Shown here piece after piece: positions 1-64,000 of a stretch of 64,000 bases of DNA. Source of the DNA: Beroe forskalii (Eukaryota; Ctenophora; Nuda; Beroida; Beroidae); contig WFMF01000676.1 in the NCBI GenBank assembly GCA_011033025.1, positions 1 to 64,000 of the forward strand. The letters run 5' to 3'. A program made the translations under genes and the position numbers. The notes under the pieces are model-generated. The model made no database searches. It saw only the letters and a program-made list of their open reading frames with translations, and was not told where the DNA came from. Each line of letters opens with the position of its first letter. The stretch's first letter is position 1.

Positions 1-210
1 GGGTTTTTTTTTTTTGATTTGGGGAATTTTTTGAAACAGGGTTTTTCCCCCAAAAAAATTTTTTTTTTTTTTAAAATCTGAGCCTTATAGTTTCCCTTAG
101 TTCCAAAAGGAAAACCTAACTGGCGAAATTTTAACGAAAATTCCCAACACGACGGTACCGGAAAGGGGGCAAAAATCCCCCTTTTTTTTTTTTTTTTAAA
201 TAAACAAACT
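1..210. repeat. Low-complexity T-rich edge
   Basis: The window opens with several T homopolymers of 10 to 17 bases, G and A runs and no readable frame. It looks like the edge of a contig or a poorly polished stretch. Nothing functional is seen. Confidence 0.5.
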
Positions 211-439
211 TAAGACCAGGGAGTTGGGGATCTTGCTCCTTTGTCTCCTAAAATCTTAACAAACCGAAGAGACTCAAAAGTCGGAAAGCCCGGCTTTACC
301 CAAAAAACACAACTGGGAGATTTAACCCCCGACAAAAACCCCACTCCCATCCAGGCATTAACTCAAACAAAGACTTGGACACTGCTGCACCAAACTCAAC
401 GAGCATCCAATTAAGCTTTCAATAAAAGCATGCCCAATT

Positions 440-3300
440 ACACACATCGCGTGAGCACCATCAAAAACCACCCTGGCTGACCGCTGAGGTGGAACAGGCA
501 CATCAAGACATGAAGCGGAAACTCATGACTGCGCGTTCCAGTAAAACCCAAGAACACTGGGAATCCTCAGACAGAGCAACAGAACTTACAACAAACTACA
601 TACCAAAACACAGCAGAACGAATGGAGGAAATTCTGTGCTGACACTGAGACGGTCAAGTAGTTGGCCAGAATGAACAAGATTCTCAAGAACTGCAACGGT
701 AAGACAGAGAAATTAAAATCTGTCTACAAATCAGATGGCACCTCACGACCACACCGGAAGAGACACTGAGGTTATGGAGAGATGTCATTTCAAAGATGAT
801 GCTACCTCTAATCCTCATACAGACCATATACTATCCCAGACACATCTTCTAGACAAAATTTACAGTGACACAAGAATGAAGGAAGCAAGTAATGTCCTTC
901 GACCCCTCAAAGCAGCTGGACCAGACACACTTCAGCCAATCACAATTCAACAAGCGTGGAAGCACATCAATATCGCTGTGAAGGCAATCATGATCAAAAG
1001 TCATGAAATGCAGCACGTTCCCAAACCTTGACCGAATCCAACGGCATCTTCATCCCCAAACCTGGAAAGACTGACTATAACAAACCCAACGCTTTCCGCA
1101 CTATTACACTCTCACCCACCTCCCTCAAGCTTACAGGAAAAGATAACTTTGGCATATGCAGCATGACCTTGGCATGGAGGACAAACTAGCAAAAAGCAGT
1201 TTGGCTTCAAGAAAGGCACCTCAACTGAAACAGCTCTCCACAAAGTCATCCACAAGATCGAGAAGAGAATAGCCAACAAGGGATATGTTCTAGGCACCTT
1301 CCTTGACATCGAAGGGCCTTTCGACAATGTGTCCTTCAAAGCTATCTCGGAAGCCATCGACAAGTCCCCCCTAGACCCAAGCACAGCCGGCTGGATCAAG
1401 GGAATGGTCACTAACAGAAATGTTACATTCACTCAAAACTCCTCAAGAAGGATCAGAATTAAAAGAGGCTGCCCCCAAGGAGGCATTCTCACCCTTCCTC
1501 TGGAATCTTGTACTGGATGACCTCTTCAGTACACAGCAAAGCACATTCCAGGATATCTGCAGGCTTTTGCTGATGACTTAATGTCACTAGCAGAAGGGGA
1601 TGACCTCGATGTCATCTGGCAGAGAACACAGACCACCATCAAGACTATTGAGACATGGTGAGTCGAAGGGACTCAACATCAGCGCTCTCAAAACCAAACT
1701 AGTCATGTTCACATGGAACAGAAAAGTGGACCTTACGCCCAATCAAAGTAATGGGCTCAACTATTGAGCTTCAGTAAAGAAGCAAAGCTTCTTGGAGTAA
1801 CACTGGACAACAAACTCAACTTTAACTCACACATCGACAACATTACCAAAAAATGCATAGGGACTATCTTCCAATGCAAGCAAGCCATAGGCCCCACATG
1901 GGGACTTACTGCTAAAGTATGCAAGTGGATTTACACCTCCATTGTTAGACCGGCGCTGGCATACAGCGCTGTTGTCTGGATCAAGGCAACTGACAACAAA
2001 TCCAATACCAAGAAACTCGAAAGAGTTCAAGGACTCTCACTCGGGTATATGACTGGAGCCCTACCTTCCACACCTTACAACACTCTAACTATCTCACTGG
2101 TATACCCTCACATTACCGACTACCTCAAAGGTGAAGCTGCCAAAGGAGCAGTCAGGCTCATGGGGGTACGGAGATTGACCCTAGAAACAGCCCCCCACCG
2201 GCAAAGGAATCATCAAAGCTCATAGCACCATATCAAACAACCCAATTTCTGAGCTCAAAGTCCCAGGGCACAACCAATGGGACACTATTAAACCCCATCT
2301 TATTCTTGACCGCAACTATAACATCACATACCCTCAAGACGCTCACTCTGGACAACTACACCAACAACCTGGACAAAGACATCAAGCTTATCAGCGTCAA
2401 CAACATTTGCTGCTACACAGATGGCTCTAAAACAGACCACGGGGTGGGCGGCGGCTACGTCATCAAGGACCCCACAACGAGAACACAACCGAGTACCACT
2501 TCAAGATGAAAGATCACTGCACGGTTTTTTTCAGGCCGAAATAGCAGCACTTATGCATGCTGCTGACAGACTTAAACACTACAACAACAAGCTTATCACC
2601 TTCTGGAGCGACAGCCTATCGGCACTCCAAGCTCTTTCCAACAGAATCCACAGGAACAAATCAGTTGCAGACTGTCACAAGTCACTCACCTCCCTAGCTC
2701 ATGACAACACAGTCCAAGTCAGATGGATAAAAGCCCACATCAGACACTGGGGAAACGAGAAAGCAGACCAGCTTGCCAAGGCTGGCACCAAAGATGGTAA
2801 CCCCGTCACCAGCCTTGTCCCCATTTCATTCATCAAACACTTAATCAATACCAAGGTAACCAACCTCAGCCACGACAGGTGGATCACCAACCAACATGCT
2901 CACACTGACATGATCATAGGTAACCATCAGAAGAAGGTTTTCCACACACTTAACAACAACACTGGCAACCGTATCCGGTACCGAACTGCTATCTCCATTA
3001 TTACAGGACACATTGGACTGAACAAACACTTGCACAGAATAACACGCGCTGACACACCAAACTGCCCCTTACTGCACTGACACAGAGGAGACAGTTGCAC
3101 ACTTCATTGGACAATGCCCTGCATTTATGAGAATCAGAGGCAACACACTCGGGACATACTATGACTCCATTAACGACATCATGGACAACAACAGTATGGA
3201 CGCACTGATCAGTTACACACTCCAAAACCAAAAGACTACAACGAACAGAGGAGGAGGCGGACAATACAGGGTGACATAGCATCTACTCATCTCTCCGATA
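440..3300 (+). mobile_element. Decayed LINE retrotransposon with RT and RNase H domains
   Basis: Fragments of one polyprotein are spread over several frames in the right order. An endonuclease-RT linker (HPWLTAEVE near 465-495) comes first. RT motifs follow: a palm A-like FLDIEGPFDNV near 1300-1335, KRGCPQGGIL near 1465-1490, and AFADD near 1565. RNase H comes next, with YTDGS near 2415, an AEI segment near 2540, SDSLSAL near 2610 and a late His/Glu segment around 2735-2775. A C-terminal Cys/His knuckle (CTDTEETVAHFIGQCP) lies near 3076-3125. RNase H downstream of RT places it near the I/Jockey-like LINEs, but clade assignment needs alignment. No endonuclease domain is visible upstream. At least two frameshifts are clear, near 1497 (before LWNLVLDDL) and near 3066. 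The palm motif has Pro where Ala is usual. The copy cannot encode an active protein. Confidence 0.85.
2421..3080 (+). pseudogene. LINE RNase H domain fragment
   Basis: This is the longest open segment of the decayed LINE. Its N-terminal part carries the later RNase H signatures AEIAALMHAADRL, FWSDSLSAL and WIKAHIRHWGNEKADQLA. The first catalytic strand (CYTDGSKTDHGVGGGYVIKD) lies just upstream in another frame at about 2405-2465, so a frameshift splits the domain. The rest is the post-RNase H linker, ending before the Cys/His knuckle, which is in a further frame. Confidence 0.75.
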
Positions 3301-3780
3301 GCTCTGAAGTATCTGGTATTGTATTGGTAAAGGTATTCTCCCCTCGTTAGCCACACCCTCATTTTACCCTCCACCACCACCATCACCTTTCACCCTCACC
3401 CCCCGTCGCCTCGGCGACTAGAGGCAGGCACAGTCCCACTCCGGGACTATCCTCTTGCGGACCCTCGGGTCCGGCCTCTCTTTTGATGATCTGATGGTAG
3501 CCACCTTATACGCCCGTTCCCGGGCCAAGACTAGTCCTAAACCTAAGGGTGTGGCTACCATCGCTGAGGGTATACCCCCGATGCATAGGAGATCCAAACA
3601 TACGGAATCCAAGACTTTGAGGATTCTAAGGTAAAAGGTAAAGATTAAGAAGCAGCACACTCACGGAAGGAAAGGAAAAATGAAGGGACCACTGTGAACA
3701 AGATAGGAGAGGTTAGCAGCACATGTCGCTGACGAAGTAAGGAGAATAAGGATAACAAATAAAAAACCATGAAAAACAAA
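3300..3780 (+). repeat. Probable LINE 3' untranslated region with stem-loop
   Basis: No coding potential is seen downstream of the LINE stop. A stem can form between 3493-3505 and 3548-3562 (GATGGTAGCCACC against GGTGTGGCTACCATC), and a GGACCC/GGGTCC mini-hairpin lies near 3468. Stem-loops at LINE 3' ends are often used for RT recognition. That role here is an inference. Confidence 0.4.
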
Positions 3781-4563
3781 TTACGGGCCCTGAACGGGTT
3801 GCTCCTCCAGACCAAAGGTGGTCTTGACCACTTCCACCAGCTCCACCTTCTCTCCATAGAACAATTTACGGAGGAAGTTTGTAAATCCTGCTAACGTGGG
3901 TGCCTTAGATAATTGAAATGAACGACTGATATACCACTTGAAGGAGGCCCAGATGAAATTAACTGAGGGGTTATTGCTACTGCAAGTAATATAGAAGATC
4001 TTGTCGGGGTCACTATACCCAGGGTCAATCTTGTCTATAATAAGGTGTTCCACATAAGTGAATAAAATAACAGTCCTGGGACAATTGATAAAAATATGAT
4101 CAAGGGTTTCAGGCTTATTCGGACAATAAATGCAGTCCGGGCTAACCGTATCAATATTCATTTTGAATCTCATGTAACGGCAGGTCGAGATCCTCAAAAG
4201 CAATTTATATTGGAACTAAAGAATTTTAAAATTCTTAGTGAAACCACTGTACATCACCTTAAATACTGCACCCCAGTCTATAGGAATGGACCCCAGGACA
4301 CGCTCCCAAGCTCTGAGAGGTACCATATCCTCAAACTGCAATGCGTACTTGCAGGCATTACGAATCTTACTCGCTTTAATATCACGATAGGTATCTGTGA
4401 AAAACTGCAAGCAAAGGTTAGTGTCAATATTAGCAAGATCCCTACTGGGGATATCTGGGTTACTGAATCTACGGATAGCCATTTTAATGTCGACGTGGTG
4501 TCTCTTAGATATGATATTCCAGCTACGCCGCAGGGTGTTAATACAGAAACCTCTGTAAGACAT
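3781..4563 (-). pseudogene. 3' end of a second LINE reverse transcriptase, with nonsense codon
   Basis: Two consecutive minus-strand open segments (4563-4219 and 4215-3781) share one reading frame and are separated only by TAG at 4216-4218. Across the stop the protein reads as the conserved C-terminal RT region: KNFKIL, stop, FQYKLLLRISTCRYMRFK, then a zinc-knuckle segment CIYCPNKPETLDHIFINCP. In related elements the residue before FQY is usually Trp, so a TGG to TAG change would explain the stop. The RT catalytic motifs are absent, so this is a 5'-truncated copy. It lies head-on to the first LINE. Confidence 0.75.
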
Positions 4564-4912
4564 GACTTGCCCTGAATCATTATAAAATCGGAGAGGTAGA
4601 AAACTTACGGGAAATTTTTTGCCTCAGTTCCTGTGCAAAATTGTCGAGAGAAAAACCATCTCTTTTTCCTCACGAGATTTCTCGCTAGAAATTTGAACAG
4701 GTTTTTTGCACATTTTCCTCGCGAGAATTCTTGCAAGGAAAATACGAAAAAAGGACTTAGTGATTTTGGATCGAATGTTACACATAATGGGAATATTGAA
4801 TTATGAGCGCCAATTACGCCTAAGCCCAACAAAAAACTCATGTACAGGAGCTACGTTGATGAAAAATCCTGATTTCTCGTGCAAGTCTTCTTGCCAGTTT
4901 TCCTAGTAACAG

Positions 4913-5119
4913 GAACCACGCATAACTCAACACGCAACACAATCCCTTCTTCAGAGGATTTTGATGGAGTAACTACAACAAACGCTGACACCGCGCTTAG
5001 CACCCTGCTGCTATCGGGAGTAGGAGAACAACACGAGACCCCGTACACTTGTAACTTCGTGTTTCCTGATCCGGAACCTGGCACCGTGACATCTGACCCT
5101 GTCACTCCTGAAATAAAAC
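4913..5119 (+). CDS. Ig exon: second half of Ig domain 1
   Basis: It encodes a segment ending in the strand F pattern GEQHETPYTC and strand G region GTVTSDPVTPEI. The acceptor chosen is AACAG at 4908-4912. TAG at 4904-4906 or CAG at 4895-4897 would also keep the frame. The donor is GTGAGT at 5120, the first unit of the tandem repeat. Confidence 0.5.
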
Positions 5120-6270
5120 GTGAGTTTTATAAGGCACTGCGTGAGTTTTATAACGCCTGCGTGAGTTTTATAACGCACTGTGTGAGTTTTATAACGCACT
5201 GCGTAAGTTTTACAACGCACTGCGTGAGTTTTATATTGCACTGCGTGAGTTTTATAACGCACTGCGTGAGTTTTATATCACACTGCGTGAGTTTTACAAC
5301 GCACTGTGTGAGTTTTATAACGCACTGCCTGAGTTTGACCAAGTTATGGACCTAAATCGGCTTCTGCGACGTGCGTAGACCCATATATGGGCATAGGTTT
5401 TTCGGCCATAACTCGGCCATTTTTTGAGATATCGACTTCAAATTTTTTATGCTAACTCAGGGGACCATATCTATCGATGGCACACCTCAGATACAGTTGT
5501 TGGAATAGAAGTGAAACCTTAGAAGCTTAGAGATAAAAATACTTGTGTATCCTCTCATTCACTATTTCAGCTGGGATTACATTGCCTGGTTTTACGCTGG
5601 CCGAAGGAGGGTCAGGTGCTCTGACTTGCTCGGTTTCTGGCTTCTCAAGTCCTCCTGATTCCATTACCTGGTATAAAGGGGACTCCCAAATCAGGTCGGT
5701 TTAATCTGACTTCGTCAGCATTCCTCAGCTGAGTTATTAATGGACTGTCCACAATTTCTACCAACAATTTAATAACAAAAACATCCATTTCCAATAATGC
5801 ATTTTACCTTAATCCATTAGAGCCTATGTCATTACAGCCTATAGTCATTAGAGCCTATATGATAGAAGTATAGAACGAGCAAAGTCACCCCATTAACACC
5901 ACTAACAACTCAATAACAAAAACATCCATTACCTTCAATGCACTTGACCTTATAATCCATTCTTCCATTGAAGTCTTTGTCACTGTGTAGAACGAGCAAA
6001 GTTACCCCATTAAAGCATTAACACCATTAATAAAACTATTTAAGCTGCTCAACCCATGGCCCCCAGTCGATTAAATGAGAAACTCAGTATTTCTTTCTTG
6101 ACTCTAAATGTGCATTAATTCTTGCAGGGTTGACACAGGCAGCCCTACTGGCCCTACATCGAGTGTGCTGGAACTGGATAGTGTCAGCCCGTCTGACGCC
6201 AGCTCCTACTTCTGTAACGTTTCAATTGACGGGAATGTGATCCGAGCTTCTACTCAAGTGGTAGTTGTTG
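4913..6270 (+). CDS. Ig-domain protein gene, three exons (partial)
   Basis: Three plus-strand exons (4913-5119, 5571-5694, 6128-6270) join with compatible phases 1, 2 and 1. They encode the C-terminal half of one Ig-like domain and a complete second one. Domain 1 has a strand E/F segment ending GEQHETPYTCNF. Domain 2 has GALTCSVSG, then ITWYKGD, then LELDSVSPSDASSYFCNV: the canonical Cys, Trp and D.S.Y.C pattern. An intron of phase 2 splits domain 2 and phase-1 introns flank it, typical of Ig modules. It was probably a cell-surface or secreted protein. No start, signal peptide or transmembrane exon was found. A LINE fragment lies just upstream, so the gene may be broken or simply extend out of recognisable sequence. 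Confidence 0.65.
5120..5349 (+). repeat. 21-bp minisatellite of tandem 5' splice donors
   Basis: Ten units start at 5120, 5141, 5161, 5182, 5203, 5224, 5245, 5266, 5287 and 5308. Each begins GTGAGT (GTAAGT at 5203), followed by TTTATAACGCACTGC or a close variant. An eleventh degenerate unit starts CTGAGT at 5329. All units are 21 bp except the second (20 bp). The first GTGAGT is the donor of the preceding Ig exon, so the array appears to be built by repeated duplication from the splice site. The array stays open in the upstream reading frame. Confidence 0.95.
5392..5500 (+). repeat. Dispersed repeat with 'ATAACTCGGCCATTTTT' core
   Basis: An ATAACTCGGCCATTTTT core followed by an ATCGA-CT-AAATTTT motif also occurs at about 27730-27775. 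Here the repeat sits within the intron between Ig exons. Confidence 0.5.
5571..5694 (+). CDS. Ig exon: first half of Ig domain 2
   Basis: The acceptor is CTATTTCAG at 5562-5570 and the donor AG/GTCGGT at 5695. The frame enters in phase 1 and leaves in phase 2. It contains the first Ig cysteine (GALTCSVSG) and the core tryptophan (SITWYKGD). Both splice phases agree with the neighbouring exons. Confidence 0.7.
6128..6270 (+). CDS. Ig exon: second half of Ig domain 2
   Basis: The acceptor is TTCTTGCAG ending at 6127 and the donor GTTAGT at 6271 in phase 1. It encodes VLELDSVSPSDASSYFCNVS and a strand G ending VVVV. This supplies the second Ig cysteine and the Y.C motif pairing with the previous exon. 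Confidence 0.7.
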
Positions 6271-6419
6271 GTTAGTACCTACCACCGTCACAATATGTTT
6301 GTCAATCACAGTTCATTATTTTTCAAAACATTCCTTTCCACATTTCTGTGATCATTCTTTGGCAAGTTTATCAATAGATTGAACCAAAAATCGACCATTG
6401 CATAATACATATAGTTTTC

Positions 6420-7330
6420 ACACCGAAAATGAATTCTCTACGACATTCCTAGCTGAAGCATGGAATTCACCTCATGGGTGTCCTGAGACCAGTTTGGCTC
6501 ATAATTCGGCCTTCGAACATTTTATGGTGCAATTTGTTAAAAGTTGTCAATAAACTGCGACGCACAACCCAAAACTCCAAAACCAAATATCTGCATTGTT
6601 CCTGAGCCAAGAGGCAAGGCACTGAAATACTGAAATACCCTGCGTTAAACCATGAGGGTGCCTCATAAATGATTATGGGCCCATAACTCAGTTTGTGAGC
6701 ATTTTAGAGCATATGTTTATCAACAAGTCGTATATAAAAATGGCCATTGCGCACATTTTCCACCCAAGATGAAGTCTCTACGACCTTCCTGAGCCAAGAT
6801 ACCGAAATACTCTAATTTGGCCATGGGTGCCCCAAAAATAGTTTTTGGCCCATAACTCGGTTTGTGAGCATTTCAGAGCATATGTTTATTAACAAGTCGT
6901 ATATAAACATGGCCATTGCGCACATTTTCCACTCCAAGAAGAAGTCTCTACGACCTTCCTGAGCCAAGATATCGAAATAGCCTAAATTAGGCCATGGTGC
7001 CCCAAAAATGGTTTTGGCCCATAACTCGGTTCCTGAGTATTTCAGAGCATTTGTTCTATTAACAATTGTACATAAACATGCTCATTGCGCACATTTTCCG
7101 CCCAAGATGAAGTCTCTACGACCTTCCTGAGCCAAGATATCGAAATAGCCTAAATTAGGCCATGCGGGTGCCCCAAAAATGGTTTTTGCCCATAACTCAG
7201 TTTGTGACATTTTAGAGCATATGTTTATTAACAAGTCGTATATAAACATGGCCATTAGCACATTTTCCGCCCAAGATGAAGTCTCTACGACCTTCCTGGA
7301 GCCGAGATACGATTTTTTACATATCAGTCT
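6420..7330 (+). repeat. Tandem repeat, about 170 bp per unit, five copies
   Basis: The anchor ATAACTCGG or ATAACTCAG (ATAATTCGG in the first copy) recurs at 6500, 6683, 6852, 7021 and 7192, giving spacings of 183, 169, 169 and 171. Each unit also carries GGCCATTGCGCACATTTTCC (or a close variant) and CTCTACGACCTTCCTGAGCC. Frames within it are not conserved, so it is a satellite-like array, not a gene. Confidence 0.85.
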
Positions 7331-9486
7331 GCTGCGCCTCGCTAAAATCGATTTTCGGCACTTTCCACAACTCGGAGGTGGAAAGTTGCTAGATCGATTT
7401 TTCATGCGAAAAACCATGGAAACCATGCAAAATCGCTTGGAGTCGAATTTGTCCACTTTTAAATCCAATTTTGACTGTACTAATAACGTGATTATCTAGT
7501 CATGAAGTGAAGGGTGAGGGAGGGTTTCATGCTGCACAGTGCACGTATTTGTTACAAATACAACTATTACAAATATGAAAACGGAGTTGGCCATTGGAAG
7601 GGGGTTGAAATTGACTAAATTTATCACGTTATATGGGAATGGTCCCAATTCAATAGACATGACGATAAAAACCCTAATATAAAGAAACCACACAATTATT
7701 AAGTTCATCAACAACCAACTTAATGAAGCAATAATGATAAGATGATGATTACAGGTACACTATAATAAGGAACGACCACATGGAAACAACCTGTAGTGTG
7801 CATATAATAAGGCCCTTTGGTCCCGGGAAGATATAATGGGGGACAAAAAGTTAAACCAAGAGAGGGACAAATTACAAAATATTACGATACGTATACAAAA
7901 AAGTAATACTGGACCAAGAATAGGTCGAGCACTGTTAGTGAAAGATTACCGAATCTTACTGGACCAAGAATAGCCATATTGTATTCAATCAATGATATGA
8001 TTTACAACTCCAACGGATAACAATGGGTATAACATAAAAATGGCATGATGAATATGAGTATGAAAAGTATCAGCAACAGTGGTAGCCAGCTCACAATAAG
8101 TTAGCCAGGGCCCAGGACTCGACTAATAATAATAGAATGAACTTATATTAGTCAAATAAAGATTAAGTCGAACAAAGACTAAATCGGCTTAACAATGATT
8201 GAGCAAGTTCTAAGTAACAAAGACTACTATAAATCCTATACCTTGAAACAAAGAGATGAAATTTGAACTTTTGAACACCTGCTTATTTCTAAGTTCTGCA
8301 GGTACAGAATTCAGAAAGTCATTTTGTTTTGGATTATAAATGTCGTAATTTATTATTGTATCTTATTAGTTCGATAAAGTCTAACTATTGCATGTATAAT
8401 TCATAAAGGCAGCTCAACTGGGAGAACAGAAATAAGTCAATGAAATCATGCACATGTTTGAAATCGTGCTTTGAAAGTTTACAGCCAAACAACAAAAAAC
8501 TGAATCGTTAAACCTTTGAATAGATAGGTAATTCATGAATTTTAGAAAGCTATAGGTACTAATATTAATAATAAAGACACCTGCCTCCAAAATCAGTTAA
8601 CAGAAAAGACTTTGAAACAGCTATTCATATTGAAAGCAATCAAATCTAGGATACCTACTACTCTAGGTACTATTATTTCTAGTACTCATCACAATTCCAA
8701 TTTCATTTCTGTTCAATCTTGGATATAAATTGTTTCAGATTAAGCCAAAAGCTCATAAATGAAAACAAAATTTGACTAGGTACAGAAGGTAAGTGAAATT
8801 TAACACACCTCAATATCTATGAAAGGAGTCAAATAAGTTCACAATAAAGCTACACAAAACGTTGTCCTAAGGGTGGTTTGTGAATAGCAGCCGTTACTCA
8901 ACTGAACAATAGTAAGGAGTTTCATCAATACCTGTATATATACCCCTTCATACCCTTTATAGTGTTGAGAGCCATTGAAGTTTCAAGGCTTTATTTGATG
9001 AATGCATTGTGGTTCAACATAGCAACAGACCATTGTTCGTTTTCACAAACCTTATTGAAAGGAATTATGAGACAATGAAAAGCTGTCGAAAAATCCATAA
9101 ATAACGTAAAATTAAGAACACAATATTTACCACAATTTATAAGGGATGACATCTTTGAAACGCATAATAGATAGTAGTTTTATCATTACTATTAAATCAA
9201 GATAATACATAACAAAATTGCATATTACTAACCTCTTTATGTAGGTGTAACATAATATTAGTGCGAAATATCACACACCAGAATAATCAGAAATTTTTAG
9301 CATAATTTGTAGCTTTTAATAATCTATATGTGGGTCTCGAACAAAGATTGATTTCCTTAAATTAAGGACCACACACCTTATATCATGTCCATCATATGAG
9401 CTGACAAATAATTCAGTTAATCTTAACCAGTTGGTCAATAGTTCCAGTATAAATGAAATTAATTTCAAAGATATAAGTACAAAAAA
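7331..9486. other. AT-rich intergenic region
   Basis: No exon, RNA gene or clear repeat was recognised between the tandem array and the zinc-finger gene stop codon. The part nearest 9487 would hold the 3' untranslated region of the zinc-finger gene. Confidence 0.4.
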
Positions 9487-11681
9487 TCATACAAAAATGC
9501 CAGGAAATGCTTTCTTTTTTTCTTGAGTTTCACTGTGTTCTTTGCTCTGCGGTGCATCAACCACAATTTCATTTGTGGATGAGATTGGAACGGATTCAGA
9601 AGTACATGAGTTAATAACAGGTATTTTTCCATTTTGGAAACTATTATTCACATTTACATTTTCAGTGTGTACATTATTGATGATCAATCTGGGATGCTCT
9701 TTGTGAAGGGATGAAGAAGCACTGTCATTGGAAAGAAACTCAAGCCTGAGTAATTCATCTATATTTGTAGTATCACTTGGTAAATTCAAGTGATGATTTT
9801 CATTCATGTTGTGATGCAAAGGCATCCCTTTATCATTGTTTGCACATGTGTTAATTGGAAGTTTGATGTAAGAGTTGATGTAGCTGTTGCCGAATGTCTC
9901 GTTCTGGTTAACAAGATAACTTGAAGCCTGTGATACTTCTGGCAGCTGATTCATATGGGGCTTGTATGTGATATCATGGTGAGAATTTGGTAAAAATTTC
10001 GGCATGTTGTGAATTTCAGCAAGGTGGGAGGACAATAACTCTGATGACGGTGCTTTATAGAAGCAAAGGCTGCACCAAAGAGATTTCTCAGGACTACTGC
10101 ATGGCTTTTGAAGATTGATCATCTGCTCTCTGCAGGATAAGGCAAATATCTTGTTCAGGTCATTTTGGGTCTCTACTTCAATTTCTGGTTTTTTGGTGGC
10201 TTCAATATTTATACCATGCATCAATGTCATATGCAATTTCATTTCATCCATATTGTTCAGACTTACAGGACAGTGAAAACAAAGAATTGTCCCATCTGGC
10301 AAATGTTTTCGTTTATGGGCATTGAGTTTAGATAATGAAGGAAACATATAATTACATGACTGACACCATATAACATTTTTAGACAGGATTGGCACACCAT
10401 CTAAAATCTTGTTATGTATAACTAAGCAGTGGTTCATCAAGTCAGGCATAGTCTGGAATATGAGTGTACAATTTCCACACTTCAAACTGTCATCTAGCCT
10501 ATGCTGTTCACAATGACTTTGAAGCTCAGCCCCTGATTTGAATTCATACTTGCATGAAGAGCAACAAAACTTTGGTTGAAATGATCTACCTCTTTTCAAC
10601 TTGGCATCTATAGCAAAGCCATGCTGAACAACAGTGTGTCCTAATAATTCTTTCATTTCCTTGAAAATATGCCCACAAACATGACAAGAAATAAATCCAT
10701 TTTCAGTGTGACATGATTTATGCTGCTCAAGCATTGCTGTGTTGGGAAACTGATATTGGCAAGTTTCACATGTCTGTCGACAGTTGGATCTTGATATGTG
10801 TATCAATTTAGTAACCAATTGGAAATTGTGTTCAGACAATGAATGTGACTTCAAATCCTCTATGTCTTTGGCAATAGTAGAACATTGGTCACAAAGAATG
10901 CCACTTTCTTTATGTCTATCTAAATGCTTGGCTAAATCAACTTCTTCTGCAAACTCCCAGACACATGTTTTGCAAGTAAATTGATGAACTTTACGGACAT
11001 GTGAGCGAAGACTGCTTCTCAACTTAGCCTTGAAATCACAGAATTGACATGTTTCAAAATGATCAGATGTAGTATGTTTTGATATAATGTGCTGTCTCAA
11101 ATTCTCCTTGACTTTGGTAGAATATTCACAGTACTCACAGGTATGGGGACGAAGTGTTGAATGAACATTTTGATGATGTCGTGTGAGATGATATTTTCTA
11201 TAAGACTGATAGGAGCATCCAGGGTACTCACAAATGAATGGCTTTTCACCTGTATGGAGCCGCATGTGGCGAGTAATATACCACATGGAAGTAGCTTTAG
11301 CTCCACAAACTTCACATGAGAACTTTTTCTCTTTTATTCTCTTTACTCTTGGAGTCATTTCCTTTCTAACTGATGGCTTGGGTTGTTTTTTAATGACTGG
11401 TTTTTTCCTTGGAATAACGTCACCATGAACACTTTTCCTGTGTCTATTCAGCTCAACTTTCTTCACAGCAATGAATTCACAACTATCATGAGGACATGGT
11501 GCAGGGCCTTTAAACTTTATTCTCTTAGGCTTCTTCCTCTCCAAACTGTCATGTTGGTCATTTTTGACTTCAGCTGATTCAATTTCATTATTCTCTTCAA
11601 TGTCATCTTCATCCTCCTGGTTCTCTTCTTCATTTTCCACAACATTTTCTTCCTCATTACCCCCTTCATCTTCTTCAGGAA
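9487..11681 (-). CDS. Zinc-finger gene, last exon
   Basis: The acceptor is TTGGCAG ending at 11682, and the phase-1 join makes GVPEEDEGG. Fourteen C2H2 motifs run from CPHDSCEFIAVKKVELNRH to WCSLCFYKAPSSELLSSH. A finger-free tail rich in Asn and Ser ends at the stop at 9487. Confidence 0.85.
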
Positions 11682-12247
11682 CTGCCAATATTAATTAAGT
11701 GTGTTAGCAATCACCATCAATTCTACAAATATGAACAACTAGAAACAAAACTGCTTAAAGATTAGGTATATAATATAGGATTCAGATAAATGAAAGCAAA
11801 ATAACAAAATTATGTAAATTGACATTTTAAAGAATCTTACCCCAATCATCATCTTTTGGATCATCATATACTTCAGCATCTGCAATAAGGTCATTGCATT
11901 CTCCTATAGATATTTCATCATCATCATCATCAGTCACTGAATCATCATCATCTTCATATGACCTTTTACTTGCTTGTTTCCTTTTCTTCCTTTCCTGTTT
12001 GTCAGGAACTCTGTTGTTCATTGACTTTCTTTTGCTCAAAATGTCAATTGATGATGGATGGTCTGTAGTTATGTGTTTTGTGAGGAAATACTTGGTAGTT
12101 GCCTCATAACCACATTCTGAACAGGTTAATGTCACTTTCTTATGCTTTTTGGACATATGAGAATAAAGAGCTAATCGTGATTTGCAGATAAAACTACATT
12201 GACTGAATTTACGTGAGCTCTTTTCTTCTGCAGTTTTGTCCTCCACA
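9487..12247 (-). CDS. C2H2 zinc-finger protein (5' exon missing)
   Basis: Two exons (12247-11841 and 11681-9487) join in phase 1 to give about 866 residues with no start Met. A phase-2 acceptor (CTTGCCAG at 12255-12248) shows that at least one more 5' exon exists. The first exon encodes one degenerate finger (first Cys replaced), one good finger (CSECGYEATTKYFLTKHITTDH), basic nuclear-localisation-like runs and an acidic stretch. The second exon encodes another acidic stretch and about 14 further C2H2 units, including a canonical TGEKPF linker and CSYQSYRKYHLTRH. Many later fingers have long linkers and the C-terminal 170 residues have none. The family usually comprises nuclear DNA-binding proteins; the target and an orthologue cannot be named from sequence alone. 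Confidence 0.85.
11841..12247 (-). CDS. Zinc-finger gene, internal exon
   Basis: It is bounded by CAG at 12248-12250 and the donor GTAAGA at 11840. It is 407 bp long, enters in phase 2 and leaves in phase 1, matching the next exon. It carries one degenerate and one intact C2H2 finger, then a Lys/Arg-rich run and an Asp-rich run (DDDDSVTDDDDDE). The open frame continues upstream without an ATG. Confidence 0.8.
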
Positions 12248-13450
12248 CTGGCAAGGAAAATATCTTGAGTTAAATAAAACAGTGGTAGGGTACCAATTAC
12301 CACCCCATAATGATAATCCTACTAGCATGCCCCTGTATGTATGTATGCCCTTCAACTAAATTTCAAATTAGTTGCAATGGATACAGTTCCCAGGTCAGTG
12401 GGTTTGAGTTTGAATTTTGGTTGATAGGGCTCATTGGGTTGATTGGGTTCACTAAGAATAAATATAACTATATTCATCTTTTATCTAGGCAAAATTGTTA
12501 TGCCTGTGATACTCTAAGGTGAGAAGAATACATCTAAATCTTGGCTGTATAATCACATTTGTCACAATAGCAATGTCCCGTACATAGGAACTAGTTTCAA
12601 CAATTATCCTCCACACTGAGATACAGTTATCAACCAGGGAAGTAGGTAGTAAATCCAGTTTTCATAACCACATCATAATTCTTCCCCATATTATTACATT
12701 CTGGATGCCTGTCAATTAATGCAATCAAGTCAGTTAATGAAACTAGCTCAGATAATGAAGCCTAGGGTATCAATATGATTTAAACAAATTATCAACAGAT
12801 TATCAACAAATGGCCCATGGCCAGTTGGTAATCCAAGCAGTCTATAAAAATGAAAAACAGGGTTTTGCCCTCAAGCCAATTGGTGAATTAATTTATCAAT
12901 TCTTTTTTAATAAAAACAATGTTTCATTGGATTCTAACTGATTAAGATAAGATAAGATAAGATAAAATTAATGGTATTGAACCATCACAAATCTTAACAA
13001 TATTCAATTCATTGGTTTATATTAAGAACACACCTTTGAACACAGGTGTCCATTTATCAATATCATTTTGAAATCAGGTTGTTGAATAAGAGTCAAATGA
13101 CTACAATTAATGAGTACTTAATCTATTCGTTTTGACTTGAAGATACAAGTACAAATGCAAACGATGCGGTTCTTTTATGAAAATCAATTTCCCTGACCTA
13201 CAACATTTTCAGGTCTGTAAATGCAATAACATTATAGAATAGAACCGTAAACTCTAATATCTACAGAGTATGGTTAATAATTTAAATTCAAAATAATGAA
13301 AAAATGAAATAAATACTGTAGGCTTAAGATGTGACACATGCCCTCTATTTGCAGCAGGAAATGAATAACAGACAATGGCAAATGTAGATCACTGATCAGG
13401 TCTGAGTTACTGGCTGCGAATCAAAGGTAGCAATGTATTTCATATGAATC
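12248..13450. other. Non-coding stretch upstream of zinc-finger exon
   Basis: It probably holds intron and perhaps the missing 5' exon of the zinc-finger gene, but no exon could be picked out. A short GATAA tandem lies near 12945-12965. Confidence 0.35.
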
Positions 13451-13464
13451 TGACAAGTTACACC

Positions 13465-13545
13465 ATTGCCCTAACCAGGACCCTGGTTACGCGCACGGAG
13501 TGCGCGGCGCGGCAAGCGCTTCGCGACGCCCCTGGTTAGGGGAAA
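13465..13545. repeat. Short GC-rich element with CCCTAACCAGG inverted ends
   Basis: CCCTAACCAGG near 13470 is matched by CCTGGTTAGGG near 13530, enclosing a GC-rich core (GCGCGGCGCGGC). It stands out against the AT-rich background and looks like a small inverted-repeat element. Confidence 0.5.
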
Positions 13546-13656
13546 TCATAGATAATGAAAAGCCAAGAGTTATATGGGACACTAGCCCCTTTTTTGCGTG
13601 CACCGTCGTTTCACCTCATCAAAAAACTTTGCCGGCCTTTTGGCGTATCGGCCTGG

Positions 13657-13802
13657 CGTGTCGAACTCATATATGCGCGGCTTTTACAATGCGCGGCGTA
13701 ATAGTGCGCGGCTCACTGCCTGTAATTAAGACTAGGCAGCGAGCCGCGCGGCGCACGATTACGCCGCGCATGGAAAAGCCGCGCACATATGAGTTCGACG
13801 CG
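13657..13802. repeat. Imperfect GC-rich palindrome (hairpin element)
   Basis: The left arm 13657-13720 (CGTGTCGAACTCATATATGC and GCGCGGCGTAATAGTGCGCG) pairs imperfectly with the right arm 13733-13802, leaving a loop of about 12 bp. It shares the GGCGTAATA/CGCCGCGC theme with the palindrome at 14764 and looks like a non-autonomous fold-back element. Confidence 0.75.
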
Positions 13803-13844
13803 CCCTTGTAAGCACCTAGTAAGGTGAAATGAGTTGTCATTGTC

Positions 13845-13970
13845 AGGCGTTGCCTGACCCCTCGCGCGCGCGACTAGCGCGCACGCCACGACTCGCATTT
13901 GAAAAATGGGTCTAACGACGTCAAAATTGTCAGGCGTTGCCTGACCCCCCTCGCGCGCGCACGCCACGAC
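13845..13970 (+). repeat. Direct repeat 'GTCAGGCGTTGCCTGACCCC'
   Basis: GTCAGGCGTTGCCTGACCCC, itself a small palindrome, occurs twice (near 13841 and 13929). Each copy is followed by CTCGCGCGCG and then CGCACGCCACGAC, about 85 bp apart. Confidence 0.75.
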
Positions 13971-14386
13971 ATAAGAAATTAGTGACGACAGTATCATAAT
14001 CACCGATAAATTTTTTAGTCAGACTTTCAAAGTGCGAGCTCTTCAGCCGTCAGCGTTCAGATTCAATTTCACCATCTTCAATCTGGCTAATCTATGAAAG
14101 TGAAACAATGTGGGTTTATAATCTTAATCTGAAAACATGCATATTACATTTTTCATAACAACATGACGTCACAGTCACATGCTCAAGACCGTTGACAGTT
14201 TGAGTTACTCATTTGCTTTCACTGAAAGTTTGATTTGATCCGACTCCCAATTCCAGCGTTAACAATGACATTAACAATAACACTAACAGTAGGTCTATTT
14301 CTAATAATAAGTACTTTTTTGTTTTACACTTACAGGTCTTATTAATATTAGAATTAGATGCCGTTGACATCTCAACCCCTTTTAAA

Positions 14387-14693
14387 ATAATGTACGATTA
14401 ACAAACGAATGGGAGTGTTATATCGAAAATTATCACACGAGGCGTTAGCCGAGTTTGACAATTTTCGATATCACACGATCCATGAGTTTGTTAATTGTAT
14501 TATTACCCGACAAAACAGTACTCGGGTCTGACGACCCTCGTCTGAATTCAACGTTTTTATAGATTTTCGAATGCTCCTTTATAAAATCAACAATTCATTT
14601 AACGATATTCTGCCACTGTTCAGTAGTCCTATAAAAGAGTGATATATCGATAATTATCACACTGGAGTTTGAGCCACGGGAGGGTAATAATCG
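14387..14693 (+). repeat. Dispersed repeat, copy 1 (second copy inverted at 39072)
   Basis: This block of about 307 bp starts AATAATGTACGATTAACAAA and ends near GAGGGTAATAAT. It recurs almost completely in reverse orientation at 39072-39399. Internal landmarks include ATCGAAAATTATCACACGAG, CTCGGGTCTGACGACCCTCG and GATATATCGATAATTATCAC. No reading frame is shared. Confidence 0.85.
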
Positions 14694-14763
14694 TAATTAT
14701 ATTGTGAACCTGAATCTGATATGCAATTGCAATGTAAGTGGTACGGTAGTGTTATTATCTTAA

Positions 14764-14877
14764 CCTTTTCAAGCGCGACGTATTACGCCGCGCATGGGTA
14801 CTTTTTTGCCATGGACTTTCATTTCAAAACAGCAAAAAAGTGCCCATGCGCGGCGTAATACGCCGCGCTTGAAAAGG
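14764..14877. repeat. GC-rich palindrome, 46-bp arms
   Basis: The arms 14764-14809 and 14832-14877 are near-perfect reverse complements around a 22-bp loop. The core GCGGCGTAATACGCCGCGC is itself palindromic. It is probably a MITE-like or fold-back element. Confidence 0.85.
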
Positions 14878-15940
14878 TCTAGACACCACGATGATATCAT
14901 TATCAGATATTAATTTAATATTATGGTTTGATCAAAAGTGTCCTATATGTTTGAGTTGCTATAATCGATGTGTAACGTTATAAAATCATCGCAAAACGTG
15001 TTTCATTTTATTGCATTTGCTGAGCGTAACTAAAACTATAACTTATTATAAACCGTGTTAAATCCGTATCCAATTTGGTTTACCATTCAATATATGATAC
15101 TGATAACGTATTAAAACTGTAAAGTGGTCTCTCTAATTTTGAAGCAACACGTTCGATCATTGAATGTTGAACGTGAAACCAGGATAATCAATAACATTTA
15201 CGCTTGATGTTCCAATCTATCCTATTTCAATATATTTCACTTTATGTTTGACAATGATGCAGTTATTTTTCCATGCACGGCTTGTATTTTCCCTGCCACA
15301 ACTTCTTTAAACGGCGCCACTAATACAATAACAGGGCAGATCATGCTTACTCAAAATAAACTGTGTTAGTAAAAACCCCGCGTTGAGCTGAAGATATATA
15401 TATTCTCGGGTGAATTATTGCAGCTCTCCTATCATATAATATAAACGCTAAATATCTTCTAAATTCGTATTAAAACTTAAAACATTAATATGCTCCAATC
15501 TTTTTCGTCATCTAGATGAGAGACATTAACGGACATATATTGTGATTACTCACAAGTAGACATTGCCAGACGTTGTTTGCACGTGCACGGGAAGGGAGCC
15601 AGACAACGTCAGACAAAGTATAGAAGCAGAATCATATTCTACATCACCGTATTCTGTATGATAAGTGTTTTGCTCATAATATACTAACTTTATTAGAGCA
15701 GAAAACGTCAAATAATCGCCATGTGGAATTTGTTATTTTATTCCAGACAATTACCATTTGTACGTATATATGATGGCGATTTAATGATATTTCCAAGATT
15801 TAAATGTAATTGTAACGTTCTTGAAGCCCGTTTGCAATACTCAGTATATAATAGTGACGTCACAAACATACCCAAATGTGATGTTTTTGTGACGACAGAA
15901 GCTCTGCCGATCATTACCAGTGTCCTACTAACGGCGTGAA
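14878..15940. other. AT-rich intergenic region
   Basis: No gene is recognised. A plus-strand frame at 15721-15939 has no family features. The right end is the 3' flank of the DEG/ENaC gene, which is transcribed leftwards into it. Confidence 0.35.
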
Positions 15941-15944
15941 GAGA

Positions 15945-16005
15945 GGTGCCATCTTAGAAAGGTGCCATTTCTCAGAAGGGTGCCATAGCTTTGAGGGGTG
16001 CCATC
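15945..16005 (-). repeat. Fourfold GGTGCCAT motif after the channel stop codon
   Basis: GGTGCCAT (ATGGCACC in the transcript) occurs at 15945, 15961, 15979 and 15997, spaced 16 to 18 bp, directly downstream of the DEG/ENaC stop at 16006-16008. It is presumably in the 3' untranslated region. A regulatory role is only a guess. Confidence 0.55.
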
Positions 16006-16187
16006 TTACAACGCCATCTTCTCCTTCTCATCTCCATCCCCGTCGTTAAGACGCTCGGCTCCGGATTTCTTCTTGCCGCCGAGGTTACAGCAGTGCTTGG
16101 CAAGGGAGAAGAAGAGGAATTGGCAGAACTCCAGGACTGTGAAAATGGAGGCCCCGAGGAAGAGGCCAAGAACACCACCGATGTCAC
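16006..16187 (-). CDS. DEG/ENaC exon 13: TM2 and C-terminus
   Basis: It encodes DIGGVLGLFLGASIFTVLEF, the diagnostic TM2 with G-A-S filter, then CQFLFF, a Cys pair and a short charged tail. The stop is TAA at 16008-16006. Confidence 0.95.
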
Positions 16188-19100
16188 CTGAAGAGGGGAA
16201 GAGTTGGAGTCAGAATGTCAGCCGATATGGGTGAAATGGCAAATTTGACTGTGAATTTCACTCATATTTGTAAGTACTTGAAGGCACCAGAAGAAAGGAT
16301 TAACATGTGGTCATGCGAGTAACGACTAACGAAAATGATGGTCTACAGCAGTAATAACCATCAATTTTACTGGATTGTACCAATAAGATTCGGGAGATAA
16401 AATGTTTCAGCTCGAAAACATAGCAATTCGGGATTTTAACATTGTTTCACACACCGAGTAAGTTAGCGGAGGTGTAAGTAACCACTTCTCTGATCTCAGA
16501 AGTCTGCATGCTCGTAAACAGAACTTCCAGAGTCATCACGTTCTCCCTGAAACAAGTCACGTGATAGCTCTGCAATGTAAATTATATATGGGTCACGTGT
16601 GTTTCCAAGGTCACGTGGGTTTCCAAGGTCACGTGGGTTTCCAAGGTCACACGGGTTTTCAAAGCCAATGCTCGATATGTAATGCTCCCCTTTGTCACTC
16701 CCCCTTAACTCTATTTTTGGTATGAAGAACTCGGGTCGGGGCAAAGTTTCATGGCTTTTTCCGGAAATTAACTCTGCAAGCGTCTTAAAGTCACCAGGAC
16801 TATGGTCACATTATTTTGAGCCACATGAGCTTAGATCACGTACGGCAACATCACGTGGACTGAATGGACTGTTGCAATACAATCAGACTACTAGGTGATA
16901 TTCTAAAAGAATTCGAAAAGTACGGAAGAATGACGCGCGTTTTTACTCCCTAAAGTTGCAGGATGAGTTGTGATAATCATTGTATTTGTTCGGATTATCA
17001 GATCGATTTGGGAACAATTTGTTCCCAAATCGATCTGATAACAAAATCTTGTCACGAAATTCCAATGTATCAGAAAAAATGGTACGACGTATAAAAATAA
17101 AATATGGAAAATCGTAAGGCAAGCCAGTATAGCACGACAAATTTGCATCATCAATCCACCATTAATAAAGTATTTCCATGGGTAGTTCGGGAAATTAATT
17201 AATCCACAATTTTGGATCATCATTCGCATTTGAGTCTCCTCCCCTGACTGAATACAACGTTATACTTGAACTGCATCATAACTGAATGATCGAATCACTG
17301 TTTATTAGTCGCATACTGATACAGATCAATGATGATTATAGTCTCTGCGACAAAATGAAAGACGCTGATTTTAATAAATAAATCTGATTTTAATAAACTG
17401 ACATGGGGAATATTTTCGGAATTCTACTCCGTCATCAACCTCAAATTTGATTGTATAAAGTAGTGTTGTAAAGTTTAAAACTTTACAACACTACTTTATA
17501 CAATCAAATTTGAACCGTACCACTGCTCCTATAATATCCCCAACTTACGAGATATCTTCAGCTGAGTCGTAAACGATGCCCAAATCAGGTATGGAGAAGG
17601 GCGTTGCATTGATAAGTTTCCCCACTTTGTTAAACGTGTTCTGGGCCCAAGGCTTGGAGATCGCACTGCTGCTCACCTGGAATTATTGGGGTTTAGACAG
17701 GGTTTAAACAGGGTTTAAACAGGGCTTAAACAGGGTTTAAACAGGATTAAGACAGGGTTTAAACAGGATTTAAGCAAGATTGGGTATAATTGTCAACATG
17801 GAATTATCGTTAACAACTAATGATTTCTTAAGAAGAAATGATTTCTTATTGTTGTAGTCGGAATATCACGTTGTTTAGTTTTCCCCCGTAGCTTTAAACG
17901 AAAGGTTGCGGAAACAGAATGAAAAGAACTGATCAGTGGTCTTAGTTCAAAATGAGCGTAGATTCATTATTCATATCAAAGTTCAAACCATCCGTGAACA
18001 CTTGAACAGTTTTAAGTTGTGAGGATCAATGATTTTGAGTTTGTACATTGCACAATGCTCATATACGTGTCAATCAAGGGACAAGAAGCCTACGTTAATA
18101 GGTTTTAGAGGTACTGTAGCCGCATCAAATTCCGGCTTCTCTTGACATGTGTGCCAAGGTTATTCGTGAAGTGCAGTGTATTGTCAATTAGTACAAACAT
18201 ACTGCACAGAATAGTGTAGCGCTCCGACATTTGGACGACGGGGGTTTGGAGAATCTCCGTGAGTCCTTCTTAAGCCCTCGGCTTTTTTATAGAAGGAAGG
18301 TTAAAAACAATTCCAGTTACCCAGAATATAGGTGTAATATTTCCCATTACCCATTCCAAAGTAAGATAATTTAGTACTGAAATGAGTTCTAGCAAAATAT
18401 TCACCTGGGCCTCGTAGCTGATTTCCTCGCAAGCCGGCGTAGAGCAATCGCAGATATCCTCAGCTCGGGAGTGGTTGGTGAAGTCGAAGACTGGGGAGTG
18501 GAAGTTTAAAAACGCAAAGCTATATCCGATATGGGGACATCATTTTCAAGATTTTGAAATTATTTAACAGCTTGGACCGTTTAAAAGTCTGAAAATTTTT
18601 TGACCATGATGATACAATTTAAATTTTTGAGAAGCTGCGCCACTGGCTTGACGGAAGGTTAACACCTTTCATGATTGTGCTTAATCCATATTCCTTGAAA
18701 GAATTCTTGAGAAGCTGCGCCTCTCAATAATCCATAGTATTCCTTGAAAGAACCAGAGGCGTAGCCTCCCCCTTTTTGCTTTTTTGGGCAGAAATTGCGA
18801 AAATTTTGTTCACTTTGTTATAATGAGAGCTTTTAGCCAAGCAAAATAAAACATTTGACAGCTTTTTAATGTAAGTTGGCGCCTCCTTTTCAAGAATCTT
18901 GCTAAGCCCCTTGAAGAACTACTCACACCACTGGGTGTAAGTCTCCATGCCGCAGTCCACCCACTCCTTGAGCGTGCAGGACCTGTACCGTCCCACTGGG
19001 TTTCCGTCCTCGTCCACTTTCCCGTCCACGAAGTTGTTGGGAGGAACCACGTTCACACACCCGCACTTCTCGTACAGAGCTCTGAGAGGGGTTAGAAGTA

Positions 19101-22100
19101 TATGTGGAGCAAGGCAAATGTGTGATATGAAGGACACCAAAGAAAGCCTTTTAATTTCTAGTTTAATTTCTAGTTTAATTTCTAGTTGGTAAGTTCTGCG
19201 ACAGATTTTGGATAGATTTAGTATTTTCGAGAAGTTTTGAATAGTTTCAAAGTCCTTGATTTGACGGAATACCATTTGTCGAGCGAGGAGGATAGGTAAA
19301 TGGTCTATGATCACTAACTTTGAAATAAATTCTCGATAAAATTCCGGAGAAAATAATTTCTCGCTAAAAGTTGGGGGATGATGGATGTTTCGAGCTAAGA
19401 AGGGTAAGAAATCTAAGTTTTATAGGTGCTTCCATGGACTATATGATCGACAACTAACTTTCAACAACAAGGACAAATAGCTAACTTTAAAATTCTAGAT
19501 AAATTCTGCAGAAAATAAATCCTACGCACTTATCCTTGCACTCGAGAATGCAGGCCCCCTCGCTGTACACGCCATACGATGTCTCGCCAATAGAACTGTT
19601 ACAGTTGCCACTTGGAGGGGGAGATCGGATTTCCTGGGATGAGTTCAGTTTAATTCAGGAAAAGTTAAATCTGCTCTAGAGGGATTTTTTTCTAAATAAA
19701 TAAAACATCATGAAGACATCATATTTTGCATGAAATTGCGCGTGATCCAGTATGTGATTATAGAGCTTTGATTAAGCCGTTTCGCACCGTGTCCTTTTTG
19801 CCTTTAGACTTTTCTAAACTACTCTGCTGTGGTCTTATGACGTGAGATAAAAACACTTTCTCACTTTGAGAGTTGTGCAGATGCCTCCGAGACGAAGTCG
19901 AGGTGGTTGCACAGCTCCAAAAGTAAGATTGTGGTCGATATTATTAAGTATATCAGAAATGGCGATCCGAGAAATTCGAGAGTACCACGTACCTTCTTCC
20001 TGCGCAGATCCACCTTGTAGTAAGTCCCTGCACTCATGAGGAAGCCTGAGGACATGGTGGAGCCGTAGGTGGTGTTGTCGTGGAAAGCAACCGTGAAGCC
20101 CTGGGCTGGTTCGTCCTTAGTTCGCTGCCTGAAATAGGTCATCGTTAGAGGAGTAATAGGTGGAAGAGATCATGGGCAACCTAGGTGGTGTCAAATTGGC
20201 CTTTACTTGGATCAGATCTTTCTTGGATTTGAGATTACTCCCTTAATCTCAGGGACTGGAATATGAGATTTTGAAATGAGAGGAGTTTAATTTCTGACTA
20301 TTCAAATAAATGAATTTCATGAAGGGATCAAAAAGGAAATCATTATATGAAATTACGTAAATTGGACGTTGACACATTGATGACAAGGGTTACAGTTTCG
20401 CAACGTACTATACACCAAAATACACAAAACACAAACATGAAACACGAAAATCAAAAACAAATCCAAAGTGTAGCCATCCAAGGTAAGCCAATATAACGAT
20501 TGTTTTTCATGCAATATAATATATCAACACAATTTCGAAGTTCAGCCTTTGGACATTTAATAATCACAATCCATTAATCCACACTCAGAGTTCCGATTTC
20601 AGAGTTCAGCCGTTGGACATTTAATTTCAACCAGAATTCAATAATCCCGATTCAGAGTTCAGCCTTGAGGAGCTTGCCCAGGAAAGACGCTATCTTATCC
20701 ATCCACCTGGTACATGTATTCTCATCATCCACGTATCCGTAGTAAATAGGCACCCCTAGCAGAGTCAGCAACACCCACGAGACACTGGGCCAGAAGTCCA
20801 CGAAGAAAGGACCTACCACCAAGTAAACAGTGGAGAGGAAGGCCACTATTGGAACAGCCACACAGACCTTGAACTGCCGAGGGCAGTCCGGCATTTTCCA
20901 GCGGAGCAGGGGAACAGCCAGGAAACAGAGACCCCACCAGAACCATGAGAGGAAGCCCACGTAGCCTATCAGCTCGGGGATGTTAGTAGGCCAGACACAC
21001 AGGAAGGACATGATTCCGATGTAGAGGAGACCCACGATGGGAGTACCAGTCCGGGTCTGAACCAGAGCCACACACTTGGGAAACATACCTTCCTGGGCTG
21101 CAATGAAGGGAAGGCGGGAACAGACGATGAGACTGGAGGAGAGGGCACCAAAGGAGGAGATGGCGACACTCACCCCAAAGAATACCTCCCCAAAACGACC
21201 CCAACTCCCACCAAACCTTCCAAACATCTTCTTTCCAACAGTCAGAGCTATCGCAGCTTCGTCATTGAGATCAGCCAGAGTGAGGATGGAGCAGTAGGCT
21301 ATGTTTGCCAGAAGAAAGAGGGATATGAGCACCAGTTGAGAGATAACCAGGGCTCTGGGAAGATTCTTCTTGGGGTTCTTTATCTCTCCGGACATGACAT
21401 TCACACAATTCCATCCGCTGTAAGACCAGAGAGCAGCAAAGAAAGCGGTGGTCCAAACCGCAGGATTCATCTCGCTATCTCTAAATCCCACTCCGATGTT
21501 CTCTGTTTCACCCTCACAAAGCTTCCAGACTCCCAACAGGATTAGTACAAACAGAGCTGCTAGTTTCAGAACACAGAACAGATTCACCATCCTCACCCCA
21601 TACTTTGTACTGTACGAGTTCACTGCTATAATAATAGCAATAGCAACTGCAGCACCCGCCTTCTTGGTAATCAGGAAGTAGGCATGTTCTGTTGACATGA
21701 AGATAGCAGCCAGGTAGCTAGAGGAAGTCAGAGCAATGACAGCACATCCCATGGAATTCCTGAGGACTCCACAGACCCACATGTAAAGGAAAGCTGCTAG
21801 CTTCCCATACGCAGCCCTGATATACTGGTACTCCCCACCAGATCTCCTGATCAGGGTGCCCAGCTCGGAGAAAGAGAGAGCTCCACACATGGAGATCAAG
21901 CCACTTGCCACCCAGATCACCAGGGCCATCCCGGGGGATCCCACCTGCTTTATCACTTCGTTGGGGGAGACGAATATGCCTGATCCGATCACCTGACCCA
22001 CAGCGAAGAGGACGGTAGAGAAGAGGGTCATGTGGGGCTCTAGTTCGGTTGGGGAGTCATCAGACAAGGTCATCTCCGCGATGTGATCACATTGTGAGTC

Positions 22101-25100
22101 TTTGTCTAGGATGGGGATCAGCTCGCTCCTCTCATTGGCTTCATCGTCTGGGTCGTCAGATTCTGGACGACCCATATTTCTGTATTAGAGGATGATTAGA
22201 ATTCCCAGTGATTTCCCAGATAATTCCCAGTGAATCGATTGCAGTTGCTTTGTGTTTTGACTTGTGACAGAGATGTAACAACACAAGAAATCATGGATTT
22301 AGAATGTGTAGCTTTGAAAGGACCATGTGCTACGCCAACGCCCATTTCACGCTTTTTTCACTGAACAGAATGATGGTAAATTGCATGATCTTCTCTTTTC
22401 AGTTGAAGACAATGGAAAGTCAAAACATCAAATGAAAGTAACGTTTTCTCGATAATTCAATTTGTCTCTGATAACTGCATTTGCATCTTAATTCTTAGAC
22501 CTATTGATATGAAGTTTAGTCTGAACTGACGAAAAACACAGCTGCAGTGATAAGTCTGAGAGATGGCAACGATTTCTATTATAAACTCTGCTTACTCGCA
22601 GAAGCCCTTAAACGTTCATGAAATCGACTAATCAGTGTGCGAATTAACAGTCAAATCGCACGCTGATTAATCATCGCCAAATGGACCAGTGTGTAAGCGA
22701 CAATGTCGCTACTTAATCTCAATTCTTGATACAGACGACCCTGAGCAGCTCAGATTGGAACACATCCTGAGCATTGAATTGTCAAAAACTTCTAGATTCT
22801 AGATTGTTGCGAAATGTTGGTTATTTTAAACTTAGGCCCAGATTCGTCAATCCTCTGATCTCACGAGACGAGAACCATTCAATGAGTCTTTGACATATCT
22901 TTTTCAAAGTTGATCTTTATCGGGCGAGAGTGAGGTACTTTAATAAGGACCGATAGAACGGGGCAAAACATACAATTTGGAAATTAACTTTGTTGAAGAT
23001 TAGCAGAAATTAACAACATTTATCAAATAATTAACATCCCCTAGCAAGGAGGGAAGCAAGTGAGACTGAGAAGGGTAAACTTATCTGAACGGCTAATATA
23101 CATACGACCATCTGAAAGCAGTGTGAGATTGTTCAAAGGCAAAGGACAATTATTTGGGTTAGATCGGGGTGAATATATCATATAACTACGGGCAAAATTC
23201 CCAAAAAGACTTACCGGGCAAAATAATAATTGGCACTGTGGGAGTCTAGTTTTTAGTGAAAAATTTAGAAGGAATGTGTAAGTTCCTACCCCCTTTTGTA
23301 CTCACGAATAGTCCTCGATATCGGCCCAAAGCAGGAGTTTAAAGGACCCGTAATCGCCCATTTTACCGTACAGGGTGCCGTTGGGGTTGATTCTGAAGCA
23401 TTTCCCTGTGATCGACGTCTCCTGCAAATAGAAATATGATTAAGATAAGCATTTTATTTTCAAAAGATGTGCTAAAATTCTGAAAAGAACTTTAACTTTT
23501 TCAATCCACGTGGGTATCGTGATGTAATTAAATTTTTAATTTGAGACATTCGATCAATAACAAAACTTCTTCATGTTGAAATCAGGTGACATATATTGAG
23601 AACCGTACAACGCCCTTCCACGGACTCAGGCAGTACGGGCACGGCTGTCAAAGTGATATGATATCATACGCCGCGCGCGAGAAATAGGCGGTTCAACGTC
23701 ATCAATTCACTACATTGAGCTATGATAATGACGTCATCCTACCCGCCTATTTCTCGTGCGCAGAGTATAATAGATAAATAAATCACCATATTACCATGGC
23801 TATGAAGCCGCCATCGTTTTGGAAGGCAGGTAGATCCTTGCACTCTTGCGCCCGCTGAGTGCACTTCAGAACGTTCTGTATCTTAGGTCCTCCGTTCTCA
23901 ATAATGGTCTGGTATGTCATTGAGGTGATGTTGTTCCTATGAGAAGCGAGGCGTTACAAAAGTTCGCGGTGTATCATAAAGGAAAATCATTCTAACCGCG
24001 GTCTCCTGACTCTGACGAGCGGCGTATTACGACACACGTGGTCACGTGGGCATTTTTTTGCGGCACTTTATCGCGCGCGAATGTGCTTTCTTTGCAAATA
24101 CAAGGTACAGCATATTCACGAGCCGAAAAAACCCACGCGCGTCGTAATACGCATATTTTTGCATCCCCAAAATTTCGACCCGAAGAATTATTGTCCCAAA
24201 TTACTAAATTAATATGTCTCGTAAGGTAATCAATAGATCAATAACCATCGCGAGGAAGACTCACTTGACGAACTCATCCTCAGGATCGTTGAACCTCTTC
24301 CTCAGCTTTACCAACTCGTCCATATCGTACATGTCCATGGTGTTCCAGGCTTCCTTCAGCAACTCGTTACCTTCCAGATCAAGGTAGGATTTCCTTACCT
24401 GGAGCCGGGAGTAGGGAGCAGTCAGATTAGTTTTATTGAACGATAGGACTTCTCATTCGAGACTATTGAGATCTTTTCAGTAGGAAAAAAAGTTTTGAAC
24501 TCATGAAAACTGGGTGATGGAATTCCTGAAAACTGAGGGCTTCTTTAAAATTTGAGCGCACAGCACAACTCAAGCCAAGCACACAAACAGCAGTTCATTC
24601 AATATTAACGGCTATAAGTACTCAAGAGATTGAAGTTTAAACGAAATAACTGATACGAGAGAATTGTTATCAGAAGCTTTCCAAAATCATGTGAAAATCA
24701 TGTGAAAATCATGTGAAAATCATGTGAAAATCATGTGAAAATCATGTGAAAATCATGTGAAAATCATGTGAAAATCATGTGAAAATCATGTGAAAATCAT
24801 GTGAAAATCATGTGAAAATCATGTGAAAATCATGTGAAAATCATGTGAAAATCATGTGAAAATCATGAGAAAATCATGTGAAAATCATGTGAAAATCATG
24901 AGAAAATCATGTGAAAATCATGTGAAAATCATGTGATTGACGACTTACCTTGTTGCTGGAGCAGATACTGATGGTTGGGAACTTGATGGCTTTCCTCTTG
25001 GCGGGCTGTCCGTCGTCCCCGTCAGTACTTTCGTAACTATCCACCAGCACTTCGAACTTGGTACCTGGGAAGTGGGAAGTTGATTGGAGATTCTGGTGCA

Positions 25101-25812
25101 CTGGAACACCCCTATCAATCTAATCCCTGAAATCACTCTAATCCCTGACACCACTTAATTATAATTATCTGACACCACTATATTCTCTGACACCACTCTA
25201 ATCCCTGACACCACTCTACCCTCTGACACCCCGCTACTCCCTGAAACCACTCTCTTCTCTGACACCACTATATTCCCTGACACCACTCTATTCCCTGACA
25301 CCACTCTATTCCCTGAAACCACTCTAAAACCTGACACCACTTTACTCCCTGACACCACTTTACCCTCTGACACCACTCTTCTTCCTGACACCACTCTACT
25401 GCCTGACAACACTTTACCTACCTGTTGGTCGGTTGACGTATCTGACAATGGAGCTAACAATCACGGAACAGGAGTAGATGGTTAGAGCAATCCACACAAG
25501 GAGGAAGAGAATCTTCACAATCTGAAGCGGAGGGGGAGTTTTCAGAAATTTGTGGGAGTTTTTCGTGAAATTTAGGACAATTTGGTGAAATTGGGGAGAG
25601 ATCTTTAGGAGTTAGCGTCTGGTATCATCCAAGAGCACAATGTTGATCATCTTTCATGAAATATGTATAAAACCAACGCTTAAAAAATCCTTAAAAACTA
25701 AGATATGACTTCAACTTATCTTCACAATCTTGCTTGGACCCTCGAAGATATTCTTCACGCCATGAGCACTTGTTTCATTGGCAAACTCGCGGAAATCTTT
25801 AACCCAGCTCAT
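16006..25812 (-). CDS. DEG/ENaC (ASIC-like) sodium channel, 13 exons
   Basis: Thirteen exons give 1578 coding bases, 525 residues, with every intron phase consistent: 25812-25726, 25521-25422, 25064-24949, 24398-24265, 23936-23795, 23421-23306, 20128-19993, 19633-19530, 19081-18927, 18490-18405, 17676-17549, 16546-16455 and 16187-16006. The length and topology are those of a DEG/ENaC subunit, a trimeric plasma-membrane cation channel. Residues 17-18 are the N-terminal His-Gly gating motif. TM1 is at about 31-56. FPTISIC at 91-97 starts the large Cys-rich ectodomain, which contains CKDKALYEKCGC and CDCSTPAC. LLGDIGGVLGLFLGAS at about 464-479 is pre-TM2/TM2 with the G-A-S selectivity filter at 477-479. 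Ligand (proton, peptide or mechanical) cannot be told. Intron 6 contains an SLC7 gene and several introns carry minisatellites. An AG precedes the ATG, so a 5' exon may exist. Confidence 0.93.
16455..16546 (-). CDS. DEG/ENaC exon 12: last strand and pre-TM2
   Basis: It encodes NVMTLEVLFTSMQTSEIREV and TYTSANLL, the pre-TM2 segment. Phase 2 in and phase 1 out fit exons 11 and 13 exactly, which identified this short exon. The residue at the degenerin position appears to be Asn. Confidence 0.88.
16590..16670. repeat. 18-bp minisatellite in DEG/ENaC intron 11
   Basis: About four copies of GGTTTCCAAGGTCACGTG, just upstream of the exon 12 acceptor. Confidence 0.85.
16995..17041. repeat. Perfect inverted repeat, 23-bp arms
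   Basis: TTATCAGATCGATTTGGGAA plus CAA is mirrored around a single T. It lies inside DEG/ENaC intron 11. Confidence 0.85.
17441..17513. repeat. Perfect palindrome, 36-bp arms
   Basis: The arms 17441-17476 and 17478-17513 are exact reverse complements around one A. It lies in intron 11 close to exon 11 and would form a long hairpin in the pre-mRNA. Confidence 0.92.
17549..17676 (-). CDS. DEG/ENaC exon 11: distal ectodomain
   Basis: It encodes SAISKPWAQNTF, the tail of the family Y-x(5)-S-x(3)-W-P-like segment, then a stretch leading to the last palm strand. It is bounded by TTCCAG and GTAAGT, phases 0 to 2. Confidence 0.88.
17684..17785. repeat. 12-bp minisatellite in DEG/ENaC intron 10
   Basis: About eight copies of ACAGGGTTTAA(A), abutting the exon 11 acceptor region. 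Confidence 0.85.
18405..18490 (-). CDS. DEG/ENaC exon 10: CDC motif
   Basis: It encodes EDICDCSTPACEEISYEAQ, the family C-x-C-x(4)-C-x(4)-Y motif before the last palm strand. The acceptor is CCCCAG, the donor GTGAAT, phases 1 to 0. Confidence 0.92.
18927..19081 (-). CDS. DEG/ENaC exon 9: Cys-rich domain
   Basis: It encodes ALYEKCGCVNVVPPNNF and later Cys residues (RSCTLKEWVDC). The donor is a perfect GTGAGT at 18926, exiting in phase 1. Confidence 0.92.
19147..19190. repeat. 12-bp tandem repeat in DEG/ENaC intron 8
   Basis: Three to four copies of TAATTTCTAGTT, about 70 bp upstream of the exon 9 acceptor. Confidence 0.8.
19530..19633 (-). CDS. DEG/ENaC exon 8: Cys-rich thumb start
   Basis: It encodes SPPPSGNCNSS and ACILECKDK, the family LPPPxGxC and C-x(3)-C elements. 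The donor GTGCGT at 19529 gives the phase 2 required by exon 9; the alternative GTAGGA four bases on does not. Confidence 0.9.
19993..20128 (-). CDS. DEG/ENaC exon 7: palm beta-strands
   Basis: It encodes GFTVAFHDN and SAGTYYKVDLRRKK, matching the family G-F-x-[VI]-x(n)-G-T-x(n)-[IV] stretch. It is bounded by TTTCAG and GTACGT and enters in phase 2, which fits exon 6 across the nested gene. Confidence 0.92.
20540..20664 (-). repeat. Repeats of the SLC7 stop-codon motif
   Basis: The sequence spanning the SLC7 stop (GGCTGAACTCTGA in sense) recurs downstream near 20599-20611 and, diverged, near 20540. The two downstream copies also share ATTAAATGTCCAA. This suggests small tandem duplications of the 3' end of the gene. 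Confidence 0.7.
20652..22175 (-). CDS. SLC7 (LAT-type) amino-acid transporter, intronless, nested
   Basis: A single 507-codon frame encodes an APC-superfamily transporter of the SLC7 light-chain type, the plasma-membrane exchangers for neutral or cationic amino acids. TM1 carries GSGIFVSPNEVIKQVG (about 63-78), the substrate-binding glycine loop. FSELGTLIRRSGGEYQYI follows TM3 start, and AALWSYSGWNCVNVMSGEIK (about 248-267) is the TM6 signature. About 12 hydrophobic segments and a short C-terminal tail match the family length of roughly 480-530. The N-terminus is acidic and hydrophilic. The ATG at 22175-22173 follows an A-rich context. It lies in the intron between DEG/ENaC exons 6 and 7 on the same strand. 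The Cys that links vertebrate LATs to an SLC3 heavy chain is absent from the TM3-TM4 loop (FMSTEHAYF). Intronless structure suggests a retrocopy origin. Substrate is not predictable. Confidence 0.93.
   Translation of the reverse strand: MGRPESDDPDDEANERSELIPILDKDSQCDHIAEMTLSDDSPTELEPHMTLFSTVLFAVGQVIGSGIFVSPNEVIKQVGSPGMALVIWVASGLISMCGALSFSELGTLIRRSGGEYQYIRAAYGKLAAFLYMWVCGVLRNSMGCAVIALTSSSYLAAIFMSTEHAYFLITKKAGAAVAIAIIIAVNSYSTKYGVRMVNLFCVLKLAALFVLILLGVWKLCEGETENIGVGFRDSEMNPAVWTTAFFAALWSYSGWNCVNVMSGEIKNPKKNLPRALVISQLVLISLFLLANIAYCSILTLADLNDEAAIALTVGKKMFGRFGGSWGRFGEVFFGVSVAISSFGALSSSLIVCSRLPFIAAQEGMFPKCVALVQTRTGTPIVGLLYIGIMSFLCVWPTNIPELIGYVGFLSWFWWGLCFLAVPLLRWKMPDCPRQFKVCVAVPIVAFLSTVYLVVGPFFVDFWPSVSWVLLTLLGVPIYYGYVDDENTCTRWMDKIASFLGKLLKAEL
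22176..23305. other. Intronic spacer upstream of SLC7
   Basis: This lies between the SLC7 start and DEG/ENaC exon 6 and should hold the SLC7 promoter. A copy of the CCAAT-type inverted repeat family lies at 22618-22705. No further exon is seen. Confidence 0.4.
22618..22705. repeat. CCAAT/ATTGG inverted-repeat family, copy
   Basis: CTAATCAGTGTGCGA is mirrored by TCGCACGCTGATTAATCA, followed by GCCAAATGGACCAG and GTGTAAGC. This is the pattern shared with copies near 29450, 31545, 41025, 41385, 43383, 44160, 47335 and 56690. Confidence 0.65.
23306..23421 (-). CDS. DEG/ENaC exon 6: palm region
   Basis: It encodes GKCFRINPNGT and LLLWADIEDY, matching the family C-[YF]-x-[FI]-N and L-x-L-x(n)-DY pattern. 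Its donor GTGAGT at 23305 opens the intron that holds the SLC7 gene. It exits in phase 2. Confidence 0.92.
23661..23772 (-). repeat. TGACGTCATTATCA dispersed element, copy
   Basis: It carries GCTATGATAATGACGTCATC flanked by inverted CGCGAGAAATAGGCGG and CCGCCTATTTCTCGTGCGC. It matches 56843-56952 in the opposite orientation over its full length. It lies in DEG/ENaC intron 5. Confidence 0.85.
23795..23936 (-). CDS. DEG/ENaC exon 5: ectodomain
   Basis: It carries paired ectodomain cysteines in LKCTQRAQECKDLPAF and an N-glycosylation sequon NIT. The acceptor is CATAG, the donor GTAATA, phases 2 to 0. Confidence 0.9.
24008..24152. repeat. Imperfect GC-rich inverted repeat in intron 4
   Basis: GCGGCGTATTACGACACACG near 24020 is mirrored by CGCGCGTCGTAATACGC near 24135. 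It belongs to the same GC-rich theme as 13657 and 14764. Confidence 0.6.
24265..24398 (-). CDS. DEG/ENaC exon 4: variable finger/thumb region
   Basis: It is a charged helical segment (NTMDMYDMDELVKLRKRF) with no cysteine. The acceptor is CTCCAG, the donor GTGAGT at 24264, phases 0 to 2. Confidence 0.88.
24680..24940. repeat. 11-bp minisatellite in DEG/ENaC intron 3
   Basis: About 23 near-identical copies of AAAATCATGTG (two with GAG). The array begins within about 10 bases of the exon 3 splice donor. Confidence 0.97.
24949..25064 (-). CDS. DEG/ENaC exon 3: start of ectodomain
   Basis: It contains FPTISICSSNK, the hallmark post-TM1 motif with the first conserved cysteine. It is bounded by CCCAG and GTAAGT at 24948, phases 1 to 0. 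Confidence 0.93.
25105..25421 (-). repeat. 18-bp minisatellite filling DEG/ENaC intron 2
   Basis: About 17 copies of GTGGTGTCAGGGANTAGA (sense of the gene) start at the exon 2 donor and run nearly to the exon 3 acceptor, so the intron is almost entirely repeat. The first unit overlaps the ACAG/GTAGGTA donor and resembles the following CAGGNAGTA units. Confidence 0.92.
25422..25521 (-). CDS. DEG/ENaC exon 2: TM1
   Basis: It encodes a hydrophobic helix IVKILFLLVWIALTIYSCSV and then VRYVNRP at the outer end. The acceptor is CTTCAG and the donor GTAGGT at 25421. It is 100 bp long and exits in phase 1. Confidence 0.9.
25726..25812 (-). CDS. DEG/ENaC exon 1: N-terminal cytoplasmic segment
   Basis: It encodes MSWVKDFREFANETSAHGV and following residues, with the family His-Gly motif. 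The donor is a weak GTGAAG at 25725, chosen because it alone gives the phase 0 needed by exon 2. CAG directly precedes the ATG. Confidence 0.8.
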
Positions 25813-25829
25813 CTGAAAAGTTCAAAAGT

Positions 25830-26650
25830 TTTCAATCATTGACTTAATCTTGAAATATTCAGGAGGTCCGTCCTGAAACGGAACTAAAGTCAAAAAGTTA
25901 ATTGCAAAGCTGTATCAAAATTTTGATTTGAGTCCGTTTTTTCCGAATGGGTATATGACTCATCGAGAAAAGTCTAACTTTTTAGTAAGGTTACTGTTAA
26001 ATATTTTACGAAATTAAGTATTTTTCTGAAACAATACAATAATACAATATGACGTTGGTAGCCCTAAGTTTTGCGTAAGGAGTTTTTGCAATGATCACGT
26101 TCTGTCAACATAACAATACTGTTGAATGATGGAAAAGAAGTAGCCTACCTTAATGATTAGAGAATGCCAGTAAACTTCGGGTGTTAATGGAAATTATACT
26201 TTTTGAGAAAAATTGGCAACAGAGATTTGAGTGCCAGACTATCAGAATCTGGGCATTTTACAAGCTTCAACCTCAGAGATAAATTCAAAGTTTTCATGTA
26301 ACCATAATATTATCATACAACGGGGAAAAAGGTTATGCAAAAGAATGATAGTTTAGGAAGAGCTCGTGAGAGTGGACTCACAGAAGGTAATTAGCCATTA
26401 TATAATAACTTGATAACTTATATAATAAGTATGTGAGTAGTATGTATTTAGTTAGCTCCCCGAAATTTCACACAAAAAGCACCTCTATGATGTTGAGAAG
26501 GTTATTTATCTCTCAAATTATAAAGATACCGAAAACTGGCTCCTATTGTTGAATCCTGTCTATTTCAGGGGTGTGATCATGTGATATGTTGATGCTCTGT
26601 TTATACATCATGTTTATATCCGGTTTATTTCACCCTGATATACAGGACCT
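25830..26650. other. AT-rich 5' flank of the channel gene
   Basis: This is expected to hold the DEG/ENaC promoter and any 5' untranslated exon. None could be identified. Confidence 0.3.
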
Positions 26651-26782
26651 GGTCATTGTTCGTTTACGTATATAGCCAGGCGTTAAATGGGCCAGGTGTG
26701 TCGCTTTATATCAGAGAAGAAGGCGCATAAAAAGGATATATTTTACTCTTTTTGCGTCACAGCCAGCGCAAATATATATATA

Positions 26783-27025
26783 TATTTTTCCAAAACCAAA
26801 AGTTCTACTTTAAAACCCATGATATGGAAAAGAACGCGACGGTTAAACTGCTGCAACGTCACTTACAAAATATACAGCATTCACGTAACTTAAATGCAAA
26901 AAGTGCCGTTGCGGCAGTTTAACCGTCGCGTTCTTTTCCATATCATGGGTTTTAAAGTAAAGAACGCCTTAAAACCGCCGCGGACCATCACAACCAAATC
27001 CTTTTTGGTTTTTGGAAAAATATCA
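26783..27025. repeat. Long palindromic element, arms over 50 bp
   Basis: The arm 26806-26858 (CCATGATATGGAAAAGAACG, CGACGGTTAAACTGC) is mirrored at 26907-26960 with one or two mismatches. Weaker pairing continues outward (TTTTTCCAAAACCAAAA with TTTTGGTTTTTGGAAAAA). Confidence 0.85.
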
Positions 27026-27659
27026 CCCCTTTTCTGTGCCCAGATATTGAAATTTGGCGTCAAATCGCGCGTACAAATTCGCGTTACCTAGCATTACTGA
27101 TGACGTCACAATTACGTCATAAAATTAGATAAGCTATCTGAGACCCATTCATCTGCAATCTTGGGACTATGACCGACAACATATCCAAAGATGAAGTTCT
27201 GGGGTGGTCCCGTTCTCTCAAAATTATCCTTACCGTTTTTGCTATTTTTTGCGATTTTTTCGTGTCAAAGTGTTTCAAACAAGCGCAAATATCTCAATGA
27301 TCCCAAGTAGCCCAGAACTTTTCGACCACATTTTTGGAAAGTACATTGAATTTCCTTTCTGCGCTAACAGGAGCATTTTTTCCTATCTCAGAAGCTTCAT
27401 ACCGAAAAAGTGCGTTGAAAAACGCCTATTTTTCGGGAATTGAAATTTAAAATTCATGACATTGTGACGTCATAATGACGTCATAGAAATGACATGAGAC
27501 AATTTTTAGGGGCATCATTCGTAAGTTCTACCTTTCTTCTTTCCAACGCCGGGTCGATGAGCCCTGTATCTTGTATGGTTCTCGAGATACAGCTGTTTAA
27601 AGAGGGTATACTTTTCACCTAAAAATGTTCTCTATTGGTATGTAGGTACCTATGTATGT

Positions 27660-27880
27660 ATATATATACCTATCTATATATATGGTCGTAACCCGATTTA
27701 ACAAGAACACCCTCGATTTTGGCAAAATTCAAGTTGTAATAACTCGGCCATTTTTAATCCAATCGATCTGAAATTTTGGCAGTTGCACCTTTGGCCTCTA
27801 AACATGCGATGTTCAAATTTTAGTGCGATTTCGGCAACGGGAACTTACTCAAATTTCAACGTGAAATATGGCCAATCCAT
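27660..27880 (+). repeat. Dispersed 'ATAACTCGGCCATTTTT' repeat, second copy
   Basis: TAATAACTCGGCCATTTTTA followed by ATCGATCTGAAATTTT matches the block at 5392-5500. Confidence 0.5.
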
Positions 27881-27894
27881 GAAAACATATAGTT

Positions 27895-28150
27895 GGGGGC
27901 TGGCAAGCAAAGTTACATCAACTCACTCCCGATGTTCGGTGGCTGTACTGTTAGGATAGCTGTCCATACTCGGACCCTTCGGGTCTCGGGCTCACTTGCT
28001 CGGGCCTTCGGCCCTCACAATAAGTCACCGTCCATGCTCACCCTCGGACCCTTCGGGTCCTCAGGCTCGCAGCTCCAGGCCTTCGGCCCTCGCACCGCCA
28101 GGTTCGCTGCTCGGCCCTTCGGGCCCTCGTCAAACCGCTTGCCAGCCCCC
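27895..28150. mobile_element. 256-bp TIR element packed with TTCG-loop hairpins
   Basis: Perfect 14-bp terminal inverted repeats GGGGGCTGGCAAGC (27895-27908) and its complement (28137-28150) enclose five short hairpins of the form GGACCC-TTCG-GGTCC or GGGCC-TTCG-GGCCC (27971, 28001, 28045, 28078, 28112). GC content is far above the flanks. No transposase is present. Confidence 0.8.
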
Positions 28151-28396
28151 TGATATATATATATAGTCTCACGGTCGTGAGAGAACGCACTATATTATAA
28201 TGATCTTAAGTAAGAAGGGCGAGAAAAAGGGTCGGAAAATCAGATAAAAATATATATTGGGCTTCTGATCATCGCTATTTACGTAATCTAAAAGTAAAAT
28301 ATACATTTTAATTTTATTTTCCATAAAATCATTGTTTGTTTGTGTAGCATCGCGATATCGAATTGCCCATATCACTAGTGCGCTAGGATCAATAGC

Positions 28397-28452
28397 GTCA
28401 ATTTTGCTGTCACATACACACTGCGCAGTGTGTATGTGACAGCAAAATTGAC
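28397..28452. repeat. Perfect 56-bp palindrome
   Basis: The 28-bp arms meet at CTGCGCAG with no loop. The arm starts GTCAATTTTGCTGTCACATA. It is flanked by near-matching AATAGC and CTCTATTG and stands alone in AT-rich DNA. Confidence 0.93.
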
Positions 28453-28619
28453 TCTATTGATTCTATTGCGCACACCCTTGCCTAAATAAAATCATTGCGT
28501 ACAAGAAATTTAAAAGATAAACAAACCGTTTGGTGGCGAAAGGTATTCATTGGAGCACAAATTAAGGACGAATAAATATTGCGGTTTGAGTTCGGCCCTT
28601 ATATATTCTCAAACTTGAG

Positions 28620-28885
28620 TGCCAGTCAAATTGCTACCGACAAGTGATCTTCACAGAGTTGATTCTTGATACAAGAAAATTCACATTTTCAAAAAAATAA
28701 AAACACAACTCGTCTGTGATTGTACCAATCATATCCCTCGTGAGTAATAAGTGTCAACCAGATTACTTCGGCAGTCAAATTCCTACCGTACGAGTACGAC
28801 TCATGTCATAGTCATTTTCACAGAGTTTAATCAAAAAAATAAAAACACAACTCTGTCGCTAATTACATATCCCATCTGAGTTAAC
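28620..28885 (+). repeat. Imperfect tandem duplication, about 150 bp
   Basis: CAGTCAAATTGCTACCG near 28622 recurs as CAGTCAAATTCCTACCG near 28772. Each copy is followed by TTCACAGAGTT and CAAAAAAATAAAAACACAAC. Confidence 0.75.
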
Positions 28886-29449
28886 TTCATGTTGGCGTCT
28901 GGTTTCTGATGGGAGAACTTTAAAAAAGCGGGGAAGGTATGTGATTGGCAGTGTAGTTTTCTTAATCAACCTATTACGTCATAAGCAAGTATTATCAAAT
29001 CAACAAACAGATTTAAGAAAGACGAATCTAGCGACCGGCCGAATATATAAATCCTATGCAGGTATATTGCAGATGTTTCGGGTTGAAAAAGAACAGAGTC
29101 GCAATAGTTTCAATCTATTGAATAAATATTCATGCTAACGACATTTGAGCCATTTAATTGTATAAAAGAGTCCGCTTTAATTGGCTCAATTCAATTTGAG
29201 AACAGGGAGTTAGGGTATCATTATTCAAACTATAATCGAATAATAACATTTAAAGAATTTCGTATTCAATAAATTTAATATTTGAATTACGCATCAAGTA
29301 CACGTGTGGAACGTATACCACACGTTACAAGGTTACAGTTCAAGAGAGCTTTACCGAAATGTCTTTCGAATCAAATAAATCGTTAGGGAAGTATTTGCAG
29401 AAGCGGAATATGAGAATATAGCTTATCCATAGGATCTCGAAATCTTCAG

Positions 29450-29525
29450 GAATTGACCAATCGACAATCAACACGCAAGTTTACTGTCGTAAACTCGCGC
29501 GCTTATTGGTCAATGTCAAATGGAC
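29450..29525. repeat. CCAAT/ATTGG inverted-repeat family, copy
   Basis: ATTGACCAATCG is mirrored by CGCTTATTGGTCAATGTCAAATGG, with CTCGCGCG in the core. Confidence 0.7.
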
Positions 29526-31540
29526 TTCTTCGCGGGAACAAACGCATCTCAGATAGGTAAATTAAGCTTTAAACTAAAGAAAAATGAAATAAATAATGTG
29601 AAGATGTATCTAAAATAGAATAATCGCAAAGTAATAAATAATATAAAAATAATTAATAAAAGGTAGCAGTCTGTACCCCTTTCTCAGGGCACTGTGTCCC
29701 ACCCTCGAAATTGGCCTGTAGATCATTTCCAGGGCACATTTTCTCCCACAATAATTGAGTACCAAAATCCAATATTAATTCAAGAGAGCACTTATTTTCA
29801 TTTTCAATTGTCTCATTTCAGATCATTCGTATCCTAGTGGTAATAGCAGATGTGAGCTGTGAAGGTGCATTCTAAACAACACTGGAAACATGTACTAATT
29901 CCTCAATCAAGTTCGTTATGACAACTTGATTACAAATTACAAAAATCATGGGTAGATCAAATTGAACTTAAGTCAAAAGGGTCGTATAGTTTATATGCAA
30001 ATGTGTCCTTTTTCTCATGGTACTGAAGTCTTGAATTTATCTAAATCCTTTGAAACTCTTTAGTTAGAACTATAATTATCATTGTGCTATATTGTCCAAA
30101 ATAACCATAGAAACATATTAGGACTGCAGTACTACAAATCTAATCTTGAGATCTCGTCCATATTTTCCATAAATTAAATCTGATCTATATAGTTGAGAGG
30201 TCACCAGTCTTATCAATGTTACAGATATATGGAATTATGGTTATAACTCCATAACAAAGCTATCGATGATATAAATTATCGTGGAATCTATCGGAGTTTC
30301 AAAAATTGGAACAATGACCATAGATTCCTGCCATACGTTGTGACTTTGCCGTTAAGTTTGGGGCATGACATTCCGATCATCTATCAGCTGATGATAAAGT
30401 TTTCATTTGAAACGGTATCGCACTTAGGATGGGGATTTTACAATAAAATAATAATTGTACATGGTCATGAGATATTTTTCTTCGGAAATGGTAGAACGAG
30501 TTTCATCGCTAGAAATTAAAGTTGAAAAACGCAAGTCCCTCCGACGCAGTAAATTAAGAAATCACGTACAAATCTCACTCACGAATCAGGACTTTCCAAA
30601 ATTTGACTTTAACTAACTTTTGAATAAACTGAAGAAAGCGGTAAAACTCATAATAACATATGGAAGAATTTCTTAAAAACAAAAAATTAAAGGAAAAAGT
30701 TAACAGTAGACGGATCAACAGCAGACGGGTTCAAGGGGCCAGGGGCAACAACTGGTCTGTAGTCTGTGCGTCAAAGAAGTAAGAAGGGACCAGCACCGCC
30801 ACGTAAAGTCTCCAAGGGAATCATGACGAGAGTGAAACATACATTCCAAACACATAACACACGCACTGGCATAATCCAATCTAACCTAATCACATTACAC
30901 TCCGTACACGGAGCTGAAGCTGATGCAATTTACTTGTGATAAACGGGAAAAAGAGCAATTAGTTTACTGAATAAAATTGGTACTTTATCCTCGCTTTTCG
31001 TCAATTTTTACGAGTCATAATCGGATTATATAGTCCATAGATAATTCCAAGCAGCAAAATATCCTAATCGTGACTTTGGTGATATATAATATGCAAAAGG
31101 GGTCTTTGCAGCGAGCGGAATAAAGTCATACGATTCATTTTTTCAAATATTTTACGAATCACGCATCGTTATACTAATAGTTGCTAGTTGCTACTGGCTA
31201 ATGAACGATGATATAATAGGGTCACATTATGCCGTTAAAGGAATAAAACGGTGAAAAACCGCCTTAATAACTTATCAATTATCGAATTTATTTATTTTAA
31301 ATATAATATTTTCAGTTTTCAATCTCATAGGACAACCGAACAACATATTTCCGTGTGAAAAATGTAACTCCGATTGATAGAGCACTTCGCGACATAACGG
31401 AATACAGTTATGATTTTATGAAAGTTTGCAATAACCGCTACTGGTTTATGCAACATGTAGTTGATTTTCAGGCTAGAAATGAGTCATATCCCGATTGATT
31501 TATGCCTTGAAACATGTCTTCTAAAACTACTGAGGTACTA
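29526..31540. other. Gene-free AT-rich region
   Basis: No exon with supporting splice sites or family similarity was recognised. A slightly GC-richer stretch at 30720-30860 has short open frames on the minus strand but nothing recognisable. Confidence 0.3.
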
Positions 31541-31544
31541 ATAT

Positions 31545-31705
31545 TATCGACGGCTTATTAGCTTACCAACAGGCCCATTTGAGTTTGACATTGACCAATC
31601 ATGCAATCAGGGTGTGGGCAGTTGGGCACTTAATGTGTACGCCGATTAGTCAATGCCAAAACGATTTCGGAAACCTATGGGTAAGCATATGTCGCCGAGT
31701 ATAAT
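31545..31705. repeat. CCAAT/ATTGG family, longest copy with terminal inverted repeats
   Basis: ATTATCGACGGCTTATTAGC plus TTACC on the left is mirrored by GGTAAGCATATGTCG on the right, with TTGACCAATCATGC and GATTAGTCAATGCC inside. This copy shows the full outline of the family. Confidence 0.75.
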
Positions 31706-34590
31706 ATGTAATCAGTCCGAATGAGTCAACAGGTTTCATTAAGAGAGGCAATGAATTGAACACTTCCTATTGGAATTTCTCTTTCCAGTGACTCAAAAAC
31801 TGATTAAGGGGTCAATTTGACGCGCACAGCAGCGACAGACATATATAATAGCGACAAACACGATTCACGATCTTCATAGGAGTAAGATTCTTGAACGAAA
31901 GTGAACATCGCAAATTTGTTGTAATTCCGACAGGATCACGACTTACTGGCTCTGAACTGTAAAATAGCTTCTCTATTTTTCACAGTGAAGTCGACACTCT
32001 ATAGTGCTATAAAGGGAAATATACCAGCCAAAGATTAGAGATGATTCCCAGCTATTAGCATAGGAGTTTCCGAAACTTATCGGGAATACAATTCTAGATA
32101 TTTTCTTACTATATAAGATGAAAAGCTGAAACTTCTTATAGCAATACTATTTAACTTCCAACATAATCAATACGAGACAACATAAGGAGCAGAATATCTA
32201 GAGTTTGTTTTGATATTTCGCCAGAGAGCTAGCTAGACGTTCTGAAGGTCAGTTTAAACTATTCGTGAATATACCGAAGTTAAACGCCGGTATAATAATA
32301 GTAATATTAATACTAATATCAAGGATAAAAACAATTTCTTGGGTCAGAAAACTGTGCCCTACGCCCCCGAAATCTAGACAGAATGAAGACATTTATCAGT
32401 CCTTAATTTAAACTACACCTGGCACGGGAAGGGTAGACAGGATGAAGACATCAAGTAATCATTTTAACCTATGACATTTACCTCACTTCAAACAGCCAAT
32501 CAATCATGAGACACACATCCAATAGAATGGAGTCTAGAGGAGCCGTTTTTATGCGTTCTTCAGAAATATATCCGGGGTTTTTTCTCTCTTTTCTAACATG
32601 AAATCTAACATCTTAGTAGTAGTAGTCTTAGTCTTAGTCTCAGATATGTATCATGGAAAATATATGCTTCCACAGCATTTCATAAGTGGAACATGCAGTC
32701 AGAAATATGTCAAACTAAACGTGTATTCCTAAATACATATCCAAGCTGCAGAAAAACGGTTTAATGAGCCTGAATCAGCCATGAAGAGTTGATCCAGTGG
32801 TAAAATTGGGCATTGAAGTAGACGGAGAAATTTGAAATTATATGCGGCCTATCTCGGCATAAAAAGTATATATGTTTTGAATGATCGCAAGTAATAAAAT
32901 ATACGGTCACGCACACAACAGACGAGAGGGATTATATGTTGAATATTATATCCAAGAGTTCCTATCACAAAATTGCATTGTAGGTCAAATGCTTGGTGTG
33001 TAGTTATATCGTAACCACTAACCACACTGTGGGATTAACAAGATGTCAACTATTGTAGTCCCTTGACCTGACAATTGGCACCCAGGTGATCCCCTGAAGG
33101 ATCATTTAGAGAACCATCAAGTTTATCAAATGTCAAAGGACAAAGTCCATTAAAAACCCGAAAAAACGACAAAATTTTCGACCAGCACTTCGTAAGAATT
33201 TTATCCCAAACAGCATTTACTCCTTTAAATTCCGTCATGCAAATGTCAACACAATCGTAGGTTTAGACCATGTTGATATAAATTAAACAACATTTTAATT
33301 CTTACCGGGATATATATTCTACATGTTAAACCTTAATGTTGACACAAGAGATATACGAGCAAATTGATTAGCAGCCTAATCAAACGCTGTTCAAGCTGTT
33401 CAATCGATAGAAGTTGTCTTTAATTTGAACGCTATGGGCACAGAAAAATCTTAAACATTCAATTTAGCTTTTCGAGTGTCGCGACGAAAAAACAAATAGT
33501 TATAGGAGATAAACATGACTTTATTTTGTAGCAGGGGCAATGGAACTTCCATAGTTTTCTTTAATTGATTGGCGCCAAAAATCTAGCAGAAACTCTAAAT
33601 AATTTCTACTAGGGAAGAACATAAAACCTTGTGAGCCGATTTTTCAACGAATTGCCCTATGAGATAACTTTGAATTCTCACACCAGCTGTGAAAATTGAA
33701 ATTATCACTTGCTATGGGACACTTCTGCAGCAGCATGTTGCAGGAGTTAGAAAGCTGGATAATTCGGAGATTCCGGCTTCCAGGGCACTCTTTCTTTGAC
33801 ACTGTTCCGTATTCATCAGTCTTCAGCATATAAGCTGCAGCGTTACTTTTTGTTTAAAAACATCTGAACTAAGCCCTAAGGTCTGATCACAGGACGCAGA
33901 TATACTTGATACAAAGTAGCCTTGGATATCTTTTAATATTTCGCTTTGATATCATACTCCATTTTTATTCCATCTTCTAAAAAAACGAAAATGTCTTATT
34001 TCATGACTGAACCGTGCAAATTTGCATGAAATACATATTCTTAAGATCCTTTTTTCAGAGAAAGATAGGTAGATTCATCAGCATTTGAGTGCCCGTTAAT
34101 AATTTATCAGAGAATAGAGCTTAGATGTGTTAATTGGATTTATTATGGTTTATAATTAACGCAATTAATAAAAATTAGTATAATTAATAGAACTGGATGC
34201 CCACGCAAAACCATCTCGATTCATATACCAACGAAAATGGCAGGATTTGTTCCTGAAACCACATAAATGTTTTTTGATGGTTTCTGAAATAACTCAAATA
34301 TTAGGGAATAGAATCTTGAAAACCTACAGGTAGCTGGAAGAATACATTATCTGGCACAATTTTAAGCTAAGGACACATAAAAATGAAAAGAGCACAAGTA
34401 AATAATGGGCATATATGTCAGGTGGCGAGACGTGCCATGCTGGCGCCGAAAAACTCAAGATGGGCAGACAAAACATCTCAGATTATGGACAGACAAAATA
34501 AGTATCTGAGATTATGGACCAGACAGAATATCTGAGACTCGATCCCTGATAATAATGGTAAAAAGGCGGATTATAGGAGATTTGAAGGAG
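31706..34590. other. Gene-free AT-rich region
   Basis: Nothing supportable was seen. Short frames at 33050-33238 and 33644-33829 on the minus strand lack splice or family support. Confidence 0.3.
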
Positions 34591-34595
34591 ATGGT

Positions 34596-34680
34596 TGGCA
34601 GATTAGAAGAGGATTGAAGAAGCAGTTAGGGGAAATGTGCAGATTAGAAGAGGATTGAAGAAGCAGTTAGGGGAAATGTG
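34596..34680 (+). repeat. 41-bp tandem duplication
   Basis: The unit beginning GCAGATTAGAAGAGGATTGA and ending GGGGAAATGT is present twice in immediate succession with no visible change, so the duplication is recent. Confidence 0.9.
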
Positions 34681-35635
34681 CCGGGTGGACACACTCAAAT
34701 GTCTGTGGGAGAACACATTATTATACCCTGCTTATGACGTTAGAGTCCTACTGAGGATCTGCCAGCAGAAACAGGACACAGAATAGGACCGAACTTAGGA
34801 GCATATATAATCTCAGAAAATTATGGGCGTTCTGAAGTCATCTTATCGCTACTTGAAACCGTGATAATGACGCAAATCACAAAATGCTTAATGATTCGTA
34901 TTTGAATATATAGTTAGATTCTAGATGAGATATATTATAATCTAGACATTTAAATCTCAAGTATGATTCCCTGAAAGAAGCTGTAGGGGAGCTACAATGA
35001 TCACGCCTTTAATTGAGCTTTAAACCGTGTGGCTGATTTGTTAGCAATGTTTAAACGGGAATCATAGTTCGGAAGGCGAGCTAGATGACAGTGACAGGTT
35101 TGTCAGAACATTGCACAAGCCAGAAAATTAATACAAAAGAGAAATCCATTCCTGATGAACCTCGTTCAGTGGGAAGTTCCAAGTCAGAAATATACTGAAG
35201 AAAATTACTTTCTGAAAGTTGGTGACAAAGGTAACAAATTTACAAATGGAATTTCACGCATGGCAACACAATAGATAGTGATATGGTAGCCAATGCATGA
35301 AAAGCATATTAGGCTATGTGTGTTATGGATCTTTTCAAAGGAGCGTCGATACTGTTCAAGCGTATGAAATATGTCACATATCTCATTGGAAACAATCAAA
35401 TAATTGGTCCAAGGATCAGTCTTGCTTACAAAGATATTGAAAATCACGGAGAGGTTTGTAGTTTATTGCATGTTTCATATTGTGAGAAAAGCAATGGACA
35501 GACGACCGTGGAGGGTAGAATCTGAGTAGCTCAATTTTAAAATTTGGCATTAAGTCAAATGATCAATTTATAGGTATTAAATCAATAAATCGAACTATAG
35601 GCTAATAAATCAATCTTTAACATAAAATAAATTGA

Positions 35636-36290
35636 CATGAGAAACAGTTGTCAGAATTAACATAATCTTGCATTCAAAACGGAACAAAAGTCACATTGTT
35701 TGGGACAACAAAGACAATATATAACTTAGTCGAATAGAATAGAATAGAATAAGAATTACAGTCTTATTACATAAAAATACTGTAATGTCAGACCGTTAGG
35801 TAATCAAAATGATTACCTAAAAAATAATAAAATTAAATTAAAAATCAGACCCTGAAAAATATGTACAAGGCAAAGTAGCAAAACATATCCCCTAGAAAAC
35901 AAATGAAAAAAGTCCACTCTCCAAAAATAAACTTAATGTCAAGTCCAAAATGCCAATTGTCAGTGGTGAAAATTGTCAGTGGTGAAAAATTCTATCTTGG
36001 GGGTGGAGGTGATGTTCCTTCTTTTGTAGCCGGGTGTTGATATTGAGGACTGTTCTTCGTCTTCGGGATGCTGATGATCCGATCCTTTCTGATGGCGTGA
36101 TAACTCTCCGGCTCTTCGTTGATTTTCCTCCTCAGATTTTGAACCAGCAATTGTAGCAAATTACGAAGACAGTTTCTAGTCTGGATCAATGTGAACTAGT
36201 CTGGATCAATGTGAACAAAACAAAATTGTCCAATGTCAGTATGAGAATCAGTTGTCAGAATTAACATCATCTTGCAATCAAAAGGTTTAG
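35636..36290 (+). repeat. Direct repeats flanking a 600-bp block
   Basis: CAGTTGTCAGAATTAACAT followed by ATCTTGCA and TCAAAA occurs near 35645 and again near 36249. Between them a 21-bp unit with GTCTGGATCAATGTGAAC is tandemly doubled at about 36177-36217. A 65-codon minus frame (36189-35992) inside has codon-like composition but no recognised family. Confidence 0.55.
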
Positions 36291-36726
36291 CACGACTTAA
36301 ACTAACCGGAGGCGAAATTATATTTTCCACTCAGCTCCTTATAGAAATAAACATTTGATTTCGTTGTTCATAACTTTTGATCTGATCGTAATTTTTTGAA
36401 GCGGTAAAAAGTATCCAATCATTCGGAAAGGTAGTGATTAAAAGGCCTCAAAGGCCTGCTGGTAAATAATAATTGTAATTCATACGTTCAAAGTAAATAA
36501 ATAAAAGAATTAATGGTTATATACAATACACACGTTTTAAAAATGTATACTATGTAGATTTTTTGAATCATAACGTAGATAATGGATGTCGCGCTGGCAC
36601 CAATATGTTAACACTATAATTATTAACAAAAACAACGACAGCGGCTGTAGATCATGCCTGAATGGTTGAATTGGTTGACAGCTAACGACCCATAATAAAG
36701 GCCACGCAAACACAACACACGGCTTA

Positions 36727-36790
36727 AAATGACGTCATTATCATAGCTTAAAATGTCGAATTGATGTCGTTGTGGCGCGCGGCGTATCTT
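36727..36790 (+). repeat. TGACGTCATTATCA dispersed element, copy
   Basis: AAAATGACGTCATTATCATA, then TCGAATTGATGTCGTTG and GGCGCGCGGCGTAT. This is a shortened version of the 23661/56843 element. Confidence 0.75.
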
Positions 36791-38246
36791 AAATCCAATA
36801 AATCATTCGGAATGAATTCGGTTTGATCGTACCACTAGAAAAATACCTTGTACCGCATGGAAAAACGCGCGGTATTAATCGCTTTTCCGTGAATTCGGCT
36901 AAGCGATAGAGTGTGGCTTTAGACTTTGACACGTAGATTAAAATGTACACACTGTTCAAATATGATGGAAAAACAAGTTTGATAATATGGTTAGTTTTAT
37001 AAAAGTTTGATAATATGGCGAGTTTTATAATAAAAAAATTCAAGGGGAATCTTTATCCTCTATACGGAAGAAAATATTTTCTTTGAATGAATTAACTAAT
37101 ATTTGAGAAAACATCAGTTTAAATTATCTGAATAACTGACCCCAGAAAGTGACAAGGAAAATTTGAATTTCACAAACAAATTAGGAAACACTAGGAATTA
37201 GGATAACTAAGTTTCATTAATTTAGACTTGATAAGGAAATAATGAAAACTTGGCACATCCAGAAATGAGTAGGAAAAGTGAAAACTGGGAGGGATTGTAG
37301 AAAAGATCACAGACAAACAATATAGAGCAAATTTTAAAAATCAGAAATTGTTGTCACAATGTCAATTATGACATTTCTATGGTTTAAAGTGACCTATGAA
37401 TTGATGACGTTTGGCCTGCCTCAATACTACTATTGGTATGTCAACTGTAGGTGTAAAAATCATTTATCTCTGATAAGAATCAGAGGTGTCAGCCACCATA
37501 ATATAATGTCTGCACCAGATCATTGATAATGTGTTTGTCTATACGAAATTCAGACATCTTTTACTCTTTTAGGGAAGAAGGTGTTTGTTTTCTTAGCTGT
37601 ATGAAGTGCAATAGGGCGATGTCAGCCAATAAATTGATTTTCTCATTTTCCTTGGACTGTTGAGTGCAGGAACTGTACATGAACTTTTTAAGAGGTGACT
37701 AGGTGACATAATATAGAGGTTGTGTTGTTCACTCAAGCTTACACAATACACAAATTGATTATTGAGTGACTTTTAGTGAAGATGGTGGTTATTTTAGTGA
37801 AGTGACAGCTAATAAATTAAGTTAATTATGTGCTATCATTGAGTGCTGGCTTATCAGGCAATTAGGTGTACCTAACAATAAATCAAGTGTTCAAAACTAA
37901 ATTTATCCACTGATAAGTCAAATCTATTATTATATGTTTAACTTATCAGTGGATAGATATAGTTTTGAATTGTGGCTACACAGCATCATGCACCTACCGT
38001 AGAACACTAGAACGTGCAACTTAGCGAAAACCGCTGGGCTCAAACCGATGTACTGTCTATTGCACTAAAATCACTGTACTACCAACAAGATAATGTGGTT
38101 TTCCCGCAGTATTTCATTTCCTGCTCCAGTGGTGTTGTGGTCTGGTTAACTCTTTTAATTTGGTCACATACACATAATCTGAGACAATGATGACAGACGG
38201 TAAGGGAGGTCCACGTTCAAATTACAGGTCAAGAGTGAGTTGTAGG

Positions 38247-38310
38247 CCGTGAAAAGTGACGTCATTATCAGGGTTTAGAGTGGTGAATTGATGACGATAT
38301 TTCGTCTGTG
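38247..38310 (+). repeat. TGACGTCATTATCA dispersed element, copy
   Basis: AGTGACGTCATTATCAGGGT is followed by GGTGAATTGATGACG. Confidence 0.7.
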
Positions 38311-38599
38311 ATTCAAGAACGGCTCTTAGGTAGGAACGTATGGCAAAGACTGTACGATTGACGAAAGACAGTAAAAATTATAACATAATGGTATAATAAT
38401 AGAGTTAAAAGAGAACAGTCGAGAGTCCTGAGTCTAGAACCAACAAAAAAGAGAAAATAAGTAGACCTGAAAGCTATTTTAGTTCGTGTGGTTACAAAAG
38501 AGAACACTTGCTCATGATTGATATAATTATGTTTCAGAAAACGATTATTTTTACGGAGTTGGACACCGCTTATTAACGCGAACGAAAGCGTGATGTACC

Positions 38600-40201
38600 C
38601 GGGGGATATCAGTGAGTAAGTGCAGAGACATATATGGTGAGAAAGTGCATTTAGCCAAATTTCAGAGATACCACCCACCCCATATTGCAGTTACTCACAA
38701 TAATCCAATTAATACTATGATTTTTGAAAAATTTTAAGGCACCACCCCAAAATATCGGCTAATTTGACTATTTAGACAGTTATGACAGAATTTTATTTCA
38801 ACAAAATGCTAAAATGCAACATTTTGATGAATGGTAGATTTTACACGCTAGATTAGATCACTAAATACAAATTTCTGCCTTGATACAATGATAAAAGTAT
38901 AACTTTCTATTGGTTCAATAATAAACCCGCATAAACTATAAAATAGTTATAGGATAGGGATACTTAATATATATTACATGTATTGATAGCAATATGATCC
39001 CTACCATGTTAGGAATTTTTAATTTATTTTCTAATTTCTATAGTTCATAGAAGAAATTATGAAAAAAATTATTATTACCCTACCGTGGCTCAAACTCCAG
39101 TGTGATAATTATCGATATATCACTCCTTTATAGGACTACTGAACGGTGGCGGAATAATAGAGCAGAATATCGTTGAATAAATTGCTGATTTTATGAAGGA
39201 GCACTCGAAAATCTATAAAAACGTTGAATTCAGACGAGGGTCGTCAGACCCGAGTGGTAGGGAGTACTGTTTTGTCGGGTAATAATACAATTAACAAACT
39301 CATGGATCGTGTGATATCGAAAATTGTCAAACTCGGCTGACGCCTCGTGTGATAATTTTCGATATAACACTCCCATTCGTTTGTTAATCGTACATTATTC
39401 ACGAGTCATAACAAGCTTTTATCATAAACTAGAGCGTATTACATACGTTGAATCTCAACCATAAAAATGATTGTGTGGATCTGCACACAAGAAGACAATA
39501 ATAATTGCAAATTATGAATATTTAATATCCTAACCATTTGATTTTATTATGGGAAAAACTGTTGATTGTCGAACATTCAACGAAAAAGTACACGCACAAC
39601 TTCGCACGGTGACGAATAGAAAGTCAGACTCAGTAGGTATGGACGTGAAGACGACAGAAAGCCGTATCAAAGTATCAATTCTGGGATTGGCTGGGATTAG
39701 AAAAACATTATCATTAAAGTTACTGCTATGCTTCAGTACCGTTCACTATTTTGTCTCCAGACCGGCTCTGTACACGATCATTATACGCGCCAAGTAGACT
39801 GTATAGAGAGTATAGAGACAGTAATGCTGGTAATGTAGGTAATATGTATGATACGGTGTAATCGTGTAATCAATATCTAAATGAACTGACTAGATATAGT
39901 TCTAGATATAGTTCCATAATTAGTTGTGACTTCAATTTTGAGATACAATCATATACCACACCAAAATGCTTTGAAATACCTATATTTACATCCCGACAAA
40001 GCTACAAATATTGCGGTTTTTGCTGCACTTACTCACAAATGAGTAAGTGATATTCGCCATGACCTTGGGACACCACCCATTTTCCAAGAATTCCCTATGA
40101 GTAACTGCAATGTGAGTAACTGCATCTCTGAATTTTGGAGCACGACCACCACGTGAGTAAGTGGGCATAAGGTCTGTGCACTTACTCACTGATATCCCCC
40201 G
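38600..40201. mobile_element. 1.6-kb element with 25-bp terminal inverted repeats
   Basis: CGGGGGATATCAGTGAGTAA plus GTGCA at 38600-38624 is exactly mirrored at 40177-40201. Partly matching subterminal sequence follows (ATTGTGAGTAACTGCA-like near 38690 and 40110). The interior contains the inverted copy of the 307-bp repeat (39072-39399) and no transposase; an 82-codon plus frame at 39549-39797 is unrecognised. No clear target-site duplication was seen. It is probably a non-autonomous DNA transposon. Confidence 0.7.
39072..39399 (-). repeat. Dispersed repeat, copy 2 (inverted relative to 14387)
   Basis: It reads as the reverse complement of 14387-14693 with small indels; for example CTACCGTGGCTCAAACTCCA here corresponds to TGGAGTTTGAGCCACGGGAG there. 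It lies inside the 1.6-kb TIR element. Confidence 0.85.
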
Positions 40202-41024
40202 ATGCAACATATCATAAATCATTCTGCAGAAGGAATTCTGAGTCCTGAGACATATCCTCATTATCAAATTCCTAAACAGATTGCTTGAGCCAAGAAATAA
40301 CTCAGACATATCACTTTGTTTGGCGCTCACGTACTAGTAAGTGAATACTGAATATGCCTGGAAAATTCTCAACTCATAGCAGTAATCCATGGCCCCACAT
40401 GAAAGTAATTCGTCCAAGGTTCCAAGAGGTACACCATGATTCAGGCTAAATGTACTGCAACCCAAAACAAAACGCTCAAACGTTAAATCGTAATTAGATT
40501 GAAACAACTGCTACCCTGGCTCGAGAAGTATACAAACCACCTTCAAGGGCAATGGTTTGCAATGTGAATATGCAACACCATATACCTTCTATGATGAGAC
40601 ATTAATTATATGAAGGAACTACATAAACTGAAACTAGCTTACATAAACAGAAAAATCTTGCATATTCCAACAGAATTGACAAATTCCAATCATGAATCAC
40701 GTAAAGCAGTTTAGAGTGACATAGTTATGATGGTTTGAAGTTCGGGAATGCTGACGCTTAATCAACATTTTTTCTTCGTTCTCTACAAGTAAAAATATAT
40801 TTAATCATCTTTTGATGTGATCGAATAGGTGATCTGATGATCGTTCGATTAAATAGTTCCAAAAAACAGAAGATATTTAAACAACGATATTTTGTCTGTA
40901 AATGCTTAAATGATAAAGAAAAATCAAGAATCCATAAAAAATAAAAAATATTCGCGTTATGATATGTTCAGTGGGAATAGATTTTTTTTTCTTTGTCACC
41001 GTATTATCATTATTAATTATAATA

Positions 41025-41168
41025 TCGGCGGTGGATTAGCATATGATCCTGAAATCGACATGAAATTGATTAATCAGCGTGCGTTTTTACGATCAAATCG
41101 CGCGCTCATGTTTTGTAAATGCCAAATGGGCTGGCAGGTAAGCTCATACGCATTACGCCGTCGATGAA
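41025..41168. repeat. CCAAT/ATTGG family, copy
   Basis: It contains GATTAATCAGCGTGCG, CAAATCGCGCGCTCATG, GCCAAATGGGC and a terminal GGTAAGCTCATACGCATTAC, matching the terminal repeat at 31545 and 47335. Confidence 0.7.
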
Positions 41169-41384
41169 AAAAAAACAGCATAAAAACATAAATCATCAAA
41201 ATATTATAATATTTTCGTGACCAAATTCAAGACAAAACATAACATATCTCTGCCAAGCCGTATAATGCGATCAGAATTAATGCCGAGCTAACGACCTAAG
41301 GCAAGAAATATGTTAAATTTTTACAACTTTTCAGCTCTAAGAATCATCATTTCTATCAGTGGCGTATGCTACCTTTCCCACAGG

Positions 41385-41495
41385 ACCCCATTGACTTGAC
41401 CAATCGGCACGCGAGTTGAAGGTTTGCTTCACGCTGATTGGTTAATGCAAAGACCATTTCGCGATATTGTAGGTATGCCAATACGTCGTCAATAG
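41385..41495. repeat. CCAAT/ATTGG family, copy
   Basis: CTTGACCAATCGGCACGCGA is mirrored by CACGCTGATTGGTTAATGC, followed by a right end GTATGCCAATACGTCGTC. Confidence 0.7.
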
Positions 41496-41734
41496 AAAAG
41501 TCATTGGTAAATTAAGTGAATAAATTATGAGGACGGGGATGCTTTGAAAAAAACCTTGAAATAATCTTAGTGGATTAAAATAGATTGCTGTATTGAACGG
41601 GTGTTGAACCCTCTGTCAGTAACAGATGGTTCAAAGTTACACTCCATTCATTCAGGCACCGCCCAAAATGACACCCGTTCATTAGAGTGATACTATAGCT
41701 TGAAACCAGCTTAGGTATTCGGAAACCAGTTTAC

Positions 41735-41995
41735 CCTGACACAAGGTTGCTCTGACACCAGCCTATCCTGACACCAGTTTACTCTGACACCAGTTTACTC
41801 TGACACCTGTTAACCCTGATACCAGTTTACTCTGACACCAGTTTACTCTGACACCAGTTTACCCTGACACCAGTTTACTCTGAAACTAATTTACTCTGAA
41901 ACCAGTTTACACTGACACCAGTTTACTCTGAAACCAGTTTACCCTGGCATCAGTTTACCCTGGCACCAGTTTACTCTAACACCAGTTTGTAGCAA
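41735..41995 (-). repeat. 16-bp minisatellite sharing the TGGTGTCAG core
   Basis: About 16 copies of CTGACACCAGTTTACT (AGTAAACTGGTGTCAG on the minus strand). The unit is close to the one filling DEG/ENaC intron 2. No exon is evident next to it. Confidence 0.93.
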
Positions 41996-42615
41996 CCTCA
42001 TTTGTTGCTAAACTCCATAATATAATCCAACGACTGACAGTTCATGAAGTAGGTATTTAAGTAAGGAGGGGTCAACAGCATTCGGTTCATGCAAATGAAA
42101 GCCACATACCGTTTATGAATGTGGTTAAGTGTGAAAAAAGAAAAATGTCAGAATCTCAGTCTGACGCGTCAAGTATGCATAAATTCAATCCAATAGCCAT
42201 GGACTGGAAATGGTTTTAACATGCTAAGAATTCACCTGTTCACGAGATGGTCAAGATCGTTGTACAAATTATAGGAACCAGATCATACGCTGTCGTATGT
42301 GAGCATCTATCTCAAGTAAAAGTATTCACAAACAATGAAACAAAAGCTCAAGCATCTGCGGAAAAACTCATCGATCTTTCATCATTTTCACCTAATTGAA
42401 GTATCTAAATCCTGTATATGGTACTTTGTATCGTGTGATCTACAAACCATAGAATAGGGAGTGCTGCAGTTTGCGTAATTGTTTGCAATATGTATCTAGT
42501 ACTCTACAAGAAGCAATAGTAGCAAAAAGTAGAAGCTGGAAAGGGAAGGATGAAAGAAGAGCTGAGCCTCGTACCAATTTGAAAAGCTGTTCTTTTGTTT
42601 TTGAAACTTTTCCCA

Positions 42616-42688
42616 TTGTATACGTAGATTAATGACGAAAGAAGATAGGCACGTACTTCGGGTATCTTTTTGGTCATTAATCTACGAA
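42616..42688. repeat. Inverted repeat around CGTAGATTAATGAC
   Basis: CGTAGATTAATGAC near 42621 is mirrored by GTCATTAATCTACG near 42674. Confidence 0.7.
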
Positions 42689-43382
42689 AACAATTGGATA
42701 AATTTCTTCAAGAAAAAAAAGGATAAGATAATGCTCTCCAGGAAGGAAGTCATTAGTACTTGGTTTCGAATTTGATGATATTTTCACGATAATAGACACT
42801 TCTGACGTTATCGTCGGTGTTTATGATAAATAGACACTCTTGCCTTATCCAGCATTCGGGTCAGTATTGGTTAAGACCTTCACCATACAAGCTGTGAGTC
42901 TAAGCTGAGTACATCCATTGGGCTATTCCCGCAGTGGCATCCCAAATTGGACCCAACATGAAATTTTAAAGATGATTCATCAATATATCAATGGAATTCA
43001 AGATATAGCTAACAAAATTACGTTTTTCTGATGGGAAAAGTTAAAAGTGTAAGCTCGAAAGACAGACGACAGACGTACGAGCGGCTACAAACCAATCAAA
43101 CGAAAGGCGAGTGTTGAAACTTTAACTTCAATAATTACGCGACAAGATCAAAGCCTGAAAATGCTGCCCTTCAAAAGCAACGGGGTTTGATGTCATCAAT
43201 TCGACATGGTGAAGCATGACAATCACATCTTTCATCACTGTCTACATGGTCTGTACATAGCTTGTGGGAACGAAACAGAGAAGTGAGGAAGATACAGGTT
43301 ACTACTTCCGTAAGGTAGGAAGAAAAGTGCAAAGTTTTAAAAACCAGAACCCCTCTTTTATCATGCACAGCATGATGAAGTA

Positions 43383-43475
43383 TCAGTTTACCCACAAGTC
43401 AATTTGATATTGACCAATCAGCGTACAAGTAGACCATAAACTCGCGCACTGATTGGTAACTGTAATGACCCTGTG
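43383..43475. repeat. CCAAT/ATTGG family, copy
   Basis: ATTGACCAATCAGCGTAC is mirrored by CGCGCACTGATTGGTAACTG. Confidence 0.7.
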
Positions 43476-44159
43476 CTTAAACTAGATTGCAGCGGTCCAA
43501 TGTGATGTGAGGGGACATTAATTTATTCCTTCCAACTTTCCAACAACACATGGAATCATTCCAAACGTTCATGAACACAGGCAAAGCGAATCGTTGCCTG
43601 AAAGTTTTGATGCAAAATGATATGTCAGAGCTAGATTTTGAATTATTGACTACTTCATTTTCGCAGCACAATTGCCTACTTAAGCCCTAAAATAGTCTAC
43701 TTCTAAAAGTGAATATAGCATACATTTCTACACTCATCAATTTTTGACAGCCACGATTCAAAATTAACGAAAGATGTAAATTCTTATAAACCTGTCTATA
43801 CGAAAGCGCCTCTTAACTTATTCTCCTTTTTGGAGCATGTAGCACGGTATTAGCTGCTATGAATCAACGTTTGTATGGGTTTCAACAAACTTTTCAAATT
43901 CTAAGCAATCTGATAGAAATGAAATTAATTGAAGACCAAAATACAAATCCGAATAGAAATTTCTTGAAAAGTGGCTGGGGATCTATGAATTGTTTGAGTA
44001 AAATGTAGCTGGTTTTTCTTTGGGTTTTTTAGGCCGGCTAGTTTTGGCATTTTCCGACTCAATTGGCCCCAAATTCAAAAGTGCTTTCTATTGAATATGC
44101 AGATAATTTCAGTTTATTTATTTCATTGGAGAATTTTGACTTTATTCAAACACAAGGAA

Positions 44160-44245
44160 ATTTCTCGTCTAGTTTGCGAATGGAGCGGGAACTCGCTCAA
44201 ATCGCGTCATGATTGGTGTCTGTCAAATGGACCAATGGGTAAGCT
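44160..44245. repeat. CCAAT/ATTGG family, half copy
   Basis: TCGCGTCATGATTGGTGTCT, TCAAATGGACCAAT and GGGTAAGCT, right half only. Confidence 0.55.
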
Positions 44246-44440
44246 AGCTGATTTTAAGAATGATTTTGGCTGGTGTATCATAACGCAAAACCGTCACATT
44301 TCCGAACGTGGGTGATAAATCCAGATAGTTTTCTGAAAGTTTGGAATTCTTTAAAACACCGCAGTGGAGCGTCATTGCCCGGAATATGTGTGCCAATGAG
44401 AAGTTCAGACTTCGAAAAAATGTACATATTTTACAGTTTT

Positions 44441-46249
44441 AAGCAAGATATCATCTACCATATGGTAGATGATATCTTGCTTTAAAAGTTTCATTTAAAC
44501 TTTCATTTCATACCTTGCTTTCAATGGCACAAAGTGGATGCTGGGATTGGAAGTGCTAAATAGTTGTCGCGTCCGTAGCTAAAAAACAAAATTTGATATC
44601 GGATGGATATATCTATTGGCATGAGTCAAAAATTGGAATAAAAAATATAAATTGTTAACTACTCACGTCTTAGAGGAGATCTGTCGTCCTCGTATTATCT
44701 GTCTTGGTTCACGGCTAGGGGGGAAAACATGGGTTAAATCCGACAAATTTGATTGAGAAATATGTTTTGCAGAAATTAAAGTTAAACCAAATCTAAGAAA
44801 ATAACAGACTGAATTCAATCTGTTATTTTCTTAGATTTGGTTTAAATTCTGCAAAATATATTTTTTAATCTAAATTTGTCGGATTTAACCCATGTTTTCC
44901 CCCTAGCCGTGAACCAAGACAGATAAAACGAGGACGACAGATCTCCTCTAAGACGTGAGTAGTTAACAATTCATGTTTTACATTCCAATTTTTGACTCAT
45001 GCCAGATGCCAATAGAGATATCTAGACCGTTATCTGATTTGTTTTTTGCTACGGACGCGACAACTATTTAGCACTTCCAATCTCAGCATCCACTTTGTGC
45101 CATTGAAAGCAAGGTATGAAATGAAAGTTTAAATGACACTTTTAAAGCAAGATATCATCTACCATATGGTAGATGATATCTTGCTTTAAAAGTTTCATTT
45201 AAACTTTCATTTCATACCTTGCTTTCAATGGCACAAAGTGGATGCTGGGATTGGAAGTGCTAAATAGTTGTCGCGTCCGTAGCTAAAAAACAAAATTTGA
45301 TATCGGATGGATATATCTATTGGCATGAGTCAAAAATTGGAATAAAAAATATAAATTGTTAACTACTCACGTCTTAGAGGAGATCTGTCGTCCTCGTATT
45401 ATCTGTCTTGGTTCACAGCTAGGGGGGAAAACATGGGTTAAATCCGACAAATTTGATTGAGAAATATGTTTTGCAGAAATTAAAGTTAAACCAAATCTAA
45501 GAAAATAACAGACTGAATTCAGTCTGTTATTTTCTTAGATTTGGTTTAACTTTAATTTCTGCAAAACATATTTCTCAATCAAATTTGTCGGATTTAACCC
45601 ATGTTTTCCCCCCTAGCTGTGAACCAAGACAGATAATACGAGGACGACAGATCTCCTCTAAGACGTGAGTAGTTAACAATTTATATTTTTTATTCCAATT
45701 TTTGACTCATGCCAATAGATATATCCATCCGATATCAAATTTTGTTTTTTAGCTACGGACGCGACAACTATTTAGCACTTCCAATCCCAGCATCCACTTT
45801 GTGCCATTGAAAGCAAGGTATGAAATGAAAGTTTAAATGACACTTTTAAAGCAAGATATCATCTACCATATGGTAGATGATATCTTGCTTTAAAAGTTTC
45901 ATTTAAACTTTCATTTCATACCTTGCTTTCAATGGCACAAAGTGGATGCTGGGATTGGAAGTGCTAAATAGTTGTCGCGTCCGTAGCTAAAAAACAAAAT
46001 TTGATATCGGATGGATATATCTATTGGCATGAGTCAAAAATTGGAATAAAAAATATAAATTGTTAACTACTCACGTCTTAGAGGAGATCTGTCGTCCTCG
46101 TATTATCTGTCTTGGTTCACAGCTAGGGGGGAAAACATGGGTTAAATCCGACAAATTTGATTGAGAAATATGTTTTGCAGAAATTAAAGTTAAACCAAAT
46201 CTAAGAAAATAACAGACTGAATTCAGTCTGTTATTTTCTTAGATTTGGT
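44441..46249. repeat. Array of five 352-bp arms in alternating orientation
   Basis: Perfect local palindromes at 44461/44462, 44813/44814, 45165/45166, 45517/45518, 45869/45870 and 46221/46222 alternate between an ACCATATGGT centre and a GAATTC centre, each 352 bp apart. The intervening arms are the same sequence read alternately forward and reverse (44462-44813, 44814-45165, 45166-45517, 45518-45869, 45870-46221), with partial arms of about 21-28 bp at both ends. Arm 2 carries several substitutions and compensating indels, while arms 3 to 5 are nearly identical. No long frame exists. Confidence 0.95.
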
Positions 46250-47170
46250 AAATGGGCAAGGGCCATTATAATGGCCAGATATTATGGCCAGATATCATGA
46301 TGCAACACCCATAAGAATACGGATAAAACAGGTATAAATTAAGCAATCAGGAGCAATATCCGAAGGTTGAGCAAGCAACGGTAGAGCAAGGTCTGAGGAT
46401 TATGCAAATCTATGCAGCGTTTTGCACCGCAGAGAATAAAGTCATCTCACTGAAATGAGGGTCAGTGAGGAGTAATACATAGGGGCGGGGCAGAGACTAG
46501 GATTGGAAGGGCGTGGTCGACTGTTAATTCGAACCATGAACTTATTCATTTCTATGCCCGATACTAAATTTATGCGATAGAAACCAAACATGGCTTTCAG
46601 TTCAAATAGTGCAAAAATCCAACATAATTCCGGGGATTATTGCACTTAGTGAAAGTCAGTCGCCGCATCCAAAAGCTGAAGATAATATTCCATTTACGGA
46701 ACATGATTGACATGGAATCTTAAGAACGTGAATATCCAATCTGCGTATTTCCTTCAAGGATTCTGGACTCTGAAGACTTTGAAGAGTCCAAGAAATTACA
46801 TGAAAATTGAAGGCAAATGACATCCGCTAAGCAACGGCGAATACCGCATGCGCATAAATCTGGAAATCACAGAATAAATAATTCCAAAGTTCACAAAAAT
46901 TTTATGCTATGCAAAATATACTAAATAGACAGTTCAGCATATATCTAGAATCTGGTCAAAAGGGCAGATGAAGGGTTTAGCGTGCTAATGAAGGGAAACT
47001 TGGAGCAAATGATGTCGAGTCTGGATGTTCAGTAATTCATATTCGACAGCCAAAGAACCTCCATAGTGGGGAGGGTCCAAGGTTTTAACCGACTGCAGGT
47101 TTAAATTCTTCGGAAATTCATGTCAACCAGGGTCCTATTTATCAAAATCAAACCAAGATCGAGTAGTCCT
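46250..47170. other. Gene-free region
   Basis: No gene or clear repeat was recognised to the right of the palindrome array. Confidence 0.3.
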
Positions 47171-47179
47171 GTTCCGAGT

Positions 47180-47310
47180 ATTGAAAATTAATGCCCATGT
47201 TTCGCGCGCGGGGTCTTTTAACATAATTTAACCCTGCGCGCAAAAATTATGCGGTTTAATAACGTCATCAAATTATGACATGGCATTGAGATAATGACGA
47301 CTTAAACCAC
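47180..47310 (-). repeat. TGACGTCATTATCA dispersed element, diverged copy
   Basis: TAATAACGTCATCAAATTAT and GAGATAATGACGACTTAAAC, preceded by inverted CGCGCGCGGGGTC and CCCTGCGCGC. Confidence 0.6.
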
Positions 47311-47334
47311 AATTTCTCAATTCTCCAGTGCGAA

Positions 47335-47475
47335 TATAATTATCGACGGCGTATTAGCTTATCCGCTGGTTCTAATTGACCGTGACCAATCAGCACGTGT
47401 GTTACGTTGATTGGAAACTTGCGCACCAATTGGTTAACGGCATGACGATTTGAGTAAACTAAACGCCACACACGC
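47335..47475. repeat. CCAAT/ATTGG family, copy
   Basis: ATTATCGACGGCGTATTAGC plus TTATCC terminal sequence, GTGACCAATCAGCACGTG and CACCAATTGGTTAACGGC. Confidence 0.75.
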
Positions 47476-47696
47476 CAGACATTAGTCCTAGGTTGTCGCA
47501 GAGCAAGATGTTTTAATTGTCGCAGATAACCACTAATGATTAAGAGTGGAAATGTAGTAAAACAAGCCCGGAAGAATGACCAGATAAGGGAAATTTAGTA
47601 CACATTACACAATATTACGCGGCAAATAATCAATTACGTAACAAAGAGCAAACAATGAAAATTGCGAAGGCTTAATATGCGCTCGAGTTGATTTGG

Positions 47697-47775
47697 AAGT
47701 TAAGGATGACGTCATTATCATAGCTCGAAGTAGTACTTTAATGACGCAGTAATGTCTGTTTCTGCGGAAAGAGCG
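47697..47775 (+). repeat. TGACGTCATTATCA dispersed element, copy
   Basis: GGATGACGTCATTATCATAG plus CTCGAAGTAGT and TTTAATGACG. Confidence 0.8.
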
Positions 47776-48835
47776 CTCGACATGGTAAGAATGGTGGAAG
47801 TGGTGTGTACAAAGATCATGAAGATGTGCCTGTCAGAGGAGGGCGTTGTTAGATCTAGAAATTAGTCTTCCTGTTATAGTCTTCCTGTTAGCCATCTTGT
47901 TGTACACACGAGGAGGGAAAGACACATGTTTCGAAGTTTCGGAGTATAAAACTCGAATACAAGCAGAGAAGTATGGGTGAGCTCATCATCAGGATTTGAA
48001 ATAATTGATTTTATAAGTTGATGGCTTTTTCAAAGAGATTGTCGAAGGTTGGCTAATTTGCGACGTACATGAATTTAAATAACATAACATGATGCGACAT
48101 TCAATCATAAGTTATGTTAATATGTTAAAAGTCTCGACAAAGGCGGCCGGGAAGCTAGGATTTGAGATTGTCCCATTCAGAAGTTTGAAACCTCCAGAAT
48201 ATTTTAGTCTCCAGAGGTTTGGAGCCTTTAGAATTTAGAGATCTCACAACAATACAGGAAGCATATGTAAGATAAGAGATGATATTATAGGGCTCAAAGG
48301 ATCAAAAGTTACCAAAAGATAGCCTGAAGTTCTCTTTATCAATGCAAAAGTTGAACCCATTGAACAATTGAATCGTGGAAGTACAGACTAAGTATAATAA
48401 ATATGTAATAGTGGTTCATACCATTGTATTTATGTATCCGTGGTGAAACAATTAACAATCTTTTGATACAAATAATTGCAACTTTGAGGCTTATTCGTGC
48501 AGTCTTCATGGCTTTAGTATAAACTAAGTTTACTAAGTATATACTGCACCAACAAAACATACTTTGGCTAAGTGCCAATTAGCGTTTTCAGAAGATATTA
48601 TACAAAATTAATGATGAAAAATCAGAAATTAATTTTAACGCTGCATCGCCATCATAATAACATGAAAAAAGTAAATAAACCGCAGCCAAATAACATATTA
48701 TGGTAAATATTTAGGATTTATGCAAAGCTGTCTTTACTTGGAATATAACGTAAACAAATAACTTAAAGCCACTCTTCCGAGCGAGCAGGTTATAGGTGTA
48801 GTAGAACGGTCCAAGGACCGTGAAAAGAATTACCA

Positions 48836-48900
48836 AGCGGTTGAGAGTGACGTCATTGTCAGGATTTGCCATAGGAAATTAGTGAAGTTTAGCTGCCTAA
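48836..48900 (+). repeat. TGACGTCATTATCA dispersed element, copy
   Basis: GCGGTTGAGAGTGACGTCAT and TGTCAGGATTTG, resembling the 38247 copy. Confidence 0.6.
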
Positions 48901-50305
48901 TTTCTTATTCAACTGCCAACTTTTTCAGCACATCCAGTGGAGTAAGCTTAAACACACGGGACTCTCAGACTGTATTTTACACGGCCTAAAGATGCCTCAC
49001 GGGACAGATAGAGTATAGAAGTGACAGTTACCACTATGGGAAATAGAGTCGGAGTTGGAAATGGCGTTCAAGTTGGAAAGAGAGTTCAAATAGAAGAGAG
49101 AGTTGTTGAAAATGAATCGATTTTAAGTTGAAACGAACCATGAAACGGATTCGAACACAGCTGAAGTCAGATGACTCAAAATACATCGCTAATCAGATAT
49201 CTAGCAAATATCTAGCAAATGAACGAGAACTTAGAACTAGCAATAACTAAATATTTCCGATTTGAAATAGTAAAATAATATTTGATATTGGTTGCCATCT
49301 TCAAGCACAGACGGCTGTCTCCGACTCTACAATATCAAGATAAGTTGAGACAGAGTGTTATTATCACCCTTCTTATGCCTGAACCAGGACCTAACTACCG
49401 CACCAAAGCACCAAGAAGAGATAACAAACAAAACACCGGTAATTGGCTGAAAATTGGTTTTTGACCAGAATAGAGCAAACAATAACTCCTTGCATTAATT
49501 TTAGCCTCTCGAATGGTATGTAGACGATTTGAGTGAGGACATTATCATGCCTTAAAAAAGCTAATCAATAACTTCAAATCGTATTTATCGTTTGGACTGT
49601 ACGTCTTGAAAATTCGAATGCATGCCATCTCTGTACTAGTTCTAAGTAGATATAGAGAAGTAGATATTATAGAAGCTTCGGTGCAACATTCCGAAATCCA
49701 AGCCATTGAAAAAAGCAGCTTAGCTTTTTTTAGATTTGTAGACGATATATAGACATTATAGACAAGGTCTTCAAGCTTCTCAGGCCAGAACTAAGTGCAG
49801 CTCAACAGTTGATAATTCCGAGGGTACTGAAGCTTGGCTTTTTAACTAAAACTTAACGACAATCTCAATTAAATGCGAGATTTAACAAACATTATTTTTG
49901 GCATAAAGTCTGTGCGTAAGAATAAAAGGCGTCTGAAGCGTCATGAATCACTTGATTTAGTCTGTGATAATGAGGTCACAATCAACAGCCTCCGATTAAT
50001 CAGTCGCCAAATAAAGTCGAAGACAGGTCAATACTATACTGAAGGATTCTCATTTATCAGACTCAGAAACGGACGAAGGGTTATCGGTTAGAGTCAGGTA
50101 CTGGACGACAGTTTCCATGCCTTTGAATAATTTTAAATAAATCGTCAATAAGTTGATTAAAAATCTGCAAGTTTCAAGAGTCCAATGCAAGTATCCGCAA
50201 CATCAAAACGAAGCTTTTTGAGTACAATAAAAAAAGAACAGAGCTTCTAATATTCCTGCTATTGATATCTAAGACATAAACCATCTGTGTAGGAAAGATA
50301 CTAAA
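48901..50305. other. Gene-free region
   Basis: No supportable feature. Short plus frames at 49282 and 49873 lack recognisable family motifs. Confidence 0.3.
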
Positions 50306-50309
50306 CAGG

Positions 50310-50385
50310 GAAGGTCATCAATTCCCAATTCTATCTTATGATAATGTCGTCAGTCTTAATCGCCTATTTTTCACGAGTGGGATTC
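50310..50385 (-). repeat. TGACGTCATTATCA dispersed element, diverged copy
   Basis: GGTCATCAATTCCC, TTATGATAATGTCGTCAG and CGCCTATTTTTCACGAG preserve the order of the 23661 copy. Confidence 0.65.
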
Positions 50386-53080
50386 AAGATGCGTGTTTTT
50401 CATGATGCGTTCAGTTATTTTCATGAGACGTGATTTCCAAAACAATGAAGATGTACTGAATGGCGAGGTTTCATTGGAAAGGTTCGTACTTTTTACGAGT
50501 TATTAAACTAAATTATCATGCACTGACCTAAGACCTTATTAGGCGTTGAAAGGATATTTTCAAACACAAGGAAATATCTTGGATTATGATACGTTTCCAT
50601 AACTGGCACTACCGTGCGCGTAACCTTTATTACGCACTGTTCCGCTTGAAAAATAAATAATTATTAAAAGTTATTACGAATGGCACAACAGTGCTTATAG
50701 GTTTAAAAATAAACTGCCTAAACAGGGTGGGTACGTGCACAAAATAATATTTTGCTCAGTTTCTGGCATAATGATCAGTGGAACAATTCACGATTTTCCA
50801 TCGCGACAATTTTATTCACGTCAAAAGATTCGTACTTTCCAAGCAAATTTCTACGCCAATTATACTAGTACATATTTAAAATATCTTAATTCGTCATTAG
50901 AAATTAGCATGAAATTTGAATAGAATTCGAATGGCTCTAGTCTGGCTGGAAAATTGTAATTGAATATGTGAGTCATAAAATCAATCAGCAGACTATACGA
51001 AATTAAGTATTAAATTGATGCATATATCCTCACATGGGAGCAAATTAAACCGCATAATTTACCCCTGATGGCATTAGGAATTCAGCTTTTGACCTATGCT
51101 CTCCAGTGACTGTGCATGTTTGACATGAAATGCTTCCATTCACAAGCACTATGTCGAAGCACCTAATGACTCCAAGAGAGGGATGCTCATTTCTAATCAA
51201 ATTGAGTGGTGTGAGTTTTAGGAGTACTGTGGGAATTATTGCTGTCAACCCATGAACAAAATATTATATATAAATATCGGAAAATCAAAAATACGACAGA
51301 AAATATGGGATTCCCTAACAATCGTCCACCGATACAGGTGGCTAGGGGTCCTATTCTTCATTAGCCTGCTGAGGTATTTTGTAGGACTATCGGGGAAAAG
51401 ATATATCGTCATGAACGATATTATGGTATATGATTCTTGAGGTGATCATAGGCAAGAATTTACGCTAGTGGAAGAGCATTTTTGGCAGTAAAGGAATTCG
51501 GAAAAGACCCGTGAAATTGAATTCACATATCAAAGTTTTGTGGTAGTGAGGTGAATTCAGAGATATCGTATTATAACACAAACTCCTAAGTCTTAGTCGA
51601 GGACAGATCTAGAATGTCATGACAACCTGCAGATCTTGTATGTGACGCCACAATAAAGATCTGATGAATTCAACCAGTCGTTGCAGATGTATCATTGCAA
51701 CTGGTACATTGTAAAAGAATAACACCAACTCACTTTGCTACTTTGAGAACTCTGAGTGTCAGAGAGTTTCGTCATCGCCGCATGGTTTAGATTGGAAATC
51801 TAATCGATTTTCGATCTTATTTTCAGATTTTATCATCTAGAATTAACTAGAACTGAAGATGCTGTCGATCTTTGAAAATATTTTTGATAATAATCCCTTG
51901 TTTCATTAAATGAGTTCGAAACTTTCGAGGAATAGCACAATTCATCCAGACCAAGGAAACTATGCGACTCTAAACCCCACTGAAACAACTGATTCTACAA
52001 CACTCTGTAACTTCTGAAGAATCTGAAGGAGGATGGTGATGACTGACGATGCGAGAAGTTATACTATCAATCCGAAAAGAATATATATGCTCGATAAAAA
52101 ATGGCGGCATAATAATAATACGACCAGGTCAGAAGTATTTCCGAGAAATCTAGAAGTAAAATATGCCAGACGGCCAGCTAAATTTTCGGCATGACACAGT
52201 ATATTAAGTTTAAGTCATTCTAACTATCATAGTATGACGGATCTAAACTTGGGCCAGAGTCAAGAAATCAAGGACTATGACAATTATTACAAGTTTATAT
52301 AAACACACGTTATATGGTTAGAGCCAACCACTTTTCGTCACTTTCAGACAAAACTGACACGGGCTGAATTAAACTTTTTACAGATCTGGGAGAGCAGATT
52401 ATAGTCTGACAGAAGTAAAACAAAGTGACACATTATTTTATGGCAATACGTTTGCTGAAAAATATAAGAGTCAATCCATTATTTAGTTCAAGTAATTATG
52501 AAACGTCACTTGGCCAGGACCCTCAAAAAATGCATGAGAATTACTGCGCGAGATAGTAGGGCTGTTTAATCTGTTTAAATACAAGACAGGGACTGAAAGA
52601 AATTAGGAAAACCTGCGAACGAATTGCCCAGAACATTTGAATTATGCGATAAAGATTAAATCTAAACAGGGAAGATTAAATCTTAACAAGGATTAATAAA
52701 CGACTTGCTGGACCTTCTTTGACAAAATGAGCAATCCAGCGGTCCACAAATAGAACAGTACCTATAACGTAGAGGCCGATTCATCGAACACTAACATAGA
52801 AAAATAAGCAGATTCCTGTGATATGAGACGTATTAAGCCTACAAATCGGCGATATAAATAAAATATTTTGATGTCGATGATAAAGGCAGTGCAGTAAGAA
52901 CATAAATTATGGTTGTTTATTCTCAATTAACGCCATTTATAATTGGCATCGAACACGACTCAGCACTACGCTTATATATATCAGGTAATTATAAACGGAT
53001 GAGATCGCGATACATGATGGATTTACTGAATTTCTTTGAGCAAATTACTACGAGCAAAGAAGAACGGAAGTGAACATGAA
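50386..53080. other. Gene-free region with one weak exon-like stretch
   Basis: At 51248-51045 a minus-strand frame contains LVNGSISCQTCTVTGEHRSK and reaches a GTAAAT donor. It could be an isolated exon but matches no family I know. Nothing else is supported. Confidence 0.25.
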
Positions 53081-53084
53081 ATGA

Positions 53085-53140
53085 TGATGAAGTGCCGTCA
53101 ATTGACTACTCCAAATTATGATATTGTCGTCAACTGCTAA
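53085..53140 (-). repeat. TGACGTCATTATCA dispersed element, diverged copy
   Basis: GCCGTCAATTGACTACTCC followed by AAATTATGATATTGTCGTCA keeps the spacing of the family core. Confidence 0.5.
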
Positions 53141-55500
53141 TTATTTGTCCATGATAGAGACAACAGGAAGAACTGTTAACTGTTAACGGTTCAGCTCAAT
53201 CTCCGTTCAAGGCAATGATTAACATTGGAAAATATATTGACCACGCACTGTTAAAAGTTGACACGGGTGTCGAGCACTCCACACTTCAATTAAACAGAGT
53301 TAGAGTTGATTAAACATATAAAGTTGAAGCACAAAATTATAATCAACATAAGATGATTCAACCAACCGGATGAACAAAAAGCAGATGCTATATCGTAGCG
53401 TTTATCGGTATTCGAGCGTCCGCGATGCGTCTAATAAGTTAAATTTTAAGGCATGGAATTTTCTAAATTTATTACATACGACCTGTGTGTTACATACTCT
53501 TTCATCTACCCTGATACTCACTCTTTTACAGCGTAATCTTCAGCACGGTCTATCGAGTATCTGATCCTAATTATCGGAAAATATGCCCAGAATTTTCGCG
53601 TCAAAGCAGAGTTTTCTTGCGTCAAGCAAAATATTTTCTCCTGCAACGGAACAAGACGTCTAATATATTGAACCCACCATCCACGACTATAATTTGCAGA
53701 CAGGAAATCGAGAGGATTGACTCTTGACTGCTCAGTACAGCTGCTGTAATTTCGAAACAATGTGTACCGATAGATGGACAAATTTCAAATATATAACTGC
53801 ATTAATTCCTTAGTATATGGAGGGAGCTATTCTTTGTTGAGTGTGATCGATGCTCATCAGTTGAAAGTGATATACGTCGAAAGGGTAGCAAAAAGGGATG
53901 GTAGAAAGTGCAAAGAGATATCCAGTTCGTTTATCACATTCGTTGCCGTCCCCATCAATTGAGATGGATAAGGCATTTTTCAAGAAAAACATATATTTAC
54001 ATGGGGGACCTAGGACCACATTGGACGTTTTGACTGACCCGTCCACAACCCTTCCGACAAATTGCCTTAGAGGGACGGGTACACGTCTTATGCTCTATCA
54101 ATGAAACACATAGAAACGCGCCTATTGGGTCCATTCTGGGATACTTCACGAAGGGCGAGGGTCTAAACCAAGCTTCTATGTGTTGAAACACTGGTGAAAA
54201 GGGTTCAATACGTGTCTAGAACTATCATCTGTCAGGGGTACATCGGGACTCCAAAACATCGTGACCAAACGACCAAAATAATCGTACAGATTAGATTGAT
54301 TCATATTTACAAGTTTAGTTTATAATTTCATCATAACGTTTATAAGTGCGTTTTTCCTTAACTTATACGCCTAGCATAATTATGATAATTAAAAGTTATA
54401 CAAACATTACTATACGGTTGAAAACACCCACAAAGACAAACATATAATGATGATAATCATAAAACGGGGCTAGAAAGATTATTATATGTAAAAGCTTCAT
54501 GGCAAAAACACTAAACGTAATAGAGCAAAATATAAATTAATCGTAGTTGTCGGTCCCAGGCTTTTTTATATTTTTCCGAGCACAATAATATAACCATACA
54601 TTCAGGTGATCCTATATTAAAACCTTAGCTTATAATTTTAATAATAATTCTACATAATAAGGGGCAAAAAATATAACTTGTACTTCGTCTTACCGCATGA
54701 GTCTAAAGTTGGTGCGTCTGCCGTCATCAGAACAGATCGTATTATTCTGAACAGCCAGGTCATCAGAACAGTCAGATCATGTTATTCTCAACACCATGAT
54801 CTGCCGGTATTTCCAGCAGCTTCATTTCCTGAGAAGACCTTCTTTTTATCCGTGTATGTTGTGGCAATGGTATCGTTCTCACAGGTTCATCCACAGTCGT
54901 TCATTGCCTAAATATGTCAATGTGTGAGATTAATGAACTATAATTATACTCAAAAGGATGCCATTTAGATAAGGATTTAGTATTTCTATCAGTCATAAAA
55001 GCAATGAATTGTCATATTTACTGTCAAACGATAATTTTCATGGTTTGACATATCGATATGATTTCTATCAGCTTGTTCTGATAGATGAAGTTATAGATTA
55101 TCAAACGCTGAATTATGATATTTAGCGCCATATGACAATATTCATGGTTTATTCACATGAACCCTGCTATAACCATTTCAATCATTATTTATGACGCATG
55201 GTCAAGCCCATAACATAATATGTATATTCATTTCACCAATATCATACTTTATAAAATAGGTGAATTAAAGTAGTATATCCCATGAAATTCAAATATTAGA
55301 GCGATGAAATACCAATCACAATAATTCTAAACCAAAGTTCGTTTGTCTGGACTTAACTGCAGACACGTGCCTGGGATAAGGTGTGAAGTTTGTGTGAAGT
55401 TTGCCTGCGAAGGTCCTCGCAGTTATACTTCACAATGGATTTGAGGTTCCTGGAAAAACATAATATCAAATTCAAATGTTGATTACAGAGACATCAGAAG
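53141..55500. other. Gene-free region
   Basis: No exon recognised. A small inverted repeat ACACATAGAA/TTCTATGTGT lies at 54106 and 54174. Confidence 0.3.
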
Positions 55501-56689
55501 TACCAAATAAATCGGAGGGGGGGGGTGGGTGGTTTTACAACCCTATTATATAGATAGAATTATGTATGAAGTTTGCCCGCATTAACTGCACTTACACTCG
55601 CAGTTTTAGTGGAGTCTGGATTCTGGATTCTCATGATTTCTGAAAAAGATGGTAAGCAGTAGCACAAGTCTACTAGCTGTTTTATGTGCTATCTAACTCT
55701 AGGAATAACCAAAGGGCTGATTCAAAAAATGAGACAATCACAGAATCAGGGAATAAACGGGGTGAGGGGATGATGAAACAGACAGTGACTGTTTAAGTTT
55801 TATTCAGGGGCAGCTTAATTCAATTCTGTCTGTGACAGACACTGGCTGTTTCATTGTGTGATAATTTGATAAATATTAACTCAGGGGGGGGGGGGGGGGG
55901 GAATTGGAGCCTCAAAATGCATTATTATATATCCTGCTTTATCAATTCCTTTTTTTCGTCTTTTGTTTTTTGAGACAAACAAACGGATGTAACTTAGTAC
56001 TACCGTAAACCAAATACATTTTTCATCTATGATCTACACATAAAATCAATAATCTGACACCATCTGCAAAAGGAGTTGAGTTATAATCCTGCTAAAGACC
56101 CACGCATAACCAAATTATAAAAATTTGTCACGAACTTAAAGTTAACATCGGCAACTTCATCTGAAAAGTCTTTGTAACGTATTTCAATTTGTCATTGACC
56201 TAAGACAAAAGGACAAATTAGTGACCAAAGACAATAGGAAAAGGTCGCCCTGATCACATTATTTTTGGGGAAAACGTTTCTAAAATTAATAAATCGTACG
56301 GTTTTGAGGGACAATGCTTTTGAATGGCGATGGATTGGGGGGGGGGGGGTAGTTTTTTCTGATGGGGACGAAAATATTTTCCTTCAATGATCATTTATGA
56401 ACATTGAACATGTTCATGAGTATTGAGATGTGTACTGAGAGTAATAGAATACACTTGAGTAGGTCTGACAGGTGTCATGGAAAAAGGATAAAAGGTACAC
56501 CTTCTTACACACATGGAACTTCAGCAGTTCAGTGAAAAACTACCGTATAATAATCACTAATTATCCCCAAATGACTATTACAAGTGTTGATCCATTGGAG
56601 TGAAAATTTACAATTTCACTCTGACCCAAATCTGAAGAAAACCCATCATCACCCTAATTACTTTATCTTTAATTCGCTTGGCTGGCTGC

Positions 56690-56757
56690 CAATTTGGTGA
56701 TAACACCCCTCATGATTGGCCGTGTTAACCAAATCTGTGTCATTGGTCGAGAATATA
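56690..56757. repeat. CCAAT/ATTGG family, diverged copy
   Basis: CTGCCAATTTGGTGATAACA, CATGATTGGCC and GTCATTGGTCGAGA, partial. Confidence 0.45.
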
Positions 56758-56842
56758 AATCATGAGCCTGGGAACCAATCTCACTTGGCTCTCAGATCAC
56801 TTTCCACTGAATCCTGAGGATGATTATTTTGTGGGAGTCTAA

Positions 56843-56952
56843 AACCCGCGCAAGATAAATAGGCGGGTAGGATGACGTCATTATCATAGAGCTCGAATGT
56901 AGTGAGTTGATGACGTTGAACCACCTATTTCTCCCGCGCGCAGCGTATAATG
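56843..56952 (+). repeat. TGACGTCATTATCA dispersed element, full copy
   Basis: CCGCGCAAGATAAATAGGCG, GGATGACGTCATTATCATAG, GAGTTGATGACGTTGAACC and CCTATTTCTCCCGCGCGCAG. It matches 23661-23772 end to end in opposite orientation. With the inverted GC-rich ends it looks like a MITE. Confidence 0.88.
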
Positions 56953-56999
56953 CTGACATGGCATTCTATTGACACTAGATTAGGGTAGAACTGAATAAA

Positions 57000-58571
57000 T
57001 CAGGATTGTCACTTGGATTGGATTAAGCTAGAGGGTGCGTGTAACTGATAGATAGTTGGGGCTTGCGTCACTATCAGGGGCTTAACCTGACGATGTGTGA
57101 CGTTTAAATGTCAAATATTATTTATGGGACCTTAGACGCCTAGCACATCATAATGGCAATAAACAAATGTCATTAGGTCTCATAGAGTCTTTAGTAAATA
57201 GTAATCACGGGATTTTACTCGAGATTAAAAAATATTCAAATTTAATTCAGCACAGAGGTTGATAATATTCGAAAAGTTTGTCAACATCTTGTTTCATAAA
57301 ATGATTAAATTTTGAAAAAAATGTATGAACTGATTTTATATTTCCCCAACGGGTTCTGATGCGATGAAGGTCCAACTTGCAGTTTCGACATCGCTCGATT
57401 CACAGTAACCCTGAAATTTGTAATTTAAAAGTGTATCAGATTCAGATTTAGAATGGGTAGCATGCTTTAATTCCTTGATTTAATGATTTATAAGTGGAGA
57501 TAGGAAAACGATCCTGCCTCTAACTGACCGAACCAGCTGTCGTAAACCTGAAAGTTTACATGTTAATTTGCAGTGTTCCTGTAGAGAATAGTGAGGGGCT
57601 GAGAGTGACGTTAAAAACATACTGGGTTATGAATTGAACTCAAGTCTTTATAGTTTGTCGTGGCAAACATTTTGCTGCATGTAGAGAATTAAGATAGAAC
57701 ATACAGCCGGGAGGTTTAGAATAACATCCAGAAAATTTCTTCATATCTCAGGTATTCTTGGCATGACGCATTCCATCGATTCCACCGGATAATTTGTATC
57801 ACCGAGTTACTATGGGGGTGAAGAATACGGCCAATTTGCTCTAAGCAGTATGCAGCCATAAATATAATTATCACCCGTTAATTCAGTAACGGAAAATAAA
57901 AATAAAAACTGTACTTTCGGCCGAATTTAATTTGGAGTCTGTCAAAAATGAGTGCAGTTTGACGTAGGTTGAAATAAAGTTTTATTGAAACTTTATTAGG
58001 GGGGGGGGGGGGGGCAATAAAAATATATGATTTTCTCAATGCGATAATACCAGAAGTCAGTAAATCACTATCAATTGGTTGAAATTCATAATAAGTTCAT
58101 AATATGTATATTTACAGTAATATTGCGATAAGTAATTAATCATGTACCAATAAAGATAAGATAATTTCAGCTTCAAAAGCTGCGCAGTCCTTATTATATT
58201 TCAATTTCATCCTTAGTCTTTTCATCTTAATTCTTCAATAAAAGGGTCAGGCATGCAAATCACATGTTACCTTCCAACTTTTAACAAATAATTTGACCAA
58301 CATGCGATTTGTAATCTTTGCTTTCTACAATTCTACACGATTCTTCAGAGAATACCGGTTCATTATTCAGTCCGGGAAAATCGTGTTTGTTGTATGATTA
58401 GGTGGTTATCGCTTTTTGGACCGACGGCCATTCCAACTCCTTGAAAAATGGCGGATTCCGTCATGAAATAGCAATTCAAAGTCTTTATTTGTTTCTTGAA
58501 AGTAGAGCACATGAGCACATGCAAAGCGTCAGAGCATGGGAGAGTTATTCTGAAAGAAGTCATGAAGCACA
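57000..58571. other. Gene-free region, 3' flank of the GPCR exon
   Basis: AT-rich, with one poly(G) tract. The part next to 58572 would be the receptor 3' untranslated region. Confidence 0.3.
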
Positions 58572-59098
58572 TCAGTCTTTGTTAGCGATGTTGGTAATGA
58601 ATATCTTACTCCTGATGCTCTGTTTCGATGGATTCTCCACGGTAAACTCCAAGAACGTTGAGTCCTTCTTGATCATTTTCTCGCAGCACGTTTTGAAGAT
58701 CTTGTACCTGAACAACTCAATTCTGAACTTCCGATTGAGGAGACCAAATATGACCGGGTTTGCTGCCGATTTCGCGTACCAAGCAATGTGAAAAAGTAGG
58801 GAAACCGTCAGAGAAATGTGTATCTGAAGACCAGCCCAAAAGCAGAGGCCTACGATCACTGTTGGTAAGTTGAAGATTATCATGAGTACGAGGCAGATGA
58901 ACACAGAGAGACTGGCGACGAAGTTTTCCCGTTTCTCGAGATGAGTCCGTTTCATTTTGCTTCGGGTAGAGTTACGGGAAAAGATGGCAGGAGACCTTTG
59001 CTTGAGGAGAATTCGGAGGATGCCGATGTAACAAACAGTGCCGACAGCTATGGGAGGGAGAAAGGCAGCGATACAGAAGAAGAGAAAGTAATAGTAGT
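58572..59098 (-). CDS. Class A GPCR, last exon (TM5-TM7 and tail)
   Basis: The exon enters in phase 1 after GACGCCAG (acceptor at 59100-59099, with a pyrimidine-rich tract) and encodes 174 residues plus a split codon. It covers TM5 (YYYFLFFCIAAFLPPIAVGT), a basic third intracellular loop (TRSKMKRTHLEKREN), TM6 with a central Pro (IIFNLP), TM7 with SAANPVIFGLLNRKF, and a C-terminal tail with a Cys pair (KTCCEK) suited to palmitoylation. The order and spacing are those of rhodopsin-family receptors. NPxxY is NPVIF here and the TM6 CWxP is not conserved. The exon(s) for TM1-TM4 were not found up to 64000. A donor at 59651 (GTAAGT) after an open stretch ending SLVC is in the right phase but lacks an acceptor. 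The ligand is unknown. Confidence 0.82.
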
Positions 59099-59699
59099 CT
59101 GGCGTCGTTGGGAAAGAAGAATAGTTCAGAATTCAGAAGGAAAAACTTTCAGACTTTTGACCCAGTCTTAATTTGCTGCCTTGGTAAAATCTATAATTTT
59201 GTGCGTTGCACGACGATGATGCGCATAAAATAATTGTGCCAGAAATTTTGTGGCAAATTTGAGAGGGTCTTCTTAAAACTCCGGTCATGAGTTCCCGCGC
59301 AGCGCGCTAACGACGCGCGCATAGGAGCGCCGCGCGCGCAATTGATTGTTGTAGTCAATATTTTCTGAGGGCCTTTGGTCAAACTATGGCTATCGCGCGT
59401 TACGTCTAGCAGCCTTTTTGAAGACAAATTTTGTCGCCTGGTCGCCAAGTTAAGAATGTTAAAAGTTGAACAGAATTTTTCGGGTGCAGCTTTACACGAG
59501 AAACGGAGAAAAGTGAAACTGGTGTCAGTAATGAACGTAGGTTTAGTACGATTTCCACCTGAGTCCTCGGGACACTTCATCTCCCTCACTCCTGTCCTGA
59601 CCCTAATCTTAACCTTAACAAGTTAACAGTTAACCCAAACCTAGACACTTACGGCACACCAGACTCAAACCACTGCTCGGGGTTTTCGTGAGATCAAAT

Positions 59700-59905
59700 G
59701 TCCATCCACCCAACGCAGTGTTGTCAGTGGAAAATGATCAATGCAGTGGTGTCTGTGTACAGTGATCAATGAAGTGGTGTCAGAGATCAATACAGATAGC
59801 AGTGGTGTCAGCGATCAATGCAGTGGTGTCAGTGGACAGTTATCAATGCAGTGGTGTCAGTGATCAATGCAGTGGACTCAGTGATCAATGCAGTGGTGCC
59901 AACGA
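59700..59905 (+). repeat. Minisatellite with GATCAATGCAGTGGTGTCAG unit
   Basis: About nine imperfect units of 20 to 33 bp containing ATCAATGCAGTGGTGTCAGT. The TGGTGTCAG core is shared with the minisatellites at 25105 and 41735. Confidence 0.88.
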
Positions 59906-60318
59906 TCAATGCCTTATTCGGGTCCAACTTCCAGCACTATTAGTTTTGGGACACATTGATAGAGACTAATATTATGCCACAACGCCCATTATTTTAAGTA
60001 TCATTAACCGTAATTTAACCGTCCAACCCCATGTCTCATTAACTCATTTGGTTCGCTTGAGTACACGTGTGCCAATAATAAAGTTCATGCGTGTCATCTT
60101 AGCATCTTGTCAAATAACCTGACAACTCTATCATGAGACCAAGATGTACGGCGGTTTACAACATGAATTTAACAACACAGTGACACATACTCAAATACTC
60201 AAATAGTGACAAATACTCAAATTATGTGAAGAACCCTCTGTATTATTCTGGGTGTTATTAACCATTATACATACATTTTGATACATTTTGAAGGGTTTAG
60301 CAGGGATCGCAGTTGGGA

Positions 60319-61602
60319 TCAGTGATGTCCACGTACTCCATTTCCTCGTTCACAGCTCCAGTCGAGTAAGGAGTTGCTGTTTGGAGGTGTGTAACCCGGA
60401 ACCGGTGGCTTATCCGGGTATTGGGCGAGGAATTCTCCCAGGGCTATCTTGAATGCCTCTAGCTCCTTCACCGTGTTGACTTGCTTCGGGAGCAAGTTCC
60501 AGAGCCGAGCAGATTTTACCCCAAATGAATTGTCATATGCAGTTGACACCGAGCGCTGTGCCTTGTAATTGAATGGTAGAATTTTTGCTCGGACTCCAAG
60601 ACGTTCATTGCAGTAGAATTCCAAACTAGTGCTGTTCGGGGCCTTTTCCTGCAGAATTTTCCAAGTATGGATTATGGTGTATCTTTCTCTTCTGCGTTGA
60701 AGGGACATCAGCTTTAGTTTCTTCAGACAGTCCCAGTAGTCAAGATCCTTGGTCACAGCAATGCGTTTGGTAAAGTATCGCTGGGTTGATTTTACTGCTT
60801 GAATGTCCTTTATCAGATGAGGGTCCCAGACAGGGCAACAGTACTCCAATCTACTCCTTACTAGGGACTTGAAAAGGGTCAGCATTGTCAGTTCAGTTCT
60901 ATCCCGTACCCACGATGCCATTTTTCGGGAGTCTGTGACAACGTTGTTCACCTGCAGAGTCCAGCTGCAATCGTCTGTTATGTGGACACCAAGATCTCTC
61001 ACGGATGATGTCGGTTGGAGGATGTTACCATCAGGCGTTGTGTACTGTCTCAGCTCTGCAGTGAAGGGCAGGTTCCGCAAGAGGTAGGAGTTGTTGAGGC
61101 AGAAGTTCATGACCTCGAACTTATCCTGGTGGAGCACCATATTGTTGTTCAGAGACCAACTGACAACTTGATCCAGATCATTCTGTAGCAAACCCTTACA
61201 TAACATGGTAATAATCTGGTGCAGGAGCTTGGTGTCGTCAGCAAAAGCGAGTGGTTTTGATGAGGCCATCTTGATGATCATGTCCACCACGTAGAGAATG
61301 AAGAATATCGGTCCCAACACGGTGCCCTGAGGGACGCCACTTTCCACGTTAGCAAACTCTGATTTATTCCCATCAACCACCACGGCTTGACGCCTGTTTG
61401 AGAGGAAGTCTTCTATCCAGTTTAAGAGCTTGCCTTTGATGCCGTAATGCTCCAATTTGGCTAGAAGTATGCGATGGTCTACCTTGTCAAAAGCTTTGCT
61501 GTAATCCAGATAGATGACATCAACCTCGTTACCCTCATTTAGGCTCTTAAGTATGGTTAATACCATATTCCTGAATATTGGTATACACATCACATAGTCC
61601 AA
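60319..61602 (-). mobile_element. 5'-truncated CR1-like LINE reverse transcriptase
   Basis: A 427-codon open frame encodes most of a non-LTR reverse transcriptase. Palm motif A is VIYLDYSKAFDKVDHRILL, motif B is SGVPQGTVLGPIFFILYV and motif C is FADDTKLL, followed by the thumb and C-terminal region (LGVHITDDCSW, RSRLEYCCPVWDPH, RLWNLLP). The style is that of CR1-like elements. Similarity begins abruptly near 61580 inside RT, so the endonuclease and RT N-terminus are missing. The frame is intact, indicating a fairly recent insertion. The last residues may be out of frame: an overlapping frame reads VNEEMEYVDITDPNCDPC to a later stop near 60299. It is not expected to be mobile itself. Confidence 0.9.
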
Positions 61603-64000
61603 TACTTTAGTCCACTATCAACAGTTCTAGATGACCATCAACGAAACATCATCTTGAAAATATGAACTTCATCCTAAAAAAAGTCCATTCTGATTTCAAT
61701 ATTATAGATTATGCGACACAGAATTCCAATTCTGAACTGATTTCCTGTCACAGGCCAGATGGCACCCTGAGAATAAACTTCGAACTTTAATAATTAATAA
61801 CAAAGTTAGAACTTAAAATAGTGATGATTTTGATTAATTTCAACATGGGTGGCACGTAGGAAATCATAAACTTGTTCCTTAAATTAAACTTCTTACTTCC
61901 TCAAGGTTCGATAGATAAACAGTTTCATCATATACCCAATTTCATCACATACCCAATCCTTCAATAATATCAGATTATCTAGATTTCCAATTCTGAGTAT
62001 TTTGTGTCGCAGTTTACACCATGATTCAGTATTCACGAGAAAGTGTGATAAAGTTATGAGTTTGATAATTGCACCAGGAAATTAATGTGCTGACAATGTC
62101 ACAAACACCTTAAGAGAACTAAGGAACTAAGGAAACAGGAGACTTGAGAGGAGGGGCATTATAGCGAAACACGGTTTCAATGACCTGCGACCATGTAAAT
62201 GGAGCTATTGAGCCACGATCAAGAAGTCGTCAATACGATATTTCCTTGTGCTTTCTGACCCTTGTTTTTCAGATGATCTGAGATAAATTAATATATCTCA
62301 AAACCCGAATTAGACCGATTTATTGTGACAGATGTCGAATAAACCGAATATTTGTCAATGTACAGGCAACTGTGCATAAACCGAGGAGCTGCCAATTTAA
62401 TTGAGCAGAATTACAAGGAATTCAATATGTAATGGGTTACACTTAAACTTTGATAAGTTGATACAGTATAATCGTTCGGGGCCTGTCAACGGCTATACAA
62501 AAGTTGTTATGTAATAACTTTTTCATTTGGAGCACGAGAGGTATCAAAATGATGGGAAAGTCTGTAAATTTGTTGATCTTAATTTGTATGAACATTGAAT
62601 TTAGAAGACATCAGACTTGAATTTAAATTTCAATCCAAAACATCGCGTGTTCTTGCTTAAATTACTAAGCTGACCATACCGTCTTGTTCTATCATACAAG
62701 CTTATAAGGACTGTATTTTAGCATCTAAACAGTAAACATTGCCTGGCACTGTAATAAATACAAGTTTATTCGTCAAGACAGACTTCACACAATTGACACA
62801 ATTTGACGGCACCTACGCACAGAATTGACTTCAAAGTTCAATGTCTCTAAATCGCTGAGCGGTCTGTATTGAGGACTCACTCCATAATACGTTCAGTTCA
62901 CAGAAGCATGGTGGACTTATGTGTGAAGATGTGACGAAATTGATTAGAAAAGGGCCAATTAATCTTCTCTTGAAGTCTTGACTAATGTCTGAACCATTGT
63001 CGAATAACTGAAATGATAAACGTGTCCTTTATCTCTTTATCAAGAAGATCGATATATAGGCTAGACTATGATTTTCTATGCGTCTTCCATTCAGCCATTC
63101 ATGCAATCCCTAAGTGTTATAATAGTTAGACAATATTTTCATGGATTATTGCCAAATATGGTGGTTTTATGCGAAATCACGGCATATCTGAGATTGCAGC
63201 GACGGGATTTGATTCGTTTGAGAGCCCCTTAAAATGATAACTCTGTCAAACTCTGATCCTGATTCCTGATCAACATCTAATGAGACGTTTTTTTGATGTG
63301 TCGGATATAACATACAACTTAAGACATTTACCGGGCGTGGCTATTGAATTTCCTGCCGACAATACCACGAATTCTTCTGTCTATATACTGAAGGATTATC
63401 CGATCACAACACCAGGATTCAGGAAGTGTCCTGAACGATTAAAATACTCAAATCCTGTCCAGGACTGAGTTAATAACACAGTGCTTTCCTACTTAGTTCC
63501 GTTAGTTCCGTTTTGAGGGAAATGTGATGAAATATCATGTACAATAACATCAGGAAATGGCTTAAACGAACAGTAGGAGGATTTAATGGAATTCCATTTC
63601 AATGTTATGCGGCATTCTTACATCAGTTCCAGATAAGTTCCGGCTTTATCCGGTTAACAATCTATAACTGATGATGTTTTTACGACTGCCTACAACAGTG
63701 ACACGTAACAATGTAATTAAATCTCGCACACAGATTTTAGACTTTTGAGAGTGACAACATTAGCAAGGTTCAAATTGTTAAGTTGATGAGGATTAACCGT
63801 GTAATTTCCACGTACAATCCTTATTTCCAATAGTTCTTTGGTTAGGAATGAACTCTCCATATCGATGACAGTAAATCAGAAACTGGTATATACCTGGATT
63901 TTAATACGGTGGCTTGTTTTAAGCAGTAACTGCTTGTACCAGGAACAATTTCACGAATATTTTAAGTAATTCTCGAGATTCTCAAACATTCAGTAAAATG
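61603..64000. other. Gene-free region to window end
   Basis: No exon with family similarity was found, although upstream GPCR exons could lie here or beyond. A 62-codon plus frame at 63280-63468 is unsupported. Confidence 0.3.

What the first reader, a model, noticed from the sequence alone, without database searches (positions are those of the whole stretch)
44441..46249. Five 352-bp arms in strictly alternating orientation
Six palindrome centres are exactly 352 bp apart and alternate between two sequences, so the locus is a chain A-A'-A-A'-A. Both junction types are perfect palindromes. Such a chain could extrude multiple cruciforms or fold into a large double-stranded RNA. One arm is clearly diverged, so the structure is not merely one read folded on itself, but arms 3-5 are almost identical and an assembly or chimera artefact must be excluded. 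It may be a fold-back transposon or a rolling or hairpin amplification product.
Basis: seen in the sequence. Interest (0 to 1): 0.85.

Follow-up and report, generated by a model that had tools for sequence, protein, structure and literature searches.

The report
Five-fold inverted repeat chain
A stretch of 352 DNA letters in what looks like an invertebrate genome has been copied forwards and backwards into a chain of five, most likely by copying errors that bounce between two small hairpins, a small natural version of a rearrangement studied in yeast and cancer cells.

Summary
Five 352-bp arms alternate in orientation (44462-46221), with six centres exactly 352 bp apart and a short inverted stub at each end (21 and 28 bp perfect). 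One of six junctions (44813|44814) is imperfect. Arms 1, 3, 4 and 5 differ pairwise at two sites at most; arm 2 is about 90% identical. Genome searches found no second place for the arm and none for the full flanks, and no target-site duplication beyond chance, so a fold-back transposon is not supported. Odd copy number, retained flanks, two alternating junctions and a short palindrome at each outer border fit an inverted triplication enlarged to five (2n+1), as in tandem inversion duplication, small inverted triplication and ODIRA. Arm 4 is a mosaic: arm 3 reversed except for one base shared with arm 2, beside a 53-bp stretch identical in both; a strand may have snapped back on arm 3 and re-entered arm 2. 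A diverged arm 2 rules out one arm simply re-read, but arms 4-5 could be an assembly error through the same 53 bp; raw reads are needed. New variant of a known kind: small, loop-free, five-fold. Species not identified.

The parts
44437..44461 (-). left stub: first bases of an inverted arm; 21 bp perfect palindrome partner of arm 1, then fading homology; inferred pre-existing palindrome P1
44462..44813 (+). arm 1; site 29 = T (44490), site 252 = G (44713)
44814..45165 (-). arm 2, inverted, about 90% identical to the rest; site 29 = G (45137), G at the aligned site 252
45166..45517 (+). arm 3; site 29 = T, site 252 = A
45518..45869 (-). arm 4, inverted; identical to arm 3 except site 29 = G (45841), as in arm 2: mosaic
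45870..46221 (+). arm 5; identical to arm 3
46222..46249 (-). right stub: 28 bp perfect palindrome partner of arm 5; inferred pre-existing palindrome P2
45084..45136 (-). 53-bp stretch of arm 2 (arm positions 30-82) identical in all five arms; inferred place of the strand switch that made arm 4 a mosaic
   Evidence: (arm 3 against arm 2), alignment of all five; window position worked out from arm 2 ending at 45165

Best explanation
A single-copy 352-bp stretch, bordered by a short loop-free palindrome on each side (P1 left, P2 right), was amplified in place into an inverted 2n+1 chain by template switching during DNA synthesis. A nascent strand passed a palindrome, folded back and copied its own strand as far as the other palindrome, folded again, and then resumed the original template, giving A-A'-A with both flanks kept. 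SHOWN: geometry, arm differences, mosaic of arm 4, stubs, no second place found for the arm. INFERRED: the order of events, fold-back priming, and that the stubs are ancestral palindromes. Arm 2's divergence is old or from error-prone synthesis, with arms 1 and 3 kept alike by conversion. An equal alternative for the second round is unequal crossing-over of a three-arm chain followed by conversion of arm 4.
For: Odd number of arms, outer arms in the same orientation, flanks without a second full-length place. Two alternating junction sequences, each also present as a short palindrome at the matching outer border; stubs of 28 bp or less at both ends would occur in about 0.65% of random cuts of an endless chain (simulation). 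The arm was found only here in 216 Mb (word-based first look). Arm 4 carries arm 2's base at site 29 but is otherwise arm 3 reversed, with a 53-bp identical stretch next to the switch. Yeast SUL1 inverted amplicons are reported as triplications '(or multiples of 2n + 1)' with, with one exception, junctions from natural short inverted repeats, and the tandem-inverted-duplication model needs no origin (PMC4689423, passages); small inverted triplications of 148/160/148 bp (medians) are reported in yeast and cancer genomes (PMC13334657, abstract and passages).
Against: Arm 2 is 10% diverged while its neighbours 1 and 3 differ at one site, so a single recent event does not suffice; homogenisation that skipped arm 2, or error-prone copying, must be added. 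The small inverted triplications of PMC13334657 have median 30-bp spacers and 6-bp junctions; here spacers are zero and junctions 21-28 bp. No outgroup or empty allele was available to show the single-arm ancestor. The stubs could be remnants of further arms cut near a palindrome centre. The mosaic of arm 4 rests on one base, and so does the difference between arms 1 and 3.
Confidence: 0.6

Rival explanations
1. Partial assembly artefact: the real locus is arm1-arm2-arm3 (an inverted triplication) and arms 4-5 were added by a graph walk or chimeric read that turned round at P2 and rejoined through the 53-bp stretch.
For: Arms 3 and 5 are identical and arm 4 differs by the one base that a walk through the 53 bp shared with arm 2 would give. 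The perfect 56-bp palindrome at P2 is its own reverse complement.
Against: No N in the window or in 33 fetched loci, of which 20 lie outside the window, and a contig of 2.5 Mb among those seen suggest long contiguous reads that would span 1.8 kb; from general knowledge a short-read assembler would more likely break or collapse here. The sequencing method is unknown to me.
Confidence: 0.17
2. Insertion of a palindromic mobile element or dumbbell-type molecule (hairpin-capped 352-bp duplex, copied as a concatemer) from elsewhere.
For: A 704-nt self-complementary circle copied head to tail would give this chain. The same genome holds a high-copy, nearly loop-free palindromic repeat (window 17276-17513; 1236 first-look candidates, 40 scored; 16 of 18 examined loci show a palindrome over family sequence, 12 of the 18 having been chosen because one search matched them on both strands).
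Against: No second place found for the arm, no target-site duplication beyond chance (6 bp; 40% of 300 controls do as well), both stubs improbably short for random breaks, no match between the chain and the high-copy family.
Confidence: 0.13
3. Hairpin-RNA locus kept by selection, giving small interfering RNAs.
For: The transcript would fold strongly. hpRNA loci silencing meiotic-drive genes are described in Drosophila simulans (PMC10317233, PMC10292708; search listing and start of abstract only).
Against: No target-like second match of the arm in the genome (short 21-nt matches were not searched); arm 2 is not kept complementary in its middle. No RNA data.
Confidence: 0.06

Closest known systems
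Tandem inversion duplication (TID; Kugelberg et al. model, seen only as described in a passage of PMC4689423)
   Same: A nascent strand folds back at one short inverted repeat, copies itself to a second, then resumes; result A-A'-A with flanks kept; no origin needed.
   Different: Five arms, 352 bp, loop-free junction palindromes, in what looks like an animal genome.
Small inverted triplication (SIT, PMC13334657, abstract and passages)
   Same: Same DUP/INV/DUP plan and size class (duplications 7 bp to >10 kb, median 148 bp; inverted part median 160 bp).
   Different: SITs have spacers (median 30 bp), 6-bp junctions and three copies; here zero spacer, 21-28-bp junctions, five copies, one arm clearly diverged.
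[quoted passage not shown] PMC4689423 passages; PMC10766183 two passages)
   Same: 2n+1 alternating copies; junctions at natural inverted repeats; flanks retained.
   Different: ODIRA amplicons contain a replication origin with two diverging forks; not shown, and hard to fit, in 352 bp.
Fold-back/Galileo-like transposons (features recalled; PMC4168063 seen in a search listing only)
   Same: Long, nearly perfect inverted arms.
   Different: No family members found, no target-site duplication, arms chained rather than paired.

Membership tests
Tandem inversion duplication / small inverted triplication | Odd number of alternating copies with both outer copies in the same orientation | tested here: met
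Tandem inversion duplication / small inverted triplication | Junctions lie at short inverted repeats that also occur at the borders of the unit | tested here: met
   21-bp and 28-bp stubs
Tandem inversion duplication / small inverted triplication | Made in place from a single-copy segment | tested here: inconclusive
   No other place of the arm found, but no ancestral single-arm allele available
Small inverted triplication | Spacer of about 30 bp and about 6-bp junction (medians in PMC13334657) | tested here: not met
   spacer 0, junction 21-28 bp; hence a variant, not filed as an SIT
ODIRA | Replication origin inside the amplified unit | not testable with these tools
   no origin data
Fold-back transposon | Dispersed copies with the same arms | tested here: not met
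   matches only in this locus (first look is word-based; diverged copies could be missed)
Fold-back transposon | Target-site duplication at the two ends | tested here: not met
   exact repeats only, ends sought within 44425-44465 and 46218-46261: best 6 bp, reached by 40% of 300 control pairs
Hairpin-RNA (hpRNA) locus | Transcription and siRNA production | not testable with these tools
   no RNA data
Hairpin-RNA (hpRNA) locus | Homology of the arm to a target gene | tested here: inconclusive
   no long second match; short matches not searched

The most novel reading that the evidence does not exclude
A chromosomal rolling-hairpin locus: a 352-bp segment between two loop-free palindromes that grows two arms at a time in an animal germ line, ping-pong fashion like the ends of a parvovirus genome (comparison recalled, from no call) but without any virus, with arm 4's mosaic as a record of one growth step. 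Its copy number would then vary among individuals.
Probability: 0.15. Interest if true: 0.75.

Novelty: new variant of a known kind. Interest (0 to 1): 0.42.

Why it matters
Inverted triplications drive gene amplification in yeast and occur in human genome disease and cancer. Here diagnostic bases let two steps be tentatively ordered in one small natural locus, and they suggest how a three-arm chain becomes five. If confirmed by reads it is a compact natural test case for fold-back copying between palindromes and for how perfect palindromes survive in a genome.

Tried and rejected
Transposon reading: looked for other copies of the arm and of the flanks, and for target-site duplications; none, apart from three short matches of the left flank, 45-62 bp at 81-87% identity. 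Coding reading: the longest stop-to-stop frames in the chain are 55 codons and run across a junction; no Rfam family in the window at gathering score. Raw-read-error reading of arm 2: 26 substitutions against 5 indel events (arm 3 v arm 2) is not the indel-rich pattern I recall for raw long reads. Idea that G at site 29 came from the left stub: the stub differs there by two further changes, so I dropped it. The differences of arm 2 look clustered by one measure (sum of squared gaps, P = 0.028) and not by another (longest gap, P = 0.19); weak, not used. Background rate of palindromes: 0 with perfect arms of 20 bp or more and loops of at most 10 in 116,580 bases of 12 stretches (L014-L025; three chosen because flank matches lay on those contigs, L014 being the rest of this contig) against 3 in the window outside the chain; too little for a rate. 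Naming the species through cytochrome oxidase or ribosomal RNA: not answered.

Full report
What is there. The region 44437-46249 is a chain of five 352-bp arms, + - + - +, between two short inverted stubs. The six centres are exactly 352 bp apart and of two kinds: P1 (44461|44462, 45165|45166, 45869|45870) and P2 (44813|44814, 45517|45518, 46221|46222). Perfect complementarity outward from the six centres, left to right, is 21, 4 (one mismatch at the 5th pair, then 27 perfect pairs), 28, 323, 28 and 28 bp. The largest self-complementary block has 476-bp arms at 99%.

How the arms differ. In arm 1's numbering, site 29 reads T, G, T, G, T in arms 1 to 5 and site 252 reads G, G, A, A, A. Arm 2 differs from arm 3 by 26 substitutions and five indel events; two of those substitutions are sites 29 and 252, so 24 are its own. 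A patch near arm positions 130-155 can be aligned in more than one way, so the count is approximate (blastn identity 90%). Arm 4 is arm 3 reversed except for one base that it shares with arm 2. Between site 29 and the next difference of arm 2 (site 83) lie 53 bp identical in all five arms.

Where it lies. The window is the first 64,000 of 70,580 bases of contig C776 of a 216-Mb assembly of 1,134 contigs. Its genes are those of a eukaryote, by my inference probably an invertebrate animal: an SLC7-type amino-acid transporter at 20652-22175 (closest solved relative y+L transporter 2; Pfam amino acid permease), a C2H2 zinc-finger protein at 9487-11688, and retroelement pieces with reverse transcriptase (60319-61602) and RNase H (2421-3080). 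In the chain the longest stop-to-stop frames have 55 codons, and the window has no Rfam match at gathering score. I could not name the species: the marker-gene searches did not complete.

Is it repeated elsewhere? Searches of the own genome with arm 3, arm 2 at E up to 1 and a 136-bp stretch of arm 2 at E up to 10 found only this locus. The right flank with stub (46222-46800) found itself and the last 28 bp of arm 5, inverted. The left flank with stub (43901-44461) found itself and three short partial matches of 45-62 bp at 81-87%. The tool warns that its first look is by words and skips very common ones, so diverged copies could be missed. There is no exact target-site duplication beyond chance (best 6 bp; 40% of 300 control pairs reach it).

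Most likely origin. An odd number of alternating copies with flanks retained, two junction types, and a short version of each junction palindrome at the matching outer border are what the tandem-inversion-duplication model predicts: a strand folds back at one inverted repeat, copies itself to a second, and resumes (as described in PMC4689423, passages). The same paper reports yeast SUL1 amplicons as triplications or multiples of 2n + 1. Small inverted triplications, median 148/160/148 bp, are reported from FEN1(rad27)-deficient yeast and cancer genomes (PMC13334657, abstract and passages). Random cutting of an endless chain would leave both stubs at 28 bp or less in about 0.65% of cases (simulation), although nucleases that cut near palindrome centres could also leave short stubs.

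The second round. Arm 4's mosaic has a simple reading: fold-back at P2 copies arm 3 into arm 4; within the 53 shared bp the strand enters arm 2, takes its G at site 29, crosses P1 and copies arm 3 again as arm 5, ending in the right flank. An equally possible reading is unequal crossing-over of a three-arm chain (arms 2 and 4 then start as twins) followed by conversion of arm 4 by its neighbours. Both are inferences that rest on one base. Neither explains by itself why arm 2 is 10% diverged while arms 1 and 3 differ at one site; homogenisation of the other arms or error-prone synthesis of arm 2 must be added.

Artefact. The chain cannot be one arm simply re-read, because arm 2 differs along most of its length and arms 1 and 3 differ at site 252 (a single base, so thinner evidence). 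Arms 4-5 could be an error, since a graph walk with words of up to about 53 bases has the same path open as the proposed strand switch. A contig of 2.5 Mb and no N in the window and 33 fetched loci, 20 of them outside the window, suggest long reads, but I have no reads.

Context. Outside the chain the window holds three other palindromes with loops of at most 1 nt and perfect arms of 23 bp or more: 16995-17041 (no other place among the 40 of 1236 candidates scored, which another repeat in the same query dominates), 28378-28473 (no other place), and one at 17441-17513 that is the end of a high-copy repeat. Of 18 loci of that family examined, 16 show a self-inverted match running through its own centre over family sequence, 47 to 446 bp long and 71-99% identical; L029 and L031 do not. 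Six of the 18 were the window copy and the five best other matches; 12 were chosen because one search listed them on both strands, so the share is biased upward. No match between this family and the chain appears. It shows that loop-free palindromes are widespread in this assembly, not that the chain belongs to that family.

Literature. Searches with inverted-array and alternating-orientation wording listed no paper that, by title and start of abstract, describes such a five-arm chain (15 of 56 papers listed; 1 of 1; 1 of 1: 15 of 75: 2 of 2). The library lacks most subscription papers, so this is weak. PMC10766183 was seen in two passages, PMC10317233 and PMC10292708 in the search listing only.

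Noticed in passing
window 17276-17513, loci L026-L031, L034-L045: High-copy repeat (1236 first-look candidates, 40 scored). In 16 of 18 examined loci (12 picked for two-strand matches) it forms a nearly loop-free palindrome, with second arms from about 23 bp to full length; its hairpin seems to be extended or cut to different extents.
   Followed up: partly
window 28378-28473 and 16995-17041: Two further palindromes with loops of 0 and 1 nt (28-bp and 23-bp perfect arms); no other place seen (in one search only 40 of 1236 candidates were scored).
   Followed up: partly
window 14386-14691 and 39071-39399: Inverted repeat pair, 95-99% alike in three pieces, about 24.5 kb apart.
   Followed up: no
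L028 around 1867-2426: Tandem repeat of about 160 bp period lies directly beside a full palindromic copy of the high-copy repeat.
   Followed up: no
window 24683-24936, 25119-25413, 41725-41988, 6656-7309: Several tandem arrays (periods 11, 18, 16 and 169 bp) in the same window.
   Followed up: no
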